Positions 1 to 64,000 of a stretch of DNA of 64,000 nucleotides are shown piece after piece. The notes under the pieces were generated by a model. That model was not told the origin of the DNA and searched no databases. It saw only the letters and a list, made by a program, of their open reading frames with translations. The position numbers and the translations under genes are program-made. The stretch is from NCBI RefSeq assembly GCF_003116585.1, contig NZ_QEHM01000007.1, positions 248,001-312,000 of the forward strand, written 5' to 3'. The number at the start of each line of letters is the position of its first letter. Positions within the stretch are counted from its first letter, which is position 1. The DNA is from Albibacillus kandeliae. Its GTDB lineage: Bacteria; Pseudomonadota; Alphaproteobacteria; Rhodobacterales; Rhodobacteraceae.

Positions 1-511
1 AGTATTGCCCGAGGTTCCCGATGACGGTCCCACCGGCGGCAATCGCCGCCTTGGTGTTCTCGAAGGCCGCTGGAAAACCGAGAACGAAATCGCCGAAGTG
101 CGCCGCGACCGGGGCCGAGTTGGCGAGCCTCGCGAAATCCTCGGGGCCTGCAAGGATCATGCCGGTGCCACGGGTGGCGCGGGCGCGCAGGGCGCGGGGC
201 ACCGCCATCGACCAGTCGAGGCAGAGGCCATAGCGGTCGACCGTCACCCCGCGCTTGTCGCAGGCCGCCCAGATCTCGGCATAGGCGCGGCAGCTTTTCT
301 CAGGGTCGCGATAACCCAGCTGGGCATGCTGCATGACGCGCCCCTCGGCCATGCAGCGCAGCTTGTAGGCGTGTTCGCTGGTTTCGCCCACCTGCGCGAG
401 AAAGGCAGACGGACCAACCGACCAGTCCCGCGCGGCAGCCGCACCCTCTGCGAGGAGTTCACGCCCCGTCGGCAGGGACTCGACGGGGAGGAGGGGGCTC
501 GAGAGGGTCAT
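1..511 (-). CDS. Unrecognised conserved-looking protein, 5' part only
   Basis: The first 170 codons of a gene that leaves the window on the left. The ATG at 509-511 overlaps the TGA of the sulfatase gene (508-510) as ATGA, so it is translationally coupled and probably the last or a late gene of that operon. The protein begins MTLSSPLLPVESL, contains GRVMQHAQLGYRDP, and the visible part ends in VIGNLGQY. The last motif and the alternation of helices and short strands faintly recall the TIM-barrel subunit of B12-dependent mutases such as glutamate mutase E, but I cannot support that. Seen: an open coupled frame with normal codon use. Inferred: a role linked to the sulfatase. Confidence 0.6.
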   Translation of the reverse strand, partial: MTLSSPLLPVESLPTGRELLAEGAAAARDWSVGPSAFLAQVGETSEHAYKLRCMAEGRVMQHAQLGYRDPEKSCRAYAEIWAACDKRGVTVDRYGLCLDWSMAVPRALRARATRGTGMILAGPEDFARLANSAPVAAHFGDFVLGFPAAFENTKAAIAAGGTVIGNLGQY

Positions 512-1986
512 GCGCTGGTCAGCAACTGGGGCATGTCGGAATGCAGCTGGGGCGGCCAGTGGTGGCCGCGCTGGCTCGACAGATCGCGGTTGCGGCGGGG
601 CCCAGCCTCCTTGGCGGGGAGCCCCGTCAGCTGGCCCTCGGTCAGCCAGTCGAGATCGCTGCCGTAGAGCTCCGCGATCAGCAGCTCCGTCAACCGGGCG
701 AGCGTTTCGGCATGTTCGGGGGCCTTCGCCAGATCGTGGGATTCGGTCGGGTCGGCCTCAAGGTCGAAGAGTTGCCGCACGTTGCCGACCGGGTAGTAGA
801 TCAGCTTGAACCTTGCGTCCCTGACCATACGGGTCGCGCCATCACTGGTGCCGAATTCGCCGTAGACCGTCGCGCGCGGGTCCGGACCTACCATCGGCCT
901 CCCGTCGGCAGTGTCGGGAACCTCCAGCCCGGCGAGCGACAAGAGCGTCGGCATGACATCGGCAAGGGTGACGAGACGGTCCTCCTCGGTGCCGACCCCG
1001 ATATCGGTATCGCAGGGACGACCGAGCAGGATCATCGGGACGTTCACCGAACCCTGGTAGAACAGGCTCTTGGCCCAGAGCCCGTGGTCGCCAAGCATGT
1101 CGCCGTGATCGGAGGTGAAGAGGATGATGGTATTGTCCAGCAGCATCTCTTCGCGGAGCGTGCCGATAACCAGCCGGAGCTGGTGGTCGATATGGGTGCA
1201 GAGCGCGTAGAAGGCGCGGCGGATCGCGGCGATCTGGGCGGGTGAGTACTTTTCGCCGCGGGCCCGCTTGGACGAGACCGCGAAAGGCAGGTCCTGAGTC
1301 TCGGCCCAGTCGTCCGATAGCGGAGAGTCGATCTCGACGTCCCGGTACATGTCCAGGTAAGCCTGCAACGGCACCAACGGGGGGTGCGGGTGGCGGTAGG
1401 ACAGGTACCAGAAACCGGGGCGCTTGGGATCGCGCCGCTTGATCTGGCGGATCATCTGCTGGGTGGCCCAGTTGGTCACGTGGAGATCCTCGGGCAGATG
1501 CCAGGGCCTGTGCACGTAGCCGTCGGTGCTCATCCCGTGATCGAACTGCTGGCCCGGGTAGCCCTTGTCGCCGAGCCAGATCTCGTAGTCATCCATCACC
1601 CCGTACTGCGCGCGCCCTTCTTCCTCGAGCTGCACGTCGTCAAAGCCGATGCGGTCCCGCTGGGGAAACACATGCAGCTTGCCGACACCCTGGGTCTGGT
1701 AACCCGCGGCCGAGAAGGCCGCGGCCAGTGTTTCGGCGGGCATGGCGAGTTGGTCATCATACACCCGGTCGCCGTGACGGCGCGGCGAGGCGCCGGTCAT
1801 CAGCGTGCGCCGGGCCGGCACACAGATCGGGCACTCGCTCTGGGCGTTGGTAAAGCGCGTGCCGTTGCGGCAGAGCTCGTCCAGCGTCGGGGTCTGGATG
1901 ACCGGGTGGCCCGCGGCCCCAAGAAGGTGACCGGGCCACTGGTCGACGGTGATGAGGAGGATGTTCGGACGGTCTGTCCCTGTCAT
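508..1986 (-). CDS. Sulfatase (formylglycine-dependent, alkaline phosphatase superfamily)
   Basis: A 492-residue sulfatase. The N-terminus NILLITVDQ supplies the first metal-binding Asp (D15). C55 in CVPARRTLMTG is the C-x-P-x-R signature whose Cys is oxidised to formylglycine, so the host needs a formylglycine-generating enzyme or anaerobic maturase elsewhere. SDHGDMLGDHG near the middle carries further metal ligands. There is no signal peptide, so it should act in the cytoplasm on an imported sulfate ester, as choline-sulfatase and phosphonate monoester hydrolase relatives do. It lies 3 bp after the GntR regulator gene and overlaps the next gene by 4 bp. Substrate unknown; the amino acid ABC transporter opposite is a candidate supplier. 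Confidence 0.9.
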   Translation of the reverse strand: MTGTDRPNILLITVDQWPGHLLGAAGHPVIQTPTLDELCRNGTRFTNAQSECPICVPARRTLMTGASPRRHGDRVYDDQLAMPAETLAAAFSAAGYQTQGVGKLHVFPQRDRIGFDDVQLEEEGRAQYGVMDDYEIWLGDKGYPGQQFDHGMSTDGYVHRPWHLPEDLHVTNWATQQMIRQIKRRDPKRPGFWYLSYRHPHPPLVPLQAYLDMYRDVEIDSPLSDDWAETQDLPFAVSSKRARGEKYSPAQIAAIRRAFYALCTHIDHQLRLVIGTLREEMLLDNTIILFTSDHGDMLGDHGLWAKSLFYQGSVNVPMILLGRPCDTDIGVGTEEDRLVTLADVMPTLLSLAGLEVPDTADGRPMVGPDPRATVYGEFGTSDGATRMVRDARFKLIYYPVGNVRQLFDLEADPTESHDLAKAPEHAETLARLTELLIAELYGSDLDWLTEGQLTGLPAKEAGPRRNRDLSSQRGHHWPPQLHSDMPQLLTSA

Positions 1987-1989
1987 GGT

Positions 1990-2691
1990 CTACTGGCCTT
2001 GCTTCAGTTGGTCCCGCTCGCGCAGGAAGGCTTCGGTCCTGCTGAAACCGCGCACCATGTGGTCGCGGATTTCCGAGATCATGAGGTCGAGGTCCGTCCC
2101 CTGGGCCAGCGCGACATAGCGCGCATGACCCTCGGGCAGGGGGCCTCGCCGTCCGTGGGCGCGGTGGTGCGCGGCCCAGTAGAGCTGCAGCTTGCCACGC
2201 ATCCCGTTCCAGACCCCCAGCAGCAGGGAATGACCGCAGGCCTCGTAGACGTGGCTGTGCAGGGCCAGTTCGTCGACGATGCTGGATTCGTCGTCGCCCT
2301 CGGCGATGCTGGCAAGCAGCCGGTCGTGACGGCGGTTCAATTCCTCGAAGTAGGCGGCGTCGCGCTTTTCCCAGAGCTGGCGGAAGGCGAAGATTTCGAG
2401 CTCGGTGCGCAACGAGAAGATCTCGTTCACCTCGTCGAGGGACAGGTCGACCACATGGGTACCCGTATACGGGATGGTGACCAGCAGGCCTTCCTTGATC
2501 AGGTCGCCCAATGCCTCCCGCAGCGGGCCACGGCTGACGCCGAAGGTGCGCGCCATGTCGGACTCCACGATCGGCGTGCCGGGCGCGAGTTCGCCGCTGA
2601 TGATCGACCCGCGCAGGGCCTCGACGATCTGCTCGCGAAAGGTGCGGCGCGCCAGCACTCCCATCCCCGGTTTGGTCTCCACCGTACTCAT
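1990..2691 (-). CDS. GntR/FadR (FCD) family transcriptional regulator
   Basis: A 233-residue repressor with an N-terminal winged helix (about residues 15-80; the recognition segment SDMARTFGVSRGPLREALGD is typical of GntR) and a C-terminal all-helical FCD ligand domain (about 90-225). The start at 2691 is preceded by GGAGGA 4 nt upstream; an ATG further upstream lacks such a site. FCD regulators usually sense small carboxylic or amino acids. It is divergent from the ABC transporter at 2885 and upstream of the sulfatase, so it probably controls both arms through the palindrome at 2801-2816. Confidence 0.92.
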   Translation of the reverse strand: MSTVETKPGMGVLARRTFREQIVEALRGSIISGELAPGTPIVESDMARTFGVSRGPLREALGDLIKEGLLVTIPYTGTHVVDLSLDEVNEIFSLRTELEIFAFRQLWEKRDAAYFEELNRRHDRLLASIAEGDDESSIVDELALHSHVYEACGHSLLLGVWNGMRGKLQLYWAAHHRAHGRRGPLPEGHARYVALAQGTDLDLMISEIRDHMVRGFSRTEAFLRERDQLKQGQ

Positions 2692-2800
2692 GGCTCCTCC
2701 GTGCCCAGCTGTAGTGCCCAAAATTGGCTCTCCTCCCAATGCGCTAGCAGAAGTTGACGGGCGGATCTCAGTTTTTTGTTGATTACATTCCGATTGCGGT

Positions 2801-2816
2801 TGATTGTCAACAATCA
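2801..2816. promoter_or_regulatory. Candidate GntR/FCD operator
   Basis: TGATTGTCAACAATCA is an inverted repeat of two perfect 7-bp arms around a 2-bp centre, lying in the divergent gap between the GntR gene and the ABC operon. The core TTGTcaACAA fits the TTGT-nn-ACAA type of site used by FadR/VanR-class regulators. The gap is locally AT-rich around 2770-2820, suiting promoters on both strands. Confidence 0.6.
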
Positions 2817-2884
2817 GCGATCATCGGTCAACGACTCTGAGGTTCGCGACCAAGAATCAAGCAATCAACCAACAGGAAAGTCCC

Positions 2885-3715
2885 ATGATCTCACGACGCA
2901 GAATGATGCAGACGATAGCCGCCACCGCTCTGAGCCTTGGCGTCGCGCTCCCGGCGGTTGCGCAGACCGCTCTGGAAACCGTCACCCAGCGCGGCACGCT
3001 GCGGGTCGGGATGGCGGCGGCGGACCCGTGGTTCTACAAGGACCCGATCTCGGAGAAATGGACCGGCGTCGGCGTTCAGATGGGGCAGGCGATGGCCGAA
3101 GAACTGGGCGTGACCTTTGAGCCGGTCGAAACGACCTGGGCGAATTCCGTCGCCGCGATCCAGGCCGGACAGATCGACCTGATGTTCGTCCTCGACGCCA
3201 CCGACGAGCGGAAGAAGGCAATCGATTTCCCGGATCACCCGCTGTTCTACTATGCCATGGGTGCGCTGATCCAGGATGGCATGGAGATCTCCGACTGGCA
3301 GGACCTGAACGTCGAAGGCACCACCGTCGGTGTGACGCTGGGCACCACGGTCGACCGGCTGCTGACCGAGACCCTGCCGAACGCCAAGATCGAGCGCTTT
3401 GCCTCGAACGACGAGGCCGTGGCCGCCTTTGCCTCTCGCCGCGTGGACGCGGTATCGCAGTTCCACCCGGCGCTGATCGTACAGGTGTCGCGCATCGGGA
3501 CCGGCAGCGTCGTGCTGCCCAAGCCGATCCACGCTGTTCCCACCTCGGTCGGCCTTCCCAAGGCGGCGGATCCTTCGTTCAAGGACTGGGTGAACGACTT
3601 CATCACCAAGTCCTACGAGAGTGGCAAGACCACCGAGATCTTCGAGGCCTACATCAAGACCAAGGGCATCGACCCGGCGAAGGTGCCGGGGCTGGTCAAG
3701 GAAAACTGGAACTGA
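2885..3715 (+). CDS. Amino acid-type ABC transporter substrate-binding protein (family 3)
   Basis: A 276-residue periplasmic binding protein. The start at 2885 follows AGGAAAGTCCC and gives a clean signal peptide (MISRRRMMQTIAATALSLGVALPAVAQ; the RRR could make it Tat-exported). The mature part begins with ETVTQRGTLRVGMAAADPWF, the usual opening of solute-binding protein family 3, followed by the two-lobed fold (VGVTLGTTVDRLL begins the second lobe). It is the first gene of the operon with two permeases, an ATPase and an aminotransferase-like gene. The ligand is probably a polar amino acid or a similar zwitterion; the sulfatase opposite would allow a sulfated one. Confidence 0.92.
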   Translation: MISRRRMMQTIAATALSLGVALPAVAQTALETVTQRGTLRVGMAAADPWFYKDPISEKWTGVGVQMGQAMAEELGVTFEPVETTWANSVAAIQAGQIDLMFVLDATDERKKAIDFPDHPLFYYAMGALIQDGMEISDWQDLNVEGTTVGVTLGTTVDRLLTETLPNAKIERFASNDEAVAAFASRRVDAVSQFHPALIVQVSRIGTGSVVLPKPIHAVPTSVGLPKAADPSFKDWVNDFITKSYESGKTTEIFEAYIKTKGIDPAKVPGLVKENWN

Positions 3716-3763
3716 TGCCTTGGACCGCCGGGCCCGATGCGGCCTGACGGACGCTTGAGACAT

Positions 3764-3785
3764 CGCGTCGCCCCCGGGCGGCGCG
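3764..3785 (+). other. Intercistronic stem-loop after the binding-protein gene
   Basis: CGCGTCGCCC and GGGCGGCGCG pair over 10 bp (one G-T wobble) around a 2-nt loop in the 88-bp gap between the binding protein and the first permease. There is no T-run. It probably protects the upstream mRNA or partly terminates, so that the binding protein is made in excess. Confidence 0.6.
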
Positions 3786-3803
3786 AGACAAGCAGGAGAC
3801 ACG

Positions 3804-4469
3804 ATGCAGCAATATGAGTGGGACTTCGGAGCGGTGCTGGCCTATTGGCCGATGCTGTTGCAGGGGTTGTGGGGCACGGTCGCGATCTCGGTTCTCGCGA
3901 TCATCCTCGGGATCCTTGGGGGCGGGCTGGTCGCGACGCTGCGAATGTCGCGCCACACGCCGCTGCGGGTGATCGGCACCATCTACGTGGAGTTCTACCG
4001 CAACACGCCGGGCATCGTGCACTTCTTCTGGGTCTACTATGCGCTGCCGGTGGTAGCCAACGTGAACCTCGGACCGCTGGAGGCCGCGATCATCGCCTTG
4101 GCGACACAGTCGAGCGCCTTCTACGCCGAGGTCCTGCGCGGCGGCATCCAGTCCATTGGCAAGGGACAGTGGGAAGGCGCGACCGCGCTCGGGATGTCGC
4201 ATACCGAGGCCCTGCGCCGGATCATCGTGCCGCAGGCGGCCCGCCGGATGGTCGCGCCCTTCGTCGAACGCTCGTTCGAGATCATCAAAACCTCGTCGCT
4301 GGCCTCTACCTTGGCCTATGGAGAACTGCTCTACCAAGGCATGCAGGTCGCCTCGATCACCTACCGGCCGCTCGAGACCTATACCTTGCTGGCCCTGATC
4401 TACTTCCTGCTGCTCTACCTGCTCTCGTCGCTGGCCAAGCTGGCCGAAGACCGGCTTCAGGAGGTCTGA
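3804..4469 (+). CDS. Amino acid ABC transporter permease 1 (HisM/GlnP type)
   Basis: A 221-residue inner membrane permease, the usual length for the polar amino acid family. Hydrophobic segments run through the protein, and the cytoplasmic EAA loop is visible as GQWEGATALGMSHTEALRRI, which contacts the ATPase. The start at 3804 is preceded by AGGAGAC. It forms a heterodimer with the next gene, 3 bp downstream. FYRNTPGIVHFFWVYYALP is the conserved segment of this family. Confidence 0.93.
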   Translation: MQQYEWDFGAVLAYWPMLLQGLWGTVAISVLAIILGILGGGLVATLRMSRHTPLRVIGTIYVEFYRNTPGIVHFFWVYYALPVVANVNLGPLEAAIIALATQSSAFYAEVLRGGIQSIGKGQWEGATALGMSHTEALRRIIVPQAARRMVAPFVERSFEIIKTSSLASTLAYGELLYQGMQVASITYRPLETYTLLALIYFLLLYLLSSLAKLAEDRLQEV

Positions 4470-4472
4470 GAC

Positions 4473-5138
4473 ATGGGATACCAGTTCGATTTCTCGATGG
4501 TCATCAAGATCCTGCCGGTGCTCTGGCGCGGGGTGATTGTAACCGTTGAACTCACGATCGCCTGCCTTGCGGTCGGCCTGATCCTCGGCTTCTTCGTGGC
4601 CCTCCTGCGGGTTTCGCCTGCAGCGCCGCTGCGCTTTGTCGGGCGGGCCTTTGTCGAGATTTTCCGCAACATCCCGGCGCTGATTCAGCTGATCTGGTTT
4701 TTTTACGCCTTTCCCATCGTGATCGGCGCCCAGCTCTCGCCCTTTGTGGCGGCAGTGCTGGGGATCAGCCTGAACACGGCCGCCTTTTCGGCCGAAATCT
4801 ACCGCTCGGGGATCCAGTCGATCGAGCGGGGGCAGTGGGAAGGCGCCATGGCCATCGGGATGAGCCGGGCGGCCACCTTCCGGCGCGTGGTGCTGCCACA
4901 GGTGTTCCGCCGGATGCTCCCCGCCTTTACCAACCGCGCGGTGGAAGTCGCCAAGGTGACCTCGCTCGCCTCGGTGCTGAGCGTGCACGAACTGATGTAC
5001 CAGGGGCGGGTGCTGTCCTCGACATTCTACCGCCCGCTCGAGATCCTGACGACGGTGGGCCTTGTCTACCTTGTCATGATTTACCCGATGACATGGGCCT
5101 CGGCCGCGATGGAGCGCCGGATGCGGCGCCGGGCATGA
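4473..5138 (+). CDS. Amino acid ABC transporter permease 2 (HisM/GlnP type)
   Basis: A 221-residue partner of the preceding permease and clearly its paralogue (FRNIPALIQLIWFFYAFP and the EAA loop EGAMAIGMSRAATFRRV). It lies 3 bp after the first permease and its TGA overlaps an ATG (5135-5138), although the ATPase more likely starts further down at 5174. It would complete the membrane channel of this importer. Confidence 0.93.
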   Translation: MGYQFDFSMVIKILPVLWRGVIVTVELTIACLAVGLILGFFVALLRVSPAAPLRFVGRAFVEIFRNIPALIQLIWFFYAFPIVIGAQLSPFVAAVLGISLNTAAFSAEIYRSGIQSIERGQWEGAMAIGMSRAATFRRVVLPQVFRRMLPAFTNRAVEVAKVTSLASVLSVHELMYQGRVLSSTFYRPLEILTTVGLVYLVMIYPMTWASAAMERRMRRRA

Positions 5139-5173
5139 GGACCGAGATGACAGACAAAGCCGGAGAGACGACG

Positions 5174-5983
5174 ATGAACGACACACCCACGCCAGACACC
5201 GGAGCGCCGATCCTGCGCAGCGTCGGCCTACGCAAGTCGTTCGGGAGCCTTGATGTCCTCAAGGGCATCGACCTTGACGTGAAGCGCGGCGACCGGATCG
5301 CCATCATCGGCGGATCGGGGTCGGGCAAGAGCACCCTTTTGCGCTGCCTCAACTTCATGGAGCGTCCGACAGGTGGGCAGGTGATCCTCGACGGAGAGCG
5401 GATCGGTGACGCGCGCGTCGCGAAGGACGGCAGCGAGACCATCACCTATCGCGAGCGCGACCTGATGGCCGTCCGCAAGCGCGTCGGCATGGTGTTCCAG
5501 CAGTTCAACCTGTTTCCCCACATGAGCACGGTCGAGAACGTCATGGAGGGGCTGGTGACGGTCCTGCGCAGGCCCAAGGCCGAAGCGCGCGAGCGGGCGG
5601 CGCAGGAACTGGCCCGCGTCGGCCTCGGCGACAAGCTCGATGTCTATCCCGGCCGTCTCTCGGGCGGACAGCAGCAGCGCGTCGCCATTGCCCGCGCCTT
5701 GGCGATGGATCCCGAGGTCCTGTTGTTCGACGAACCGACTTCGTCGCTCGACCCCGAGTTGGTGGGGGAGGTGCTGCGCACCATCCTGTCGCTGGCTGAG
5801 GACGGGCGCACCATGTTGCTGGTCACGCACGAGCTGGGCTTTGCCTATCGCTTCGCCACCCACGTCATCTACCTCAGCGATGGTGTCGTGCACGAGACCG
5901 GCACCGCCGAAGAGGTCTTCCGCAATCCGCAACGCGACAAGACGCGCGCCTTCATCGCGCGGTCTTCCGAATTCTCACTCTGA
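5174..5983 (+). CDS. Amino acid ABC transporter ATP-binding protein
   Basis: A 269-residue ATPase with Walker A GGSGSGKS, Q-loop FQQFNLFPH, signature LSGGQQQR, Walker B LLFDEPTSSLDPE and the switch His in LLVTHE. I chose the start at 5174 because GGAGAG lies 6 nt upstream and the protein then has normal length; ATGs at 5135 and 5147 are possible. An insert between Walker A and the Q-loop (DARVAKDGSETITYRERDL) is longer than in GlnQ and resembles the ectoine/hydroxyectoine EhuA and histidine HisP branch. It powers the two upstream permeases. Confidence 0.93.
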   Translation: MNDTPTPDTGAPILRSVGLRKSFGSLDVLKGIDLDVKRGDRIAIIGGSGSGKSTLLRCLNFMERPTGGQVILDGERIGDARVAKDGSETITYRERDLMAVRKRVGMVFQQFNLFPHMSTVENVMEGLVTVLRRPKAEARERAAQELARVGLGDKLDVYPGRLSGGQQQRVAIARALAMDPEVLLFDEPTSSLDPELVGEVLRTILSLAEDGRTMLLVTHELGFAYRFATHVIYLSDGVVHETGTAEEVFRNPQRDKTRAFIARSSEFSL

Positions 5984-6009
5984 GTCAACGTCCGACAGAA
6001 AGGCACCCC

Positions 6010-6927
6010 ATGACTTCCGCTTCCAGCGCCCAGGCCTATGACGGCGATCCCCGCAACGACGACGCCCTGGTCTACGTGAATGGCGAGTTCGTTCACCGCG
6101 ACAAGGCGTCCGTCTCCATCTTCGACGCCGGCTTCGTGCTGGGCGACGGGATCTGGGAGGGGTTGCGGCTGGTGAACGGCAAGCTCCTGTCGCTCGACCT
6201 GCACATGGATCGTCTGTTCGAAGGCGCGCGGGCGATCTCGCTCGACATCGGGATGACCCGCGAGGAGGTGGCGCAGGCGGTTCTGGACACCTGCGCAAAG
6301 AACGGGTTCATCGATGACACCCACATCCGGCTGATGATCACGCGCGGGCGCAAGACCACGCCGAACCAGGATCCGCGCTTCATGGCATCGGGGGCGACGG
6401 TGGTGATTGTGGCCGAACTGAAGAAGCCGCGCGCGACCTTCGCCGAGAAGGGCCTGACGCTCTTCACCTCGACCTTCCGATGCTCGACCCCGGACGTGTT
6501 TGACCTGCGCCTGAATTCGCACAGCCGCCTCAACCTGATCCAGGCGCTGATCCAGGCCATCGCGGCGGGTGCGGACGAGGCGCTGATGCTGGACCAGCGC
6601 GGCATGGTCGCAAGCTGCAACTCGACGAACTTCTTCATTGTGCGCAAGGGCGAACTCTGGACCTCGCCGGGGCTCTATTCGTTCAACGGGATCACCCGGG
6701 GTCATGTGTTCGACCTCTGGGGCGAACGGATCGGCACGGCGCAGATGAAGGACTTTACGCTGGCGCAAACCTATTCGGCCGACGAGGCTTTCGTGACTGG
6801 AACGCTCGGCGGGATCACCCCGGTGACCAAGATCGACGGTCACATTATCGGCGATGGCAAACCCGGCCCGATGACGCGCGAAGCCACGAAAGTCTACTGG
6901 GACTGGGTCCGCAGCAGCTGCGCCTGA
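6010..6927 (+). CDS. Class IV aminotransferase-like protein lacking the usual PLP lysine
   Basis: A 305-residue fold-type IV protein, as in branched-chain and D-amino acid aminotransferases and aminodeoxychorismate lyase. Family landmarks are present: VYVNGEFVHRDKASVSIFDAGF near the N-terminus and a PLP-phosphate region near NGITRGHV. In the family the Schiff-base Lys sits two residues before the Asn of K-x-L-N. Here the stretch is H171-S172-R173-L174-N175, so Ser stands where Lys is expected. Either it is not a PLP aminotransferase or another residue takes over. It is 26 bp after the ATPase gene and probably the last gene of the transporter operon, so it should act on the imported compound. 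Confidence 0.85.
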   Translation: MTSASSAQAYDGDPRNDDALVYVNGEFVHRDKASVSIFDAGFVLGDGIWEGLRLVNGKLLSLDLHMDRLFEGARAISLDIGMTREEVAQAVLDTCAKNGFIDDTHIRLMITRGRKTTPNQDPRFMASGATVVIVAELKKPRATFAEKGLTLFTSTFRCSTPDVFDLRLNSHSRLNLIQALIQAIAAGADEALMLDQRGMVASCNSTNFFIVRKGELWTSPGLYSFNGITRGHVFDLWGERIGTAQMKDFTLAQTYSADEAFVTGTLGGITPVTKIDGHIIGDGKPGPMTREATKVYWDWVRSSCA

Positions 6928-6963
6928 GCGCGGTCAGCAGGTATCGCTTGAGTGACGGATTTG

Positions 6964-6986
6964 CCGGGGAGGTTGGTCTTCCCCGG
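6964..6986 (+). terminator. Hairpin at the end of the ABC/aminotransferase operon
   Basis: CCGGGGA (6964-6970) and TCCCCGG (6980-6986) form a 7-bp stem with a 9-nt loop, 37 bp after the aminotransferase-like stop. No T-run follows, so termination strength is uncertain. Confidence 0.45.
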
Positions 6987-7076
6987 TGAGGCCGTAGTGA
7001 CAGGTTCAGCTGCCAGAAGGTTAGCCACCACAAAGCGCATAATGAGAGTTATGTTAAGGCTTAATTGTCTGCGCGA

Positions 7077-7108
7077 GAAAGCCCGCACGACCTACGCGGG
7101 CCTCTCTA
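7077..7108 (-). terminator. Terminator of the TRAP operon (minus strand)
   Basis: GCCCGC (7081-7086) and GCGGGC (7096-7101) form a stem with a 9-nt loop, 8 bp after the DctM stop. On the minus strand the stem is followed by TTTCTCGC, a weak T-run, and the outer bases (GAGA/TCTC) extend pairing. Confidence 0.6.
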
Positions 7109-7115
7109 AGTGCCG

Positions 7116-8453
7116 TTATCGGCCCAGGTACTCCGGGAGCCACAGCGTGATGCCGGGAAAGACGATGATTAGCCCAAGCGCAATAAGCTGCAGCACCACG
7201 AAGGGGATCACGCCCTTGTAGATCGTGGTGATCGGCACGTCCTTGGCGATCCCCCTGAGATAGAACAGCGCATAGCCGAAAGGCGGTGTCAGGAAGGATG
7301 TCTGCAGGTTCACCGCCAGCGCGATGGCGAACCATGCCAGCACCTCATCCTTTGGCAGCCCGAAATCGAGCCCTGTGATGACGGGCGCAACGATGGGCAC
7401 AACCACCAGAGTGATCTCGACCCACTCCAGGAAGAAGCCCAGCAGGAATACCACGAACATGATCAGGAGGAGCGACGCATAGGGGCTCGCCCCCTCCAGC
7501 GCGAAGAGGTCGACGATCATCTTGTCGCCGCCGAGCTTGCGGAAGACGAGGCTGAAAATGGTCGCGCCGATCATCACGAAGACGATCATGGCGGTAGTGC
7601 GGGTGCTGTCGGACAGCGCCTGCCCAAGCGTGCGCCAGTCCAGCCGCCGCGAGAGCAGAGCCAGCAGCATGGCACCGGCGGCACCGATGGCGGCGGACTC
7701 GGTCGGGGTAGCGACACCCGCGACGATGGTGCCAAGCACCGAGAGGATCAGGACGATGGGCAAAACGAGGTCGAAGGCCAGCCGGCTCACCACCTCGCCA
7801 AGGCCCGAGGGCGCTTCCTGCGCAATCGGCGGCATCCGCTCGGGAGAGCGCAGGACGATCAGGATCAGGTACCCGAGGTACAGCGCTGCAAGAAGCAGGC
7901 CCGGCCCGACCGCGCCGATGAACAGGCTGCCGACGGAGATCGACAGCTGGTCGCCAAGGATGATCAGCATGACGCTCGGCGGGATCAGGATGCCGAGCGT
8001 CCCGCTTGCCGCGATCAGCCCGGTCGAGACCTTGGGGTCGTAGCCGTTCTGCAGCATCGGCGGGAGCGCCATCATGCCCATCAGCACAACGGACGCGCCG
8101 ATGATGCCCGTGGAGGCCGCCATGATCACGCCGATCAGCGCCACCGCGAAGGCATATCCCCCGGGCAGACTGCGGAACAGAGTGGCGAGCGAGCGCAGCA
8201 AACGCTCGGCCACGCCTGATCGTTCGAGCATCAGGCCCATGAAAACGAAGAGCGGGATGGCGATCAGCAGCCAGTTGGTGAGGACCCCGGAAAAGATCCG
8301 CTGCACGCCGATGGAGAGGAACAGCACGGGGATGTCGGCAGCAAAGGCAAAGATGATACCCACGCCTGCCAACACGAAGGCCACCGGGTAACCGGCAAAG
8401 ATGCCCGCCATCAGGCCAAGCAGCATGGCGATGGGCCAGATGAAGTCGTTCAT
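7116..8453 (-). CDS. dctM: TRAP transporter large permease (DctM)
   Basis: A 445-residue membrane protein of the TRAP DctM/ion transporter superfamily, hydrophobic throughout. It is a Na+-driven symporter subunit that works with the small permease and the periplasmic binding protein. Recognisable segments are GIFAGYPVAFVLAGVGII at the start, AASGTLGILIPPSVMLIILG and PPFGYALFYLRGIAKD. The start at 8453 overlaps the TGA of the DctQ gene (ATGA). The upstream in-frame ATG at 8522 would lie well inside DctQ. Substrates of such systems are usually carboxylates. Confidence 0.95.
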   Translation of the reverse strand: MNDFIWPIAMLLGLMAGIFAGYPVAFVLAGVGIIFAFAADIPVLFLSIGVQRIFSGVLTNWLLIAIPLFVFMGLMLERSGVAERLLRSLATLFRSLPGGYAFAVALIGVIMAASTGIIGASVVLMGMMALPPMLQNGYDPKVSTGLIAASGTLGILIPPSVMLIILGDQLSISVGSLFIGAVGPGLLLAALYLGYLILIVLRSPERMPPIAQEAPSGLGEVVSRLAFDLVLPIVLILSVLGTIVAGVATPTESAAIGAAGAMLLALLSRRLDWRTLGQALSDSTRTTAMIVFVMIGATIFSLVFRKLGGDKMIVDLFALEGASPYASLLLIMFVVFLLGFFLEWVEITLVVVPIVAPVITGLDFGLPKDEVLAWFAIALAVNLQTSFLTPPFGYALFYLRGIAKDVPITTIYKGVIPFVVLQLIALGLIIVFPGITLWLPEYLGR

Positions 8454-9019
8454 TCGAGGGTCTCGTCTTTGGAAAGCTCGCCCCGCACGAGGCCGAGGAT
8501 CGTTCGGAGGGCACGGGCACATGCGGCGACGCCAAGCAGGCCGAAGCCGAACGGCACGCAGGCCTTGATCAGCCAGCGGTCCTGCAGCCCGCCGTAATTG
8601 GACCCCTCGCCCGACGTGAAGGCTGTCATCGCGAATTTGGTCCCGAACCAGACGATGATGACACAGAAGGGCAGCACGAAGAACAGGTCACCCAGAACCC
8701 GGATCACGGCACGCGTCCGCGGTGAGAAGCTCGCCGATAGGAAGTCCACCGACACGTGGGCATTGTCGCGGAAGGCATAGGCACCACCGAAGAGCACCAG
8801 CAGAGCGAAGATATGCCACTGGAGGTCGATCATCGTGTTCACGGTGAGACCTGAGCCAAGGAGGAAACGGTCCCCCTCCCAGGTGACAAAGTTGTTCCAC
8901 CCGGCCTGCCCCGCGAAGACGGCGAGACAGACGAAGAGGATCAGTGGCAATAGAAGCCATCCCACCAGTCGTCCGGGAAGGACGCAGAGGTCGATCATCC
9001 GTTTCAGGAATTGGTCCAT
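8450..9019 (-). CDS. dctQ: TRAP transporter small permease (DctQ)
   Basis: A 189-residue small TRAP subunit with four predicted hydrophobic segments (for example LVGWLLLPLILFVCLAVFAG and WHIFALLVLFGGAYAFRDN) and the conserved HVSVDFL after the second helix pair. It joins DctM to form the membrane complex. It is separated from the upstream DctP gene by a 66-bp gap holding a strong hairpin, and its stop overlaps the DctM start. It is somewhat longer than average for DctQ, with a longer loop between helices 1 and 2. Confidence 0.93.
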   Translation of the reverse strand: MDQFLKRMIDLCVLPGRLVGWLLLPLILFVCLAVFAGQAGWNNFVTWEGDRFLLGSGLTVNTMIDLQWHIFALLVLFGGAYAFRDNAHVSVDFLSASFSPRTRAVIRVLGDLFFVLPFCVIIVWFGTKFAMTAFTSGEGSNYGGLQDRWLIKACVPFGFGLLGVAACARALRTILGLVRGELSKDETLE

Positions 9020-9041
9020 GTGGTGCTGCCCGATGTTGAAG

Positions 9042-9065
9042 AAGGGCCGCCGCGACGGCCCTTCG
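9042..9065 (-). other. Intercistronic stem-loop between dctP and dctQ
   Basis: GAAGGGCCG (9042-9050) and CGGCCCTTC (9057-9065) form a perfect 9-bp stem with a 6-nt loop between the binding-protein and small-permease genes. No T-run follows on the minus strand. It is a likely mRNA-stabilising or attenuating element. Confidence 0.65.
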
Positions 9066-9085
9066 ATCAGTCTAACAGGAACGGA

Positions 9086-10114
9086 TCAGTGCGGCAGGGC
9101 CTGCAGCTCGCTCCAGCGGCCAACGCGCGCGACATAGGCTGTCAGCGACTCGTAGGCTTCCTTGAAGATCGGGTCCTTTGCGGCCTCCTCTTCCATCACC
9201 TGCATCGAGGCTTCCTTCATCGCCGCCAGCACCTCGTCAGGGAAGCGCTTGACCTCGACCCCGGCGGCCTCGATCTCTTCGATGGCGGTGACCTGCTGGT
9301 TCAGCTGGTCGGCCATGTTGTCGACGATGTTCGCCTTGCAGGCCTCGATCATGACTTTCTGGTCACGCTCGGAAATGCCGTTCCAGACATCCATGTTGAT
9401 GATGATGGAATCCCAGCTCGACGGCTGGTGCCAGCCCGGGAAGTAATAGGTCTTGGCGATCTCCTGGAACCCGAAGTTCTTGTCGAGCTGCGGCGCGGAG
9501 AACTCGGCGGCGTCGATCCGGCCGGTTTCCAGCGAGACATAGATCTCGCCCGCGGGCACCAGTTGCGTGTTGGCGCCGAGCTTGGCCAGCGCCTGCCCGC
9601 CCAGACCGGCGATCCGCATGTTCAGACCTTTCAGGTCGTCGACGGTGTTGATCTGCTTGTTGAACCAGCCGCCCGCTTCCGGCACGACGAGGTGGCAGGG
9701 AATGATCTTCACGTTGTGCGGGTCATAGGCCTTCTGGATGATCGCGAGGCCGCCCCCGTTGAACATCCAGCTGAGCGCGATGTCCGGCGACGGGCCGAAC
9801 GGCATAGAGCCGACAAGGTTCGCGACCGGGATTTGCCCCGCCCAGTAACCGATCCAGTCAAAGCCCATCGGGATAGCGCCCGAGCTGACCGCGCCGAACA
9901 CCTCGAACGGCGGCACGAAGTCGCCGGAACCGTGCACGGTGATGTCCACCTCGCCATCGGTCATGGTGCGCACCTTGTCGGCCCAGTTCACCGGGCTCGG
10001 CCCGATCGAGGGAACGTTCAGGCCAAAGACACTCTGCAGGTCGTAGCTGTCCGCCGCCGCCGAATGGCCGAACGCAACCGTGGCCGCAACGGCCATCGCA
10101 ACAAATCTATTCAT
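9086..10114 (-). CDS. dctP: TRAP transporter substrate-binding protein (DctP)
   Basis: A 342-residue periplasmic binding protein. The start at 10114 is preceded by GGGAGGAAAT and yields a Sec signal peptide (MNRFVAMAVAATVAFGHSAAA). The mature protein shows DctP features: the IPVANLVGSMPFGPSP segment, the LNMRIAGLGGQALAKLGA ligand-binding region with the conserved Arg that usually holds a carboxylate, and a C-terminal helical tail. It resembles the DctP branch near 2,3-diketogulonate and mannitol/chloroaromatic binders (long SYDLQS N-terminus). It is first in the dctP-dctQ-dctM operon and divergent from the SDR/flavoprotein operon, which probably processes the ligand. Confidence 0.93.
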   Translation of the reverse strand: MNRFVAMAVAATVAFGHSAAADSYDLQSVFGLNVPSIGPSPVNWADKVRTMTDGEVDITVHGSGDFVPPFEVFGAVSSGAIPMGFDWIGYWAGQIPVANLVGSMPFGPSPDIALSWMFNGGGLAIIQKAYDPHNVKIIPCHLVVPEAGGWFNKQINTVDDLKGLNMRIAGLGGQALAKLGANTQLVPAGEIYVSLETGRIDAAEFSAPQLDKNFGFQEIAKTYYFPGWHQPSSWDSIIINMDVWNGISERDQKVMIEACKANIVDNMADQLNQQVTAIEEIEAAGVEVKRFPDEVLAAMKEASMQVMEEEAAKDPIFKEAYESLTAYVARVGRWSELQALPH

Positions 10115-10240
10115 ATTTCCTCCCACTGCGGGGCGCGGCCCCGCTGAAGCGTTTCGCACGCCAGACACCCGAGTTCCAGTTCACCATCCTCTCTGGTCCG
10201 AACTGAATATGCCTTGGCGATGCATCAATTATTAGATATA

Positions 10241-10256
10241 TGCAAACGCGTTTGCA
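10241..10256. promoter_or_regulatory. LacI-family type operator
   Basis: TGCAAACGCGTTTGCA is a perfect 16-bp palindrome with the central CG typical of LacI/GalR-family operators. It lies 21 bp before the ATG of the SDR gene and about 127 bp from the DctP start. No LacI-family gene occurs in this window, so the regulator must be encoded elsewhere. Confidence 0.75.
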
Positions 10257-10277
10257 ATACGTGAAAGTGAAAATGAG

Positions 10278-11030
10278 ATGCATGTTCTTCAAGGGGAGGT
10301 CGCTGTCGTCACCGGCGCGGGACAGGGGAACGGGGCCGCTATCGCACTGGGTCTCGCCCAGGCCGGAGCCCGCGTGGCACTTGCCGACATCAACGGCGAA
10401 ACCGTTGCAAAGGTTCGGGAAACCATCGCCGAAGCGGGCGGAGAGGCCATCGCGGCGCAGCTGGACGTGACCGATGAAAACGGCGCACGCGCCTTCCGTA
10501 ACACGGTGCACGCGCGCTTTGGACCGGCGTCGATCCTGGTGAACAACGCGGGCGTGATCCGGCGCACGGAGATCGAAGGCACAAATTACGAATCAGACTG
10601 GGACGCGACATTTGCGGTGAACGTGACCGGCCCCCGGAACATGGTTCGCGCCTTCCTGCCCGATCTCAAGACCACCTCCGGCTGCGTGGTGAACCTCGCC
10701 TCGATCATGTCGCTCGTCGCGGGCCCCGGCCTGACGGCCTATGCCGCCAGCAAGGGCGCGGTGGCGCAGTTCACCAAGGCGCTAGCGCAGGACATGGCGC
10801 CGCACGGCGTCCGCGTGAACGCGATCCTGCCCGGCGTGATCGAGACCCCGATGACCGAGATCACGCGCCAGACCCCCGAGGCGATCGGCCGGTTCATGGC
10901 CCACACGCCCATGCGCCGGGTCGGACAGCCCGAAGAGCTCGTCGGCCCGGTCGTCTTTCTAGCGTCCAAGGCGGCGAGCTACGTCACCGGAGCCCTGCTG
11001 CCGGTCGACGGCGGCTACCTGACCGCATGA
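10278..11030 (+). CDS. SDR-family oxidoreductase
   Basis: A 250-residue classical short-chain dehydrogenase. TGAGQGNG (residues 12-19) is the nucleotide-binding turn and D-I-N after strand 2 favours NAD+. NNAG is followed by catalytic Ser in ASIMS, with Tyr155 and Lys159 in YAASK. The C-terminus is the usual LLPVDGGYLTA. It should oxidise a secondary alcohol or reduce a ketone in the cytoplasm. It is 25 bp upstream of the flavoprotein gene and the first gene of the operon under the LacI-type palindrome. The substrate is presumably that of the divergent TRAP transporter. The start has no strong ribosome-binding site. Confidence 0.93.
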   Translation: MHVLQGEVAVVTGAGQGNGAAIALGLAQAGARVALADINGETVAKVRETIAEAGGEAIAAQLDVTDENGARAFRNTVHARFGPASILVNNAGVIRRTEIEGTNYESDWDATFAVNVTGPRNMVRAFLPDLKTTSGCVVNLASIMSLVAGPGLTAYAASKGAVAQFTKALAQDMAPHGVRVNAILPGVIETPMTEITRQTPEAIGRFMAHTPMRRVGQPEELVGPVVFLASKAASYVTGALLPVDGGYLTA

Positions 11031-11055
11031 CGAAATACTGACTGGAGGAGAAAAG

Positions 11056-12762
11056 ATGAAACCCCAGACTTACGATTGCGACGTCCTTGTCGTCGGCTCC
11101 GGCGCAGGCGGTCTCTCCAGCGCGGTCAGCGCGGCTCATCGCGGGCTGAAAGTGCTCGTCGTTGAAAAGGAACCTGTCTTTGGCGGCACCACCGCACGTT
11201 CGGGCGGCTGGATGTGGATCCCCAACAACGCCCCTGCCAAGCGTGCCGGGGTCGAGGACAGCGTCGAAAAGGCCCGTATCTACATGCAGAACGAGGCTGG
11301 CGATCACTTCGACCCGGCCCGCGTCGATGCCTTTCTGGAAGCCGGCCCCAAGGCGGTCGACTTCTTCGAGAATGAAACCTCGCTGCAATTCGACCTCGGC
11401 CCGACCTTTGCCGACTACCACCCGAACGATCCGGGCGGGATCGACGGAGGCCGTTCCATCGTGGCGCGCCCCTTCGACGGGCGCGAACTCGGCGACCAGA
11501 TCAGGCGTCTGCGCCCCCCGCTCTCCGAGATCACCTTCCTCGGCATGATGATCGGGACCGGCAAGGAACTGCTGCACTTCTTCAACGTCACCAAGTCCCC
11601 GGTCTCGGCCTTCTACGTCGCCAAGCTGTTCCTCAAGTTCTTGCGCGACATGGCGTTCCACGGTCGCCCAATGCGCCTGATGAACGGCAACGCGCTGGCC
11701 GCTCGGCTTGCCAAGTCGTGCTTTGACAAGGGCGTGCCGATCTGGACCCGTTCCGCCGTCAAGGACCTGATCCGTGACGAGGCTGGCCGCGTCATCGGTG
11801 CCCGGGTCGAAACCGCGAAAGGCACGGTCGAAGTGCGCGTGGCCAAGGGCGTCGTGATGGCCGCGGGCGGTTTCCCGCAGGACGTCGCGCGGCGGATGCG
11901 GCTGTTCGGTCATGCGCCGAGCGGCAACGAACACGCCTCGCCCGCCCCTCCGGGCAACACCGGCGACGGCCTGCGGCTTGGCGAATCTGTCGGCGCCTCG
12001 GTGGACGAGGACCTGCCCAACGCGGCGGCCTGGGTCCCCATCTCGCGCCCGGTGCGCAAGGACGGCACGCTCGGAACCTTCCCGCACTTTGTCGACCGCT
12101 CCAAGCCGGGGGTGATCGCGGTCACCCGCTCGGGCCGCCGCTTCTGCAACGAGGCGGACAGCTATCACGACTTCGGCCAGTCGATGGTCAAGCGCTGCAC
12201 GGAGGAAGGCGGCGAGGTCTGTGCCTTCTTCATCGCCGACCACCGCACGCTCAGGAAATACGGGCTGGGCTTCGTCAAACCCTACCCGGTGCCCTACAAG
12301 CAGCACATCACCACCGGTTACCTGTTCAAGGGGGACACCCTGAAGGAACTGGCGGCAGAGATCGGCGCCGACCCGGAGCAGTTCGAGAAAACCGTCGAAG
12401 CCTTCAACGGCCCAGCCCGGCGCGGCGAGGACCCGGAGTTCCACAGGGGCTCAACCTCCTACAACCGCTCGCTCGGCGACCCCGAGCACAAGCCGAACCC
12501 CTGCGTTGCCCCCATCGAGAAGGGTCCGTTCTACGCGGTCAAACTGGTGATGGGCGATCTTGGCACCTTTGCCGGGCTGCGCACCAACGAGTACGCGCAG
12601 GTGTTGGACGAGGCGCGCAAGCCCATCGCGGGGCTCTACGCGGCAGGCAATGACGCGGCCAGCATCATGGGCGGCAACTATCCGGGCGGTGGCATCACCC
12701 TCGGCCCCGCGCTGACGTTCGGCTACATCGCCGCGCGCCACATGGCCGGGGGGAATGCGTGA
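11056..12762 (+). CDS. FAD-dependent oxidoreductase, 3-ketosteroid dehydrogenase-like
   Basis: A 568-residue flavoprotein of the fumarate reductase/3-oxosteroid 1-dehydrogenase group. VVGSGAGGLSSAVSAAHRG (about residues 12-30) binds FAD, followed by VVEKEPVFGGTTARSGG. The C-terminal GLYAAGNDAASIMGGNYPGG corresponds to the FAD- and substrate-binding loop of ketosteroid dehydrogenases, with the Tyr of YPG retained. The reaction is probably a dehydrogenation or reduction of a C-C bond next to a carbonyl. GGAGGAGAAAAG precedes the ATG. The TGA overlaps the GTG start of the EamA gene. A steroid substrate is not implied, since many Rhodobacterales paralogues act on other ketones. Confidence 0.9.
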   Translation: MKPQTYDCDVLVVGSGAGGLSSAVSAAHRGLKVLVVEKEPVFGGTTARSGGWMWIPNNAPAKRAGVEDSVEKARIYMQNEAGDHFDPARVDAFLEAGPKAVDFFENETSLQFDLGPTFADYHPNDPGGIDGGRSIVARPFDGRELGDQIRRLRPPLSEITFLGMMIGTGKELLHFFNVTKSPVSAFYVAKLFLKFLRDMAFHGRPMRLMNGNALAARLAKSCFDKGVPIWTRSAVKDLIRDEAGRVIGARVETAKGTVEVRVAKGVVMAAGGFPQDVARRMRLFGHAPSGNEHASPAPPGNTGDGLRLGESVGASVDEDLPNAAAWVPISRPVRKDGTLGTFPHFVDRSKPGVIAVTRSGRRFCNEADSYHDFGQSMVKRCTEEGGEVCAFFIADHRTLRKYGLGFVKPYPVPYKQHITTGYLFKGDTLKELAAEIGADPEQFEKTVEAFNGPARRGEDPEFHRGSTSYNRSLGDPEHKPNPCVAPIEKGPFYAVKLVMGDLGTFAGLRTNEYAQVLDEARKPIAGLYAAGNDAASIMGGNYPGGGITLGPALTFGYIAARHMAGGNA

Positions 12763-13682
12763 CGCGCAGCGGCGGGATCGCCTTTGGGCTGGCTGCATCG
12801 CTGGCTTGGGCGATCTACAACGTCGGCGTTGCCATCGGCCACCAGCAGGGACTTGGCAATGCCGAACTCACCCTGCTGCGCTATGTGGGAGGGGCAGCCG
12901 TGATGCTGCCCCTTCTCCTTCTGATACGGGTGAATCCCTTTGCCGGAACCACGCCCTTTCGCGTGGCGCTGCTCTTCGTCGTTGCGGGCCCACCCTTCGC
13001 ATGGGTCATCAACACCGGCTACTCGCTGGCACCGCTCAGCCACGCCGTGGTGATCAGCCCCGGCGTCACCATGCTGGTGGCGAGCGCCCTCGCCCGCTAT
13101 GTCGGCGGCAACCCTGTCCCGCTGAACCGCAAGATCGGCATGGGACTGCTCGTGCTCGGCCTCGTCTTCATTGCCTCCGACCAGGACAGCGCGCTGAACC
13201 CTGACGTGGGAACATGGGCGGGCGACCTCTGTTTCGTGCTCTCCGGAACGCTGTTCGGAGTCTTTACCTGGCTGATGTCCTACTGGCGGCTCGAGGCTAT
13301 CCGAACGACCGGGATGATCGCCATCGTCTCGACCCTCGTCTACCTGCCGCTCTATCTCGCGCTGTTCGACATCCCATCGCTTCCCGCGTCGGTCTGGGCG
13401 CAGCAGATTGTCTACCAGGGGGCATTGGGCGGCGCGCTGGCGGTCGTCTTCTTCACGGCGGCCATCGCGCACCTCGGCAGCGGGTCGGCCGCGATCTTTC
13501 CCGCGCTCGTGCCGCCGATGGCCGTGCTCTGCTCCATCCCGATGACCGGGCAGGCCCCGAACCAGTTGCAGATCATCGGCCTCGCCACGGCAACCACGGG
13601 GCTCTTTGTCTCGCTCGATCTGCTGGGCAACCGCCTCAGGCGGCGGCCCCTGCCCCCAGATCCCGCGAGAGATCGCCGGTGA
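12759..13682 (+). CDS. EamA/DMT-family transporter
   Basis: A 307-residue membrane protein with two repeated EamA halves, about ten hydrophobic helices in all, in the drug/metabolite transporter superfamily. The GTG start (12759) overlaps the TGA of the flavoprotein gene, so it is coupled to it. It opens GIAFGLAASLAWAIYNVGVA. It is probably an exporter for a by-product or overflow metabolite of this pathway, or a second uptake route. Its 3' end overlaps the convergent IclR gene by 47 bp, leaving no room for a separate terminator. Confidence 0.9.
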   Translation: MTRSGGIAFGLAASLAWAIYNVGVAIGHQQGLGNAELTLLRYVGGAAVMLPLLLLIRVNPFAGTTPFRVALLFVVAGPPFAWVINTGYSLAPLSHAVVISPGVTMLVASALARYVGGNPVPLNRKIGMGLLVLGLVFIASDQDSALNPDVGTWAGDLCFVLSGTLFGVFTWLMSYWRLEAIRTTGMIAIVSTLVYLPLYLALFDIPSLPASVWAQQIVYQGALGGALAVVFFTAAIAHLGSGSAAIFPALVPPMAVLCSIPMTGQAPNQLQIIGLATATTGLFVSLDLLGNRLRRRPLPPDPARDRR

Positions 13683-14436
13683 ATTCGAGCAAGCGCCGCA
13701 CCGGCTCGCCGGCCTTTTCAAGATCGATGTAGCCGGTGGGGCCGATCACCGTCACCGCCAGCTGCATCTGGCCGGTGTGGTCGAACACCGGCGCGGCAAC
13801 GGCCGAGACGCCGGGGATAGGCATGTCGCGGGTGATGGCATAGCCGTCTTCCTTGGCCCGCGCCGCCGCCGCGTCATAGACAGCCTGATCGACCTTGAAG
13901 AAGGCCCGGCGCTGGAATTCCGAGTCCGAGAGCTCTTTCTCGACAATGGGCCGGGTGATGGACTTTGGCAGGAAGGCCCCGAAGACCGCACCTGTCGCGG
14001 TGACCGTCATGTTGTAGTTGCCGCCGACCTGCACGTTGGCATGGATGCGCCCGTCGAACTCCTGCACATAGGTGATCGTCGGCCCATGCATCCCCCAGAC
14101 CGATATCGTGACCATCAACCCCAGTTCATCGGACAGCGCACCGACCCGCGCGATGGTCTCGCGATAGGCATTCTGGTTGCGCAACCGCGACAGACCGAGG
14201 TGCAGCGCGAAGGGGCCCAACTGGTAGCGGCCCCGCTCGGTCTGTTCGACCATCGCCATCTCTCGGAAGGAAACGAGGTAGGGATGAAGCTGCGCCGCCG
14301 AGATACCCACCTGCTCGGCAAGATCGCGCAGTTGCAGCGGATTCTTAGCCAGCGACAGGGCCGTCAGGATGCGGCCACCGGTCTCGATGGTCTGCACGCC
14401 CCGGGATTTGGACACTTTGGAAGACTGGTCGTTCAT
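13636..14436 (-). CDS. IclR-family transcriptional regulator
   Basis: A 266-residue regulator with an N-terminal winged helix (about residues 20-80: GRILTALSLAKNPLQLRDLA, then GISAAQLHPYLVSF) and a C-terminal IclR effector domain with the usual PIPGVSAVAAPVFDHTGQ segment. The start at 14436 follows AAGGATTGCC and fits family length; an upstream ATG would add 60 atypical residues. It lies convergent to and overlaps the EamA gene. It most probably senses an aromatic or carboxylic intermediate and controls the 7-13.7 kb block, although its operator was not found and the palindrome at 10241 looks like a LacI site. Confidence 0.92.
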   Translation of the reverse strand: MNDQSSKVSKSRGVQTIETGGRILTALSLAKNPLQLRDLAEQVGISAAQLHPYLVSFREMAMVEQTERGRYQLGPFALHLGLSRLRNQNAYRETIARVGALSDELGLMVTISVWGMHGPTITYVQEFDGRIHANVQVGGNYNMTVTATGAVFGAFLPKSITRPIVEKELSDSEFQRRAFFKVDQAVYDAAAARAKEDGYAITRDMPIPGVSAVAAPVFDHTGQMQLAVTVIGPTGYIDLEKAGEPVRRLLEFTGDLSRDLGAGAAA

Positions 14437-14521
14437 GGCAATCCTTATCTCGCCCGAAGGTACTGTCAGGCGGGGGGAAAAGTCGAGCGGCTGAAAGGGC
14501 CCCCTGCCCTTATCTCCTCGT

Positions 14522-14556
14522 TTGGCCTGCAACCCAGGTGTCCCCCTGCAGGCCAA
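14522..14556 (-). terminator. Hairpin downstream of the GntR/UTRA gene
   Basis: TTGGCCTGCA (14522-14531) and TGCAGGCCAA (14547-14556) form a perfect 10-bp stem with a 15-nt loop, about 70 bp after the stop of the GntR/UTRA gene. A smaller hairpin, GGTTCC/GGAACC (14605-14622), lies directly at that stop. Neither is followed by a good T-run. Together they fill the 188-bp gap between the two minus-strand regulators. Confidence 0.5.
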
Positions 14557-14624
14557 CCCACGTCCCGCGTCCCGCAGAGAACCCTGTTCCGGAGGTACGG
14601 CCCAGGTTCCCCTCACGGAACCCG

Positions 14625-15386
14625 CTAACGTCTTGAAAGTATGGACGTCACTCGCAGCCGGTTGCTGTTGATCCAGACGTCGGAGTATTCGACCGGCCGC
14701 CCGTCGGCGAGGTAGGTGATCTGCTGGAGGTATTGCACCGGCGCGCCTGGTTGCATCTCCAGCGCGGCGCTGACGCGTTCATTGGCGGCTTCCGCCGAAA
14801 AGGTCCGGCGGGCGGAGCTGATCTTCAGCCGATAGCGATCTTCCAGTGTTCCGAAAAGGCTGTTGGCGGAAAAGTCGATTGCCTCGATCCCCGGCGTTAG
14901 GTCCGCCCGCACGTAGTTTTCCATCAGCGCGACGGGCCCCGCTTCGGTCCTGCGAAACCGCGCAAGAAACAGCGCCGACTGCTCCTGCGGCAGGTCCAGC
15001 AAGGCCGCCACCGGCTTTGGCGGCACGGTGAGAGTACAGTCGAGAACGATGGCCTCGGTCGGGATCCCGTCCCGCACGAAGTCCTCGGTCAGGGTACTGA
15101 GCCGCTGCGCAATGGCTGGCTCGATGATCGCCGAGGCGACGTAGGTTCCGCGCCCCCGTACCCGTCTCAGTAGGCCCTCGTCCAGCAAGGTCGTCAGCGC
15201 GCGCCGAAGTGTTCCGCGGCTGACACCAAGTTCCACCGCCAGCTCCGGCTCGGTCTTGAGCCGGTAATGCGCGGGCCATTCCCCCGATGCAATCCGTGCC
15301 CGGAAGGCCTCGGAGATCTGGCTGTGCAGCGATGCGGGCGCATCGCGCAGCAGGTTTTCAAACCCGTCTTTCGCCCCGTCGCTCAA
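14625..15386 (-). CDS. GntR-family regulator with UTRA domain
   Basis: A HutC-type regulator of 253 residues if started at the TTG at 15386, which has GGGAGG 5 nt upstream; an ATG start at 15512 would add 42 unusual Arg-rich residues. The N-terminal wHTH spans about residues 10-75 (LKTEPELAVELGVSRGTLRR) and the UTRA effector domain about 95-245 (ending YSDVWINSNRLRVTS). UTRA regulators often bind sugars, amino sugars, histidine-type metabolites or phosphonates. It is divergent from deoC, so deoxysugar or pentose control is plausible. Confidence 0.88.
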   Translation of the reverse strand: MSDGAKDGFENLLRDAPASLHSQISEAFRARIASGEWPAHYRLKTEPELAVELGVSRGTLRRALTTLLDEGLLRRVRGRGTYVASAIIEPAIAQRLSTLTEDFVRDGIPTEAIVLDCTLTVPPKPVAALLDLPQEQSALFLARFRRTEAGPVALMENYVRADLTPGIEAIDFSANSLFGTLEDRYRLKISSARRTFSAEAANERVSAALEMQPGAPVQYLQQITYLADGRPVEYSDVWINSNRLRVTSILSRR

Positions 15387-15515
15387 CCGTACCTCCCTGC
15401 CCTGCGTCTTGCCCCGATCCCGTCGGCGCCCCGGAACCATACGAGCGGCAAGCGCCCGGCGCGAGCGCGAAAACCGATGTTGACGGCTTTGGTGCGGATC
15501 CAATATGTCCATAGA

Positions 15516-15527
15516 TGTTCATATACA
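15516..15527. promoter_or_regulatory. Weak candidate operator between gntR and deoC
   Basis: TGTTCATATACA is an imperfect dyad (TGT...ACA with partial inner symmetry) in a short AT-rich island of the 208-bp divergent gap. It resembles TGTATATACA-like sites of UTRA regulators only loosely. Confidence 0.25.
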
Positions 15528-15594
15528 TAATTGCAGTGCGGACAAGTCGCCCTGCCGCCCCGGCACTGCGCCCTTCCAGCCGAAAGTAAGACCC

Positions 15595-16299
15595 ATGACC
15601 AGCACCACGGACTATCGTTCCCTGTCACCAGCGGAACTTGCGCCTTTTATCCAGCACACCAAGATTTCGGTCGGGCTGACCCGCGCCGACATGATCGCTC
15701 ACGCCGAGGAAGCCGCCCGCTTCGGCTTTGGTGCCGCGATGGTTCCCGGGTCCTGGGTCAGGACGGTTGCCGATGTTCTTGCGGGGACGGGTGTACCCGT
15801 CGCCTCCGCGCTGGATTTTCCGACCGTCGGAGTCATGACCAGTGCAGGCAAGGCCGCCGAGGCGGCAGAACTGGTCCGTCTCGGCGCCACCCAGATCGAC
15901 ATCGGCGTTCAGGTCGGCTGGCTGAAATCAGGCGACCATGACCTCTTCCGCGAAGACATCGCAGGCGTTGTCCGCGCTTCTGGCGTCCCGATCAAGGTGA
16001 TGCTGGAGCTTCCCCTGCTCACCCCCGAAGAGCGCGAGATTGCCGTGGAACTCAGTATCGAGGCCGGCGCCGCCTATCTCAAGAACGCCAGCAGCGGCCA
16101 GATCGAAACTGCGAGCCCCGAGAACATCCGCTTTCTTGCAGCCCGCGCGCCCGATGGTGTCCTCGTGAAGGCATCCGGTTCGATCACCCGCTACGAGCAG
16201 ACGATCGCCCTCCTCGAAGCTGGCGCCGCTTGCGTGGGCACCAGCGCGGGAATCGAAATCCTCAACAACACCGCAGATGCGCTGACCGAAAGCTACTGA
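15595..16299 (+). CDS. deoC: Deoxyribose-phosphate aldolase
   Basis: A 234-residue DeoC/class I aldolase. It cleaves 2-deoxyribose 5-phosphate to glyceraldehyde 3-phosphate and acetaldehyde. The Schiff-base Lys is K163 in YLKNASSGQ, with the second conserved Lys in VKASGS and the KVMLELP strand earlier. I chose the start at 15595 by homology to DeoC length; upstream in-frame starts give a tail without family likeness. It stands alone between the divergent GntR and the convergent AraC gene, directly before the ribose-type operon, suggesting a shared deoxysugar or nucleoside-derived route. Confidence 0.93.
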   Translation: MTSTTDYRSLSPAELAPFIQHTKISVGLTRADMIAHAEEAARFGFGAAMVPGSWVRTVADVLAGTGVPVASALDFPTVGVMTSAGKAAEAAELVRLGATQIDIGVQVGWLKSGDHDLFREDIAGVVRASGVPIKVMLELPLLTPEEREIAVELSIEAGAAYLKNASSGQIETASPENIRFLAARAPDGVLVKASGSITRYEQTIALLEAGAACVGTSAGIEILNNTADALTESY

Positions 16300-16303
16300 C
16301 CCG

Positions 16304-17170
16304 TCACAGCCCGCTTTCAAGCTCGCGCCAGTCCTTCGGTGAAATGCCGGTCACCCGGCGGAAATCCCGGCTGAAGTGGTAGGCGTCGAAGAAACCGCAG
16401 GTCTGGGCGACTTCGTAGATCGGCAGTCGGCTTTCCAGCATGATCGCCTGCGCCATGATGATCCGTTCCCGCCGCACAAAGCTGCGCGGGGTCGAGTCGA
16501 GGTGCTGGCGAAACAGGCGGCGGATTTGTGACGCCGAGAGGCCCGCCGCCGCCTCCATCTGCTCTTCGGTCCAGGGGTGATGCGGCGTTGAGCGGATCGC
16601 CTCGGTCAGTCGCGCCAGCGCGGCGGGCAGCCCGGCGCGAGCGGCCGGGGCGCGCTCGGCGCTGACAAGTTGCAGGAAACGGGCGACTGCCGCGTGCAGG
16701 TGCACATCGGTATCTATCCCTCGGCTGCCCATCGTGTCGAACAGATGCTGGAACCAGCCAATCAGCTCCGAGGCATGCGCGATCTTGAGGCGTGGCCTGC
16801 CCGACCCGAAGAACCGCCTGCGCAGCGCCGCCGTATCGTTCCCCGCCAGCCGGAACCACATCACCGACCACGGCGCGACGGTATCCGCCGAATGGGCATG
16901 CGGTGTGGTTCCGTCGATCCAGACCAGCTCGCCCGGTGCGACCTCGAAGCTCATCCCGCAGGTCTCGACCGTACCGCGCCCGGACAGGCAATAGAGCACG
17001 TCATCCCCCGGACAACTCTCTCGCCGGATGCCCCGGTTGGGCGAGGCATCGAGCCAGCCTGACCGCAGGATCGTGGTCAGACCGAACTTGGTATCGGGGT
17101 CCGGCGTGAAGTGGTGCGACAGCCGGACAACGGAATGAGAGCGAATATTGGCCATGCGCGATTTATACAT
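16304..17170 (-). CDS. AraC-family transcriptional regulator
   Basis: A 288-residue activator: an N-terminal cupin-like ligand domain (about residues 10-150, with PGDDVLYCLSGRGTVE and PGELVWIDGTTPHAHS) and a C-terminal double helix-turn-helix (EEQMEAAAGLSASQIRRLFR and VAQTCGFFDAYHFSRDFRR). The ATG at 17170 has AAAGGA 4-5 nt upstream. A much longer upstream reading frame exists but lies over the PhyH gene and is an artefact. The gene is convergent to deoC, ending 5 bp from it, and divergent from the phyH/ribose-type ABC operon, which it probably activates. Confidence 0.92.
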   Translation of the reverse strand: MYKSRMANIRSHSVVRLSHHFTPDPDTKFGLTTILRSGWLDASPNRGIRRESCPGDDVLYCLSGRGTVETCGMSFEVAPGELVWIDGTTPHAHSADTVAPWSVMWFRLAGNDTAALRRRFFGSGRPRLKIAHASELIGWFQHLFDTMGSRGIDTDVHLHAAVARFLQLVSAERAPAARAGLPAALARLTEAIRSTPHHPWTEEQMEAAAGLSASQIRRLFRQHLDSTPRSFVRRERIIMAQAIMLESRLPIYEVAQTCGFFDAYHFSRDFRRVTGISPKDWRELESGL

Positions 17171-17269
17171 GTATCCTTTTCGCTCTGTCCATTGAGACAA
17201 CCCGCCTTCCTCCGACATCCTGCGCATGAGGAGATCGGCGTCCGCGCCGAAGATATTTGGGAGGAAAGA

Positions 17270-18046
17270 ATGCTGTTTCCCAGCAAAGCCGAGATGCGTG
17301 CCTACGAGGTCGATGGATACTTTGTGCGCAAGGGGTTCCTGTCGCCTGAGGAGGTCACCGATTTCCGCGAAAGCTCCCGCCGCCAGCTCGAAGAAGAGAG
17401 CAAGGGCGGCAACGTGATGAAAAAGGGCGACAAGTCCGGCAACGCGACACTGCTCAAGCTCTGGAACCATGCGGGCGACGACAAGTATGGCCTGCTTGCC
17501 CGAGACGAGCGTATGGTGCGCATCTCTGAGGCCCTGATTGGCGAGGAAATCTATCTTTACAGCCATAAAATGACCATGAAGCAGCCCCGCGAGGGCGGCG
17601 CATGGGAATGGCATCAGGATTATGGCTACTGGTACAACAACGGTTGCCTCAGCCCCGAGATGCTGTCGATCTACGTCTCGCTCGACCCCGCCAACCGCGA
17701 GAACGGCTGCCTTCAAGTTCTCAAGGGCAGCCACATCCTCGGCCGCCTGAACCACGTGCGCGAAGACGGGCAGACCAACGTCGAGGCGCCCTACCTGGAA
17801 GCCGCCGTCGAGCGTTTCGAACATGTCTACGTCGAGATGGAACCGGGCGACGCACTGGTGTTCCACTGCAACCTTCTGCACCGCTCGGACGCCAACAACA
17901 GCGACACCTACCGCTGGGGCTACATCTGCTCCTACAACGCAGTCCACAATGCGCCCTTCATGCAGGCTCGCGACTACGGTCACTTCCAGAAGCTGGAAAC
18001 CGTGCCCGCCGGAAGCTTCATGAACGCGAAAGTGGCGGCGGAATGA
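17270..18046 (+). CDS. Phytanoyl-CoA dioxygenase (PhyH) family Fe(II)/2-oxoglutarate oxygenase
   Basis: A 258-residue oxygenase. The iron triad is visible as H115 and D117 (WHQDYG) and H204 (LLHRSDANNSD), and R215 of YRWG should bind 2-oxoglutarate. GGGAGGAAAGA precedes the ATG. It hydroxylates or oxidatively dealkylates a substrate using O2 and 2-oxoglutarate in the cytoplasm. Its TGA overlaps the ATG of the ribose-type permease, so it is the first gene of a sugar uptake operon. An oxygenase in that position suggests a modified sugar, such as an O-methyl or N-alkyl derivative; this is inference. Confidence 0.92.
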   Translation: MLFPSKAEMRAYEVDGYFVRKGFLSPEEVTDFRESSRRQLEEESKGGNVMKKGDKSGNATLLKLWNHAGDDKYGLLARDERMVRISEALIGEEIYLYSHKMTMKQPREGGAWEWHQDYGYWYNNGCLSPEMLSIYVSLDPANRENGCLQVLKGSHILGRLNHVREDGQTNVEAPYLEAAVERFEHVYVEMEPGDALVFHCNLLHRSDANNSDTYRWGYICSYNAVHNAPFMQARDYGHFQKLETVPAGSFMNAKVAAE

Positions 18047-19080
18047 GCGAGAGCACGAGCATCGCACGGGAAGAACCGGCCACGTCGCACCAGCGACGCG
18101 GCCAGCTCTGGTCGCGCCTCGTGGCACGCAAGGAACTCGGCGTGTTCCTCGCTCTGGTCGTGATGTGCGTGTTCCTGAGCCTCGCGACCTCCAACTTCCT
18201 CAGCTCGCTCAACCTGCTGAACGTCGGTCGACAGGTCTCGCTGCTCGGGATCATGGCCGTCGGCATGACCTTCGTGCTGATTTCGGGAGAGATCGACCTC
18301 TCTGTCGGATCGACCTACGCCCTCTCCGGGCTCAGCTCCGGCATGCTCATCGTGATGGGTTGGGGTCTGCTGCCCGCGGTTGCCGCCGGGCTCGTCATCG
18401 GTGTCTGCATCGGCCTCGTCAACGGGGTACTCTCGACCTACGGGCGGCTGCCATCGCTGATCGCGACGCTCGGCATGATGTCCATCGTGCGGGGCGTGGC
18501 ACTGCTGATGACCGGCGGGCAGCCCGTCACCGTCAACACCCGGAACGGCGCGATCCCCGAAGTGCTCGACCGCTTCGAGTTCATGGGTCAGGGCTACCTC
18601 TTCGGCATCGTTCCGATGCAACTCGTCTTCTTCATCGTGATCGCAGTGATCGGCTGGCTACTGCTGTCTGGCACCGCTTTCGGCTTCCGCGTCTTCGCGG
18701 TTGGCGGCAGCGCCAAGGCTGCGCGCGTGTCGGGCATCAACGCCGAACGGGTCAAGCTCTGGTCCTTTGTCATCATGGGCGTGCTGGCTGCGCTTGCCGG
18801 GATCCTGTCGATGGCCTTCCTGCCGTCCGGTCAGGCTGGGCGCACCGGCCTCGGGCTGGAACTCGATGTCATCGCGGCGGTCGTGGTCGGGGGCGCCTCG
18901 CTCTCTGGCGGCGTCGGCACGGTGCTCGGCACGGTCCTCGGAGTGCTGATCATCGGGGTTCTTCGCAACGGCCTGGTCCTGCTGGGCGTCTCGCCCTTCA
19001 CCCAGGAGGTCATGATCGGCCTCGTCATCATCATCGCCGTCGCGATCGACAAGTGGAGTACGCGCAGCCGCTCTGCCTGA
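18043..19080 (+). CDS. Ribose-type ABC transporter permease
   Basis: A 345-residue RbsC-type (BPD_transp_2) inner membrane permease. Conserved segments include VGMTFVLISGEIDLSVGSTYAL, the family hallmark, and GVLSTYGRLPSLIATLGMMSI. The start at 18043 overlaps the PhyH stop. About 35 N-terminal polar residues precede the first membrane helix, longer than in E. coli RbsC. It homodimerises and works with the binding protein and the fused ATPase downstream. The ligand is presumably a pentose or a related polyol. Confidence 0.94.
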   Translation: MSESTSIAREEPATSHQRRGQLWSRLVARKELGVFLALVVMCVFLSLATSNFLSSLNLLNVGRQVSLLGIMAVGMTFVLISGEIDLSVGSTYALSGLSSGMLIVMGWGLLPAVAAGLVIGVCIGLVNGVLSTYGRLPSLIATLGMMSIVRGVALLMTGGQPVTVNTRNGAIPEVLDRFEFMGQGYLFGIVPMQLVFFIVIAVIGWLLLSGTAFGFRVFAVGGSAKAARVSGINAERVKLWSFVIMGVLAALAGILSMAFLPSGQAGRTGLGLELDVIAAVVVGGASLSGGVGTVLGTVLGVLIIGVLRNGLVLLGVSPFTQEVMIGLVIIIAVAIDKWSTRSRSA

Positions 19081-19097
19081 GCCTGCAAGACACAGCG

Positions 19098-19126
19098 TCC
19101 GGCCCGCCAGAGGAGGGTTGGCCGGA
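19098..19126 (+). other. Stem-loop between permease and binding-protein genes
   Basis: TCCGGCC (19098-19104) and GGCCGGA (19120-19126) form a 7-bp stem with a 15-nt loop in the 86-bp gap. Placed before the binding-protein gene, it could protect the 5' end of a processed transcript. Confidence 0.5.
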
Positions 19127-19166
19127 GCGCCTTATCCAACAGACTTTCATCCAGGGAGGATAAAGA

Positions 19167-20138
19167 ATGCTCAACAAACTCAAAACACTCGCCGGGGCAG
19201 GCCTGCTCTGCATGGCTCCCGTCATCGCCAGTGCTGACCCGGTCAACGTCAGCGATTTCCAGCTCGCGCCGCGCATTGCCGAGAAGGTTGCCTCGGGCAA
19301 GCCGCTGAACATCATGGTCAGCTATCACGATGTGTCGAACGAGTTCGCACCCTTCGTGAAACAAGGCGTCGAGAAGGCTGACAAGGAACTGAACGTCGAT
19401 GCGCGTTTTATCGGCCCCGTGGGCGCCGACGCAGACGGGCAGATCTCCGAGATCGAAACCCTGCTCGGTGACATGGACGGCCTCGCGATCTCGGCGGTCT
19501 CGACCGACGCGCTGTCGCCGCTGATCAATCGCGTGATCGAGGCCGGGATCCCGGTGATCTCGTACAACACCGACAACCCGGATTCCAAACGGCTCGTCTT
19601 TGCCGGCCAGGACCTTGTTCAATCGGGCCGCGATGCCGGCGAACAGATGGCCAAGGTGCTCGACGGCAAGGGTCGTGTCATGATCACCACCATCGACGCG
19701 GCTGCCCAATGGTCGCTCGACCGCGAGAAGGGCGTGCGCGAAGCGCTGGACAAGGTCGAAGGCATCGAGGTGGTTCGCACCTTGAACACCGGTACCGACC
19801 CGCAAGAGATCTATGCCGCCATCGAAAACGCGATGCTCTCCGATCCCGGTATCACCGGCATCCTGTCGCTCGAATGCTGCTCGACGCCCGCCGCCGGCGA
19901 ATGGGTCAAACGCAACGGCCAGGCCGGCAAGGTCAAGGTCGTCGGCTTCGACCTGCTGGATCAGACCGTGGACCTCGTCGCCGACGACGTGATCCAGGTG
20001 ACCATCGACCAGGCGCCGGCGCGCCAGGGCTTCGAGGCGGTGAACCTGCTGGTCGAGTTCCTGAACGGCAAGACCATCGACGATCTCGATACCGGCGTCG
20101 GCATCTACACGCCCGAGAACATCAAGGAAGCGATGTAA
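19167..20138 (+). CDS. Ribose-type ABC transporter substrate-binding protein
   Basis: A 323-residue periplasmic sugar-binding protein (peripla_BP_4). GGAGGATAAAGA precedes the ATG, and the N-terminus is a signal peptide (MLNKLKTLAGAGLLCMAPVIASA). The fold repeats of LacI/RbsB type are seen in ADADGQISEIETLLGDMDGL (a LacI-like 'I-x-x-Q' strand) and GIPVISYNTDNP, with N and D residues typical of pentose hydroxyl contacts. It is followed by a strong hairpin and then the ATPase. The exact sugar cannot be read from sequence. Confidence 0.93.
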   Translation: MLNKLKTLAGAGLLCMAPVIASADPVNVSDFQLAPRIAEKVASGKPLNIMVSYHDVSNEFAPFVKQGVEKADKELNVDARFIGPVGADADGQISEIETLLGDMDGLAISAVSTDALSPLINRVIEAGIPVISYNTDNPDSKRLVFAGQDLVQSGRDAGEQMAKVLDGKGRVMITTIDAAAQWSLDREKGVREALDKVEGIEVVRTLNTGTDPQEIYAAIENAMLSDPGITGILSLECCSTPAAGEWVKRNGQAGKVKVVGFDLLDQTVDLVADDVIQVTIDQAPARQGFEAVNLLVEFLNGKTIDDLDTGVGIYTPENIKEAM

Positions 20139-20145
20139 CTGAAGA

Positions 20146-20175
20146 GGTCCGGTCCCGGACTACCGGGATCGGACC
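20146..20175 (+). other. Intercistronic stem-loop after the binding-protein gene
   Basis: The arms 20146-20158 (GGTCCGGTCCCGG) and 20163-20175 (CCGGGATCGGACC) pair over 13 positions with one G-T wobble and a 4-nt ACTA loop, 7 bp after the stop codon. No T-run follows, so stabilisation or partial attenuation is more likely than full termination. Confidence 0.65.
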
Positions 20176-20193
20176 GGCGCAGGTGGAATGCCC

Positions 20194-21720
20194 ATGACCC
20201 AGAACCCCATAGTCGAACTGGTCGATGTCACCAAACGCTATCCCGGCGTCGTCGCGATGGATGGTGTCTCGATCCGGTTTCATCCCGGCGAGGTCCATGC
20301 GGTCATCGGCGAGAACGGAGCCGGCAAGAGCACGATGATGAACGTGCTTGCCGGCGCGATCCAGCCGAACGAGGGCGAACTGCGAGTCGATGGCAAGACC
20401 ACCAGTTTCTCGAGCCCACTGGCCAGCCAGGCCGCAGGCATCGGGGTCGTCTATCAGGAACTGTCGCTCTGCATGAACCTCTCGGTCGGCGAGAACGTGA
20501 TGCTGCCGGAACTCGCCCGCCGCGGAGCGCTTTCGCCGCTTGCAAGCCTCCGCGCCGGACAGGCCGCGCGGCCGGTCCTCGAACGGCTCGGCATGGGTCG
20601 GCTCGATCCGGCGACCCCGGTCGCAAAGCTCTCGGTTGCGCAGCAGCAGCTGGTCGAGATCGCGCGGGTGATCAACCAGGACACCCGGCTTCTGGTGCTT
20701 GACGAACCCAACTCCGCCCTCTCCCCTGCCGAGAGCGAGAAACTCTTCGAAGTGGTACGCGCCCTTCGCGCACAGGGCGTATCCATCGTCTACGTGTCAC
20801 ACCATCTGGACGAAGTGCTCGACCTCGCCGACCGCTTCAGCGTGATGCGCGACGGACGACTTGTCACAAGCTTCGAGAAGTCTCCGGAGCTTACAACCGA
20901 CACGCTGGTCTCGCACATGGTAGGGCGCGACGTTGCCACGGCTGACCAATACGCGACCAGACCGGGCGTTGCAGACCACATGGGCGAACCGGTGCTGGAA
21001 GTCTCCGGCCTGACCGCCCCCGGCGTTTTCGAGGATGTGAGCTTCACGGTCGCGCGCGGCGAGATTCTCGGCGTTGCGGGACTGCCCGACAGCGGCAAGG
21101 ACGCATTGGGCGACGCGCTCTTCGGCCTCACCCCCCGCAGCGGCGACGTGCAGGTCAACGGCATCCGCCTCTCGCCGAACCGGCCGGTCCACTCGATTGC
21201 CGCAGGCATCGCCTATATTCCAGCCGACCGGCGCGGCGCCGGGGCTCTGCTGACGATGTCGGTGGCCGAGAACACCATCGCCTCGGCGCTCGGCCGGTTC
21301 CTCCGGCGCGGCTTCCTGCATCGCAAACCCATCCGCGAGACGACCGAGTACTACATCGGCCGTTTCGGCACCAAGGTGGCCCAACTCGACCAGGCCATCG
21401 CGACGCTATCGGGTGGAAACCAGCAAAAAATCATTCTCGCGCGCGGCCTTGTCACCGAGCCCAAGCTGCTGATCCTGCACGAGCCGACCCGAGGCATCGA
21501 CGTCGGCGCCAAGGCCGAGATCTACGACATCCTCAAGGGCCTTGCCGCCGAGGGCCTGGCAATCCTGATGATCTCCTCCGAACTGCCCGAGATCGTGCTG
21601 CATACCAGCCGCGTGCTGGTGATGGCGGAGGGGCAGGTGACCGGGCAACTTTCGGGTGCGAAGATCACCGAGGAAACGATCATGGCGCTGGCGACCCGGT
21701 CGCGACGCCATGCGGCATGA
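20194..21720 (+). CDS. Ribose-type ABC transporter ATP-binding protein (fused double NBD)
   Basis: A 508-residue RbsA/MglA-type protein with two nucleotide-binding domains. The N-terminal half carries Walker A GENGAGKS and Walker B LLVLDEPNSAL. The C-terminal half has the degenerate Walker A-like GLPDSGKD and a canonical LSGGNQQK signature with ILHEPTRGIDVGAK. Asymmetric halves are normal for this family. ATGs at 20188 and 20194 are possible; AGGTGGA fits 20194 better. It lies after the binding protein and 10 bp before the kinase gene. Confidence 0.93.
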   Translation: MTQNPIVELVDVTKRYPGVVAMDGVSIRFHPGEVHAVIGENGAGKSTMMNVLAGAIQPNEGELRVDGKTTSFSSPLASQAAGIGVVYQELSLCMNLSVGENVMLPELARRGALSPLASLRAGQAARPVLERLGMGRLDPATPVAKLSVAQQQLVEIARVINQDTRLLVLDEPNSALSPAESEKLFEVVRALRAQGVSIVYVSHHLDEVLDLADRFSVMRDGRLVTSFEKSPELTTDTLVSHMVGRDVATADQYATRPGVADHMGEPVLEVSGLTAPGVFEDVSFTVARGEILGVAGLPDSGKDALGDALFGLTPRSGDVQVNGIRLSPNRPVHSIAAGIAYIPADRRGAGALLTMSVAENTIASALGRFLRRGFLHRKPIRETTEYYIGRFGTKVAQLDQAIATLSGGNQQKIILARGLVTEPKLLILHEPTRGIDVGAKAEIYDILKGLAAEGLAILMISSELPEIVLHTSRVLVMAEGQVTGQLSGAKITEETIMALATRSRRHAA

Positions 21721-21730
21721 GAGACAGAAG

Positions 21731-22648
21731 ATGAGCAAGATCACAGTGGTCGGCAGCTTTGCCGTCGGCATGACAATCCGGACCGATACGATGCCGGTCT
21801 TCGGCGAAACCATCCGGGGCCGCGATTTCGACTTCGGCCCCGGCGGCAAGGGATCGAACCAGTCGGTAGGGGTTGCGCGCCTCGGCGCGGACTCGGCGCT
21901 TGTCACCTGCCTTGGCGAGGACCAACTCGCCAACGTTGCCAGGGATCTCTACGCCGCCGAGGGCGTCGACACATCGGGCATCCGCTATACCTCCGAGCGC
22001 GCCACCGGTGCCGGGGTCATCGTGCTGAACGCCGAGGGAGAGAACTTCATCATCCTCGACATGGGTGCGAACGAGTTGATGGACGCGGCCTTTGTCGATG
22101 GAGCGCGCGAGCGTATCGCGCGCAGCGACATCGTCATGACGGTACTCGAGATTCCCGTCCCTGCCGCGCAGCGGGCGATGGAGCTCGGCAAGGCCGCTGG
22201 CGCGCGCACCATCCTGAACCCGGCACCCGCCACGGCCCTGCCCGACGCGATCTTTGCCCATGTCGACTACCTCACGCCCAACGCTACCGAACTGCGCATC
22301 CTGATGGGACTGGACCCGGACGATCCGACGCCAACCCGCGACCTTGCCGGGCAGCTTCGCCGCCGGGGTGTGGGTAATGTCATCGTCACGATGGGCCCCG
22401 AGGGCGCGCTGGTGCTGACGGACGAGCACGATGTCATCGTCCCAAGTCCGCAGGTCGAGGTCGTGGACACCACCGGCGCGGGGGATGCCTTCAACGCAGG
22501 GCTCGCGGTCGCCCTCGGCGAAGGGCAACCCCTGCTCGATGCTGTCCGGTTCGCCACCTGTTGCGGCGCCCATGCCTGCACGCGGCTCGGGGTCATCCCC
22601 TCGCTTCCCACGCGCGCCGAACTCGACGCGCTCTTCGAATTCAATTGA
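21731..22648 (+). CDS. PfkB-family carbohydrate kinase (ribokinase-like)
   Basis: A 305-residue sugar kinase. GGKGSNQSVGVARLGA near residue 40 is PfkB signature 1, and DTTGAGDAFNAG is signature 2 with catalytic Asp252. It should phosphorylate the imported sugar at O5 or an equivalent position using ATP. It lies 10 bp after the ATPase gene and before the pyranase gene, the same functional set as the ribose operon (RbsA, RbsC, RbsB, RbsK, RbsD) in a different order. The N-terminal substrate region FAVGMTIRTDTMPVFGETI differs from E. coli RbsK, so substrate may be a modified pentose. Confidence 0.92.
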   Translation: MSKITVVGSFAVGMTIRTDTMPVFGETIRGRDFDFGPGGKGSNQSVGVARLGADSALVTCLGEDQLANVARDLYAAEGVDTSGIRYTSERATGAGVIVLNAEGENFIILDMGANELMDAAFVDGARERIARSDIVMTVLEIPVPAAQRAMELGKAAGARTILNPAPATALPDAIFAHVDYLTPNATELRILMGLDPDDPTPTRDLAGQLRRRGVGNVIVTMGPEGALVLTDEHDVIVPSPQVEVVDTTGAGDAFNAGLAVALGEGQPLLDAVRFATCCGAHACTRLGVIPSLPTRAELDALFEFN

Positions 22649-22661
22649 CCGAGGATCCAAG

Positions 22662-23126
22662 ATGAAACGCAGTGCCCTGCTCAACTCCGAACTGAACCAC
22701 GCGATCGCCTCGATGGGGCACACCGACCTGATGATCGTCTGCGACGCAGGCTTTCCGATCCCTTCCGACGCTTGGCGCATCGACCTCGCTCTGGCCCGCG
22801 ACCTCCCCGACCTCAAGACCGTTCTCCGCCTGATCTCTGCCGAGCTCATCGCCGAGAAGGTCGGCTATGCCGAGGACCTGCCCGAGCGTAACCCGATCCT
22901 GCTGGAAACCGTCCGCTCCATCTTCTCTGACTCCGATCATGAGCAGGTGCCGCACGACGACATCCTCGGGAAGTACGCCGCGCAGGCCAAGGTGATCGTG
23001 CGCACAGGCGCGTTCGACCCTTGGGGGAACGTGCTGCTCTGGTCGGGCGTCGACGCGCCGAACTGGTTCAACAAGCCCGGCGTGAAGCCCACCGACTATT
23101 ACGCAGAGAAACTGAAAAGGTCCTGA
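22662..23126 (+). CDS. rbsD: RbsD/FucU-family sugar mutarotase or pyranase
   Basis: A 154-residue RbsD-like protein. H20 in MGHTD is the conserved catalytic His; D34-type and C-terminal NWFNKPGVKP residues follow the family pattern (N-x-Y/F region of FucU/RbsD). It interconverts pyranose and furanose forms or anomers of the imported sugar to feed the kinase. It is about 15 residues longer than E. coli RbsD. The ATG at 22662 has GAGGATCC upstream, 13 bp after the kinase stop, and the next gene follows after 3 bp. Confidence 0.92.
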   Translation: MKRSALLNSELNHAIASMGHTDLMIVCDAGFPIPSDAWRIDLALARDLPDLKTVLRLISAELIAEKVGYAEDLPERNPILLETVRSIFSDSDHEQVPHDDILGKYAAQAKVIVRTGAFDPWGNVLLWSGVDAPNWFNKPGVKPTDYYAEKLKRS

Positions 23127-23129
23127 GGC

Positions 23130-23966
23130 ATGGCCGACCGGATCTTTAGTTTCGGCGCCCAGCCGGTGACGCGCCTTGCGACTGTGGCGAGCCTGCGCGC
23201 GGCAAAGGGTCGGTATGGTTCCTTTGCGCAGGTGACCGCAGAAACCGCCGAGGAGGCCGCGGCCGCGGAGGCGGCGGGGATCGAGATGGTCACCTGCCGC
23301 GCCCGCAATGTTACCGAGGTCAGGCGCGGCTCGCAGGCGGTCTTCGTTATCGCGGCGCTTGGCTTTGCCGAAGCGGTGACGAATGACGAGATTCTGCGCA
23401 CCGCTTTCCGAGCGGTCACCGATGGCGCCGATGCCGTGATCACAGGTCGTCGGCTGGAGGTGGTTGAACTGCTCGCGGCAGAGGACATACCTGTCGTCGG
23501 CCACCTCGGCTTCGTGCCCCGCAAGTCCACCTGGGTCGGGCGTATCAGGGGGGTCGGCCGTACGCCTGACGAGGCCGAACAACTGCTCGGCCGTTTCCGC
23601 CGGCTGGAAGACGCGGGCGCCTTTGCCGTCGAAGCCGAGCTCATCTCTGCCCCGCTGCTGGAAGAAATCGGCAAGCGTTCCGGGCTGGTGACGATCTCGC
23701 TCGGCTCCGGGCCCAGTGCCGAGGTCCAGTTCCTGTTCGGCTCAGACATCTGCGGCGAAACGGACCGCGTTCCTCGTCATGCCCGCAAGTACGCCGATCT
23801 GGCCTCTCTCTATCGGACGATACAGGACACGCGGATCTCGGCCTTCAGGTCGTTTCGGCAGGACGTGGCAGGAGGCACCTTTCCGGCCAGTGGCGAAATG
23901 ATCGAACCCGATGCCGAGGCCGCGCGCGCAGTGCGGGATCGTCTGGCACAGCTCTCGGACGGTTAG
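23130..23966 (+). CDS. PanB-like (ketopantoate hydroxymethyltransferase-type) TIM-barrel protein
   Basis: A 278-residue protein resembling 3-methyl-2-oxobutanoate hydroxymethyltransferase and the wider PEP mutase/PanB fold. Barrel landmarks are AAAAEAAGIEMVTCR, GADAVITGRRLEVVELL, IPVVGHLGFVPRKS (like the PanB VxGHxGLxP motif), AFAVEAELISAPLLEEI with the catalytic-type Glu, and VQFLFGSDICG. It is coupled 3 bp after rbsD and is the last gene of the operon, so a housekeeping pantothenate role is unlikely. It more probably carries out an aldol or retro-aldol step on the phosphorylated sugar product. Annotated function is inference. Confidence 0.75.
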   Translation: MADRIFSFGAQPVTRLATVASLRAAKGRYGSFAQVTAETAEEAAAAEAAGIEMVTCRARNVTEVRRGSQAVFVIAALGFAEAVTNDEILRTAFRAVTDGADAVITGRRLEVVELLAAEDIPVVGHLGFVPRKSTWVGRIRGVGRTPDEAEQLLGRFRRLEDAGAFAVEAELISAPLLEEIGKRSGLVTISLGSGPSAEVQFLFGSDICGETDRVPRHARKYADLASLYRTIQDTRISAFRSFRQDVAGGTFPASGEMIEPDAEAARAVRDRLAQLSDG

Positions 23967-23970
23967 TACC

Positions 23971-24903
23971 TCAGAAATCCCGTTTCGGCAGGGTCTGTGC
24001 ATAGACATCGGTCGCCAGCATGTGCTCGTCCGCCTTCCTGAGCGCCTCAACCGCTGCGGCGCGGTTGCGATGTGCGAGCAGCGCACAGAGAACCTCGGAG
24101 ATTGCCAGCGCGGGGGTGAGGGTGTGGAAGAAGCTACCGCTTTCGATCGGGCACAGCAGGGCCGTATCGCTGAGGTTGACCAATGGCGACACGACACTGT
24201 CGGTCACCGAGATCACCTTCAGCCCCTTCCCGCGCGCAAGTTCCGCCATCTTCAGCGTCTGTACGACATAGGGGTTCAGCGAGACGCATAGCAGCGCGTC
24301 CTCGTCCGTCGCCCAGATCAGCGCGTCGCCCGCGGTGTTGGCGGTCCCGTCGAGGAGGACGGCCTTGTCTCCCAGCAGGGACAGCACGTAGTGAAAGTTC
24401 CAGGCGACCGAATGGGTCGACCTGAGCCCCAGCACATAGACGCGGCGCGCGGTGTCGAGATGCTCTGCGGCTTCGCATAACTTGGCAAGCATGTCCCCTG
24501 TGCCAAGCTGCATCAGCTGTTGGCCCAACACGCTCAGCATGTCGCGGGCCATGTCGCTGGCCTCTACCGCCTGCCCCGCCACCCCCGACGCCTGAGCGCG
24601 CGCGGCAAAGCCCTCGCTGGGTTTGCGCATGGCATTGGCGTGGGCATCACGTATCGCATTGAACCCATCGTAGCCCAGGAATTTGGACAGGCGCGTCATG
24701 GTCGAAGGTTGCACCCCGGCCTTCGCCGCGAGGTCTCTCATCGAGTTCAGAGCAACTTCGCTGGGATGATCGAGGATGTAGCGCGCCGCGATCTGCAGCT
24801 TGCCCGGCATCTGCTCGAAGAGCTCCACGATTCGCTCTCTTGCGGAATTTTCATGCAACAAATGTTTCATCCCCGGCTCGAAGTTGGTCACGATCTTAGC
24901 CAA
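23971..24903 (-). CDS. MurR/RpiR-family regulator with SIS domain
   Basis: A 310-residue regulator: an N-terminal HTH_6 domain (about residues 15-90, with LAAKAGVQPSTMTRLSKFLG as the helix-turn-helix) and a C-terminal SIS sugar-isomerase-type effector domain (about 135-270, VYVLGLRSTHSVAW and LLCVSLNPYVVQ). RpiR proteins sense phosphosugars or, in Rhodobacterales, various amino compounds. It ends 4 bp from the convergent PanB-like gene and is divergent from the aminotransferase/MlrC operon, which it probably controls. The start could also be the Met 33 bp downstream. Confidence 0.92.
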   Translation of the reverse strand: MAKIVTNFEPGMKHLLHENSARERIVELFEQMPGKLQIAARYILDHPSEVALNSMRDLAAKAGVQPSTMTRLSKFLGYDGFNAIRDAHANAMRKPSEGFAARAQASGVAGQAVEASDMARDMLSVLGQQLMQLGTGDMLAKLCEAAEHLDTARRVYVLGLRSTHSVAWNFHYVLSLLGDKAVLLDGTANTAGDALIWATDEDALLCVSLNPYVVQTLKMAELARGKGLKVISVTDSVVSPLVNLSDTALLCPIESGSFFHTLTPALAISEVLCALLAHRNRAAAVEALRKADEHMLATDVYAQTLPKRDF

Positions 24904-24962
24904 GCACCTCGATCAGGCAACCGATTTTCATTTTAAAATCAAAGATCGCTCAAGCTTTGATC

Positions 24963-24987
24963 GTTTCACATGCGGCAGCTATGAAAC
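24963..24987. promoter_or_regulatory. Candidate RpiR operator
   Basis: GTTTCA (24963-24968) and TGAAAC (24982-24987) form an inverted repeat with a 13-bp spacer in the AT-rich divergent gap. A second dyad, GATTTT/AAAATC (24923-24940), lies closer to the RpiR start. Both are plausible sites in the otherwise GC-rich region. Confidence 0.4.
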
Positions 24988-25052
24988 ATTTAGATTGCTT
25001 TATGATGTTTTTGGAACAAACGTTGCAAACATCGAGAATCTCTCGTACCGAG

Positions 25053-26423
25053 ATGCCGACTCGGCTCGGAACGCCTGCAACTGACTGGAATACGCCTGTG
25101 ACCCGCCTTCTCCATCGCTCGACCAAAGCCACTTTGCCTGTCGCCGTTTCCGGGCACGGCGTCTACCTGACAGATGCCGAAGGACGCGACTACATCGACG
25201 GGTCCGGTGGCGCGGCGGTGAGCTGCCTGGGCCACGGTCACGCCGGTGTCCGGGCTGCGATCCATGCGCAGGTCGATGCGCTGGCCTACGCCCATACCTC
25301 CTTCTTCACGACCGAGGCGGCCGAAACGCTTGGCGAGCGCCTCAGCGCTCTGGCGCCGCCGAAGTTGGATTATTTGTACCTCGTCTCGGGCGGATCCGAG
25401 GCGGTCGAAGCCGCGCTGAAGATGGCGCGCCAGTACCACGTCGAGCGGGGCGAGCCGCAGAGGCGGCACATCATTGCGCGACGCCAGAGCTACCACGGCA
25501 ATACCATCGGCGCCCTTGCTGCTGGCGGCAACGAATGGCGCCGCGCCCAGTTCCGCCCGATCCTGCCGGAGACCCATCACGTCTCGCCCTGCTACGCCTA
25601 CCGCGACCAGATGCCGGGAGAGACCGAGGCGGACTATGCCGCGCGGCTTGCCAATGAACTGGATGCCAAGATCAGGGAACTTGGCGAAGACGCCGTTATG
25701 GCCTTCGTCTGTGAACCCGTGGTCGGGGCAACGCTTGGCGCGGTGCCGCCGGTCGAAGGTTACCTCCGCGCCATCCGCGAGGTCTGCGACCGCTACGGCG
25801 TCCTGCTGATCTGCGACGAGGTGATGTGCGGCATGGGCCGGACAGGCTCGCTCTTTGCGGTCGAACAAGAGGGCGTCGTTCCCGACATCATCACCATCGC
25901 CAAGGGGCTTGGCGCCGGATACCAGGCCATCGGGGCGGTGTTGCTGAGCGAGGAGATCTACCGGGCCTTCGCCGACGGCAGCGGCGCGTTCCAGCATGGG
26001 CACACCTACCTCGGGCACCCGGTGGCTGCCGCCGCCGCTAATGCCGTGCTCGACGAGATCACCCGCCCCGAGATGATGCAACGTGTCCGCGACATGGGCA
26101 GGCTATTGCAGGAGGGGTTGGAAGAACGTCTTGGCCAGTCGCCCCATGTCGGAGATATCCGTGGTCGCGGCCTGTTCCGCGGGATCGAACTGGTCGAGGA
26201 TCGCGATACCAAGGCGCCCTTCGATCCCGCCAGGCGGCTCCACGCCAAGGTGAAAGCCGCCGCGATGGATCATGGCCTGCTGTGCTACCCGATGCCCGGC
26301 ACAATCGACGGACAGCGCGGAGATCACATTCTGCTCGCGCCGCCCTTCATCATCTCGCCCGAAGAGATCCACCAGATCGTGGACCGCGTCGCCCGTGCGA
26401 TCGACGTCGCCACCGCCGAATAG
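25053..26423 (+). CDS. Class III PLP aminotransferase
   Basis: A 456-residue fold-type I, class III (omega) aminotransferase. The PLP Lys is K284 in TIAKGLGAGYQ, the cofactor Asp lies in LLICDEVMCGMGRTG, and LVSGGSEAVEAALKMARQYH is the phosphate-binding region. It transfers an amino group from an omega-amine or amino acid to pyruvate or 2-oxoglutarate. I chose the ATG at 25053 by family length; upstream in-frame starts (24957 TTG, 24981 ATG) lie in the putative operator. It is first in the operon with MlrC and the dipeptide transporter, which suggests an aminated or peptide-like growth substrate. Confidence 0.9.
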   Translation: MPTRLGTPATDWNTPVTRLLHRSTKATLPVAVSGHGVYLTDAEGRDYIDGSGGAAVSCLGHGHAGVRAAIHAQVDALAYAHTSFFTTEAAETLGERLSALAPPKLDYLYLVSGGSEAVEAALKMARQYHVERGEPQRRHIIARRQSYHGNTIGALAAGGNEWRRAQFRPILPETHHVSPCYAYRDQMPGETEADYAARLANELDAKIRELGEDAVMAFVCEPVVGATLGAVPPVEGYLRAIREVCDRYGVLLICDEVMCGMGRTGSLFAVEQEGVVPDIITIAKGLGAGYQAIGAVLLSEEIYRAFADGSGAFQHGHTYLGHPVAAAAANAVLDEITRPEMMQRVRDMGRLLQEGLEERLGQSPHVGDIRGRGLFRGIELVEDRDTKAPFDPARRLHAKVKAAAMDHGLLCYPMPGTIDGQRGDHILLAPPFIISPEEIHQIVDRVARAIDVATAE

Positions 26424-26446
26424 CCCGAAAGCCAAAGGAAAACATC

Positions 26447-27928
26447 ATGCCCTACCGCGTCGCCTTTGCCGGGTTCATGCTGGAATCGGTTAGTGCCGTT
26501 CCGGTGGTCAGCACCAAGGCCGAGTTTGAACAGCGCATGACCCGTGGCGCCGAATTGCTGGACGGTTTCCGAGGGACCAACACTGTTGCCGGTGGCTGCC
26601 TCGACGTCCTCGAAGCGGCTGATGACGTGACGCCGGTCCCCCTGTTGCAGACCCTGATCGGCGCCCTAGGCCCCGCCTCTGACGAGGCAATCTCCTATCT
26701 GACCGCCGAGATCCTCCGGGCATTGGCCGATGCCGGTCCGCTCGACGGTATCGTGCTCTTCCTGCATGGCGCCTCCTGGGCGCCCGGCTATCCCGACATC
26801 GAACGCCATATCATCGACGAGGTCCGCAAGGCGATGCCCGGCATTCCGCTGGCCATCGCGCTGGATTACCACGGCAATGTCGACAGCCGGACCTTTGCCA
26901 ATTGCGATGTCGCGGTCGCCTACCGGCACTCGCCGCATACCGACATGGGCCAGACAGGGCAGCGCGCCACCGAAGCCCTGATGCGCATTCTCCGCGAAGG
27001 GAGGAAGCCGGGTCTCGCGCTGTGCAAACCCGGGGTGATCATTCCCTCGATCCTCTCTGCCACCCGCCTCGAACCCCTCGCCAGCGTGATCGCCGAAGCA
27101 CGGGCAATGGAAGCCGAGGGCGATTGCGACATCTCCATCATGGCTGGCTTTTCCTATGCCGACTCTCCCAACACCGGCATGTCGGTCCTCGCCATCGACT
27201 GGGATGGTCAGGAGGCCGCCGAGGCCAAGGTGCGCAAACTGGCCGAGCGGCTCCACGACCTGCGCCGCGAAATCTCGAACTCGATCGAGGTCATGGACGT
27301 CGCAGGCGCGCTGACGGATCTCGAAGCAAGCCCCGGCAACGGCAAGCCGGTCGTCCTGCTGGAACACGCGGACCGGATGAATGACTCGACTTACCTGCTG
27401 CGGGCCCTGATCGGGCGTGACGTGGGACGGGTTGCAGTTCCATTCCTGCTGGACCCGGAAACGGCCGAACTGGCGCTGAAGGCCGGGGAAGGCGCTGAGA
27501 TCGAGGTTGCGATTGGCGGCAAGAGCTCGCCCGAGAGCGGCGGTCCGGTACACGCCACCGCCAAGGTGCTCTGGGCCGGGACCAAGTCTTACAAGGTCAC
27601 CGGGCCGATGGAGACAGGCAAGCTGGTGAACCTCGGAACAACCGCGCTGCTCGACATCGGCAATATCCGGGTCTCGGTGGTCTCTGCCTTCGCTTTCGGC
27701 GTCGATGGCGACCCCTTCTACATCTTCGGGGAAAAGCCCGAGGACTATGACGTGATCGTGCTGCGGTCCAAGACCCACTTCCGCGCCTTCTACGAACCTG
27801 CCTCGGACCGGATCATCGTGGTTGATACGCCCGACCTCGGACCAGCCGACGTCCGCCTCATCGCGTTTGAACAGCTGCAGACCGCGCAGGTCTACCCGTG
27901 GCTGGAAAACCCGCCCCTCACAAACTGA
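26447..27928 (+). CDS. M81-family metallopeptidase (MlrC/microcystinase type)
   Basis: A 493-residue MlrC-like protein. The zinc site is visible as D140 and H142 (ALDYHGN) with H164 (HSPHTDMGQTG), the D-x-H and downstream His pattern of the family. In MlrC of sphingomonads the enzyme finishes microcystin breakdown by cleaving short peptides, but most family members are in non-degraders and act on unknown amides. AAAGGAAAACATC precedes the ATG. The gene is followed after 32 bp by the peptide-type binding protein, so it probably hydrolyses the imported oligopeptide or cyclic amide. Confidence 0.9.
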   Translation: MPYRVAFAGFMLESVSAVPVVSTKAEFEQRMTRGAELLDGFRGTNTVAGGCLDVLEAADDVTPVPLLQTLIGALGPASDEAISYLTAEILRALADAGPLDGIVLFLHGASWAPGYPDIERHIIDEVRKAMPGIPLAIALDYHGNVDSRTFANCDVAVAYRHSPHTDMGQTGQRATEALMRILREGRKPGLALCKPGVIIPSILSATRLEPLASVIAEARAMEAEGDCDISIMAGFSYADSPNTGMSVLAIDWDGQEAAEAKVRKLAERLHDLRREISNSIEVMDVAGALTDLEASPGNGKPVVLLEHADRMNDSTYLLRALIGRDVGRVAVPFLLDPETAELALKAGEGAEIEVAIGGKSSPESGGPVHATAKVLWAGTKSYKVTGPMETGKLVNLGTTALLDIGNIRVSVVSAFAFGVDGDPFYIFGEKPEDYDVIVLRSKTHFRAFYEPASDRIIVVDTPDLGPADVRLIAFEQLQTAQVYPWLENPPLTN

Positions 27929-27960
27929 ACCAATAAATCCCACAACAGGAGAGCCAACCC

Positions 27961-29544
27961 ATGAAACTCAACCTTCGATCCGCCCTGTTCGGCGCGGCGC
28001 TCGCGCTGCCGCTGGGTGCGCTGCCCGGCCTGACTCTGGCCGAGGATTTGACGGTGGTGATGAGCGCGCCGCTGCGGACACTCGACCCCACCAGCAGCAC
28101 TGCGCGCATCGTACGTTCGCACGGGTTCATGGTCTTCGACACGCTGCTGGGCCTTGACGAGAACATGGCGGTCCAGCCCGAGATGGCCTCCTACACCGTG
28201 TCGGACGACAACCTTGTCTATACCTTCACCCTGCGTGACGGCCTGATGTTCCACGACGGAACCGCAGTAACCGCCGAGGACTGCATCGCCTCGATCCGTC
28301 GCTGGGCCGCGCATGACGGTGCCGGTGGAAAGATGCTGACCTTTGTCGAGAAGATGGAGGCGACGTCGGACAAGGGCTTTACCATCACGCTCTCTGCGCC
28401 CTTCGGTCAGCTGCCCGACCTGCTCGCCAAACCTTCGCCGATCCCGGCCTTCATGTTGCCCAAGCGCCTTGCCGACACTCCGGCAGGCGAACAGATCACC
28501 GACATGGTCGGGTCCGGTCCCTTCCGCTTTGTTGCGGACGAGTTCCAACCCGGTGTCCGCGCCGTCTATGAGAAGTTCGAGGACTACGTCCCGCGCGAGG
28601 AACCCGCGTCCGGCAATGCTGGCGGCAAGGTCGTCAACTTCGACCGGGTGATCTGGGAGGTGATGCCCGACATCCAGACCGCGATCAACGCGCTGCAGGC
28701 AGGCGACGTCGACTACCTCGAAACCCTGCCGACCGACCTAGTGCCCCTCGTCGAGATGGCCGAGAATGTCGACTACGGCGTGATCAAGCCGGTCGGTTCG
28801 CAGGTCACCGGGCAGTTCAACCACCTGATCCCGCCCTTCGACAATCCCGAGGTGCGCCGCGCCGCGATGTACGCACTGGATCAGGAACAGATCCTGATGA
28901 CTGCGATCGGAAACCCCGAGTACTACTCGATGTGCGCCTCGATCTACGGCTGCACCGTCCCGCTCGCCTCCGACGCCGGGTCCGAGTACCTGCAAGGTAC
29001 TGCCGACGAGCGCATGGCCAAGGCCAAGGACATCCTCGCGGCGAGCGGCTATGACGGCACGCCCGTGGTGATGCTGCAACCGACCGACCTCGCAATCCTC
29101 CAGACACCGCCCATTGTCGCCGCCGAACTGCTGCGCAAGGCGGGCTTCACCGTCGAGGTCGAGTCGATGGACTGGGCAACTCTCAGCTCTCGCCGGACCA
29201 GCCAGGCCCCTGCCGCCGAGGGGGGCTGGAACATGTTCTTTACCTACTGGGGCGTCGAAGGGATCTGGAATCCGCTGGCCAGCGTCCTGATCGACGGCAC
29301 CGGCGAACCCGGGGCATGGTCCGGCTGGCGCAAGAGCGACGAGGTCGAGAAGCTTCGGGTGGACTACATCGCTGCGCCGACACTCGAAGAGCAGAAGGAC
29401 ATCGCCGTTAGGATCCAGCAGATCGTCTACGACGACGGCTTCTACTTCAACGGGGGCGAATTCCTGAGCCTCTCCGCATGGAGCTCGGACCTCGACGGGA
29501 TCGTTCCCGGCATGGTGAACCAGTTCTGGGGCATCCACCGCTGA
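27961..29544 (+). CDS. Dipeptide/oligopeptide-type ABC transporter substrate-binding protein
   Basis: A 527-residue family 5 solute-binding protein with a signal peptide (MKLNLRSALFGAALALPLGALPGLTLA). Conserved features include TLDPTSSTARIVRSHGFMVFDTLL near the N-terminus, YTFTLRDGLMFHDGTAVTAEDC and the family motif region DGTPVVMLQPTD. It delivers peptides, peptide-like amides, nickel chelates or glycosides to the DppBC channel. GGAGAGCCAACCC precedes the start. A very stable hairpin lies after the stop. The C-terminus NQFWGIHR is typical of the dipeptide/N-acyl group in alphaproteobacteria. Confidence 0.93.
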   Translation: MKLNLRSALFGAALALPLGALPGLTLAEDLTVVMSAPLRTLDPTSSTARIVRSHGFMVFDTLLGLDENMAVQPEMASYTVSDDNLVYTFTLRDGLMFHDGTAVTAEDCIASIRRWAAHDGAGGKMLTFVEKMEATSDKGFTITLSAPFGQLPDLLAKPSPIPAFMLPKRLADTPAGEQITDMVGSGPFRFVADEFQPGVRAVYEKFEDYVPREEPASGNAGGKVVNFDRVIWEVMPDIQTAINALQAGDVDYLETLPTDLVPLVEMAENVDYGVIKPVGSQVTGQFNHLIPPFDNPEVRRAAMYALDQEQILMTAIGNPEYYSMCASIYGCTVPLASDAGSEYLQGTADERMAKAKDILAASGYDGTPVVMLQPTDLAILQTPPIVAAELLRKAGFTVEVESMDWATLSSRRTSQAPAAEGGWNMFFTYWGVEGIWNPLASVLIDGTGEPGAWSGWRKSDEVEKLRVDYIAAPTLEEQKDIAVRIQQIVYDDGFYFNGGEFLSLSAWSSDLDGIVPGMVNQFWGIHR

Positions 29545-29551
29545 CATTGTC

Positions 29552-29588
29552 CCGACCGCAGCGCACCACGAGGGAGCGCTGCGGTCGG
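29552..29588 (+). other. Intercistronic 13-bp stem-loop after the binding-protein gene
   Basis: 29552-29564 (CCGACCGCAGCGC) and 29576-29588 (GCGCTGCGGTCGG) pair perfectly over 13 bp with an 11-nt loop, 7 bp after the stop of the binding protein and 51 bp before the permease start. No T-run follows. It is the strongest hairpin of its kind in the window. Confidence 0.7.
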
Positions 29589-29639
29589 ACCTTAGACACA
29601 CGGACCCATTGAACCGACCGACACCATCGGAGCCCCAGC

Positions 29640-30584
29640 ATGATCCAGTACTTCGTCAAGCGCCTCGTCATGGCGATCCCGGTGATGTTCTTCGTTGCCG
29701 TCTTCGTCTTTCTCCTGCTGCGGCTGACCCCGGGTGACCCCGCAGTCATCATCGCCGGAGACCAGGCCACCCAGAGCCAGCTTGAAACGATCCGCAGCAA
29801 TCTCGGGCTAGACGAGCCGCTGCTGGGCCAGTTCGTCACCTGGATGGGCAATCTCCTGCAGGGTGACTTCGGCGTCTCGCTGATTTCGCAGCAACCGGTG
29901 ATCGAGCTGATCGGTCAACGGGTCGGGCCGACACTGTCCCTCGCCGTGGTCGCTATGGCGATGACTCTCGTCATGGCGCTCCCGCTCGGCGTGATGGCCG
30001 CGTGGCGTCATGGCCGCCTGCTGGATCGCGCGGTGATGATCTTCTCGGTGCTGGGCTTCTCTGTCCCTGTCTTCGTCACGGGTTACGTGCTGATCGCGAT
30101 CTTCGCGGTCCACTTCCAACTGTTCCCCGTCCAGGGCTACAAGCCGCTCTCGGAAGGGCTCGGGCCCTTCCTCCACCGCATCTTCCTGCCCGCCCTTGCG
30201 CTGGCTTCCATCTACATCGCGCTGGTCTCGCGAATGACCCGCGCCTCGATGCTGGAGATCCTGCAGGAGGACTACGTCCGCACCGCCCGTGCCAAGGGGC
30301 TGGGCGAGAAGATCGTGCTGTTCCGCCACGCCCTGCGCAACGCCGCCATCCCGATCCTCACCATCGTCGGCACCGGTTTCGCGATGCTGATCTCGGGCGT
30401 GGTCGTCACCGAGAGCGTGTTCAACGTCCCCGGGCTCGGACGGCTTGTCGTCGACGCTGTGCTGGCCCGCGACTACCCGCTGATCCAGGCCATCATCCTG
30501 CTGACCGCCGGCCTCTACGTTCTGATCAACCTTCTGATCGACCTCTCCTATGCCCTGACCGACCCGCGAGTGCGCTACCAATGA
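29640..30584 (+). CDS. Dipeptide-type ABC transporter permease (DppB)
   Basis: A 314-residue DppB-type permease. MIQYFVKRLVMAIPVMFFVAVFVFLLLRLTPGDPA is the standard start of this family, with the long periplasmic loop after helix 1. The EAA loop is ILQEDYVRTARAKGLGEKIV. The hydrophobic segments run throughout. It pairs with the next permease, whose ATG overlaps its TGA. Confidence 0.94.
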   Translation: MIQYFVKRLVMAIPVMFFVAVFVFLLLRLTPGDPAVIIAGDQATQSQLETIRSNLGLDEPLLGQFVTWMGNLLQGDFGVSLISQQPVIELIGQRVGPTLSLAVVAMAMTLVMALPLGVMAAWRHGRLLDRAVMIFSVLGFSVPVFVTGYVLIAIFAVHFQLFPVQGYKPLSEGLGPFLHRIFLPALALASIYIALVSRMTRASMLEILQEDYVRTARAKGLGEKIVLFRHALRNAAIPILTIVGTGFAMLISGVVVTESVFNVPGLGRLVVDAVLARDYPLIQAIILLTAGLYVLINLLIDLSYALTDPRVRYQ

Positions 30585-31450
30585 CCCTTTCCGCAGCTTC
30601 CGTCCTCGCCCCCCGACAGCGCAGGGGCCTGCCGTTCCGCCGACCGCACTGGCTGACGACCCTGGCAGTTCTCGTGCTCGTCATCATCATCATCACGGGT
30701 ATCCTCGCTCCCCTTCTCGCGCCCTTCGAGCCTACTGAACTGAATTCAATGATGCGGCTGAAGCCCTCGGACACGACACACTGGATGGGCACCGACAGCT
30801 ACGGACGGGACATGTTCTCGCGCGTGCTCTACGGCGCCCGCATTTCCCTTTTGGTGGGGTTCGGGACGGCCATTGGCTGCCTTGCAGTTGGTATGCCGCT
30901 GGGCCTGATCTCGGGCTGGTTCCCCTGGGCAGACGGCGTGCTGATGCGCATCATGGACGGCCTCATGGCAATCCCGGGCATCCTGCTGGCCATCGCGGTT
31001 GTCGCCCTGACCAAGGCCGGGCTGGTCACGGTGATCATCGCCATCATGCTACCCGAGATTCCACAGGTCGTCCGGCTGGTCCGCTCCCGTGTGATCGCGA
31101 TCCGAAGCGAGGCCTACGTCGAGGCCGCCCGCCTGCTTGGCACCTCCTCGACCCGGATCATCTGGCGCCACCTCCTCCCGTCGACCTTCGGTCCGATGAT
31201 TGTCCAGGGCACCTACATCTACGCGGCCGCCATCCTGACCGAAGCTGCCCTGTCCTTCCTTGGCGTCGGCATCGGCACCGAGACACCCACCTGGGGCAAC
31301 ATCATGGCCGAGGGTCGGCTCTATTTCGCGATCAACCCCTGGCTGGTGTTCTGGCCCGCGATCGTTCTCTCGCTGTGCATCCTGTCGATCAATATCCTGG
31401 GCGATGCCCTGCGAGACAGCCTCGACCCCAAGATGAAATCGCGGCGCTGA
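30581..31450 (+). CDS. Dipeptide-type ABC transporter permease (DppC)
   Basis: A 289-residue DppC-type permease. A polar N-terminal stretch precedes the first helix (TLAVLVLVIIIITGILAPLLAP). HWMGTDSYGRDMFSRVLYGARISLLVG is the family hallmark and SEAYVEAARLLGTSSTRII is the EAA loop. The ATG at 30581 overlaps the DppB stop (ATGA). The next gene, a fused ATPase, begins within 30 bp. Confidence 0.94.
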   Translation: MTLSAASVLAPRQRRGLPFRRPHWLTTLAVLVLVIIIITGILAPLLAPFEPTELNSMMRLKPSDTTHWMGTDSYGRDMFSRVLYGARISLLVGFGTAIGCLAVGMPLGLISGWFPWADGVLMRIMDGLMAIPGILLAIAVVALTKAGLVTVIIAIMLPEIPQVVRLVRSRVIAIRSEAYVEAARLLGTSSTRIIWRHLLPSTFGPMIVQGTYIYAAAILTEAALSFLGVGIGTETPTWGNIMAEGRLYFAINPWLVFWPAIVLSLCILSINILGDALRDSLDPKMKSRR

Positions 31451-31476
31451 TGGCACCGCGCGTAGGAACCGAGACC

Positions 31477-33141
31477 ATGACGACCACGTCCTCACCCGTC
31501 CTTTCGGTCCGCGACCTGCGGGTCGCCACCATCGGCTCGCGCCCCTCCGAGATCCTGAAAGGGATCAGCTTCGACATCAACCCGGGCGAGGTTGTCTGCC
31601 TTGTCGGGGAAAGCGGGTCGGGCAAGTCCGTCACCTCTCTGGTCACCATGGACCTGCTCCCGGAACAGGAGCTGCGCGCCACCGGGGGCGAGGTCCTGCT
31701 GAACGGCGAGGATATCCTCAGGGCAACCCCTGCCCGTACCAAGGCCCTGCGCGGTGCCGAGATGGCGATGATCTTCCAGGAGCCGATGACCGCACTCAAC
31801 CCGGTCCTGCGGATCGGCCTGCAGATGGAAGAGGTCTACATGGCCCATCGGGACATGAGCGCACGCGACCGCCGTGCCGCCGTTCTCGAAGCCTTTGCCT
31901 CGGTGCAGCTGCCTGATCCACCCCGCATCTACGACAGCTATCCGCACCAGCTCTCGGGCGGGCAGCGACAAAGGGTGATGATCGCGATGGCGTTGGCGCT
32001 GAAACCGCGCCTGCTGATCGCGGATGAGCCGACAACGGCCTTGGACGTCACGACGCAGAAGCAGATCCTGACGCTGATCCGTCAGCTTCAGGACGAGAAC
32101 GGAACCTCGGTTCTGTTCATCACCCATGACATGGGCGTGGTCGTCGACATCGCCGACAGGGTCTGCGTCATGCGGAAGGGGGAAATGATGGAATCCGGTC
32201 CGGTGCGCGAGCTGCTGGCCGCGCCAAAGACCGACTATACCAAGGACCTGCTGGCCGCCATTCCATCGCTGACCCCGCCCGAACCGGTCGAGTCGGAAGA
32301 CGCCGACATTGTCCTGTCGGTCAGTGGTTTCAGCAAGGAATTCCGCCTCGGCAGCGCCCTGTCCCGGATCATGGGTCGCGCCGATCACGCGGTGCGCGCC
32401 GTCGATGACGTATCGTTTCGCCTGCGCCGGGGGCGCACCCTTGGCATCGTCGGGGAAAGCGGCTCGGGCAAGTCCACGGTCGCGCGCTGTGTCATGCGAT
32501 TGGAAGAACCGAGCGCGGGCGCTATGCTGCTGGACGGACAAGATATCTCGCACATTCAGGGCGCCGAGCTGATGCGCGCGCGCCAGCGCCTCCAGATGGT
32601 GTTTCAGGATCCAAACCGCTCGCTCAACCCGCGGATCCCGATCCTCGAAAGCCTCTGCGAGGGTCCGCTGAACTACGGCCGAGATCGTGCCGAGATCCGC
32701 GAGCGCGCGGTCGAGATCATGGAGACCGTGGGGCTCGATCCCGAGGGTCTGTCACGCTACCCCCACCAGTTTTCCGGCGGACAAAGGCAGCGGATTGCCA
32801 TTGCCCGGGCATTGCTCATGGACCCCGAAGTGATCGTCGCGGACGAGGCGGTGTCGGCACTCGATGTCTCTGTCCAGGCTCAGGTCCTCGACCTGCTCGA
32901 CCGGATCCGGCGCGAGCGGAACCTGTCCATGCTCTTCATTACCCATGACTTGCGGGTGGCCGCCCAGATCTGCGATGACGTCATGGTCATGCAGAAGGGG
33001 AAAGTTGTCGAAATGGGACCGGCGTCGGAAGTCCTCTCCAATCCCCGACATGCCTACACCGCTGCGCTGATTGATGCAGCGCCGGGACGGTCGTGGGATT
33101 TCGAAGCCGGACGCCCGGTGACAGAGGTCCAACCCGCATGA
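31477..33141 (+). CDS. Dipeptide-type ABC transporter ATPase, fused DppD-DppF
   Basis: A 554-residue protein carrying both ATPases of the importer in one chain. The first domain (about residues 8-265) has Walker A GESGSGKS and signature LSGGQRQR; the second (about 280-545) repeats GESGSGKS and FSGGQRQR. The oligopeptide-specific C-terminal extension is seen as [14 protein letters not shown] and [14 protein letters not shown]. The ATG at 31477 has AGGAA upstream; an ATG at 31450 overlapping the DppC TGA is equally possible. Its TGA overlaps the amidase start. DppDF fusions are common in alphaproteobacteria. Confidence 0.93.
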
Positions 33142-34010
33142 TCCGCGCCGCGCTCGTCCAGATGGATGCGACCGCGCTCGATCCGGCGGGGAACTTCGAG
33201 AAGATCCTCGGCTTCCTGGAGCAGGAGGCCAGCGTTGGTGCGGACCTGGTGATCTTCCCCGAGCTCTCCAACACGGGATACGTCGAGCCGCTGGTACCGG
33301 GTGGACCCTTCGTCAGCGACGTACCGGACTATGCGTCGGCGCTGGTCGCCGCATGCGCCGACATCGACGGGCCGGAAGTCGCCCGGATCGTGCAGCTCTG
33401 CCGCGAGCGACAAGTTTCTGCAATTGTGGGCCTTGGATTGCGCGACGCGGTGCAACCCGCAGTGATCCGCAACAGCGCCTTGGTCGTGACCCCGGACGGC
33501 ATCGCAGGCTGCTATGCCAAGGTCCACCAGTGGCACAACGAGAAACTGTACTTCACTCCCGGGAGTTCTATCGAACCCTACCCGGCACTGGGAACCCGTC
33601 TTGGCGTCCAGATCTGCTACGATATCCGCTTCCCCGAGATCACCCGGATACTTGCGGTCAAGGGCGCGTCCATCGTGGCATCGATCTGGGCCTCCTTCGG
33701 GGCCGATGGCGCGCCGGTCCCAGACGAGGACCTCTTCGTGCACCGGTGCTATACCCGCGCCGTTGAGAATGGCATCTTCGTGCTCTCCTGCAATCGCGCG
33801 GGTCTGCACGGCACCTCCCGGTTCTTCGGCCGCTCCTGCGCGCTTGCGCCGGACGGTCGTGTTCTTGGCCGCCTGAACCACGACCGTGAAGACGTCCTGC
33901 GCATCGAGATAGATCTGGCCGACATCGCACGGTACCGCGCCGCCACCGGCATTTGGGCGGACCGGGTCCCGATGATCTACGCCGCCAACCTGAGCGAGAC
34001 GACCATATGA
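33138..34010 (+). CDS. Carbon-nitrogen hydrolase (nitrilase superfamily amidase)
   Basis: A 290-residue nitrilase-superfamily amidase with the catalytic triad E42 (FPELSNTG), K128 (CYAKVHQWHNEK) and C160 (VQICYDIRFPEI). It should hydrolyse an amide or carbamoyl C-N bond, releasing ammonia or an amine; the ICYD motif points to the amidase or carbamoylputrescine/beta-ureidopropionase side rather than true nitrilases. It overlaps the fused ATPase stop and the next gene's start, so it belongs to the transporter operon. Together with MlrC it would give two successive amide cleavages. The precise substrate is unknown. Confidence 0.92.
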   Translation: MIRAALVQMDATALDPAGNFEKILGFLEQEASVGADLVIFPELSNTGYVEPLVPGGPFVSDVPDYASALVAACADIDGPEVARIVQLCRERQVSAIVGLGLRDAVQPAVIRNSALVVTPDGIAGCYAKVHQWHNEKLYFTPGSSIEPYPALGTRLGVQICYDIRFPEITRILAVKGASIVASIWASFGADGAPVPDEDLFVHRCYTRAVENGIFVLSCNRAGLHGTSRFFGRSCALAPDGRVLGRLNHDREDVLRIEIDLADIARYRAATGIWADRVPMIYAANLSETTI

Positions 34011-34543
34011 CACGCCCCACACTCTGCCCCCCGATCAGCGACGCCGACTGGCCGGAGGCGCTGGACGACATGCGCGGCGGGTTTGCCACCGGGCTCAACG
34101 TCTACCGCACCATGGCTTATCATCCGGCCCTGTTGCGGGCCTGGGCGCCGCTGCGCCAGCACATCGTCAAGGAAAACGCTCTCGGGATGGAACTGCTGGA
34201 GGTCGTGATCCTGCGGGCAGGGTACCGGCTCGGCTCGGACTACGAATGGTCCCAGCATGTCGACCGCGCCCGCAAGCTCGGCTTTCCGGATGACCGTATC
34301 GAGGCCGTGCGCCGTGGTGCCGAAGGGCTGGACCTGAAACTCGTCGAGGCGGTGGATGCGCTGCTGGACGACCACCGTCTCGGGTCCGAGCAGGAGGCTG
34401 AACTGGCAGAGCTCGTCGGGCGCGAAGCGGTGTTTGACCTGATCGCTACCGTCGGTTTCTACTCGGTCCTCGGCTATCTGCTGCTGACTTACGAGACACC
34501 ACTCGACGACGACATTTCCTACTACCCCGTGGCTCCGGCCTAG
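34007..34543 (+). CDS. Carboxymuconolactone decarboxylase/AhpD-like protein
   Basis: A 178-residue all-alpha protein of the carboxymuconolactone decarboxylase family. The diagnostic segment is ELLEVVILRAGYRLGSDYEWSQHVDRARKLG. The redox Cys pair of AhpD is absent and YEWSQH is present, placing it in the common CMD subgroup of unknown activity. The ATG overlaps the amidase TGA and it is the last gene of the operon. Function in the pathway is not known; lactone decarboxylation is a family label only. Confidence 0.9.
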   Translation: MTRPTLCPPISDADWPEALDDMRGGFATGLNVYRTMAYHPALLRAWAPLRQHIVKENALGMELLEVVILRAGYRLGSDYEWSQHVDRARKLGFPDDRIEAVRRGAEGLDLKLVEAVDALLDDHRLGSEQEAELAELVGREAVFDLIATVGFYSVLGYLLLTYETPLDDDISYYPVAPA

Positions 34544-34620
34544 GCTGACAGGCGCCCTGAACGGCAGGCTCCCGGCCTGTCGGGTCGGGTCCGGACAAGG
34601 CCGTCAGCAAGGTACCAATA

Positions 34621-34641
34621 AGATGCATTTCGGATGCATCT
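34621..34641. promoter_or_regulatory. Perfect dyad upstream of the TPR gene
   Basis: AGATGCAT (34621-34628) and ATGCATCT (34634-34641) form an 8-bp perfect inverted repeat with a 5-bp TTCGG centre, 75 bp before the TPR start in a 172-bp gap that holds no gene. It could be an operator or a UNCG-type stable RNA hairpin, since TTCGG is close to the UUCG tetraloop class. Confidence 0.45.
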
Positions 34642-34715
34642 ATGGAGATGGGCCAAACTGCGGTAGTCTGGGAGGAGAAGTTTAGCATTTACTAGGGAGG
34701 CGCCGCGTTTTCCCG

Positions 34716-36359
34716 ATGGCTTATTTCGATCTTGGCTCTTTTGGCCGCCGATTTCAGAATACCGCTGGCGAAGCCCAGACTTGGTTCGACCGGGGTCTGG
34801 TCTGGCAGTACGGCTTCAACCACGAGGAGGCCATTGCCTGCTACGAGCGGGTGCTGGACTTTGACCCAAGGCATGTGATGGCACGGTGGGCCATCGCCCA
34901 CTGCCTCGGCCCGAATTACAACAAGCTCTGGGAGTTCTTCGAACCCGACGAGAAGGCCGCGGCGCTGGCGCGGGCCCACGGGCTTCTGGCCGAGGCCCGG
35001 GACCTACCGGCAAGCGACGTGGAACGCGCCTTGGTCGATGCGCTCTCCGCGCGGTTCCCGACCGATCCCGAGATCGAGGACTACGGGCCTTGGAACGACG
35101 GCTTTGCCGAGGTGATGCGCCCTGTTTACCAAAGGTTTCCCGATGACCTCGACGTGACCGCGATCTTTGTCGAGGCCCTGATGAACCGCACGCCCTGGGC
35201 GCTTTGGGATACGCGCCTCGGCCAGCCGGCAGAGGGCGCCTCAACGGAAGAAGCGCGGGCAGCGCTGGAACGCGCCTTTGCCGAGATCCCCGCCGCCTGG
35301 GATCACCCGGGGCTGCTTCACTTCTACATCCACCTGATGGAAATGTCGCCGACGCCGGAAAAGGCACTGCCACACGGCGACCGCCTAATCGGGCTGGTTC
35401 CCGATTCCGGGCACCTTGTCCACATGGCCAGCCATATCGACGTGCTGTGCGGCGACTATCACAATGTGGTCGCTCGGAACCGAGCGGCGGCGCGGGTGGA
35501 TCGCGCTTATTTCAAACATGCGGGCGGCGAGAATTTCTACACCGTCTACCGCATCCACAACCTCCATTTTCAGATCTATGGCGCGATGTTCCTCGGTCGC
35601 CCGTCAGATGCGTTCGAGGGGGCTCAGGCGCTGGTCGAGACCTTGCCCGAGCCGGTCGTCCGCTACCTGCCGGAACTGTTCGAAGCCTTTGTGCCGATGC
35701 GTCTGCACGTCCTGATCCGCTTCGGGCGCTGGTCCTGCATCCTGAAAGAGGCTTTCCCCGAGGATGCAGACCTCTACTCCTTCAGCACGGCCTTGCTGCA
35801 CTATGCACGCACCGTCGCGCTCGCCAATCTGGGCCGCCTTGCCGAGGCCGAGGAGAGCGCGGCGCTCTTTGCCCAAGCGCGCGACGCGGTTCAGCCGGAA
35901 CGGATGATGTTCAACAACCCCTGCAGCGACGTGCTGAAGGTTGCAGAGGCGATGATGCTGGGCGAGCTTCACTACAAATCCGGCCGGACAGCCGAAGGTC
36001 TCGATCACTTGCGCCGCGCGGTGTCACTTGACGATAACCTGCTCTACGACGAGCCCTGGGGCTGGATGCAGCCCACGCGCCATGCCCTGGGCGCTCTCCT
36101 GATGGACGCGGGACAGTTTGAAGAGGCGGAAGCCGTCTATCGCGCCGACCTCGGCCTTGACGACACGCTGCCGCGCCCCTGTCGCCATCCGCGCAACGTG
36201 TGGAGCCTGCACGGCCTGTCGGAGTGCCTGTCGAGACGGGGTGACACGGTCGAAGGCGTTCACGTGCGCCAGCTGCTGGATCAGGCCGTGGCCCGTGCCG
36301 AGGTGCCGATCACCGCGTCCTGCGCCTGCCGATCCGCAGTGTCGTGCTGTTCGTCCTGA
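34716..36359 (+). CDS. Tetratricopeptide repeat protein with conserved His segments and a Cys-rich tail
   Basis: A 547-residue TPR protein with no signal peptide. The first repeat is seen in TWFDRGLVWQYGFNHEEAIACYERVLDFDP, and later repeats near GRLAEAEESAALFAQA and GQFEEAEAVYRADLGL. The middle holds HFYIHLMEMS and GHLVHMASHIDVLCGDY, His patterns conserved in a group of bacterial TPR proteins of similar length and possibly metal-binding. The last 15 residues carry C536, C538, C544 and C545, which is unusual. It is monocistronic, followed by the convergent MarR gene. Function unknown. Confidence 0.85.
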   Translation: MAYFDLGSFGRRFQNTAGEAQTWFDRGLVWQYGFNHEEAIACYERVLDFDPRHVMARWAIAHCLGPNYNKLWEFFEPDEKAAALARAHGLLAEARDLPASDVERALVDALSARFPTDPEIEDYGPWNDGFAEVMRPVYQRFPDDLDVTAIFVEALMNRTPWALWDTRLGQPAEGASTEEARAALERAFAEIPAAWDHPGLLHFYIHLMEMSPTPEKALPHGDRLIGLVPDSGHLVHMASHIDVLCGDYHNVVARNRAAARVDRAYFKHAGGENFYTVYRIHNLHFQIYGAMFLGRPSDAFEGAQALVETLPEPVVRYLPELFEAFVPMRLHVLIRFGRWSCILKEAFPEDADLYSFSTALLHYARTVALANLGRLAEAEESAALFAQARDAVQPERMMFNNPCSDVLKVAEAMMLGELHYKSGRTAEGLDHLRRAVSLDDNLLYDEPWGWMQPTRHALGALLMDAGQFEEAEAVYRADLGLDDTLPRPCRHPRNVWSLHGLSECLSRRGDTVEGVHVRQLLDQAVARAEVPITASCACRSAVSCCSS

Positions 36360-36402
36360 CCGGAAAACGGCAGCGCTCGCCCAAAGTAAGCCCGCAGGCG
36401 GC

Positions 36403-36924
36403 CTAGTCGGCCTCGTCCAACGCCGGCCTGTCCAGGTCAGAGAACTGGCCGATGCGCTTGAGGGTGCTGATCAGTTCTTCGCGGTGATCTGCCCCGATCA
36501 GGTCATTCAGGGCGGTCAGATGTTGCCGCGCCCTGATTTCCATGCGCGCCTGCAGATCCACGCCCTTGCGCGTAGCCTGGCTGAGATGGGTACGCCGGTC
36601 GGTATCCGGGCGCACGCGCGAGATCAGGCCGGTTTCCTCCATCCAGCGCAGCGCCTTGGTAATGCTGGACTTGTCGCGTCCGGCGGCCCGGCCGATCTGC
36701 GTCTGGCTGATCCCGGGGTTGTTCACGACCAGCGTCAGGATGGTGAAGTAGCCCGGGCGCAGGGCATCATCCCCCAGACGCTCGACGAAATCGGCATAGG
36801 CGCGTTCATAGGCAATCCGGAGATGCATGCCGACGAACTCGTTAAGGATGCCAAACTCGAGGGCATCCTCAACGTCCTGAGCGACGATATCGCCTGCGGC
36901 GCCAGTGTTGGTCGCATCATTCAT
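36403..36924 (-). CDS. MarR-family transcriptional regulator
   Basis: A 173-residue MarR regulator with a winged helix at about residues 60-125 (PGISQTQIGRAAGRDKSSITKALRWME as recognition region, then the wing with RPDTDRRTHL). GGGAGG lies 10 nt before the ATG. It lies 19 bp after the enolase-superfamily gene in the same direction, so the two form an operon divergent from the TTT operon. MarR proteins generally sense aromatic acids, which agrees with an arylmalonate-type enzyme in the divergent operon. Confidence 0.93.
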   Translation of the reverse strand: MNDATNTGAAGDIVAQDVEDALEFGILNEFVGMHLRIAYERAYADFVERLGDDALRPGYFTILTLVVNNPGISQTQIGRAAGRDKSSITKALRWMEETGLISRVRPDTDRRTHLSQATRKGVDLQARMEIRARQHLTALNDLIGADHREELISTLKRIGQFSDLDRPALDEAD

Positions 36925-36943
36925 GCGGCATCCCGCCTCCCAA

Positions 36944-38104
36944 TCAGGCCTTGCCGGTACCGGCCGAGAGCGGCCGCTTGGCGAGTTCCTTCACCGCGTC
37001 CAGATCGAGCTCGAACCCGAGGCCCGGTTTATCCGGCAGCGGCAGTGTCTGTCCCTTGGCCTCTGGCAGACCCTTGAAGATCGGTTTGCTCATCTCGACT
37101 GCAACAAGGTGCCATTCGACCAGCCCGCCATGCGCGAAACCGGCATGAAGGTGCATGTTGTGATAGGGAAAGGCCCCGCCATTTGCCAGCGTTACGTTCC
37201 GCGCCTCGGCAAGGGCAGCAACCTTGGAACCCGCGGTCAGGCCGCCGCAGATGACGACGTTGGGCTGGATCACGTCAACCGCACCTGCATCCAGAAGCGA
37301 CTGGAACCGCCAGAGCTGACCCTCGTTCTGGCCCGCGGCAACCCGAACCCCGGTAGCGCGCCGAAGCTCCGCCATCTGCGCCGGATCGTTGTCGCGGACA
37401 GGCTCCTCGAAAAAGGTGATGTTGTACTCCGTGAGGCGCTCCGCCAGCCAGCGTGCCGAACTGGGGTCAAGCGAGCAGTTCGCGTCGATGAACAGATCGC
37501 TTTCGTCGCCGATGGCTTCCCGGGCAACCCGCACCCGCTGAATATCCTCCTCGAGGATGGAGCGCAGGTCGGCCCCCCGGATCCGCTTGTGCAGACCGTG
37601 GTGACCGACGACCATCTTGAACCGGCTGATCCCGTCAGCACGAAGATGGCGCGCGACATCGCCAAGCTGATCGCGGTCGAAGGCGCCGAAGCCGAATGTC
37701 ACGTAGAGGGGAACCTCGCGGCGTGCGCCGCCGAGCAATTGCCAGCAGGGCTGCCGCGTCACCTTGCCAAGAATGTCCCACAGAGCGAGGTCGATGCAGG
37801 AGACAGCATGGCTGGCATATCCGGTCTGACCCCGCGGGGTAAGCAGCCAATAGAGCTCCTCCGAGATTCGCTCGCGATCGAGAGCATTCAGACCGATGAT
37901 GTTCGGAGCAACCACCGAGTTGATCGCCTCTGCCACGATTTCCTCCTCGGTGATCGCGGTGAACCCGTGACCGACAATGCCGTCGGCGGTGGTCACCTGC
38001 ACGACGACGCAGGACAACCCGGTCTTGGCTGTCGCACCGGCAAGCGAGAACTCCACAGGGATATTCAGCGGATAGGCGACAACTTCGGCAATCGTGGTGT
38101 TCAT
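36944..38104 (-). CDS. Enolase-superfamily enzyme (mandelate racemase/muconate lactonizing group), divergent active site
   Basis: A 386-residue protein with the MR/MLE capping domain (about residues 1-125) and TIM barrel (125-365). Metal ligands D207 (FIDANCSL) and E233 (FFEEP) are present, but the third position is Q259 in AAGQNEG rather than Glu. In the KxK motif K163 is kept and V165 replaces the second, catalytic Lys. A His-bearing FPYHNMHLH at the C-terminal side fits the mandelate racemase His-Asp dyad type. GAAGGA precedes the ATG. The likely reaction is dehydration or epimerisation of a hydroxy acid using the His only. It heads the marR operon. Confidence 0.88.
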   Translation of the reverse strand: MNTTIAEVVAYPLNIPVEFSLAGATAKTGLSCVVVQVTTADGIVGHGFTAITEEEIVAEAINSVVAPNIIGLNALDRERISEELYWLLTPRGQTGYASHAVSCIDLALWDILGKVTRQPCWQLLGGARREVPLYVTFGFGAFDRDQLGDVARHLRADGISRFKMVVGHHGLHKRIRGADLRSILEEDIQRVRVAREAIGDESDLFIDANCSLDPSSARWLAERLTEYNITFFEEPVRDNDPAQMAELRRATGVRVAAGQNEGQLWRFQSLLDAGAVDVIQPNVVICGGLTAGSKVAALAEARNVTLANGGAFPYHNMHLHAGFAHGGLVEWHLVAVEMSKPIFKGLPEAKGQTLPLPDKPGLGFELDLDAVKELAKRPLSAGTGKA

Positions 38105-38227
38105 GTCGGTTCCTTCTTGGTCCGGTTCGGCAATCTGCCGACTCCTTCTATGGCTCACCGAATTAGTTGACAAGCAAACTTTCTTCTCTGAGAGTATTTT
38201 TCAGGGAGACAGAAAAGGGAGGTTTTC
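38105..38227. promoter_or_regulatory. Divergent control region of the enolase-marR and TTT operons
   Basis: A 123-bp gap between divergent operons. AGTTGACAAGCAAACT (38166-38181) is an imperfect dyad, TTG and CAA halves, of the size MarR dimers bind, next to an AT-rich stretch (38180-38205) suited to promoters. This is the obvious place for autoregulation by the MarR protein. Confidence 0.35.
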
Positions 38228-39184
38228 ATGTTTCGTCGAGTGATGACGGCTGTGGCCGTGACGTCGCTGTTTGCGGGCGCCGCGCTCGCCCAGGACGACT
38301 ATCCGAACAAGCCCGTGACGCTGGTCGTCGGCTTCTCGGCCGGTGGGGGGATGGACACGCTTGGCCGGTTGGTGGCTGATCGCGTGACCAAGGAGCTTGG
38401 CCAGCAGATGGTCGTCGAGAACCGGCCCGGCGCCGGTGGCACCATCGCCCCGGGCTACGTCGCCAATGCGTCGCCGGACGGCTACACGCTCTACCTGGGT
38501 GAAACCGCCGCGACCGTGGCGGACGTGGTGATCGGCGAGGTCGGGTATGACCCGATCAAGAGCTTCACCCCGATCGCACAGCTGGCCGTCGCTCCGCTTG
38601 CGCTGGTCGCGAACAATGACGTCCCGGCCTCGAACATGAGCGAGTTCGTCGAACTGGTGAAGTCTAAGCCCGGAGAGTTCTTCTATGCCTCGTCTGGAGT
38701 CGGGACGCTGCAGCACCTCGCAGGCGAGCAGCTGAACCACGATGCAGGGCTCGAGATGGAGGCGGTCCACTTTCAGGGCGGCTCGCCCTCGATTACGGCG
38801 CTGATGTCGGGCGAAGTGGAATTCGCGATCACGAGCCTCAATGCCGCGTCCTCGCAGGCGGAGGGCGGCAATCTCAAGGTGCTGGGCGTGACCACGAAGG
38901 ACCCGGTGCCCGGGTTTGAATCAATCGACACGGTGAGTTCCGTTGTCGACGGGTTCGATGCGGCGCCCCGCCAGTTCGTCATGGCCCCGGCAGGTACGCC
39001 CGCTCCGGTCATCGAAAAACTGGAGGCAGCTTTCGCCGCGGCACTCGCCGACGAAGCGCTGAGGGCGGACCTGTCTTCGCGCGGTCTGGTGCCCACCTAC
39101 CTGAGCGGCGCCGAGCTTGCGGAACAGTTGCCGGGCGTCATCGAGACGTGGTCGAGTACAGCCCGTAAGGCCCTCGACAAGTGA
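38228..39184 (+). CDS. tctC: Tripartite tricarboxylate transporter substrate-binding protein (TctC family)
   Basis: A 318-residue periplasmic TctC/Bug-family protein. The signal peptide is MFRRVMTAVAVTSLFAGAALA, and the mature part opens YPNKPVTLVVGFSAGGGMDTL, the Bug signature, then VVENRPGAGG. AGGGAGG precedes the start. Bug proteins bind dicarboxylates and other carboxylates through two water-bridged loops. It is first in the operon with an AMDase-like enzyme and the TctB and TctA subunits, so its ligand is probably the substrate of that enzyme: a malonate, maleate or aryl-substituted dicarboxylate. Confidence 0.94.
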   Translation: MFRRVMTAVAVTSLFAGAALAQDDYPNKPVTLVVGFSAGGGMDTLGRLVADRVTKELGQQMVVENRPGAGGTIAPGYVANASPDGYTLYLGETAATVADVVIGEVGYDPIKSFTPIAQLAVAPLALVANNDVPASNMSEFVELVKSKPGEFFYASSGVGTLQHLAGEQLNHDAGLEMEAVHFQGGSPSITALMSGEVEFAITSLNAASSQAEGGNLKVLGVTTKDPVPGFESIDTVSSVVDGFDAAPRQFVMAPAGTPAPVIEKLEAAFAAALADEALRADLSSRGLVPTYLSGAELAEQLPGVIETWSSTARKALDK

Positions 39185-39192
39185 GACACCTC

Positions 39193-39214
39193 GCCGCCCG
39201 GTCCTCCGGGCGGC
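39193..39214 (+). other. Intercistronic stem-loop after the TctC gene
   Basis: GCCGCCCGG (39193-39201) and CCGGGCGGC (39206-39214) form a perfect 9-bp stem with a TCCT loop between the binding-protein stop and the next start. No T-run follows. Confidence 0.65.
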
Positions 39215-39241
39215 CACTCAGCCAGCGCAAGGAGCAGCCAA

Positions 39242-39985
39242 GTGAACACGCCGGTCATCGGTATGATCGTCCCGCCCGCAGCCGGAGAGGTGCCGCCCGA
39301 GGCATACGGCCTTTTCCCCACCGGAATTCGCTTTGCCGCGCGCGGCCTCGCCCTGCGGGAAATGGCGATGAACGACTACTCCAGCGCAGTGCGACGCGTC
39401 CGCGAACTGGCGCGCGCACTTAAGGAAGAGGACGGCGCGCAGGCCATCTCCCTGATGGGGACCTCGCTGAGCTTCTTCCGTGGAGGCACGTTCAACGACG
39501 AGTTGGTCGAGATCATGCAGGCCGAGACCGGGCTGCCCGCGACCACCATGAGCAATTCGATCCGCGACGGGCTGCTCGCGGTTGGCGCCCGGCGCATCGC
39601 GGTGGGAACAGCCTATTCGAACGAAGTGAACGACTGTCTCGTGCGCTTCCTTGAACAGTCCGGATTCGAGATTGCAGCGCTTTCCGGGATGGGCATCGTC
39701 GGAGTGGACGACGTTCTGCGGGTCACGCCCGACACCGTGACTCAGTTAGGCCGGAGAGTCGCCGAGGCAGCGGAGGGCCCCATCGACGCGGTCCTGATTT
39801 CCTGCGGCGGCCTACCCGCGCTGCATCTTTGCGACGCGCTCGAAACGGACCTCGGCGTTCCGGTGATCGCAAGTTCGACCGCCGGAGTGTGGCGTGCGGC
39901 GCAGTTGCTGGGGCTCTCCGCCGAGTCCCCTGCTTTGGGCGCGCTTGGCCGTGTGCCGGCCGATCACCTGAGCCGGTTGATCTGA
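39242..39985 (+). CDS. Arylmalonate decarboxylase-type enzyme (Asp/Glu racemase superfamily)
   Basis: A 247-residue protein that by recall matches Bordetella arylmalonate decarboxylase along its length: IGMIVPPAAG at the N-terminus, SLMGTSLSFFRG (the G-T-S dioxyanion pocket, residues 73-75) and LISCGGLPALHL with the catalytic C188. Glutamate racemase and maleate isomerase have a second Cys at the G73 position; here it is Gly, as in AMDase. AMDase removes CO2 from aryl- or alkenylmalonates without a cofactor, giving a chiral acid. The start is GTG with AAGGAG upstream. It lies inside a TTT transporter operon. Confidence 0.88.
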   Translation: MNTPVIGMIVPPAAGEVPPEAYGLFPTGIRFAARGLALREMAMNDYSSAVRRVRELARALKEEDGAQAISLMGTSLSFFRGGTFNDELVEIMQAETGLPATTMSNSIRDGLLAVGARRIAVGTAYSNEVNDCLVRFLEQSGFEIAALSGMGIVGVDDVLRVTPDTVTQLGRRVAEAAEGPIDAVLISCGGLPALHLCDALETDLGVPVIASSTAGVWRAAQLLGLSAESPALGALGRVPADHLSRLI

Positions 39986-39987
39986 TC

Positions 39988-40488
39988 ATGTCCGACAGAA
40001 TGGAAATCGACAGTGACCGCCCGCTGGAAAGCGACGCGGATCAACGACTGGACGTGCGGGCTCTCATCGCCGGGATCGTCATCCTGTGCGGGTGCCTCGC
40101 CCTCACCTGGACAGCATCCGGTTATGGGATCGGCACGCCGCGCCGCATGGGGCCGGGCTTCTTCCCCTTCTACCTTGGCATCATCGGAACCGGGCTGGGT
40201 GCCCTGATGACGATCCGAGCTTTCGTCGCCCCGCTGCACGCGGGCGCGGACGTACCCCTCAGACGGGTGATTTTCATCGGCTTGGCGTTCGTCTTCTTCG
40301 CCATCGCCGTTGAACCGCTGGGGCTGGTCCTGACAATCATCGGAACCACGCTGCTTGGCGCATTTGCCGACAGGGAGGCGCGACCGCTGCAGAGCCTGAT
40401 GCTTGCCGTCGGCCTCGCCCTCTCGATCTGGGTCCTTTTCGTTGTCCTCCTCGGGCTGTCGATCCCCGTCTGGCCGGGAGCGCAATGA
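39988..40488 (+). CDS. tctB: Tripartite tricarboxylate transporter small permease (TctB family)
   Basis: A 166-residue small membrane subunit with about four hydrophobic helices (ALIAGIVILCGCLALTW, MGPGFFPFYLGIIGTGLGAL and two near the C-terminus). RRMGPGFFP is the TctB hallmark. The polar N-terminal tail is about 25 residues. It overlaps the TctA gene by 4 bp and starts 2 bp after the AMDase-type gene. It forms the membrane complex with TctA. Confidence 0.93.
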   Translation: MSDRMEIDSDRPLESDADQRLDVRALIAGIVILCGCLALTWTASGYGIGTPRRMGPGFFPFYLGIIGTGLGALMTIRAFVAPLHAGADVPLRRVIFIGLAFVFFAIAVEPLGLVLTIIGTTLLGAFADREARPLQSLMLAVGLALSIWVLFVVLLGLSIPVWPGAQ

Positions 40489-41978
40489 TGGAAACCTTCG
40501 CCAACCTCGCCGGCGGGTTCGCCACGGCCCTGACCGCCGTGAACCTCTTCTACTGCTTTGCCGGTGTCGCCATGGGAACGCTCATCGGCGCCCTGCCCGG
40601 CCTCGGCGCCATGCTGGGCATCGCCCTGCTGCTGCCTCTTACCATGTACCTCACCCCAGAGGCAGCGATCATCATGCTCGCCGGGATCTACTATGGCGGC
40701 GAATACGGAGGGTCAATTTCCGCGATCCTGATCAATGTCCCCGGCACCCCGTCCTCGACTGTTGCAACCCTCGACGGGCACGCGATGACCAAGCAGGGGC
40801 GTGCTGCCGTTGCCTTGTTCGCGTCGGCCATGGCGTCCTTCATCGCGGGCTCGGTGGGCATCATCCTGATGATGCTGTTCTCACCGCTCATCGCCAAGAT
40901 CGCCCTCAGCTTCGGCTCCGTCGAATACTTCGCGGTCATGTTGCTCGGCCTCGTCGGCGCCGCTGCGGTTGCAAGCGGGTCGCGGCTGAATGCCCTCGTC
41001 GCGGTGCTCATGGGTGTGGTCTTTGGCACCGTCGGCACAGACATAAGCTCTGGCGTCCAGCGCTTTACCCTCGGCTTCCCCGAGTTCATCTCGGGCATCA
41101 GCCTTGTTGCCCTCGCGATGGGCATTTTCGGGTTCGCCGAGATCGCCTGCTCGCACACCACCAGCATCTCCGACAAGTCGAGCAGCAAGATCCGCCTTCG
41201 CGACATGCTGCCGACCCGCGACGAGGTTCGCAGAAGCTTCGGACCGCTCTTTCGCGGCACGGCGCTTGGCGCGCTGCTCGGCGCCCTGCCCGGAACCGGG
41301 CCGACGATCGCGTCCTTCATGGCCTACGCACAGGAGAGACGGGTGTCGCGTCATGGCGACCAGTTCGGCAAGGGCGCGATCGAAGGCATCGTGGCGCCCG
41401 AATCCGCGAACAACGCGGCGGCGCAGACGGCGTTCATCCCGACCCTGACGCTCGGCATTCCGGGCACTGCGACAATGGCCCTGATCCTTGGCGCCCTGAT
41501 CGTTCAGGGCATACAGCCGGGCCCACGGATGATGGTCGAAAATGCCAACCTGTTCTGGGCCCTGATCGCCAGCTTCTGGATCGGCAACCTGTTCCTGCTG
41601 GTCCTGAACATCCCGCTGGTCGGGCTCTGGGTCAAACTGGTGCGCGTCCCCTACCGCTTCCTGTTTCCCAGCATCATCTGCCTGATCTCGGTCGGGGTCT
41701 ACAGCATCGACCTGAACACTTTCGGCGTTCTGGTCGTCACCGGGATCGGGCTCATCGGCTGCCTGATGCGTGCGGCAGCCATTCCTGCCGCACCGTTCCT
41801 CATGGGGTTCATTCTGGGGCCGCTGATGGAGGAAAACCTCCGACGCGCGCTGCAACTGTCCCGGGGAAGCTTTGTCGACTTCCTGTCGTCCCCCATCGCC
41901 GCAGTCTGCTTCGCGCTGACGGCGCTTGCGCTTCTGCTGCCTATTGCGGCCGCCTTGGTCGCGATGCGGCGGACCTGA
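40485..41978 (+). CDS. tctA: Tripartite tricarboxylate transporter large permease (TctA family)
   Basis: A 497-residue, highly hydrophobic TctA protein with about eleven or twelve helices. The conserved GTLIGALPGLGAMLGIALLLPLTMYL and YYGGEYGGSISAILINVPGTP are present, and the second repeat GALPGTGPTIASFMAY shows the internal duplication. It couples uptake to a cation gradient. It ends 24 bp from the convergent class II aldolase gene, with no terminator visible. Confidence 0.95.
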   Translation: MMETFANLAGGFATALTAVNLFYCFAGVAMGTLIGALPGLGAMLGIALLLPLTMYLTPEAAIIMLAGIYYGGEYGGSISAILINVPGTPSSTVATLDGHAMTKQGRAAVALFASAMASFIAGSVGIILMMLFSPLIAKIALSFGSVEYFAVMLLGLVGAAAVASGSRLNALVAVLMGVVFGTVGTDISSGVQRFTLGFPEFISGISLVALAMGIFGFAEIACSHTTSISDKSSSKIRLRDMLPTRDEVRRSFGPLFRGTALGALLGALPGTGPTIASFMAYAQERRVSRHGDQFGKGAIEGIVAPESANNAAAQTAFIPTLTLGIPGTATMALILGALIVQGIQPGPRMMVENANLFWALIASFWIGNLFLLVLNIPLVGLWVKLVRVPYRFLFPSIICLISVGVYSIDLNTFGVLVVTGIGLIGCLMRAAAIPAAPFLMGFILGPLMEENLRRALQLSRGSFVDFLSSPIAAVCFALTALALLLPIAAALVAMRRT

Positions 41979-42002
41979 GCCGCCCGGAGAGGCAGGCCGG
42001 GG

Positions 42003-42803
42003 TCAGCTCCGGTACTGAGGCTCCTCGGCGTCCAGCTGGCGCCGGACCGAGGCCAGATGCAGCTGCGCAGATTCCAGCGCGCCTTCCTGCATCTGCGCCG
42101 CTGTGGCCTCTGCGATCTCGGGCGAGACCGGGAGGACCTTGCGACCGGTGGACATGGCGAGGGTCTGCACCTGGGCGGCCCGCTCAAGGTAGTAGAGGTC
42201 GTCCCAAGCCCTGGCGATGGTCGGGGCCAGCACCATCACGCCGTGGTTCTTCATGAAGACGATGTCGGCATCGCCCACCGCTTCGGCAATCCGGGCCCCC
42301 TCGGCCTGATCGAGTGCAAGGCCGTTGTAGTTCTCGTCCACTGCCGTCCGGCCGTAGAACTGCAGCGCCGTCTGGCCCGCCCAGATCAGCGGCTCGCCCT
42401 CGGTCATGGCCAGCGCCGTTGCGTAGGGCATGTGCGTATGGAACGCGACCCGCGCGCGCGGCAGAAGCCGGTGAAGCTCTGCATGGATGTAGAAGGCGGT
42501 GGCTTCGGGAGTGCCATCACCGTCAACGACGTTGCCGTGGAAATCGCAGACCAGCAGGTCAGGTGCTTTCAGTTCGCGGAACGCATAGCCATAGGGGTTC
42601 ACGATGAACAGGTCGTCGTGACCGGGCACCAGCGCCGAGAAATGGTTGCAGATGCCTTCCTCGAACCCGAGACGGGCAGCCATCCGGAAGCAGGCCGCCA
42701 GGTCTTCCTTTGCCTCCCGGATCGCATCGCTGGCGAAATCCGGGTGGTTGTGCCTGAGGCTCGCATCCGAGGGACCGGTCGAGTTGGAAAGAGAATGGGC
42801 CAT
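42003..42803 (-). CDS. Class II aldolase/adducin-family protein
   Basis: A 266-residue class II aldolase of the L-fuculose-phosphate type. The zinc His residues are visible in AFHTHMPYATAL (two His) and in IVFMKNHGVMVL, with the N-terminal EGICNHFSALVPG as the phosphate or ligand loop. It is last in the minus-strand operon HyuB-HyuA-isochorismatase-KRCGH lyase-aldolase, 107 bp after the lyase gene. The activity could be aldol cleavage, epimerisation or decarboxylation. CAGGAGTC precedes the ATG. Confidence 0.9.
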   Translation of the reverse strand: MAHSLSNSTGPSDASLRHNHPDFASDAIREAKEDLAACFRMAARLGFEEGICNHFSALVPGHDDLFIVNPYGYAFRELKAPDLLVCDFHGNVVDGDGTPEATAFYIHAELHRLLPRARVAFHTHMPYATALAMTEGEPLIWAGQTALQFYGRTAVDENYNGLALDQAEGARIAEAVGDADIVFMKNHGVMVLAPTIARAWDDLYYLERAAQVQTLAMSTGRKVLPVSPEIAEATAAQMQEGALESAQLHLASVRRQLDAEEPQYRS

Positions 42804-42830
42804 GGGTCGGGACTCCTGTACGTAAGGTTA

Positions 42831-42860
42831 GCCTGTCATTGCCAGCAACGGGCGACAGGC
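42831..42860 (-). other. Inverted repeat upstream of the aldolase gene
   Basis: GCCTGTC (42831-42837) and GACAGGC (42854-42860) form a 7-bp perfect dyad with a 16-nt spacer in the 107-bp gap between lyase and aldolase. It could be an attenuating hairpin or a processing site. Confidence 0.35.
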
Positions 42861-42910
42861 GAAAGCCCCATGTGGGCCCGGCACACTTCGGCGCCGGTTG
42901 CGGCTGAACC

Positions 42911-43783
42911 TCAGGCCTTGTCTTCGTAGCGACGGCCATTCTCGATCATGGTCGGCGTGCCGATCCGCTGGTTCAGACCGTCAAAGTCGAACATCCGCTC
43001 GCGGAAGGCCACGTTGGATCCGGTCCCGAGCAGGCTGGCGTAATATTCCTCGGCCGTCCGTGCGAGCGCACGTACGATCCCGCCCGGGAAGATCACCAGC
43101 GAGTAGCCGAGGTCCTGCAACTGCTCCGGCGGCACCATCGGTGTCGCCCCGCCCTCGACCATATTCGCCATGAGCGGTACGCGGCTGCCGAGAATTTCAC
43201 CGACCTTTCGAAGCTGGTCCAGGCTGCGCGGCGCCTCGATGAAGAGCGCGTCGGCCCCGGCCTCGATATAGGCAGCCCCCCGTTCCAACGCGGCATCAAA
43301 CCCCTCGACGGCAATCGCATCGGTCCGACCGATGATCAGCGTCTCCTCCGAGGCCCTCGCATCCGCCATCGCCCGGATCTTGCCGCACATCTCGCTTGTC
43401 GGGATCAGCGACTTGTCCGAGAGGTGACCGCATCGCTTGGGATAGGTCTGGTCCTCGACCTGCAGCGCCGAGGCGCCCGCCCGCTCATATATCCGCATGG
43501 TTCGCTGCGCGTTCAGCGCATTTCCGAACCCGGTGTCGGCGTCGATCACGATGGGCAGAGAAATCCGGTCCCGGATCAGCGCCAGCGTGTCCGCCATCTC
43601 GGTCATCGTGGACAGGCCGATGTCGGGCATTCCAAGGCGCGTGTAGGCGACTGCCGCACCGGAGAGATAGACGGCCTTGAACCCCGCCTTTTCAGCTATG
43701 GAAGCGGTGAGGGCATCGAAGACGCCCGGCGCCAGAAGGATTTCGGGTGCTGCAAGCAGTTCGCGCAGGCTGGGACCGCTCAT
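42911..43783 (-). CDS. Isocitrate lyase/PEP mutase-family C-C lyase
   Basis: A 290-residue lyase. The signature K116-R117-C118-G119-H120 is complete, so this is a true lyase (2-methylisocitrate, 2,3-dimethylmalate or oxaloacetate type) and not PEP mutase. Mg2+ ligands D81, D83 and E110 are visible in PIVIDADTGFG and ALQVEDQ. SGAAVAYTRLGMPDIGLSTMTEM differs from PrpB and recalls dimethylmalate lyase. It would split a 2-hydroxy-succinate derivative into pyruvate or glyoxylate plus an acid. It lies in the operon between the isochorismatase-like (4-bp overlap) and aldolase genes. Confidence 0.9.
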   Translation of the reverse strand: MSGPSLRELLAAPEILLAPGVFDALTASIAEKAGFKAVYLSGAAVAYTRLGMPDIGLSTMTEMADTLALIRDRISLPIVIDADTGFGNALNAQRTMRIYERAGASALQVEDQTYPKRCGHLSDKSLIPTSEMCGKIRAMADARASEETLIIGRTDAIAVEGFDAALERGAAYIEAGADALFIEAPRSLDQLRKVGEILGSRVPLMANMVEGGATPMVPPEQLQDLGYSLVIFPGGIVRALARTAEEYYASLLGTGSNVAFRERMFDFDGLNQRIGTPTMIENGRRYEDKA

Positions 43784-44397
43784 GATGCCAACTCCTGTCG
43801 GGCGAGGAAGTCGGCGCAGGTCTCCTGCTCGACGACCGAGCCAAGCGAGACCAGCGTCGCGTCGTGCACGTCGCTCTTGAAGGCCCCGCAGCCGTCAGTC
43901 AGCAGGATGATCCTGTACCCGCGCATATGCGCATCGCGGACGGTCGAGGCGACGCCGCCGTTGGTGACGATGCCAGCCACCACCAGCGTGTCGATGCCCA
44001 ACCCCTTAAGAACATGTTCCATCCGGGTCTGGTAGAAGGCGGAATAGGCGACCTTCTCGATCTCCACGTCGGGCGGGAGAAGCTCATCCACGGCCTTGTT
44101 GCCCCAGGAGTCCGGGGCGAAGTCGCCTTCCTTCAGGAAGGGACGCAGCTCCTTCAGGTGCGGCGCGATCAGGAAGGGGCGCCCCCGCACATGCTCGATG
44201 GTGAACTGGACCGAGACAAAGACCCCGCCCTTGTCGCGAAGGGCAGGCAGGATCGGCGCCACGCGCCCCGGCAGCGCGGCGAGTTCCGGTGTGCCCTGCC
44301 CGGCGCGGCCATAGGCGCCATCGGGATGCAGGAAGTCGTTGGTAAGGTCGATTGTCACCAGCGCGGTTTTCGCCGGATCGATTGGTCCGCCGCTCAT
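43780..44397 (-). CDS. Isochorismatase-superfamily protein with Gly in place of the catalytic Cys
   Basis: A 205-residue cysteine-hydrolase-fold protein. D17 (VTIDLTNDF) and K115 (EKVAYSAF) are kept, but the nucleophile position in T-N-x-C-V is G148 (GIVTNGGVAST). True isochorismatases such as PhzD also have Gly there and cleave a vinyl ether without covalent catalysis. Nicotinamidase, biuret hydrolase and maleamate hydrolase have Cys and use it. So amide hydrolysis by the usual mechanism is excluded. It overlaps both neighbours (HyuA and the lyase) by 4 bp. Confidence 0.88.
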   Translation of the reverse strand: MSGGPIDPAKTALVTIDLTNDFLHPDGAYGRAGQGTPELAALPGRVAPILPALRDKGGVFVSVQFTIEHVRGRPFLIAPHLKELRPFLKEGDFAPDSWGNKAVDELLPPDVEIEKVAYSAFYQTRMEHVLKGLGIDTLVVAGIVTNGGVASTVRDAHMRGYRIILLTDGCGAFKSDVHDATLVSLGSVVEQETCADFLARQELAS

Positions 44398-46463
44398 GCC
44401 TGTTCTCCCTTCTGTTCGATGATGATGTTGCCGTAGCTGTCAACAGTGGCGCTGAGCCAGGGTTCGACAAAGATCGTCGCATCGGGCTGCTCCAGCACCG
44501 CGGGTCCGTCGACCCGCGCCCCGACGGGCAATTCGAGCCGTGCCACGATGCGCGCCTCTTCCCACTGGCCCCGCACGAAAACAGGTCGTGATCCGCGCTC
44601 GGCGGCTTCGACAGTGGCGTCCTTGGCCGGGGCAAGGCGGGCAAGGTCGAACTTGGGCCGCTTGCCGATAACCGAGGATCGCAGGTTCAGCACCCGGATA
44701 CCCGATTTCAGAAGCCGCCCGTACAGCCCGCGATAGCTGGCCTCGAACGCTTCGCGAACGGCTTCCCGCGTCGGAGCCTGCACACGGCCATTCTCGACCT
44801 TGACCGTGATCGGCACCGACACCGTGTGGGTCTGGCCGATGTAGGCCATGTCGAGCTCGAAACGCTCCTCGCGGGAGGCGAACTCGGATCCGGCGCTTTC
44901 CAGCACCATCTGGCCCTCGTCGAAATGGGTCTGCATGTGGTCGGCCAGACCGGGCAGATCGAGCGCGTCGAGCGTGGCGTTGACGGTTTGCACGAAATCC
45001 TGCCGCATGTCGGCAATCACGCAGCCCATTGCCGAGGTGACGCCCGGAAAGCGCGGGATCAGCGCGCGCCCGATGCCCACCTCGTCGATCATCGCCCCGG
45101 CATGCAGGGCTCCGCCGCCGCCGAAGGGCATGTAGGCGAACTTGGCCGGATCGTGCCCGCGTTCGATGCTGACCAGCCGGATCGCGCCCGCCATGCGCGA
45201 GTTGGCAACCCGCACGATGGCCTCCGCCGCCTCCATCACCCCAAGCCCGAGAGGCTTGGCGACGTGTTCCTCGATCGCGACCTTGGCCGCCTCGAGGTCC
45301 AGTGCGCCCAGTCCCTTGCCGAGCGGCCGCGTCGCGTCGATCCGGCCCAGCACGATGTTCGCGTCGGTCACCGTGGGACGGGTATTGCCGCGCCCGTAGG
45401 CGACCGGCCCCGGGTTCGACCCGGCGCTTTCCGGCCCGATGGTCAGCAGACCGCCCGCATCGACCGACGCGATGGAACCGCCGCCCGCGCCGATGGTCGC
45501 AATCTCGATCATCGGGGTCCGGACCACCATTCCGAAGTCAATCGAGGTCTGGGGCGAGACGACGGTCTCGCCACCCACGATCATCGAGACGTCAAAGCTG
45601 GTCCCGCCCATGTCGCCGGTGATCAGGTTGGCATAGCCAGCCGTCTCGGCGATGTAGCCTGCAGCAATCACCCCTGCGGAGGGGCCGGACAGCGCTGTTC
45701 GCACCGGACGCTTGCAGGCGGTGTCGACCGACATCACCCCGCCGTTCGACTGCACGATCATGAATTCGCCACCGAAACCGCCACCCTTCAGCGCTGTTTC
45801 CAGCCGCGCGAGGTAGCCCGCGACCTCGGGCTGAAGATAGCCGTTCAGCGCGGTCGTCGAGAACCGCTCGAACTCGCGGATCTCGGGCAGAATCTCGGAG
45901 GACGCGGCGACGTGCGGGTTGTGCCAGACGGCGCGCAACGCCTCCACCGCGGCCTGCTCGTTGACCGGGTTCGCATATGCGTTGACGAAAAGCACCACGA
46001 CCGCCTCGCAGCCCTGCGCCTGCAGAGCCTTCGCCGCGTCGCGGACCGCGTCGAGATCGACCGGCTGATCGACCGTCCCGTCGGCAAGCACGCGCTCCGA
46101 AACCTCCAGGCGCAGGTCGCGCGGAACAACAGGCGTGAAGTCCCCGCGCAGCCCCCAGGTGCGGGGCCGGTCGCGGCGGCGCATCTCCAGCACGTCACGG
46201 AAGCCCGCGGTGGTGATCACCCCGGTTCTTGCACCCTTGCGTTCCAGCAGCGCGTTCGTCCCGGCCGTGGTGCCGTGCACCAGCGAACGGATCCGGCCCA
46301 TGTCTGGCTGGGCGGCGCGGATGCCGTCGAGAAACCCGCCGGACTGGTCCGGGCGCGTGGTCGGCACCTTGGCGACGGCGGTTTCCCCGGTCCCCAGGTC
46401 CAGCGAGAAGACGTCCGTGAAGGTCCCGCCGACATCGACTCCGATGATGCTCCCGAGGCTCAT
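44394..46463 (-). CDS. hyuA: Hydantoinase/oxoprolinase subunit A (HyuA)
   Basis: A 689-residue HyuA-type subunit. The N-terminal hydantoinase/oxoprolinase domain contains GVDVGGTFTDVFSLD, an ATP-binding motif of the actin-like fold, and the middle shows GDMGGTSFDVSMIVGG and GAGGGSIASVD, the family hallmarks. Together with HyuB it performs ATP-dependent cleavage of a lactam ring (N-methylhydantoin, 5-oxoproline) or, in acetone carboxylase relatives, carboxylation. The start at 46463 overlaps the HyuB stop. Which activity applies here is not shown by sequence. Confidence 0.93.
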   Translation of the reverse strand: MSLGSIIGVDVGGTFTDVFSLDLGTGETAVAKVPTTRPDQSGGFLDGIRAAQPDMGRIRSLVHGTTAGTNALLERKGARTGVITTAGFRDVLEMRRRDRPRTWGLRGDFTPVVPRDLRLEVSERVLADGTVDQPVDLDAVRDAAKALQAQGCEAVVVLFVNAYANPVNEQAAVEALRAVWHNPHVAASSEILPEIREFERFSTTALNGYLQPEVAGYLARLETALKGGGFGGEFMIVQSNGGVMSVDTACKRPVRTALSGPSAGVIAAGYIAETAGYANLITGDMGGTSFDVSMIVGGETVVSPQTSIDFGMVVRTPMIEIATIGAGGGSIASVDAGGLLTIGPESAGSNPGPVAYGRGNTRPTVTDANIVLGRIDATRPLGKGLGALDLEAAKVAIEEHVAKPLGLGVMEAAEAIVRVANSRMAGAIRLVSIERGHDPAKFAYMPFGGGGALHAGAMIDEVGIGRALIPRFPGVTSAMGCVIADMRQDFVQTVNATLDALDLPGLADHMQTHFDEGQMVLESAGSEFASREERFELDMAYIGQTHTVSVPITVKVENGRVQAPTREAVREAFEASYRGLYGRLLKSGIRVLNLRSSVIGKRPKFDLARLAPAKDATVEAAERGSRPVFVRGQWEEARIVARLELPVGARVDGPAVLEQPDATIFVEPWLSATVDSYGNIIIEQKGEQA

Positions 46464-48214
46464 TCCGCGTTCCCTCTCCAGGCATTTCCATAGGCTGCGT
46501 CGGCCTGATCGGCCGACAGGTATCCAAGCGCCACGTCACGGGCGACCTCAGCCGCCGGACGCTCCGAGGCCGGGCCGTAGCCGCCGCCGCCGGGGCTTTG
46601 CAGGCGCACTTTCTGCCCCTGTTTCAGGACGATCCCGCGCATCTTCGAGGTCATCGGGGGCTGGTGCCAGCCATCGTCCTGTTCGTAGTCGAAGCGGTTC
46701 ACCGCGGCACCGCCGCCCCCCGCAACACCCTTGGGTGGGAACTTGCCCCGCTCGCCGAAGAAGAAGGCCTCGGCCCCGTTCTCTTCCAGCACCTCGATCT
46801 CGTAGACCGCGCCAAGCCCGCCGCGGTGCTTACCCACACCGGCGGACCCTTCCCGCAGCGCCCATTGCCGGAACGCCACAGGGTAAGCCGCCTCGAGGAT
46901 CTCCACCGGCGGGATCGTCGCCATCGAAATCGGAGCCGACCCGTGGTTCAGCCCGTTGCCTTCGGGTGTGCCGCCGTGACCGCCCCCGTAGAAGCTGAAC
47001 ATGACCCAGCGCTGCCCGTTCGATTTCTTACCGGCGATGGAGAGCGCATTGATCGTGCCATAGGCATTGGCCACCACACGGTCCGGCGCGGCCTGCGACG
47101 CGGCCGAGAAGATCACGTCGATCATCCGCAGGATGGTCTCGGTATAGCCGCCCGTCGGGGCCGGGAACTCGGCCGACAGCAGGCTGTGCTCGGGCACCTT
47201 GATGTCGATGGGTTTCATCACCCCGGCGTTGGCCGGCAGCGACGGGAAGATATGCTTGATCGCCACGTAGACACAGGCGATCGAGGTCGGCAGGGCAATG
47301 TTGATCGGTCCCGCCACCTGCGGCGCGCAACCGGTGAAATCCAGGCTCAGCCTGTCACCCTTCACCTCCAGAGCCACCTTGATTGGCAGCGGCACGTCGG
47401 TGATGCCGTCGTTGTCGAGGTAGTCGATCGCCTCCCAGCGGCCATCTGGCAGCGCCTCCACCTCGCGCCGCAGCAGCGTTTCGGCCCGGATGGCGAGCGC
47501 CGCCAGCGCCTCGTTCACCGTGTCGCCGCCGTATTCGTCGAGCAGCGCGTCAAGCCGCTTGATCCCGAGATCAAGCGCGCCGAGCTGGCCGTTCACGTCG
47601 CCCTCGGCGGATTGCGGCAGGCGGGTGTTGCGCAGGATGATGTCGAGGATGTCGGTCCGCAGTTCGCCCTCGGCCATCAGCTTGACGGGCGGCAGGACAA
47701 CCGCCTCCTGAAATACCTCGGTGGCCGCCGGGTTGTAGTTGCCGGGCACCGCGCCGCCCACGTCGTGCCAGTGGCCAACGGAGGCGAGCCAACAGAACAG
47801 CTTGCCCTCCCGGAAGTAGGGACGCACCAGCCGCATATCAGACAGGTGGGTGCCGCCGATGTGGGCGTCGTTGAAGATCCAGACGTCACCGTCCTTGGGC
47901 CCGCCGGACTCGGCCGCCTTGTCGATGACCGCCTTCACGGCAAAGGCCATCACACCGACGAAGATCGGCAGGCCGTTCTTGCCCTGCACCATCGTTTCGC
48001 CGGTTTCGGCGTGGTAGATACCGTGGCTTGCGTCGTGGGCTTCTGCAATGATCGGATTGAAGGCCGAGCGGAACAGCGTCGCATCCATCTCGTCGGCGAT
48101 CTGCTCCATCCGCCCCGCGAGGATCGCGAGGGTGATGGGGTCGACCCCCTGCTCCGGCCCGCGCGCCTTTTCCGTTCTGTCCACGGCCTCTCCGGCCGTA
48201 CCGACATGCGCCAT
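46460..48214 (-). CDS. hyuB: Hydantoinase/oxoprolinase subunit B (HyuB)
   Basis: A 584-residue HyuB-type subunit. VDPITLAILAGRMEQIADEMDATLFRSAFN is the standard opening, followed by DVWIFNDAHIGGTHLSDMRL and the Gly-rich C-terminal GVAGGGGAAVNRF. The ATG at 48214 has GGGAG upstream; a TTG directly before it is unlikely. It is the first gene of the minus-strand catabolic operon and divergent from the GntR/LeuCD operon. It forms the catalytic complex with HyuA and requires ATP and Mg2+. Confidence 0.93.
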   Translation of the reverse strand: MAHVGTAGEAVDRTEKARGPEQGVDPITLAILAGRMEQIADEMDATLFRSAFNPIIAEAHDASHGIYHAETGETMVQGKNGLPIFVGVMAFAVKAVIDKAAESGGPKDGDVWIFNDAHIGGTHLSDMRLVRPYFREGKLFCWLASVGHWHDVGGAVPGNYNPAATEVFQEAVVLPPVKLMAEGELRTDILDIILRNTRLPQSAEGDVNGQLGALDLGIKRLDALLDEYGGDTVNEALAALAIRAETLLRREVEALPDGRWEAIDYLDNDGITDVPLPIKVALEVKGDRLSLDFTGCAPQVAGPINIALPTSIACVYVAIKHIFPSLPANAGVMKPIDIKVPEHSLLSAEFPAPTGGYTETILRMIDVIFSAASQAAPDRVVANAYGTINALSIAGKKSNGQRWVMFSFYGGGHGGTPEGNGLNHGSAPISMATIPPVEILEAAYPVAFRQWALREGSAGVGKHRGGLGAVYEIEVLEENGAEAFFFGERGKFPPKGVAGGGGAAVNRFDYEQDDGWHQPPMTSKMRGIVLKQGQKVRLQSPGGGGYGPASERPAAEVARDVALGYLSADQADAAYGNAWRGNAE

Positions 48215-48260
48215 CAACGCGACTCCCTGCTTTTTGTCATTGATCAGCCTACAGGCTTCC

Positions 48261-48278
48261 TGTATCTTTTAAAATACA
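48261..48278. promoter_or_regulatory. Candidate GntR/UTRA operator
   Basis: TGTATCTTTTAAAATACA is an 18-bp near-palindrome (TGTAT...ATACA) in the AT-rich divergent gap between hyuB and the GntR gene. It overlaps a second dyad, TACAGG-CTT-CCTGTA (48250-48264). Both suit a dimeric repressor controlling both operons. Confidence 0.5.
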
Positions 48279-48386
48279 AATTTCTGATTTTCAACTCAGG
48301 ATATTCGCTGGTGGCAAAAGTACAGAATAGTTGCATGATGTGTCATCAGACCGCTGCGACGGATACATAGGCAGGAAAGGCATTTC

Positions 48387-49181
48387 ATGACGGTACAGAA
48401 CGGAGCCGCAGCCCCGGAAGGCGGGAAGGCAAGACGCATCTACCTGCTTCTTCGCGACGAGATCCTCGGCGGGACCCACGCCCCCGGAGAGGCGCTTCCC
48501 GGTGAGCTCCGACTGGCCGAGAGTCATGGCGTCTCGCGCGTGACCATTCGCAGGGCGCTGGATGCGCTGGTCGGCGACGGCCTTGTCGAGCGGCGTGCCG
48601 GCAGCGGCACGGTCGTGCGCCAGCCGAGTTCGACGCCGGTCCAGCTCAAGGCCGATTTCGCGACCCTTATGCCCCAGCTCGAACGGATGGCCGCCGAGAC
48701 CACGGCGCGGCTCCTGTCCTTTGCCTATGTCTCGCCACCGCAACAGGTCGGCAAGGCGCTGAACCTCGGTCCCGACGAGAAGGTGCAGCGCGCGGTTCGG
48801 CTTCGCCGCGCCCACGACAAGGCCTTCTCGCACCTTACCACCTACGTTCCCGAGCGCATCGCCGAGAGCTACTCCGAGGCCGACCTCGCCAGTACGCCGC
48901 TGTTCCGCCTGCTGGAACGCAAGGGTGTGCGGGTCGATCATGCGCGCCAGACCGTGTCGGCCGTGCTGGCGACCCCGGAAACCGCCGAACCGCTGGAAAC
49001 GACCGTTGGGGCCGCGCTGATCTCGCTGACCCGGGTGGTCTATGACGCCAGCGGCGACGGAATCGAATACCTCTACGCCCTGTACCGCCCGGACCGGTTC
49101 CAGCTCGAGATGCTGCTCAACCGGGTCGGCGGCAACGACGACCGGCACTGGGCGCCGGTGCTCAGCGAGACGACTCAATGA
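48387..49181 (+). CDS. GntR-family regulator with UTRA domain
   Basis: A 264-residue HutC-type regulator: winged helix at about residues 15-80 (LPGELRLAESHGVSRVTIRRALDALVGDG) and UTRA effector domain at about 100-250 ending in YLYALYRPDRFQLEM. Its TGA overlaps the ATG of leuC, so regulator and dehydratase are co-expressed. That strongly suggests it responds to a metabolite of this pathway and not to leucine. It probably also controls the divergent hyuBA operon through the dyads at 48250-48278. AGGAAAGG precedes the ATG. Confidence 0.92.
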   Translation: MTVQNGAAAPEGGKARRIYLLLRDEILGGTHAPGEALPGELRLAESHGVSRVTIRRALDALVGDGLVERRAGSGTVVRQPSSTPVQLKADFATLMPQLERMAAETTARLLSFAYVSPPQQVGKALNLGPDEKVQRAVRLRRAHDKAFSHLTTYVPERIAESYSEADLASTPLFRLLERKGVRVDHARQTVSAVLATPETAEPLETTVGAALISLTRVVYDASGDGIEYLYALYRPDRFQLEMLLNRVGGNDDRHWAPVLSETTQ

Positions 49182-50575
49182 CCCCACGGACGATGCTCGA
49201 CAAGCTCTGGGACAGCCACGAGATCCTGACGCGCGAGGATGGCGCGTCACTTCTGTGGGTGGACCGGCATTTCGTGCATGAAGGCTCGCACCACGCCTTC
49301 GCCAAGATCGCCGAGCGCGGCATGAAGGTCCGCCATCCCGAGCTGACTTTCGGCGTGGCCGATCACTACGTTCCGACCCACGGCACCGCCGCTTCGCCCG
49401 ATATCGCCCGGATGATCCGGACGCTGTCCGAGAACACCGCCCGGCATGGTATCGAGCTGTTCGGCGTCGGTGACCCGCGTCAGGGCATCGTCCATGTCTC
49501 CGGCCCCGAACAGGGTGTCACGCTGCCCGGCCTGCTGATCGTTTGCGGCGACAGTCACACGGCAACGCACGGCGCGCTGGGGGCCTACAGCTTTGGCATC
49601 GGCGCGACCGAGGTGGCGCATGTGCTGGCCACGCAGACCATCTGGCAGAATAAACCCCGCCGGATGCGATTGGCCGTCGAAGGCGAACTTGCTCCCGGGG
49701 TGGGCGCAAAGGACATTGCCCTGAACTGGATCTCGCTGCTCGGGGCAGACGGGGCACGGGGCCACGCCATCGAGTACACCGGATCGGCCGTGCGCGGCCT
49801 CAGCGTCGAAGGCCGCCTCACGCTCTGCAACCTCTCCATCGAGGGTGGCGCGCGCAGCGGCATGGTGCCCCCCGACGAGGTGACGCTGGCGTGGATCAAG
49901 GGCCGCCCCTACGCCCCATCCGGCGCTCAATGGGCGCGTGCCTGCGACAGCTTCCTCGCGCTCGCCCCGGATGCAGGCGCCGAATACGACCGCGAGGCCA
50001 CGCTCGACGCCGCCGAGATCGCCCCAATCGTGACATGGGGCACCAGCCCGGAAGAGGCCCTGCCGATCACCGGTCGTGTCCCCGACCCGGCGCGGGCGCG
50101 GACCGAAGCCGAGGCCAAGCGGATTTCGGACTCGCTGGACTACATGGGCCTGAAACCGGGTCAGTCGCTCACGGATACGCAGGTGGACCAGATTTTCATC
50201 GGCTCCTGCACCAATGGCCGCATCGAGGACCTGCGCAGCGCCGCCGCCGTTCTGCGTGGCCGCAAGGCCGTTGTCCCCGGCCTGATCTCGCCCGGCTCGG
50301 CACAGATCAAACAGCAGGCCGAGGCCGAGGGGCTCGACAAGATCTTCACCGAGGCCGGTCTCGAATGGGTCGACTCCGGCTGCTCCATGTGCGTCGGCAT
50401 GAATGGTGACCTCGTTGCCGCGGGCAAGCGCTGCGCCTCCACCACCAACCGCAATTTCCGGGGTCGGCAAGGCAAGGGCGCACGTACGCACCTGATGAGC
50501 CCCGCCATGGCCGCCGCCGCAGCTGTCACCGGCCACCTCACCGATGCCCGCCCCCTGCTGGAGGGACGTCTCTGA
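49178..50575 (+). CDS. leuC: 3-isopropylmalate dehydratase large subunit-type hydro-lyase (LeuC-like)
   Basis: A 465-residue aconitase-superfamily large subunit. The [4Fe-4S] cluster ligands are C344 (GSCTNGRIED), C402 and C405 (SGCSMCVG). Substrate residues cluster around VADHYVPTHG and GDSHTATHGALG. It hydrates or isomerises a maleate/malate-type acid together with LeuD. Being coupled to a local GntR regulator inside a catabolic block, it is more probably a dedicated hydratase for a substituted maleate (citraconate, dimethylmaleate or isopropylmaleate-like) than the leucine biosynthesis enzyme. Confidence 0.93.
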   Translation: MTPRTMLDKLWDSHEILTREDGASLLWVDRHFVHEGSHHAFAKIAERGMKVRHPELTFGVADHYVPTHGTAASPDIARMIRTLSENTARHGIELFGVGDPRQGIVHVSGPEQGVTLPGLLIVCGDSHTATHGALGAYSFGIGATEVAHVLATQTIWQNKPRRMRLAVEGELAPGVGAKDIALNWISLLGADGARGHAIEYTGSAVRGLSVEGRLTLCNLSIEGGARSGMVPPDEVTLAWIKGRPYAPSGAQWARACDSFLALAPDAGAEYDREATLDAAEIAPIVTWGTSPEEALPITGRVPDPARARTEAEAKRISDSLDYMGLKPGQSLTDTQVDQIFIGSCTNGRIEDLRSAAAVLRGRKAVVPGLISPGSAQIKQQAEAEGLDKIFTEAGLEWVDSGCSMCVGMNGDLVAAGKRCASTTNRNFRGRQGKGARTHLMSPAMAAAAAVTGHLTDARPLLEGRL

Positions 50576-51186
50576 TGACCGGCTGGACAAGGATCGAAGG
50601 CCGCGCCACTGCCCTGCCCGTCGAGAACATCGATACCGACCAGTTGATCCCCGCGCGGTTCATGTCGACGCCGCGCTCGGAAGGATATGGCGACTTCCTG
50701 CTCTACGACATGCGCCACGGGGACGACGGCCAGCCCGACCCGGAGTTTGCCCTGAACCGGCCCGAGGCCAAGGGCGCGCGCATCCTGATCACCCGTCGCA
50801 ACTTTGGCGCGGGCTCCTCGCGCGAGGCGGCCGTCTACGCGCTGGTCGACGCCGGGATCCAGGTGGTGATCGCCCCGAGCTTTGGCGATATCTTCTCGTC
50901 GAATGCCATCAACAACGGCCTGCTTCCCGCTCGTCTTGATGCCGAGGTGGTGGAGGTGTTGCTCGCCGCCTGCGCGGTGGACCTGACCGTCGATCTGGAG
51001 AGCCTCATGATCACCGGGCCGGGGGTGAGCTTTGCGTTCGAGCTGGACCCGGTCTGGCGGCAGAAGCTGATCAACGGCTGGGACGACATCGACCTGACGC
51101 TGGCCCATGCGGATGAGATCGCGGCCTTTGCCGAGGATCGGAAAGAGCGTGCGCCCTGGGTCTGGCCCGCCCCGGTTCAGGGCTGA
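50575..51186 (+). CDS. leuD: 3-isopropylmalate dehydratase small subunit-type (LeuD-like)
   Basis: A 203-residue swivelling subunit. NIDTDQLIPARFM is the family signature, and NFGAGSSREAAVYALVDAGI carries the catalytic Ser/Arg loop that distinguishes LeuD from aconitase partners. It shares 1 bp with leuC (TGATG). It completes the cluster enzyme, since small-subunit residues set the substrate side chain. Its 3' end overlaps the convergent SnoaL-like gene by 10 bp. Confidence 0.93.
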   Translation: MTGWTRIEGRATALPVENIDTDQLIPARFMSTPRSEGYGDFLLYDMRHGDDGQPDPEFALNRPEAKGARILITRRNFGAGSSREAAVYALVDAGIQVVIAPSFGDIFSSNAINNGLLPARLDAEVVEVLLAACAVDLTVDLESLMITGPGVSFAFELDPVWRQKLINGWDDIDLTLAHADEIAAFAEDRKERAPWVWPAPVQG

Positions 51187-51539
51187 CCGGCGCGCCGCTC
51201 CGCCATGTCGTTCCAGACCTCCTGACGCTGGATCAGGCCGTTCTCGAGCTCGAACCGGTCGATAAACCGAATACCCGAGAAAACTTCGCCGTCGGGCCAT
51301 TCACCCTCCAGCGTGCCGCTGACATAAACAGCATTGCCCGCCGTATCGGTACGGGCGATGACCTTGGTAATCCTGCGATAGCGCGGCTTCGACCAAGCGA
51401 AGAGCTCGGCCAGGACACGAAATTCGACACCGCCGGGAAAGATCATCCGGACATCGGGCGCCAGCAGCGCCGCCGCCTGATCCACCTCGCCCTCGGCCAG
51501 GTGCCCGAGGAACGCGAGTGCCGTCTCCGCCGGGCTCAC
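51177..51539 (-). CDS. NTF2/SnoaL-like domain protein
   Basis: A 120-residue cone-shaped NTF2-fold protein starting at the GTG 51539, which overlaps the TGA of the upstream AhpD-like gene (GTGA) and has GGAGAG upstream; a longer frame has no likeness. Features are ETALAFLGHLAEGEVDQAAALLAPDVRMIFPGG and VSGTLEGEWPDGEVFSGIRFIDRFELENGLI. Such proteins include ketosteroid isomerase-like and SnoaL cyclases but also many non-catalytic ones. It is the last gene of the long 62.5-51.2 kb operon. Confidence 0.85.
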   Translation of the reverse strand: MSPAETALAFLGHLAEGEVDQAAALLAPDVRMIFPGGVEFRVLAELFAWSKPRYRRITKVIARTDTAGNAVYVSGTLEGEWPDGEVFSGIRFIDRFELENGLIQRQEVWNDMAERRAGQP

Positions 51540-52261
51540 GACGTCTCTCCGAAATCGCCAACCGCCGCGCCCGAGGCCGGATCGTAGGCACCCATGCCCG
51601 ACATCTCGGCCCAGACGCGAAACCGGGCCGAGGGGGTCACCTCGCCCGATTGCAGCAGGTGGTGCCACGTCTCGCAGGCCTCGACAAAGCGGTTCACCCC
51701 GACTGGCCACATCACGTAGCTGAGCGCTTCGAGCATCTGCGGCTCGGGAATGCCGAGGGCGTAGGATGCCGCAAGGTGGTGACGCACGGCGGGCTGATCG
51801 CCGCGCCCGGCCTGAGCGCAGAGCATGGCGAGTTCCGCGGTCTCCGCGCCGATCTGGCCGCCATTCAGCGCGGTAAGGCCGCGCGCATAGGCTGCGCCGG
51901 GATCGAGTGACGGCAATTGCCTGTTCCAGCCCTCCCCGGCGAGGGAAAGCGCATCGAACCCGCCCGAAAAACCGGCCATGGCAATGATCGCCTCGGCCTG
52001 TTCGCCGGTGCCGCCATGAGCGAGGAACAGTTCGATGTGATGGGTTCCGATCACCTCCCGGGCGACCACCAGCAGGGCCAGCCAGACCGCCTCGCGGTCG
52101 AAAGGTGTCAGCGCGCGTTCCTCGACGGTAAGCGCCCGGTACATGGCAAGGTAGGCCTCGTGCAGCGCCGGATCTCCCGCCGCCATCGCGCCATGATGGG
52201 GCAACAGGAAGCCCCGCGTCGACTTCAGCGCCTCCAGCCGGTTTCTCAGATCGTCAGTCAT
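51536..52261 (-). CDS. AhpD/carboxymuconolactone decarboxylase-like protein, copy 2
   Basis: A 241-residue all-alpha protein, larger than usual CMD proteins and apparently made of two AhpD-like halves. The diagnostic helix is FDREAVWLALLVVAREVIGTHHIELFLAHGGT. The AhpD CxxC is missing; the conserved pair is THH. It is a tandem paralogue of the next gene upstream (shared LPHHG, ATHHIE-type and FVxW segments). The ATG at 52261 overlaps that gene's end by 8 bp. It may act on a hydroperoxide, lactone or keto acid, but no activity is demonstrated. Confidence 0.85.
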   Translation of the reverse strand: MTDDLRNRLEALKSTRGFLLPHHGAMAAGDPALHEAYLAMYRALTVEERALTPFDREAVWLALLVVAREVIGTHHIELFLAHGGTGEQAEAIIAMAGFSGGFDALSLAGEGWNRQLPSLDPGAAYARGLTALNGGQIGAETAELAMLCAQAGRGDQPAVRHHLAASYALGIPEPQMLEALSYVMWPVGVNRFVEACETWHHLLQSGEVTPSARFRVWAEMSGMGAYDPASGAAVGDFGETS

Positions 52262-52943
52262 CGGGGCCGCCGCCGTGTCCGCCCTGCCCCGCGAAATTTG
52301 CCCAGGCGGCAAAGGTCTCCCCGGCCTCCAGCTCACCATTGCGGATCATCTCGCGCCAGATCTTTGCCGTGGTCACAAAGTAGGGCACCGAGGCCGGGAA
52401 CATCGTCAGCGACAGCGCCTCGGCCAGTTCCATCTCATCGACCCGGGCCGCATAGGCATCCCGCAGCTGCCAGCGCAGCCCCTCCCAGTCGCCCCGGCAG
52501 ATCTGCACCGCGCAGGCCGCCATGTGCACCAGCCGCGCCTCGGCCCCCGCGCCCGCCGCCGCCACTGCACCGGTCCATTCCTCAACGATGTCGATCTCGG
52601 GCAGGTGATCAGCCCAGTGCTTTTGGGTAAAGCGATAGGCCCGGAAGCCGCAGACCGTCGCGGTGATCCGCAGGATCGCCCTTAGCTCTTCCGCCGTCCC
52701 GCCGGCCTTGTGGAACTTCTCGATGTGGTGGGTCGCGATTTCCTCGTCCGTCGCGATCAGGATCGCGAGCCAGACGAACTCGCGGTCGTGATGGCTGAGC
52801 ACGCGATCTTCCAGCGCCAGCGCGGTATAGGCGGCATCATAGCCCGCCAGCAGGTTGGGCGCGGTAATCGCCAGCAACCCGTGATGCGGCAGGATGTACC
52901 CGCGCTTGGCCTTCAGCTCGGCCAGATCGTCTTCGAGTTTCAT
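52254..52943 (-). CDS. AhpD/carboxymuconolactone decarboxylase-like protein, copy 1
   Basis: A 229-residue tandem paralogue of the preceding entry (HHDREFVWLAILIATDEEIATHHIEKFHKAGGT). The N-terminus is LKAKRGYILPHHGLLA, as in copy 2, and it also lacks CxxC. The start at 52943 overlaps the GMC oxidoreductase stop (ATGA). The C-terminus is Gly-rich (FAGQGGHGGGPDD). Two diverged copies side by side suggest a heteromer or two consecutive steps. Confidence 0.85.
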   Translation of the reverse strand: MKLEDDLAELKAKRGYILPHHGLLAITAPNLLAGYDAAYTALALEDRVLSHHDREFVWLAILIATDEEIATHHIEKFHKAGGTAEELRAILRITATVCGFRAYRFTQKHWADHLPEIDIVEEWTGAVAAAGAGAEARLVHMAACAVQICRGDWEGLRWQLRDAYAARVDEMELAEALSLTMFPASVPYFVTTAKIWREMIRNGELEAGETFAAWANFAGQGGHGGGPDD

Positions 52944-54568
52944 GCGGCGGCCTTTCCGTTCAGGTCTGCCATGACAAAGTCCGCAGCCTTGGACCCGATC
53001 ATCTGCGAGGGCGCGCCGGTGTTGCAAGAGGGCATGGTCGGCATCACCGAGGCGTCGGCGACGCGCAGCCCCTCGATGCCGCGCACCTTGAGGTGGGTAT
53101 CGACGACGGCCATCGTATCGTTGCCCATCTTGCAACTGCCGACCGGGTGAAACACCGTGTCCGCAACCTGCCGGATCCACTCATCCAGTTCCGCATCCGT
53201 CTGACGCTGCGGACCGGGCGCATTCTCGGCGCCCCGGAATGCGTCAAAGGCGGGTTGGGCAAAGATCTCCCGCAATCGCCGCACCCCGGCGCGCAGAACC
53301 GCGATGTCTCTCGGCGCGGAGAGATAGTTGGCGCGGATCCGCGGCGCATCGAACGGATCTGAGGAGCGCAGGGTGATCTCCCCGGTGCTGTCCGGCCGCA
53401 TCTGGTAGATATTGGCAAAGAACCCGTGCCCCCGGTCCGGCGCGCGACTGAAGGGCATCCGGACGGCCGCAGTCGACCGCCCCGGAAGAAAATGGGCCTG
53501 AAGGTCCGGTTCGTCGAGCGCGTCGTCGGACTTGAGGAACGCCCCGGCCTCCAGCGGAAAGCGGGCCGCAGGCCCCGTCCCGCGCCACATCGCCTCGAGC
53601 AGGGCCAGCCCGGCCCGGTCGGCGCGCAGCAGGTTGTGCAGGGTGATGGGCTGGGTGCAGTCGTACTCGACCCGCACCAGCAGGTGATCGCGCAGATTGC
53701 GCCCGACGCCGGGCAGATCATGGGTCACCGCGATCCCGTGGGCCGACAGGTGATCGGCAGGGCCAATCCCCGAGAGCATCAGGATCTGCGGAGAATTCAC
53801 TGTCCCTGCCGACAGGATCACCTCACGGTCCGCCTCGACCCGGACCTGCCGCTTGCCCATCGCGATCTCGACACCCGTCGCCCGGCCCTTTTCGGTCACG
53901 ATCCGCAGGACATGGGCGCCGGTCAGGATCCGCAGGTTGCCCTGCTCCTGCGCCGGGACCAAAAAGGCCCGGGCCGCGCTCATCCGGCGCCCGCCCGAAA
54001 TGGTGTAATCGTATCGACCGACCCCTTCGGGAGCCGCGCCGTTGAAATCCCTTGTCAGCGGATGGCCCGCCTGTTGACCCGCCTCGAGAAAGGTTTGCGA
54101 CAGCGGGTTGATCTCGGAATAGGTCGAGAGCTTTTGCCGACCCTTGCCGCCATGCAACTCGGTCTCGCCGCCCCAGTGCCCCTCGATCCCGCGAAAGCTG
54201 TTCAGGACCTTGTCCCAAGTCCAGTCCGGCAGGCCCATCTGCGCCCAGTTGTCGTAGTCGGAGGGCAGGCCACGGGTCCAGACCATGCCGTTGATCGCCG
54301 AGGACCCGCCCAGCACCTTGCCGCGCGGCCAGAACAGTTTGCGGTTGTTCAGGTGCGGTTCCGGCTCGGAATGATAGAACCAGTTGGCATGCCGGTTGCG
54401 CAGAAGGATGCCGGTCATCAGCGGGACCCGGATCAGAGGGTTCCAGTCCCGTCCCCCGGCCTCGATCACCACCACCCGGGCGCCGCTTTCCATGGCGAGC
54501 CGTCCGGCGGCCACCGCCCCGGCCGAGCCGGATCCGATGACGACGATATCGGCGCTGATGGTGTCCAT
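52940..54568 (-). CDS. GMC-family FAD oxidoreductase (alcohol/choline dehydrogenase type)
   Basis: A 542-residue glucose-methanol-choline oxidoreductase. VVIGSGSAGAVAAGRLAMESG is the FAD-binding motif, GKVLGGSSAINGMVWTRG is GMC signature 1 and SAGTVNSPQILMLSGIGPADHL is signature 2. The catalytic His lies in VFHPVGSCKMG, with Asn in NTGAPSQMIG. It oxidises an alcohol to an aldehyde or ketone. It is coupled to the AhpD-like gene downstream and starts 10 bp after the OYE-type gene. Confidence 0.94.
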   Translation of the reverse strand: MDTISADIVVIGSGSAGAVAAGRLAMESGARVVVIEAGGRDWNPLIRVPLMTGILLRNRHANWFYHSEPEPHLNNRKLFWPRGKVLGGSSAINGMVWTRGLPSDYDNWAQMGLPDWTWDKVLNSFRGIEGHWGGETELHGGKGRQKLSTYSEINPLSQTFLEAGQQAGHPLTRDFNGAAPEGVGRYDYTISGGRRMSAARAFLVPAQEQGNLRILTGAHVLRIVTEKGRATGVEIAMGKRQVRVEADREVILSAGTVNSPQILMLSGIGPADHLSAHGIAVTHDLPGVGRNLRDHLLVRVEYDCTQPITLHNLLRADRAGLALLEAMWRGTGPAARFPLEAGAFLKSDDALDEPDLQAHFLPGRSTAAVRMPFSRAPDRGHGFFANIYQMRPDSTGEITLRSSDPFDAPRIRANYLSAPRDIAVLRAGVRRLREIFAQPAFDAFRGAENAPGPQRQTDAELDEWIRQVADTVFHPVGSCKMGNDTMAVVDTHLKVRGIEGLRVADASVMPTMPSCNTGAPSQMIGSKAADFVMADLNGKAAA

Positions 54569-54578
54569 GTCTTATCCT

Positions 54579-56522
54579 TCAGAGTGTGCGGGCGACGCGC
54601 TGCGCATCCTGCATCGCCTCGAAGAGCGTGCGGGGCGCAGTCGCGTCGCCGATGACGATTGGTTTGACCCCGCTGTCTTCCAGCGCGGTCTGCAGATCCG
54701 ATACGGCAGTGCCCGGTGCCACGTGGACGAGTGCATCGTAGGGACCGAGCCGCTCATCCCGGCCCAGCGGGTTGATCCGGCAATGCAGGGCGCCCTCAGA
54801 GCCACCGCTGATCGCGTGGCCCAGGCGGAAGATCACCCCGGCCTTTGCCAGCCGTTCCAGCGCGGTCATGCGGCTGTAGAGCGAAACGGACCAGAGCGGG
54901 GCGGTAGAAACCTGAAAGATCTCGACCGACGCCCCCGCCTGCGCCAGCGTTTCCGCCGCCGACAGGGTTGCCCAGGATCCCTCATCATCGCGGATGGCGA
55001 CACGACGCCCGGCCCAGTCCCCGGCAAAGGCGATCGCCTGTTCCGCAGTCAGCGTATCAATCCCGGCGACCGGTTGCGCCGAACGGTGCGCCCCGGTGGC
55101 AAGGATAACGACATCGGGGGCAGCCGAGGTCACCTCCTCCGCCGTCGCTTCAACACCGAGCCTGACCCTGACGCCCGCGCGTTCGACCGCGCCCGACAAC
55201 CAGTCCCTCAGCTTGTGCAGATCCCCACGGCCCGCGCCTGTCCCGGCGAGGGTCAGCACGCCGCCAAGCCTGTCGGAGCGCTCCCACAGGCTCACATCGT
55301 GGCCCGCGAGGGACGCGACCCGCGCGGCCTCCATGCCCGACGGCCCACCGCCCAGCACCAGCATCCGGCGCGGCCTATCTGTGATCGCGGGGTCTTCCGA
55401 CCAATGCTCTTCCCTGCCTACGCGCGGGTTGCTCATGCAGGAGATCGGCCGGTGCGCACCAACCTGTCCGATGCAGAAGTTGTGCGCGACGCAGGGTCGG
55501 ATCTCGTCCTCGCGCCCCACCAGCGATTTCTCGATCAGGTGCGGGTCCGCCATATGCGCCCGGTTCATCCCGACCATGTCGATCTGGCCGCGCGCCAGCG
55601 TGTCCGCGACCTCGGTCAGCGTGCGATACCGGTTGGCCGTCAGCAGCGGCAGGTCCCCGATCACCGGCCGCAGCGCCTCGGTCAGGTCGCGGAAGGGATG
55701 CGGCGGATGCGCCATGTCGGCCACGTGGTGCCCGATCGACGGCCACTGGTAAGCGGCAACCGAGGCGTTGACGAAGGCCACGCCCGGAACGCGGACCGCG
55801 CGTGCCGTGATCTCGCGTTGTTCTTCGGGCCCGAGCGCGCCGGCCATCAGATCATCTACGCTGGTGCGGATCCCCACGGGCATGACGCCAGCCATCGCGC
55901 CGGTCACCGCCGCGAGCACCTCCAGCGGAAACCGCATCCGGTTGTCGAGCGACCCGCCATAGTCGTCGTCGCGCTGGTTCGACGAAGGCGACAGGAACTG
56001 GTGCAACAGGTGGCCATGGCCGATGTGCACCTCCATCCCCTCGAACCCCGCCTCGGCCGCCAGCCCGGCGGTTTCGAGATAGGCCTCGCGCACCTCGATC
56101 ATCTCGGCGCGGGTCATCGCGTGGGGGATTTCGCCGCCTGCGACCCAGGGGATCGCCGATGGCCCCCAGGCGGGCAGCCCCTCTGTGTCGTTTGGGCCAT
56201 GTCGCCCCGCATGGGTGATCTGCACGAAGACCCGTGCGCCTTCTTCTCGCACCGCGTCCACGATCCGGCGCAGCCCGTCCAGCGCACGCCGGTCCGACCC
56301 GGAGAGACCGCCGGAGCGGCCTAACGAGGTGCGATGCACCCGCAGCGGCTCCACGATGACCAGCCCGACCGACTTTGCCCGCTCGCGCAGGTAGGCCACG
56401 TGCCGCTCGGTCGGCAGGAAATCGACCCCGAAGTTCGTGGTATGCGCCGGCAGGAAGACGCGGTTGCGAACCTCGACCCCGGCAAGGTCGAACGGCGTCA
56501 TGACCTTTTCGTAGCGGCTCAT
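54579..56522 (-). CDS. OYE/2,4-dienoyl-CoA reductase-type FMN/FAD/Fe-S oxidoreductase
   Basis: A 647-residue enzyme: an N-terminal Old Yellow Enzyme FMN barrel (about residues 1-340, VFVQITHAGRHG and VHIGHGHLLHQFLSPSSNQR), a cluster linker and C-terminal FAD/NAD(P) domains (LVLGGGPSGMEAARVASLAG). Cluster ligands of this family are C-x2-C-x2-C-x11/12-C; here C344, H347, C350 and C362, so the second ligand is His. The family reduces conjugated C=C bonds or demethylates amines (trimethylamine dehydrogenase, N-methylproline demethylase). The start at 56522 overlaps the upstream gene (ATGA). Confidence 0.92.
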   Translation of the reverse strand: MSRYEKVMTPFDLAGVEVRNRVFLPAHTTNFGVDFLPTERHVAYLRERAKSVGLVIVEPLRVHRTSLGRSGGLSGSDRRALDGLRRIVDAVREEGARVFVQITHAGRHGPNDTEGLPAWGPSAIPWVAGGEIPHAMTRAEMIEVREAYLETAGLAAEAGFEGMEVHIGHGHLLHQFLSPSSNQRDDDYGGSLDNRMRFPLEVLAAVTGAMAGVMPVGIRTSVDDLMAGALGPEEQREITARAVRVPGVAFVNASVAAYQWPSIGHHVADMAHPPHPFRDLTEALRPVIGDLPLLTANRYRTLTEVADTLARGQIDMVGMNRAHMADPHLIEKSLVGREDEIRPCVAHNFCIGQVGAHRPISCMSNPRVGREEHWSEDPAITDRPRRMLVLGGGPSGMEAARVASLAGHDVSLWERSDRLGGVLTLAGTGAGRGDLHKLRDWLSGAVERAGVRVRLGVEATAEEVTSAAPDVVILATGAHRSAQPVAGIDTLTAEQAIAFAGDWAGRRVAIRDDEGSWATLSAAETLAQAGASVEIFQVSTAPLWSVSLYSRMTALERLAKAGVIFRLGHAISGGSEGALHCRINPLGRDERLGPYDALVHVAPGTAVSDLQTALEDSGVKPIVIGDATAPRTLFEAMQDAQRVARTL

Positions 56523-56872
56523 TCCGGTTTCGGCACCGTCTGCCCGGTACGCCCGTCGACCAGCGACATCTCGACATAGACCTTGCCGGTGCCGCCATGG
56601 TCGATGCCCGTGTCGAAGCAGTCGAAATGCGCGTAGCCGCCGATCGGGTGCAGCCCCTCGGCCAGCCGGTCCTGCGCCATCATCAGCACCGGTTGCAGCT
56701 TGCAGATCATGCCGATGCACAGGTTGGCGCTCGACTCTCCGGTCAGCAGGATACCCCGGTGATCAAAGACGAAGGTCTCGCCCTCCCCGATCTTGTTGGC
56801 GCAATGGAACGCGCGCGTCACCGTGGCGACAAGGCGACAATCCTCGGGTGTCATCTCGTTCGGCAGGCTCAT
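56519..56872 (-). CDS. TIGR04076-like small protein, copy 2
   Basis: A 117-residue protein sharing the TIGR04076 pattern: an early Cys (FHCANKIGEGETFVFDHRG), then ANLCIGMICKLQPVLMMAQDRLAEGLHP. It overlaps both neighbours (ATGA with copy 1 upstream and with the OYE-type gene downstream). It is a shorter homologue of the 179-residue protein before it. No activity is known for this family; the two may be subunits of one complex or ligand-binding chaperones for the flavoenzyme. Cys residues suggest a metal or cofactor. Confidence 0.75.
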   Translation of the reverse strand: MSLPNEMTPEDCRLVATVTRAFHCANKIGEGETFVFDHRGILLTGESSANLCIGMICKLQPVLMMAQDRLAEGLHPIGGYAHFDCFDTGIDHGGTGKVYVEMSLVDGRTGQTVPKPE

Positions 56873-57408
56873 TTGATGCCCTCCGGGGTGCTGGAAAAAT
56901 CAGACCCCGGAGGGACCCGGGCCGTGACCGCTTCGTGAGTGGCAGAGTCACGGATATGAACCTTGGCCAACGCCTTGCCCGCGCCGTGATCAGGCCCGGT
57001 GATCGGGCATTCGACGTAGCGCCAGACGCAGGTCAGCGGATTGAGCCCCTCGGCCGCGCGGTCGAAGGTCATGTAGAAAATGGACAGCACCGGCGAAATC
57101 AGGTGAACACACAGCGGCGCATCCGACAGTTCCGGCTTCACCTTGTGACGCATGTCGAACACGATCTTCTGACCCGGCTTCATGCCGCAATGGCACCCGC
57201 CCGGCGCCTCTGTCACCTCCAGCACGATCTCGTATCGGTCGAGCCAGTCGATCCCCAGGTGACGGCGCCCCGAGAACAGGTTCTTGGCCTCGGGCGACAG
57301 CCGTTCGATGTCACCCTCCTTGAACGCCAGTGCTGGTTTCAGGACCTCGGCCATCTCGGCGAGGTTGTCGTCTTCCTGCACGTAGTAGGGGTCGATCTCT
57401 TGGGTCAT
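56869..57408 (-). CDS. TIGR04076-like protein, copy 1 (longer)
   Basis: A 179-residue homologue of copy 2 with an extra N-terminal segment of about 50 residues (LAEMAEVLKPALAFKEGDIERLSPE) and a C-terminal tail. The shared core runs GGCHCGMKPGQKIVFDMRHKV, then APLCVHLISPVLSIFYMTFDRAAEGLNP. The CxC in CHC is specific to this copy. GAGGAC precedes the ATG, 8 bp after the SDR gene. Function unknown. Confidence 0.75.
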   Translation of the reverse strand: MTQEIDPYYVQEDDNLAEMAEVLKPALAFKEGDIERLSPEAKNLFSGRRHLGIDWLDRYEIVLEVTEAPGGCHCGMKPGQKIVFDMRHKVKPELSDAPLCVHLISPVLSIFYMTFDRAAEGLNPLTCVWRYVECPITGPDHGAGKALAKVHIRDSATHEAVTARVPPGSDFSSTPEGIK

Positions 57409-57416
57409 GGCTGTCC

Positions 57417-58145
57417 TCAGATAGCTGTGACGCCGCCATCGGCGACGAGGATGTGCCCGGTGATGTAGGAGGAGGCCGGCGCGGCCAGAAAGAGAGCGGC
57501 GCGGGCGATCTCGTCGGGCTGGCCAAACCGCGCGAGCGGCACCGCTTCGACCAGCTTGCGGGCACGGTCGGCATCGGCGCGGGCGACCGCCGTCATCGGT
57601 GTCTCGATCGGGCCGGGCGCCACTGCGTTGCAGCGGGCCCCGAAGGCGGCGAACTCGATGGCGAGCGTCCGGGTCAGGCCGTTCACCCCGCCCTTGGTCG
57701 CCGCGTAACCGGTGGCGCGGCGGTGGCCCACCAGACCGATCTGGCTGGAGAAGAGCACCAGCGACCCCGTCCCGGCCTGCCGGAAATGCGGCGCGACCGC
57801 GCGGCCCACGTGGAAGGGGCCGGTCAGGTTCAGCGCGACGATCCGGGCCCAGTCCTCGTCCGAGGTCTCTTCGACCCCGCGATGATCAAAGATCCCGGCG
57901 GTGAGGATCACCCCGTCGAGCCCGCCAAGCGCCTTGACTGCGCCGTCGACCGCAGCGTTCACCTGCGCCGCATCGGTGACATCGCAGACGAAGGCCGGTT
58001 CACCCCCCGTCGTCTCGCCCGGCAGGTGGGAGACGGCGACTTTTGCCCCGGCTTCCACGGCAAGCCGGGTGCAGGACGCACCAATCCCGCCTGCCCCGCC
58101 CATGATGAGCAGGCGCAAGCCGTTGAGATCGACGAGGGCAGCCAT
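57417..58145 (-). CDS. SDR-family oxidoreductase
   Basis: A 242-residue short-chain dehydrogenase. IMGGAGGIGASCTRLAVEAG is the cofactor motif, with catalytic Ser in SSQIGLVG and Y-x3-K in GYAATKGGVNG. The ATG at 58145 shares one base with the methyltransferase TGA (TGATG). The C-terminus ILVADGGVTAI is typical. It probably oxidises a hydroxyl exposed by the other enzymes of the operon. Confidence 0.93.
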   Translation of the reverse strand: MAALVDLNGLRLLIMGGAGGIGASCTRLAVEAGAKVAVSHLPGETTGGEPAFVCDVTDAAQVNAAVDGAVKALGGLDGVILTAGIFDHRGVEETSDEDWARIVALNLTGPFHVGRAVAPHFRQAGTGSLVLFSSQIGLVGHRRATGYAATKGGVNGLTRTLAIEFAAFGARCNAVAPGPIETPMTAVARADADRARKLVEAVPLARFGQPDEIARAALFLAAPASSYITGHILVADGGVTAI

Positions 58146-59218
58146 CACGCCGCCTTGCGCGCGATGATCAATGTCCAGGGAAAGCGCCACGCAGCCATCG
58201 ACGGATCGAGCGCACCATCGAATTCCTCGAAGGGCACGATTTCCACCTCGTCAAAGCCCGCGTCCTTGTGCGCCTGCACGATGTCCATCTTGTTCAGCGG
58301 GACCATGAAGGGCTCGTTGTTACGCGCCGAATGGCCGTAATGGACGTATTCCTTGAACGGGTCGTCGCGGACCAAGAAGTCGAGGTGGATCGACAGGCCG
58401 CCCGGAGCGAGCAGCCGGTGGCTTTCCTTGAACACGCCCTTGATATGGCTCGGGGGCATCTCGTGCAGCATCATGGTCGAGGTCACGATGTCCGAGGTTC
58501 CAGCTTCCAGCCCGGTATCCATGGCGTCCGCCTGCTTGAACAGCACGTTGCGGGCCTGTGTCTCGGCCGCGCGCTGCGCCGCCAGCCGCAGGCAAGGTGC
58601 GGAAAGTTCCACGCCAACCACGTCGACCTCCGGGTCCTCAGCGTAGTACGGCAGGGTAGAGGCGCCGAAGCCGCAGCCGAGGTCGACCACGCGCTTCACC
58701 TCCTTGCCGACGCGCTGCATCGCCTGAGCGCGCATCCGGTCCCAGAGGCTCGCGTGTTTCTTGAGCATCGGAGCGGTCGATTGCGCGCCGCGCTCGTAGA
58801 CGTAACCGGCAATCTCGTCCGACCAGACGCCGCCCGGGTGCTGGTGGATGTCGATGTTGGTGTAATAGACCGGCTGTTCGAACTCCGGATCGAGCTCCAG
58901 CAGGTGCGACGGAACCGTGGCGTTCAGCCCCTTGGCAATATCCTCGCGGTACTGGCCATAGTGCACGGCAAGGCCGCGCTGGCCCGAGTACTTCATCCGC
59001 TGCAGGTGGCGTTCGTACCAGCCGAAGAACTGCGCGGTGGTGTCGTCCTTCATCAGCGCAGCGACGTCGGCGCCGGTTTCCGGTTCGCTCGTCCCGACTT
59101 TGGCCGCATAGCGCTTGCGCACCTCGGGGAAGATCTGGCGGGTCCAGTAGAGTTTACAATCCAGCACGAACTGCTGGTAGGCGTCGAAAGACCGGTTCTG
59201 GGGGATATCGTCAAACAT
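58145..59218 (-). CDS. SAM-dependent methyltransferase with N-terminal extra domain
   Basis: A 357-residue class I methyltransferase. The SAM-binding motif I is VVDLGCGFGASTLPYY (about residues 176-191), with VVGVELS as motif II. The first 160 residues form an additional, mainly helical domain rich in aromatic residues (FDAYQQFVLDCKLYWTRQIF and SGQRGLAVHYGQYREDI) that I do not recognise. GGAGACTCCAA precedes the ATG at 59218. A methyltransferase in an uptake and oxidation operon suggests transfer of a methyl group from or to the substrate, or carboxyl activation; the direction is unknown. Confidence 0.88.
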   Translation of the reverse strand: MFDDIPQNRSFDAYQQFVLDCKLYWTRQIFPEVRKRYAAKVGTSEPETGADVAALMKDDTTAQFFGWYERHLQRMKYSGQRGLAVHYGQYREDIAKGLNATVPSHLLELDPEFEQPVYYTNIDIHQHPGGVWSDEIAGYVYERGAQSTAPMLKKHASLWDRMRAQAMQRVGKEVKRVVDLGCGFGASTLPYYAEDPEVDVVGVELSAPCLRLAAQRAAETQARNVLFKQADAMDTGLEAGTSDIVTSTMMLHEMPPSHIKGVFKESHRLLAPGGLSIHLDFLVRDDPFKEYVHYGHSARNNEPFMVPLNKMDIVQAHKDAGFDEVEIVPFEEFDGALDPSMAAWRFPWTLIIARKAA

Positions 59219-59241
59219 TTGGAGTCTCCGGGAGGGGGCCG

Positions 59242-59266
59242 CCGGGAGTGCCCGCGGCACCCCCGG
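59242..59266 (-). other. Stem-loop between the small protein and the methyltransferase gene
   Basis: CCGGGAGTGCC (59242-59252) and GGCACCCCCGG (59256-59266) pair over 10 of 11 positions with a 3-nt loop in a 57-bp, very GC-rich gap. It separates the transporter part of the operon from the enzyme part. Confidence 0.5.
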
Positions 59267-59275
59267 GGACCGGCC

Positions 59276-59611
59276 TTATTCCTTGTTGAACTGATCGACG
59301 CCGTCTTCGGGCGCGCCGAGCGAGGCTTCGATGCCGAGCGTGCAGAACATGAGCTCGTTGGCAAAGCTCTGTCGCGCGGCGTCCAGTTTCGCCTTCTGCT
59401 CTTCCGTCGGCTGGAACTCGTCCAGGGCCTTGGCCGTCACCGGCGCACCCTGTTCCAGCAGCATTTCCAGTGTGGTGAGCCGGTCGCGCGTGACATTGAG
59501 TTCCGCCGCCATGGTCATGATCATGGCCAACAGCCGGTCGATTGCCGGATCATTGAAAAAGGTCTGCTCGGCCTTCATCGGCAAACCGGTCGGGTGTTGG
59601 ATCATGCCCAT
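59276..59611 (-). CDS. Small protein of unknown function linked to a TRAP transporter
   Basis: A 111-residue, probably helical and soluble protein (DPAIDRLLAMIMTMAAELNVTRDRLTTLEMLLEQG; then EFQPTEEQKAKLDAARQSFANELM), with one Cys near the C-terminus. GGAGA lies 8 nt before the ATG. It lies 35 bp after the DctP gene and before the methyltransferase. I do not recognise the family. The helix-rich, Met-rich pattern could support dimerisation. It may be an accessory to the methyltransferase or transporter. Confidence 0.75.
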   Translation of the reverse strand: MGMIQHPTGLPMKAEQTFFNDPAIDRLLAMIMTMAAELNVTRDRLTTLEMLLEQGAPVTAKALDEFQPTEEQKAKLDAARQSFANELMFCTLGIEASLGAPEDGVDQFNKE

Positions 59612-59646
59612 GGCAGGGTCTCCTTTGTCAGTTCAGCTCAAGACAC

Positions 59647-60630
59647 TCAGAGAGCGTTGATCTTGTCCCACGCACCTTCACCGAAGGTCTCGTCGGCGAG
59701 CTTCTTGTTCACCGGCGTCATGGCTTCGATCAGGCCCGACGCGTCGAGGTTGATCAGCGCGTCGTCGCCATTGGACTCGGCCCAGGTCGCAAAGTCCTTG
59801 TCCTTTTGCGCGACCCCGACCTCGTAGTAGTCGGTGACTTCGAGCTCATCGAAGGTCGCCTGCATGATCTCCTGCTGCTCGGCGCTCATGGAGCCCCATG
59901 CCGCGTTCGAGATCACTTCCTTGTCGAGGGCGAGGCCGAAGTCCGGCACCACAACGTGCTTACACACTTCGTAGAACTTGAACTGGACCGCCGGGTTCAG
60001 CGCGGTAAGGACGCCATCGACGATGCCCGATTGCAGCGAGAGATACACCTCGTTGAACGGGATCGGGGTCGGGATCGCACCAAAGAAGTTCAGCGCCTCG
60101 ATGCAGCCCTTGATCTGGGGCGCACGGATCTTGCGGCCCTTGAGGTCGGCCAGCGTCTCGATCGGTTCCTTGATCATCAGGTTGTAGGACCCGAGGCGGC
60201 CGACACCCAGCAGCTTGGAGTCGTACTTGGCAGAGAGCGCCTCGGAGGCCTTCGCGCCGATCTCGGACGCCATCACCGCCTTCGCATGTTCCGCGTCGCG
60301 GAAGAAGTAGGGCGAATAGAGGATGTCGAACTCGTCGGTGCCGGTGTAGGCGCCGTTGTAGATATCGAGGCTGCCGAGCGCCATCGACTCGATCAGGTCC
60401 TTCTCGCCACCGAGCGTACCTGCGAAGATCTCGAAGGAGATCTCGCCGCCGGTCTTTTCCGACATGGCGTCGGAGAAGGCGGCGTTGAAGGTGTTCGAGA
60501 CGGTCTGCGGCCCGCCGGCGTTGCCATAGCGGAAGACGGTTGCGGCGCGCGCACGGTGCGGCAGCATACCCATTGCGGCGACGGCGGCAGCGCCGCCCAT
60601 CAGTCCGCGTCGAGAGATATTGTAGTTCAT
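59647..60630 (-). CDS. dctP: TRAP transporter substrate-binding protein (DctP)
   Basis: A 327-residue periplasmic binding protein. The N-terminus MNYNISRRGLMGGAAAVAAMGMLP contains SRRGLMG, a Tat-type twin-arginine motif, so it may be exported folded. DctP features include TLGGEKDLIESMALGSLDI and LKGRKIRAPQIKGCIEALNFF with the carboxylate-binding Arg. It follows DctQ and DctM in the operon (order Q-M-P, unlike the P-Q-M order of the first TRAP operon). AGGAGCTTGAAAAG precedes the ATG. Confidence 0.93.
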   Translation of the reverse strand: MNYNISRRGLMGGAAAVAAMGMLPHRARAATVFRYGNAGGPQTVSNTFNAAFSDAMSEKTGGEISFEIFAGTLGGEKDLIESMALGSLDIYNGAYTGTDEFDILYSPYFFRDAEHAKAVMASEIGAKASEALSAKYDSKLLGVGRLGSYNLMIKEPIETLADLKGRKIRAPQIKGCIEALNFFGAIPTPIPFNEVYLSLQSGIVDGVLTALNPAVQFKFYEVCKHVVVPDFGLALDKEVISNAAWGSMSAEQQEIMQATFDELEVTDYYEVGVAQKDKDFATWAESNGDDALINLDASGLIEAMTPVNKKLADETFGEGAWDKINAL

Positions 60631-60688
60631 CTTTTCAAGCTCCTGTTGGTGTTGGGTTCAGGCCGATTTCTCCGGCTCTTGTTGCCGC

Positions 60689-61981
60689 TCATCGCATCAG
60701 CAAGGAGGGGAGTAGAACAGTGATCCACGGGACGTAGGTCAGCAGGATCAGCGCGACCCAGAGCACCGCGTAGAAGGGCAGACCCCCGCGAAAGACCTCG
60801 AGCATCCCGAGCCCCGAGATCCGCGCCATGACGAACAGGTTCAGCCCGATTGGTGGCGTGATCATGCCAAGCACGAGGTTGAAGACCATCACGAGCCCGA
60901 AATGGATCGGGTCCACACCCAGAGAGGTCATCAACGGAAAGAAGATCGGCGAGAGGATCAGCATCAGCGGCATCGCGTCGAGGAAGGTGCCGAGGATCAG
61001 AAGCAGCACGTTGATGATCAGGAAGAGGACATAGGGATTGTCCGAGATCATCAGCAGCGTGTCGTGAACCAGCTTGCCCAGTCCGGCGAGCACGGCGATC
61101 TGGCCGAAGATCTGACTGAAGGCCACGGTCATCATGATCACGGCCGTCGTCATCGCCGCGTTCACCAGCGAGTCGATCAGACGGCGGATCGTCATGTCGC
61201 GGTAGATGAAGAAGCCGATCAGCAGGGTATAGGCCACCACGATGGCCGCCGCCTCGGTCGGCGTCGCGATACCGGCCACCTTGGTCACGATGATGATCAC
61301 CGGGGCCCCGAGCGGCAGGATACCGGCCCTGATCTTCTGCTTGCGTTCGGCCCACGAAGCCTTGGGCTCGCGCGGGATGTTGTAGCGCTTGGCGAGGAAG
61401 ACGCTCATGCCGATCAGCCCGAAGTACATGACAAAGCCCGGCAGGATCCCGGCAATGAACAGCTCGCCGACCGACAGGTTCGCGATGGAGGCGAGAAGGA
61501 TGAACAGGATCGAAGGCGGAATGATCGGACCCATCGCGGCCGCGGCCGAGATGACCCCGGCGGCATAGCGAGCCGAGTAGCCGCGCTTGCGCATCTCGGG
61601 GATCAGGATCGAACCCGTCGCGGCGGCGTCTGCCACGGCGGAGCCCGAGATCCCGGCCATGAAGAGGTTCGAGGTGATGCCGACGTTGGCAAGGCCCCCC
61701 GGACGATGGGCCACCATCGCCGCGGCAAAGTCGATCAGCCGCCGGGTCACCCCGGCCTTGGTCATCAGTTCCCCGGCGAGCACGTACATTGGGATCGCCA
61801 GCATCGCGTAGCTGTCGACGCCAGAGGTGATCGTCTTGGTGAACAGCACTGGATTGACCGGACGAGGGTCGAACTGGCTGGCCACGATGTAGGTCAGCGC
61901 AGCGGCGCCAACCGAAAAGGCGATGTCCATGCCCAGCAGGACAAGAATGAACAGAAGGACGATACAGAGCGTAAGCAGCAT
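60689..61981 (-). CDS. dctM: TRAP transporter large permease (DctM)
   Basis: A 430-residue DctM-type membrane protein, hydrophobic throughout. Conserved segments are AMLAIPMYVLAGELMTKAGVT, AAAAMGPIIPPSILFILLAS and GMITPPIGLNLFVMARISG. The start codon directly follows the TAA of DctQ. A 58-bp gap separates it from DctP. Confidence 0.95.
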   Translation of the reverse strand: MLLTLCIVLLFILVLLGMDIAFSVGAAALTYIVASQFDPRPVNPVLFTKTITSGVDSYAMLAIPMYVLAGELMTKAGVTRRLIDFAAAMVAHRPGGLANVGITSNLFMAGISGSAVADAAATGSILIPEMRKRGYSARYAAGVISAAAAMGPIIPPSILFILLASIANLSVGELFIAGILPGFVMYFGLIGMSVFLAKRYNIPREPKASWAERKQKIRAGILPLGAPVIIIVTKVAGIATPTEAAAIVVAYTLLIGFFIYRDMTIRRLIDSLVNAAMTTAVIMMTVAFSQIFGQIAVLAGLGKLVHDTLLMISDNPYVLFLIINVLLLILGTFLDAMPLMLILSPIFFPLMTSLGVDPIHFGLVMVFNLVLGMITPPIGLNLFVMARISGLGMLEVFRGGLPFYAVLWVALILLTYVPWITVLLPSLLMR

Positions 61982-62500
61982 TTATTCTTCAGCCTCGCGC
62001 CAGCCGTCCACGACCGCGACGGGTTCGTCGACACCGCCTTTGAACAGTTTCCAGAGCCGGAATCCCTCGTTCGCCAGGAGCAGAACGGCGCCCACCGGAA
62101 GGACGATGAACTTCCAGCCATCGGACAGGCCGGTGGCATAGGACACCGAGCGCGATGTCAGCTTGAGAATGGGCACCGAATACCAGAGGATCCCGAGCAG
62201 CATCGCAACGACAGACAGGTGGATCACGATCTCGATGACCCGCCGCGTGCCATTGGGGACAAGGTCGATCAGCGCCGTCATCCGGATGTTCTGACCCGAG
62301 AGATAGGCAAAGCCCGCGCCGATGAAAGTCATCCAGATGAAGAGGAGCTTCGGCAGTTCCTCACCCCACATCGGGGGCGCGCTGAAGACGTAGCGCATGA
62401 AGACCGAATAGAGGACCAACCCGGTAAATGCGAGCAGCATGAGGCCGCAGAACAGCGCCCCCGCCTTGCAGAATACCCCGAATGCAGCCGATGCCTTCAT
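61982..62500 (-). CDS. dctQ: TRAP transporter small permease (DctQ)
   Basis: A 172-residue small TRAP permease with four hydrophobic segments (GALFCGLMLLAFTGLVLYSVFMRYVF and WGEELPKLLFIWMTFIGAGFAYL among them, the latter the family hallmark). The ATG at 62500 has AGGAGGAAAGG upstream; an in-frame ATG at 62578 lacks a site. It ends in an acidic tail (DGWREAEE). It is the first gene of the long operon and divergent from the flavoprotein at 62733. Confidence 0.92.
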   Translation of the reverse strand: MKASAAFGVFCKAGALFCGLMLLAFTGLVLYSVFMRYVFSAPPMWGEELPKLLFIWMTFIGAGFAYLSGQNIRMTALIDLVPNGTRRVIEIVIHLSVVAMLLGILWYSVPILKLTSRSVSYATGLSDGWKFIVLPVGAVLLLANEGFRLWKLFKGGVDEPVAVVDGWREAEE

Positions 62501-62676
62501 CGCCAGCCTTTCCTCCTGTTTCGAGACGGCCCGACTCTCTTCCGGAGTTTTCGCCGCAGAACGACCGATCCGGAGCATGAGTCGGACCAGTCAATTTAAT
62601 TGTATTCCTTTTCGTTGACTTAATGTCTTATAAATGGAACAGCTTGTCTACGATTTTTTGAACAAATCCGGCGGCG

Positions 62677-62694
62677 CTTCCGCAGGTGCGGAAG
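62677..62694. promoter_or_regulatory. Perfect dyad before the right-end flavoprotein
   Basis: CTTCCGCA-GG-TGCGGAAG is an 18-bp perfect inverted repeat in the 232-bp divergent gap, next to an AT-rich stretch (62590-62670) that includes CAATTTAATTG. If the flavoprotein started at 62634 it would be coding; with the start at 62733 it is an operator or leader hairpin. Confidence 0.45.
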
Positions 62695-62732
62695 AATCAA
62701 GCAAGCCGGCAGGACAGGTGAGGCAACTCGGA

Positions 62733-64000
62733 ATGGACCGGTTTGACATTGTCATCGTCGGGGCTGGCACGGCAGGAATGCCATGCGCGATCGAGGCAGC
62801 AGAAACAGGCGCCAAGGTCCTTGTGGTCGAGGCGGAAAAGCAGACAGGCGGGACCCTCCATGTCAGCCTCGGTCAGCTGAGCGGGGCCGGCTCCCGGTTG
62901 CAGAGCGAACGCGGGATCACCGATACGTCAGCAGCCCACCTCGCCGACATCGAGCGCATCAACCGCGGGACCGGACGGCGCGAGATTCTGGATCTGACCC
63001 TGCCCCGGCAGGGCGAGACAATCGACTGGCTGATGGAAAACGGCTTCGACATGGACTCCTCCTGCCCCACCATCCTGCACCTGCACGAGGCCTATCGCGA
63101 GGCGCGCACCTATTGGGGCGTCGAGGGCGGTCTCTCGGTCTACAAGGTGCTGAAGCCCCTGTTCGAAAAGGCCATGACCCTGCCCAACGCCGAGCTGCGA
63201 CTCGAAACCAGGGCCACCGGATTGCGGCTGAGCGACGGTGCCGTGACGGGTCTGGTGCTGGCAGGACCCGACGGAGACTATGAGGTCGCAACGGACAGGG
63301 TCGTCCTCGCGACCGGCGGTTATGGCAGCAACGCTGCGCTCTTCGCGCGACTGACCGGCGGTCGAGATCTCTATACTGCCGCCATGCCCGGCTCTGACGG
63401 CTCCGGCATCGAGATCGCCGAACAGGCAGGCGCCGCCCTGCGCGGACAGGACCTGTTCCTCCCGACCTACGCGGGGGTTCCGGAGAAGCCCGGCAGCAAC
63501 CGGGTGATCTGGCGCCAGATGCCCAGCCTTACCCCGCAGGTCCGCCAGCCGTGGGAGCTGCATCTGACCGCCAATGGCGCCCGTTTCGTGCGCGAAGACG
63601 ACCCCAGCGTCGACAACCGCGAGCACGGGCTGGTGGAACAGCCCGACATGTCCTTCTGGTGCGTCTTCGACGACGACATCCTGCGCGAGGCACCGCCCGT
63701 CCTGCCCGGCTGGACCGAGGACGAGCTCTCGGCCGCATGGGACAAGCGTCCCGATTTCGTGACCGCCCCGGACATCGCGACGCTCGCAGAGCGGACCACC
63801 ATGTCGCCCGACACGCTGGCCGCGACCATCACTGCCTACAACGCGGCCTGCGATGGCACGGCAGAGGACCCGATGGGCCGAATCCACTTGCCCCGCTCCA
63901 TCGGTCCCTCCGGGCTCAGGGCGATCCGCATGCGCGGCATGGTCCTGAAAACACCGGCCGGCATCGACGTGGACGAAACCCTCACCGTCATTCGCCCCGA
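62733..64000 (+). CDS. FAD-dependent oxidoreductase (fumarate reductase/succinate dehydrogenase flavoprotein-like), 5' part
   Basis: The first 422 codons of a flavoprotein that runs off the right end. DIVIVGAGTAGMPCAIEAAETG (N-terminus) binds FAD, then VVEAEKQTGGTLHVS. VVLATGGYGSN is the second FAD contact, and AMPGSDGSGIEIAEQAGA is the family segment after the capping domain. I chose the ATG at 62733 because it starts 4 residues before the FAD strand; an in-frame ATG at 62634 would add 33 residues. It is divergent from the TRAP operon and probably belongs to the same pathway. It is a distant relative of the flavoprotein at 11056. Confidence 0.9.
   Translation, partial: MDRFDIVIVGAGTAGMPCAIEAAETGAKVLVVEAEKQTGGTLHVSLGQLSGAGSRLQSERGITDTSAAHLADIERINRGTGRREILDLTLPRQGETIDWLMENGFDMDSSCPTILHLHEAYREARTYWGVEGGLSVYKVLKPLFEKAMTLPNAELRLETRATGLRLSDGAVTGLVLAGPDGDYEVATDRVVLATGGYGSNAALFARLTGGRDLYTAAMPGSDGSGIEIAEQAGAALRGQDLFLPTYAGVPEKPGSNRVIWRQMPSLTPQVRQPWELHLTANGARFVREDDPSVDNREHGLVEQPDMSFWCVFDDDILREAPPVLPGWTEDELSAAWDKRPDFVTAPDIATLAERTTMSPDTLAATITAYNAACDGTAEDPMGRIHLPRSIGPSGLRAIRMRGMVLKTPAGIDVDETLTVIRP

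Follow-up and report, generated by a model that had tools for sequence, protein, structure and literature searches.

An Arylmalonate Decarboxylase Gene within a TTT Transporter Operon of Albibacillus kandeliae and Its Recurrent Gene Neighbours

Organization of the Locus

The window, a 64,000-nucleotide stretch of the Albibacillus kandeliae genome (contig NZ_QEHM01000007.1, positions 248,001 to 312,000), carries the genes listed in Table 1. They are arranged as tctC-amd-tctB-tctA, with the MR/MLE gene and marR divergent from them. The placement of an arylmalonate decarboxylase (AMDase) gene between the binding-protein and membrane-subunit genes of a TTT transporter, as proposed in the initial annotation, was thus confirmed, and all three subunits (TctA, TctB, and TctC) are encoded at the locus. 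The TctC, TctB, TctA, MarR, and MR/MLE proteins all exceeded their Pfam cut-offs, which also bears out the MarR regulator and the divergent enolase-superfamily gene. Only 2 bases separate the amd stop from the tctB start (39988), and tctB and tctA overlap by 4 bases, indicating a tight operon. The same tctC-amd-tctB-tctA order was found in the five nearest relatives (L040-L044). The PDB relatives of TctC include 5oei and BugD (2f5x), among others.

Table 1. Features of the AMDase locus (positions within the window).
Feature	Position	Strand	Remarks
MarR-family regulator, 173 aa	36403..36924	-	Pfam MarR, 43.7 bits; downstream of the MR/MLE gene
MR/MLE-type enolase-superfamily protein, 386 aa	36944..38104	-	Pfam MR_MLE_N and MR_MLE_C; divergent from the tct operon
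Promoter/operator-like element GTTGACA-N5-ACTTTCT-N4-TGAGAGT	38166..38201	+	Upstream of tctC; putative function
TctC solute-binding protein, 318 aa	38228..39184	+	Pfam TctC, 194.2 bits
Arylmalonate decarboxylase (AMDase, amd), 247 aa, GTG start	39242..39985	+	NF052327, 286.2 bits; Pfam Amdase, 281.7 bits
TctB small membrane subunit, 166 aa	39988..40488	+	Pfam TctB, 63.6 bits on the reading frame from 39952
TctA large membrane subunit, 497 aa	40485..41978	+	Pfam TctA, 503.8 bits

The GTTGACA motif was present 5' of tctC in 6/6 examined loci of the window's clade, and its total in 146 kb, counted on both strands and including the tctC-upstream copies, was 13 occurrences. The palindrome in the tctC-upstream element is weak, with two mismatches in the window and one in L043. 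A MarR homologue (42-54% identity) was detected near the AMDase gene in 9 of the 82 other loci.

The Hyu, isochorismatase, PrpB-like, and aldolase genes at 42003-48217, which are convergent to tctA, were considered as specific pathway partners and rejected. The HyuA-HyuB-isochorismatase-PrpB set lies near only one other AMDase of the set (L057, the same locus as L036). The PrpB-like gene was found at 1e-70 in 29 of 147 relatives, 26 of which have no AMDase over the cut-off, and in genome G062, close to the window by its AMDase, it is located on a separate contig.

Identity of the Decarboxylase

The protein encoded at 39242 gave an equivalog-level match to the NCBIfam model NF052327 (arylmal_decarb; cut-off 225), and its score with the EutA NCBIfam model was 73.9 (cut-off 318). 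The broader Pfam family Asp_Glu_race was matched as well (48.5 bits, cut-off 31). Against PDB sequences, the best AMDase chain, that of Bordetella, scored 173.4 bits versus at most 49.2 for maleate isomerases. The identity to the Bordetella AMDase was 45% (104 of 231 aligned positions).

The active-site residues anticipated from the first inspection of the sequence, namely GTS at 73-75, a single C188, and Gly at the position of the other Cys, were all recovered on the 39242 reading frame, together with Y125. The dioxyanion hole is formed by T74, S75, Y125, and G189 (Bordetella T75, S76, Y126, and G189), and C188 is the only catalytic Cys, G73 (Bordetella Gly74) replacing the second. The hydrophobic pocket is retained when similar residues are allowed, with L, M, Y, V, and V plus P and P for Bordetella L40, V43, Y48, V156, and M159 plus P14 and P15. 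The single residues of Table 4 in Maimanakos et al. (2016) are all present except for two conservative replacements, M for V43 and V for M159 (Bordetella numbering). Motif 11 (LMGTSLSF) is fully conserved, and VLISCGGL takes the place of ILLSCGGL as motif 12. The enzyme of Bordetella bronchiseptica KU1201 (3dg9, 3ip8) has the same catalytic residues, fold, and length as the window enzyme, and differs in the two pocket residues named and in overall sequence.

The AMDase tree contained 79 of the 83 loci compared and the Bordetella chain; four loci were dropped because of a stop codon inside the matched stretch. The phylogeny suggested as a check placed the 39242 protein beside known AMDases, outside all 27 below-cut-off homologues and away from the two-Cys types. 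The racemase-Cys position is Gly in 80/80 AMDase rows (79 loci and the Bordetella chain) and Cys in 21 of the 27 below-cut-off homologues. The pair of active-site Cys residues of maleate isomerases and Asp/Glu/hydantoin racemases is lacking in the 39242 protein, the first being Gly. L068, L047, and L065, the closest loci to the Bordetella enzyme by tree placement, have TctC but neither TctA nor MR/MLE. The predicted fold superimposed on AMDase 3ixl with a VIA-align Z of 35.5 (rmsd 1.6 over 233 residues), on Bordetella AMDase 3dg9 with a Z of 35.0 (rmsd 1.6 over 230 residues), and on maleate isomerase with a lower Z of 29.6. Judged by its sequence, the 39242 protein is a real arylmalonate decarboxylase (EC 4.1.1.76).

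The same genome encodes a third homologue (C27:344590-345243), which exceeds the broad Pfam Amdase cut-off; it was not counted as an AMDase because it falls under the NF052327 cut-off and has Cys at the Gly position.

Comparison of AMDase Loci

Maimanakos et al. (2016; PMC4996985) had already reported AMDase genes next to full TTT gene sets in Alphaproteobacteria, as well as an MR/MLE gene in 61% of AMDase loci, and a 2018 review (PMC5812351) took up the TTT linkage. The weight initially given to these linkages was an overstatement, both having been published in 2016. The TTT-IV and TTT-V clusters, as given in the portion of PMC4996985 available, have alphaproteobacterial hosts and, like the window, all three TTT subunit genes beside the AMDase with MR/MLE nearby, and no essential difference from the window was found. 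The TTT-AMDase arrangement is not new; what is added here is the comparison of 83 AMDase loci.

The scan loci in this set were the best 80 of 100 confirmed AMDase loci and are therefore the nearest relatives. L035 (a two-Cys locus) and L036, L037, and L038 (the same loci as L057, L062, and L043) were left out before counting. Genes were called with a simple ORF caller of our own, and gene presence was determined by tblastn; some locus flanks end at contig ends, and Variovorax is over-represented. The transporter type differs among the loci. Seven AMDases, acidobacterial or gammaproteobacterial, have Tat-like leaders.

One orthologous MR/MLE group was linked to AMDase in 56 of the 83 loci, the window included, and is the most frequent enzyme partner in this set. 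The divergent enolase-superfamily gene of the window is thus not incidental, and its active site is unlike that of mandelate racemase. By transporter, the 56 loci comprise 13 with TctA (2 also with DctM), 38 with TctC only, and 5 with TRAP. AMDase and MR/MLE distances were correlated (r 0.61 in 22 loci after thinning; none of 5000 permutations reached this value). The AMDase-linked MR/MLE sequences form a clade that also includes three unlinked ones. In AMDase-less genomes, a related enolase-superfamily gene stands beside a UbiD decarboxylase gene (L135) or a tartrate-dehydrogenase-type gene (L137).

The AlphaFold model of the window MR/MLE protein (pLDDT 92.1) was compared with 2ovl (VIA-align Z 45.6, rmsd 2.0 over 348 residues) and with mandelate racemase 1mns (Z 42.3, rmsd 2.3 over 348 residues). 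The predicted structure has the MR-subgroup enolase-superfamily fold, a general fold that gives no function. The catalytic bases of mandelate racemase are the second Lys of KxK (K166) and the His297-Asp270 dyad. These bases were absent in 54/54 aligned MR/MLE sequences (2 of the 56 were left out as truncated), which, read against 3bjs, have T or V, then Gly-Gly and Asn. The absence of both racemase bases argues against a mandelate-racemase role, and the absence of the second Lys is the sole argument against a muconate cycloisomerase.

IlvD and HIBADH genes were linked in 7 of the 83 loci and never together with MR/MLE, an exclusion resting on one switch in the tree; one locus (L097) had a HIBADH-type match without IlvD, and 20 of the 83 had neither MR/MLE nor the IlvD-HIBADH pair. 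The second AMDase of the window's own genome belongs to a TRAP cluster in which an IlvD-type dehydratase and a hydroxyacid dehydrogenase replace MR/MLE. Its IlvD gene scored 619 against the ilvD equivalog cut-off of 618.15, so a biosynthetic role is conceivable. An FMN 2-hydroxyacid dehydrogenase (FMN_dh) was linked in 19 of the 83 loci, 18 of them with MR/MLE; the FMN_dh and IlvD families occurred in 14/14 control genomes and are therefore common, the linkage figures being raw counts. For the one FMN_dh tested (L064), the nearest structures were lactate oxidase and (S)-mandelate dehydrogenase. The mandelate pathway of Pseudomonas putida combines the racemase MdlA with the FMN-dependent (S)-mandelate dehydrogenase MdlB. 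The 18 loci resemble it in having an enolase-superfamily gene near an FMN 2-hydroxyacid dehydrogenase gene; unlike it, the AMDase-linked enolase partner lacks both racemase bases, and no FMN dehydrogenase gene was found in the window locus flank.

Proposed Function

The locus probably serves to take up a substituted malonate from outside the cell and to decarboxylate it without a cofactor, with onward processing of the product. TctC would catch the dianion outside the membrane and, as judged from the family, TctAB would import it. The dioxyanion hole would hold one carboxylate, while the other would lie in the hydrophobic pocket (L38, M41, Y46, V155, and V158) and leave as CO2. A pi-substituent would stabilize the enediolate, and C188 would protonate one face to give the (R)-acid; the residues are seen in the window protein, and the chemistry is taken by analogy from published work on the Bordetella AMDase. 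The divergent promoters are probably under MarR control. The conserved enolase-superfamily partner may further convert the monoacid or its precursor; other lineages would add the FMN-dependent 2-hydroxyacid dehydrogenase to this partner, or have the IlvD-type dehydratase and a beta-hydroxyacid dehydrogenase in its place.

The MR/MLE group, the IlvD exchange, the FMN_dh linkage, and the Tat-like leaders suggest that a substituted malonate from outside the cell, perhaps a hydroxylated one, is catabolized. A hydroxylated (tartronate-type) alkenyl or aryl malonate is a plausible substrate class given the dehydrogenase and dehydratase partners, and is less certain than the rest. Natural sources of such a gem-dicarboxylate are not known to us. 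According to PMC4517146, AMDase accepts alpha-hydroxy-alpha-alkenyl and alpha-hydroxy-alpha-phenyl malonates, phenylmalonate being a better substrate than the latter.

Of the two activities initially proposed, the data are best read as uptake of a substituted malonate and its decarboxylation; isomerization of a related diacid was not supported. The 39242 protein might act as a maleate isomerase, hydantoin racemase, or other Asp/Glu-type isomerase on an imported diacid, given the shared superfamily, the Asp_Glu_race match, and the good fit of maleate isomerases to the predicted model. This is highly improbable, however, because the first catalytic Cys is Gly, the tree excludes the protein from all 27 below-cut-off homologues, the AMDase chain far outscores the best maleate isomerase, and the model is nearer to AMDase. 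Mere proximity of the TTT and AMDase genes without functional coupling could be suspected from the variable transporter types and from the frequent orphan TTT binding-protein genes of Betaproteobacteria noted in PMC4996985; the position of amd inside the tct operon, directly ahead of tctB, and the order kept in the five nearest relatives make it very unlikely.

Somewhat less remote, though still unlikely, is an AMDase-like enzyme for which arylmalonates are fortuitous substrates and whose natural reaction concerns another acid, e.g., a beta-keto or hydroxy polyacid from the linked dehydratase-type enzyme. The sugar-acid or hydroxy-acid type of the linked genes fits this, as do the UbiD and tartrate-dehydrogenase-type pairings in AMDase-less genomes; against it, all 80 of 80 AMDase rows share the dioxyanion-hole and Cys/Gly residues across loci with different transporters.

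Within the preferred reading, import and decarboxylation of a substituted malonate, a broader and quite tentative extension is that AMDase might catalyse a step in a widespread, hitherto undescribed pathway by which a hydroxylated gem-dicarboxylate from outside the cell is catabolized. Its constant partner would be a new enolase-superfamily dehydratase or eliminase, neither racemase nor cycloisomerase, replaceable by an IlvD-type dehydratase. This partner may act before AMDase, installing the adjacent double bond needed for cofactor-free decarboxylation, and an (S)-2-hydroxyacid dehydrogenase would take the product onward in several lineages.

AMDase was found in 1990 and is engineered for profen synthesis. 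Its natural substrate was still called unknown in 2026 (PMC13096762), and none is named in the text seen of the literature matches listed. The conserved neighbours of AMDase provide testable hints on its natural role. Leads to the missing pathway are the TctC ligands, the reaction catalysed by the MR/MLE protein, whose active site is unusual, and the IlvD/hydroxyacid dehydrogenase set; any one of these leads could reveal it.

Identity of the AMDase

The amd product exceeded the cut-off (225 bits) of NF052327, the NCBIfam equivalog for arylmalonate decarboxylase (AMDase). Among PDB chains, the Bordetella enzyme scored 173.4 bits versus at most 49.2 bits for maleate isomerases. Residues of the published criteria, mapped on Bordetella AMDase, were present (P14, P15, L40, Y48, G74, T75, S76, Y126, V156, C188, and G189) except at two positions (V43 to M, M159 to V); these replacements and that of motif ILLSCGGL by VLISCGGL were conservative. 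In an alignment of 107 sequences, the racemase-Cys position was Gly in 80/80 rows of the AMDase set and Cys in 21 of the 27 below-cut-off homologues. Profile scores, mapped residues, and alignment thus bore out the initial annotation of an AMDase with C188 and Gly in place of the other Cys. The FastTree phylogeny was rooted on a two-Cys paralogue (L003), and for this reason the AMDase-set node carries no support value; all 80 members were placed together with none of the 27 homologues among them. The AlphaFold model (pLDDT 89.0) matched AMDase 3ixl (Z 35.5, rmsd 1.6 over 233 residues), followed by maleate isomerases (Z 29.6, rmsd 2.1 over 235-236 residues).

Features of the AMDase locus and of related loci (window positions unless a contig or locus is named)
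Feature	Position	Strand	Remark
marR	36403-36924	-	divergent from tctC-amd-tctB-tctA
MR/MLE (enolase superfamily)	36944-38104	-	divergent from tctC-amd-tctB-tctA
GTTGACA and weak palindrome ACTTTCT-N4-TGAGAGT	38166-38201		upstream of tctC
tctC	38228-39184	+	first gene of tctC-amd-tctB-tctA
amd (AMDase, 247 aa)	39242-39985	+	Pfam Amdase 281.7 bits; NF052327 286.2 bits
tctB	39988-40488	+	starts 2 bases after amd stop
tctA	40485-41978	+	4-base overlap with tctB
Catabolic stretch	42003-51186		adjoins the operon; class II aldolase, PrpB-like lyase, isochorismatase-type hydrolase, HyuA, HyuB, GntR-like ORF (by eye), aconitase-family large and small subunits
Second AMDase	G000:C27:286373-287059 (L034 9365-10069)		311.9 bits
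Two-Cys paralogue	G000:C27:344590-345243 (L003, L035)		HyuA/HyuB-type genes nearby
UbiD-family gene and MR/MLE	L135 7927-10577		UbiD gene immediately 5' of MR/MLE
AMDases with twin-arginine-like leaders (gene starts)	L072 4969; L079 8929; L088 8929; L090 8911; L101 2418; L105 8920; L111 8920		all over NF052327 cut-off

Organization of the locus

The gene order confirmed that amd lies between the binding-protein and membrane-subunit genes of a tripartite tricarboxylate transporter (TTT). GTTGACA precedes tctC in 6/6 clade members examined; counting these six, 146 kb contain 13 copies across the two strands. The palindrome shows two mismatches in the window and a single one in L043, and it is indistinct in the remaining four members. 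GTTGACA would be a promoter element, and a MarR operator here might be guessed at. HyuA, HyuB, isochorismatase, and PrpB-like genes, present in the adjoining catabolic stretch, recur about 5-9 kb from the AMDase in Sneathiellales locus L057 in a different internal order.

The genome encodes a second true AMDase, clustered with a TRAP transporter, an IlvD-type dehydratase, and a HIBADH-type beta-hydroxyacid dehydrogenase; in the 2016 survey, Nitratireductor pacificus is the one genome with two amd genes (PMC4996985). Five IlvD-family genes were found at 1e-40, the best being a separate gene on contig C2 (819.5 bits). The one adjoining the second AMDase reached 619.0 bits against an ilvD cut-off of 618.15 and may yet have a biosynthetic role. 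The two-Cys paralogue, whose HyuA/HyuB-type neighbours share 38% and 30% identity with those of the window, is possibly a hydantoin-type racemase.

Partner genes of AMDases

Genome contigs were scanned with a six-AMDase alignment, and the best 80 of 100 confirmed relatives were combined with the window, its second copy (L034), and a locus of one further genome (L039) into 83 loci. Within the available flank, 56 of the AMDases are accompanied by an MR/MLE orthologue of at least 200 bits; IlvD/EDD dehydratase and HIBADH-type dehydrogenase occurred together in seven, a HIBADH-type match alone in one, neither MR/MLE nor IlvD in 20, and MR/MLE with IlvD in none of the 83. Transporter genes of the 56 MR/MLE loci were TctA (13, two also with DctM), TctC alone (38), and TRAP (5). 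At L037, Pfam confirmed both the dehydratase, which exceeded the NCBIfam subfamily cut-off for dihydroxy-acid dehydratase, and the dehydrogenase, which was under every NCBIfam cut-off (best model 2-hydroxy-3-oxopropionate reductase). The IlvD loci form one clade (support 0.994), sister to an MR/MLE and TRAP clade, and the tree requires one change in all; the replacement is therefore taken as a single event. Genome-wide, MR/MLE orthologues are uncommon: 10/385 genomes of the class match at 1e-100, headed by the pair of genomes in which an AMDase exceeds the cut-off. AMDase and MR/MLE distances were correlated (r 0.61, 22 thinned loci; 0/5000 permutations as high).

The MR/MLE active site was read by alignment to 3bjs and 3msy, with the mandelate-racemase residue numbers as reference. 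In 54/54 aligned members, the strand-2 motif is K-M-[T/V] without the second Lys, D207 and E233 are retained with Q259 as the third metal-ligand position, the His-Asp dyad is replaced by Gly-Gly and N282, and H318, E330, and H332 are invariant. Since 3msy also has Gln there, Q259 alone is not unique to this partner, whose modelled fold is that of an ordinary MR-subgroup enolase. Q and N also occur in seven related sequences whose genomes lack an AMDase over cut-off; at the His position these have Gly-Gly (six) or Gly-Ala (one). Their neighbours include PdxA- and DHDPS-type genes (L134), tartrate dehydrogenase (over cut-off), MmgE/PrpD, and TctA (L137), TctA (L136), and isocitrate/isopropylmalate-dehydrogenase-type genes (L139); no partner of these types was seen in the L138 flank. 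In L135, whose genome is absent from the AMDase matches at 1e-50, a UbiD-family decarboxylase gene adjoins an MR/MLE gene resembling the AMDase partner, as though one kind of decarboxylase had taken the place of another.

Of eight AMDases checked, seven (all except L104) carry twin-arginine-like leaders; they come from metagenome-assembled genomes of Acidobacteria (four) and Gammaproteobacteria (three). No TctA/TctC, DctM/DctP, or MR/MLE matches were found in their available flanks (short in L101 and L072). The 2016 survey places such AMDases in Alpha-, Beta-, and Gammaproteobacteria only (PMC4996985). If these enzymes are exported, they would meet their substrate outside the cytoplasm.

Implications for the AMDase substrate

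The observation is real and correctly identified, and the system is of a known kind. The survey of Maimanakos et al. (2016, PMC4996985) counts 63 putative AMDase genes and five TTT clusters, describes complete TTT systems with AMDase genes in Alphaproteobacteria and MR/MLE in 61% of loci, and proposes substrate uptake, as restated in a 2018 review (PMC5812351). The central point, linkage to TTT and MR/MLE, was therefore already published.

FMN-dependent 2-hydroxyacid dehydrogenase (FMN_dh) genes lie near 19/83 AMDases, 18 of them with MR/MLE, with at least five changes on the AMDase tree, a linkage to be read against the presence of the FMN_dh and IlvD families in 14/14 control genomes. The L064 protein, under every NCBIfam cut-off, is structurally closest to L-lactate oxidase and (S)-mandelate dehydrogenase. 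According to PMC4517146, AMDase accepts alkenyl- or phenyl-substituted alpha-hydroxy malonates, phenylmalonate being a better substrate than its alpha-hydroxy form. Hydroxylated malonates are thus a possible class of substrates. In a 2026 paper the natural substrate is still called unknown (PMC13096762); the enzymes encoded beside AMDase make the search for it narrower but do not settle it.
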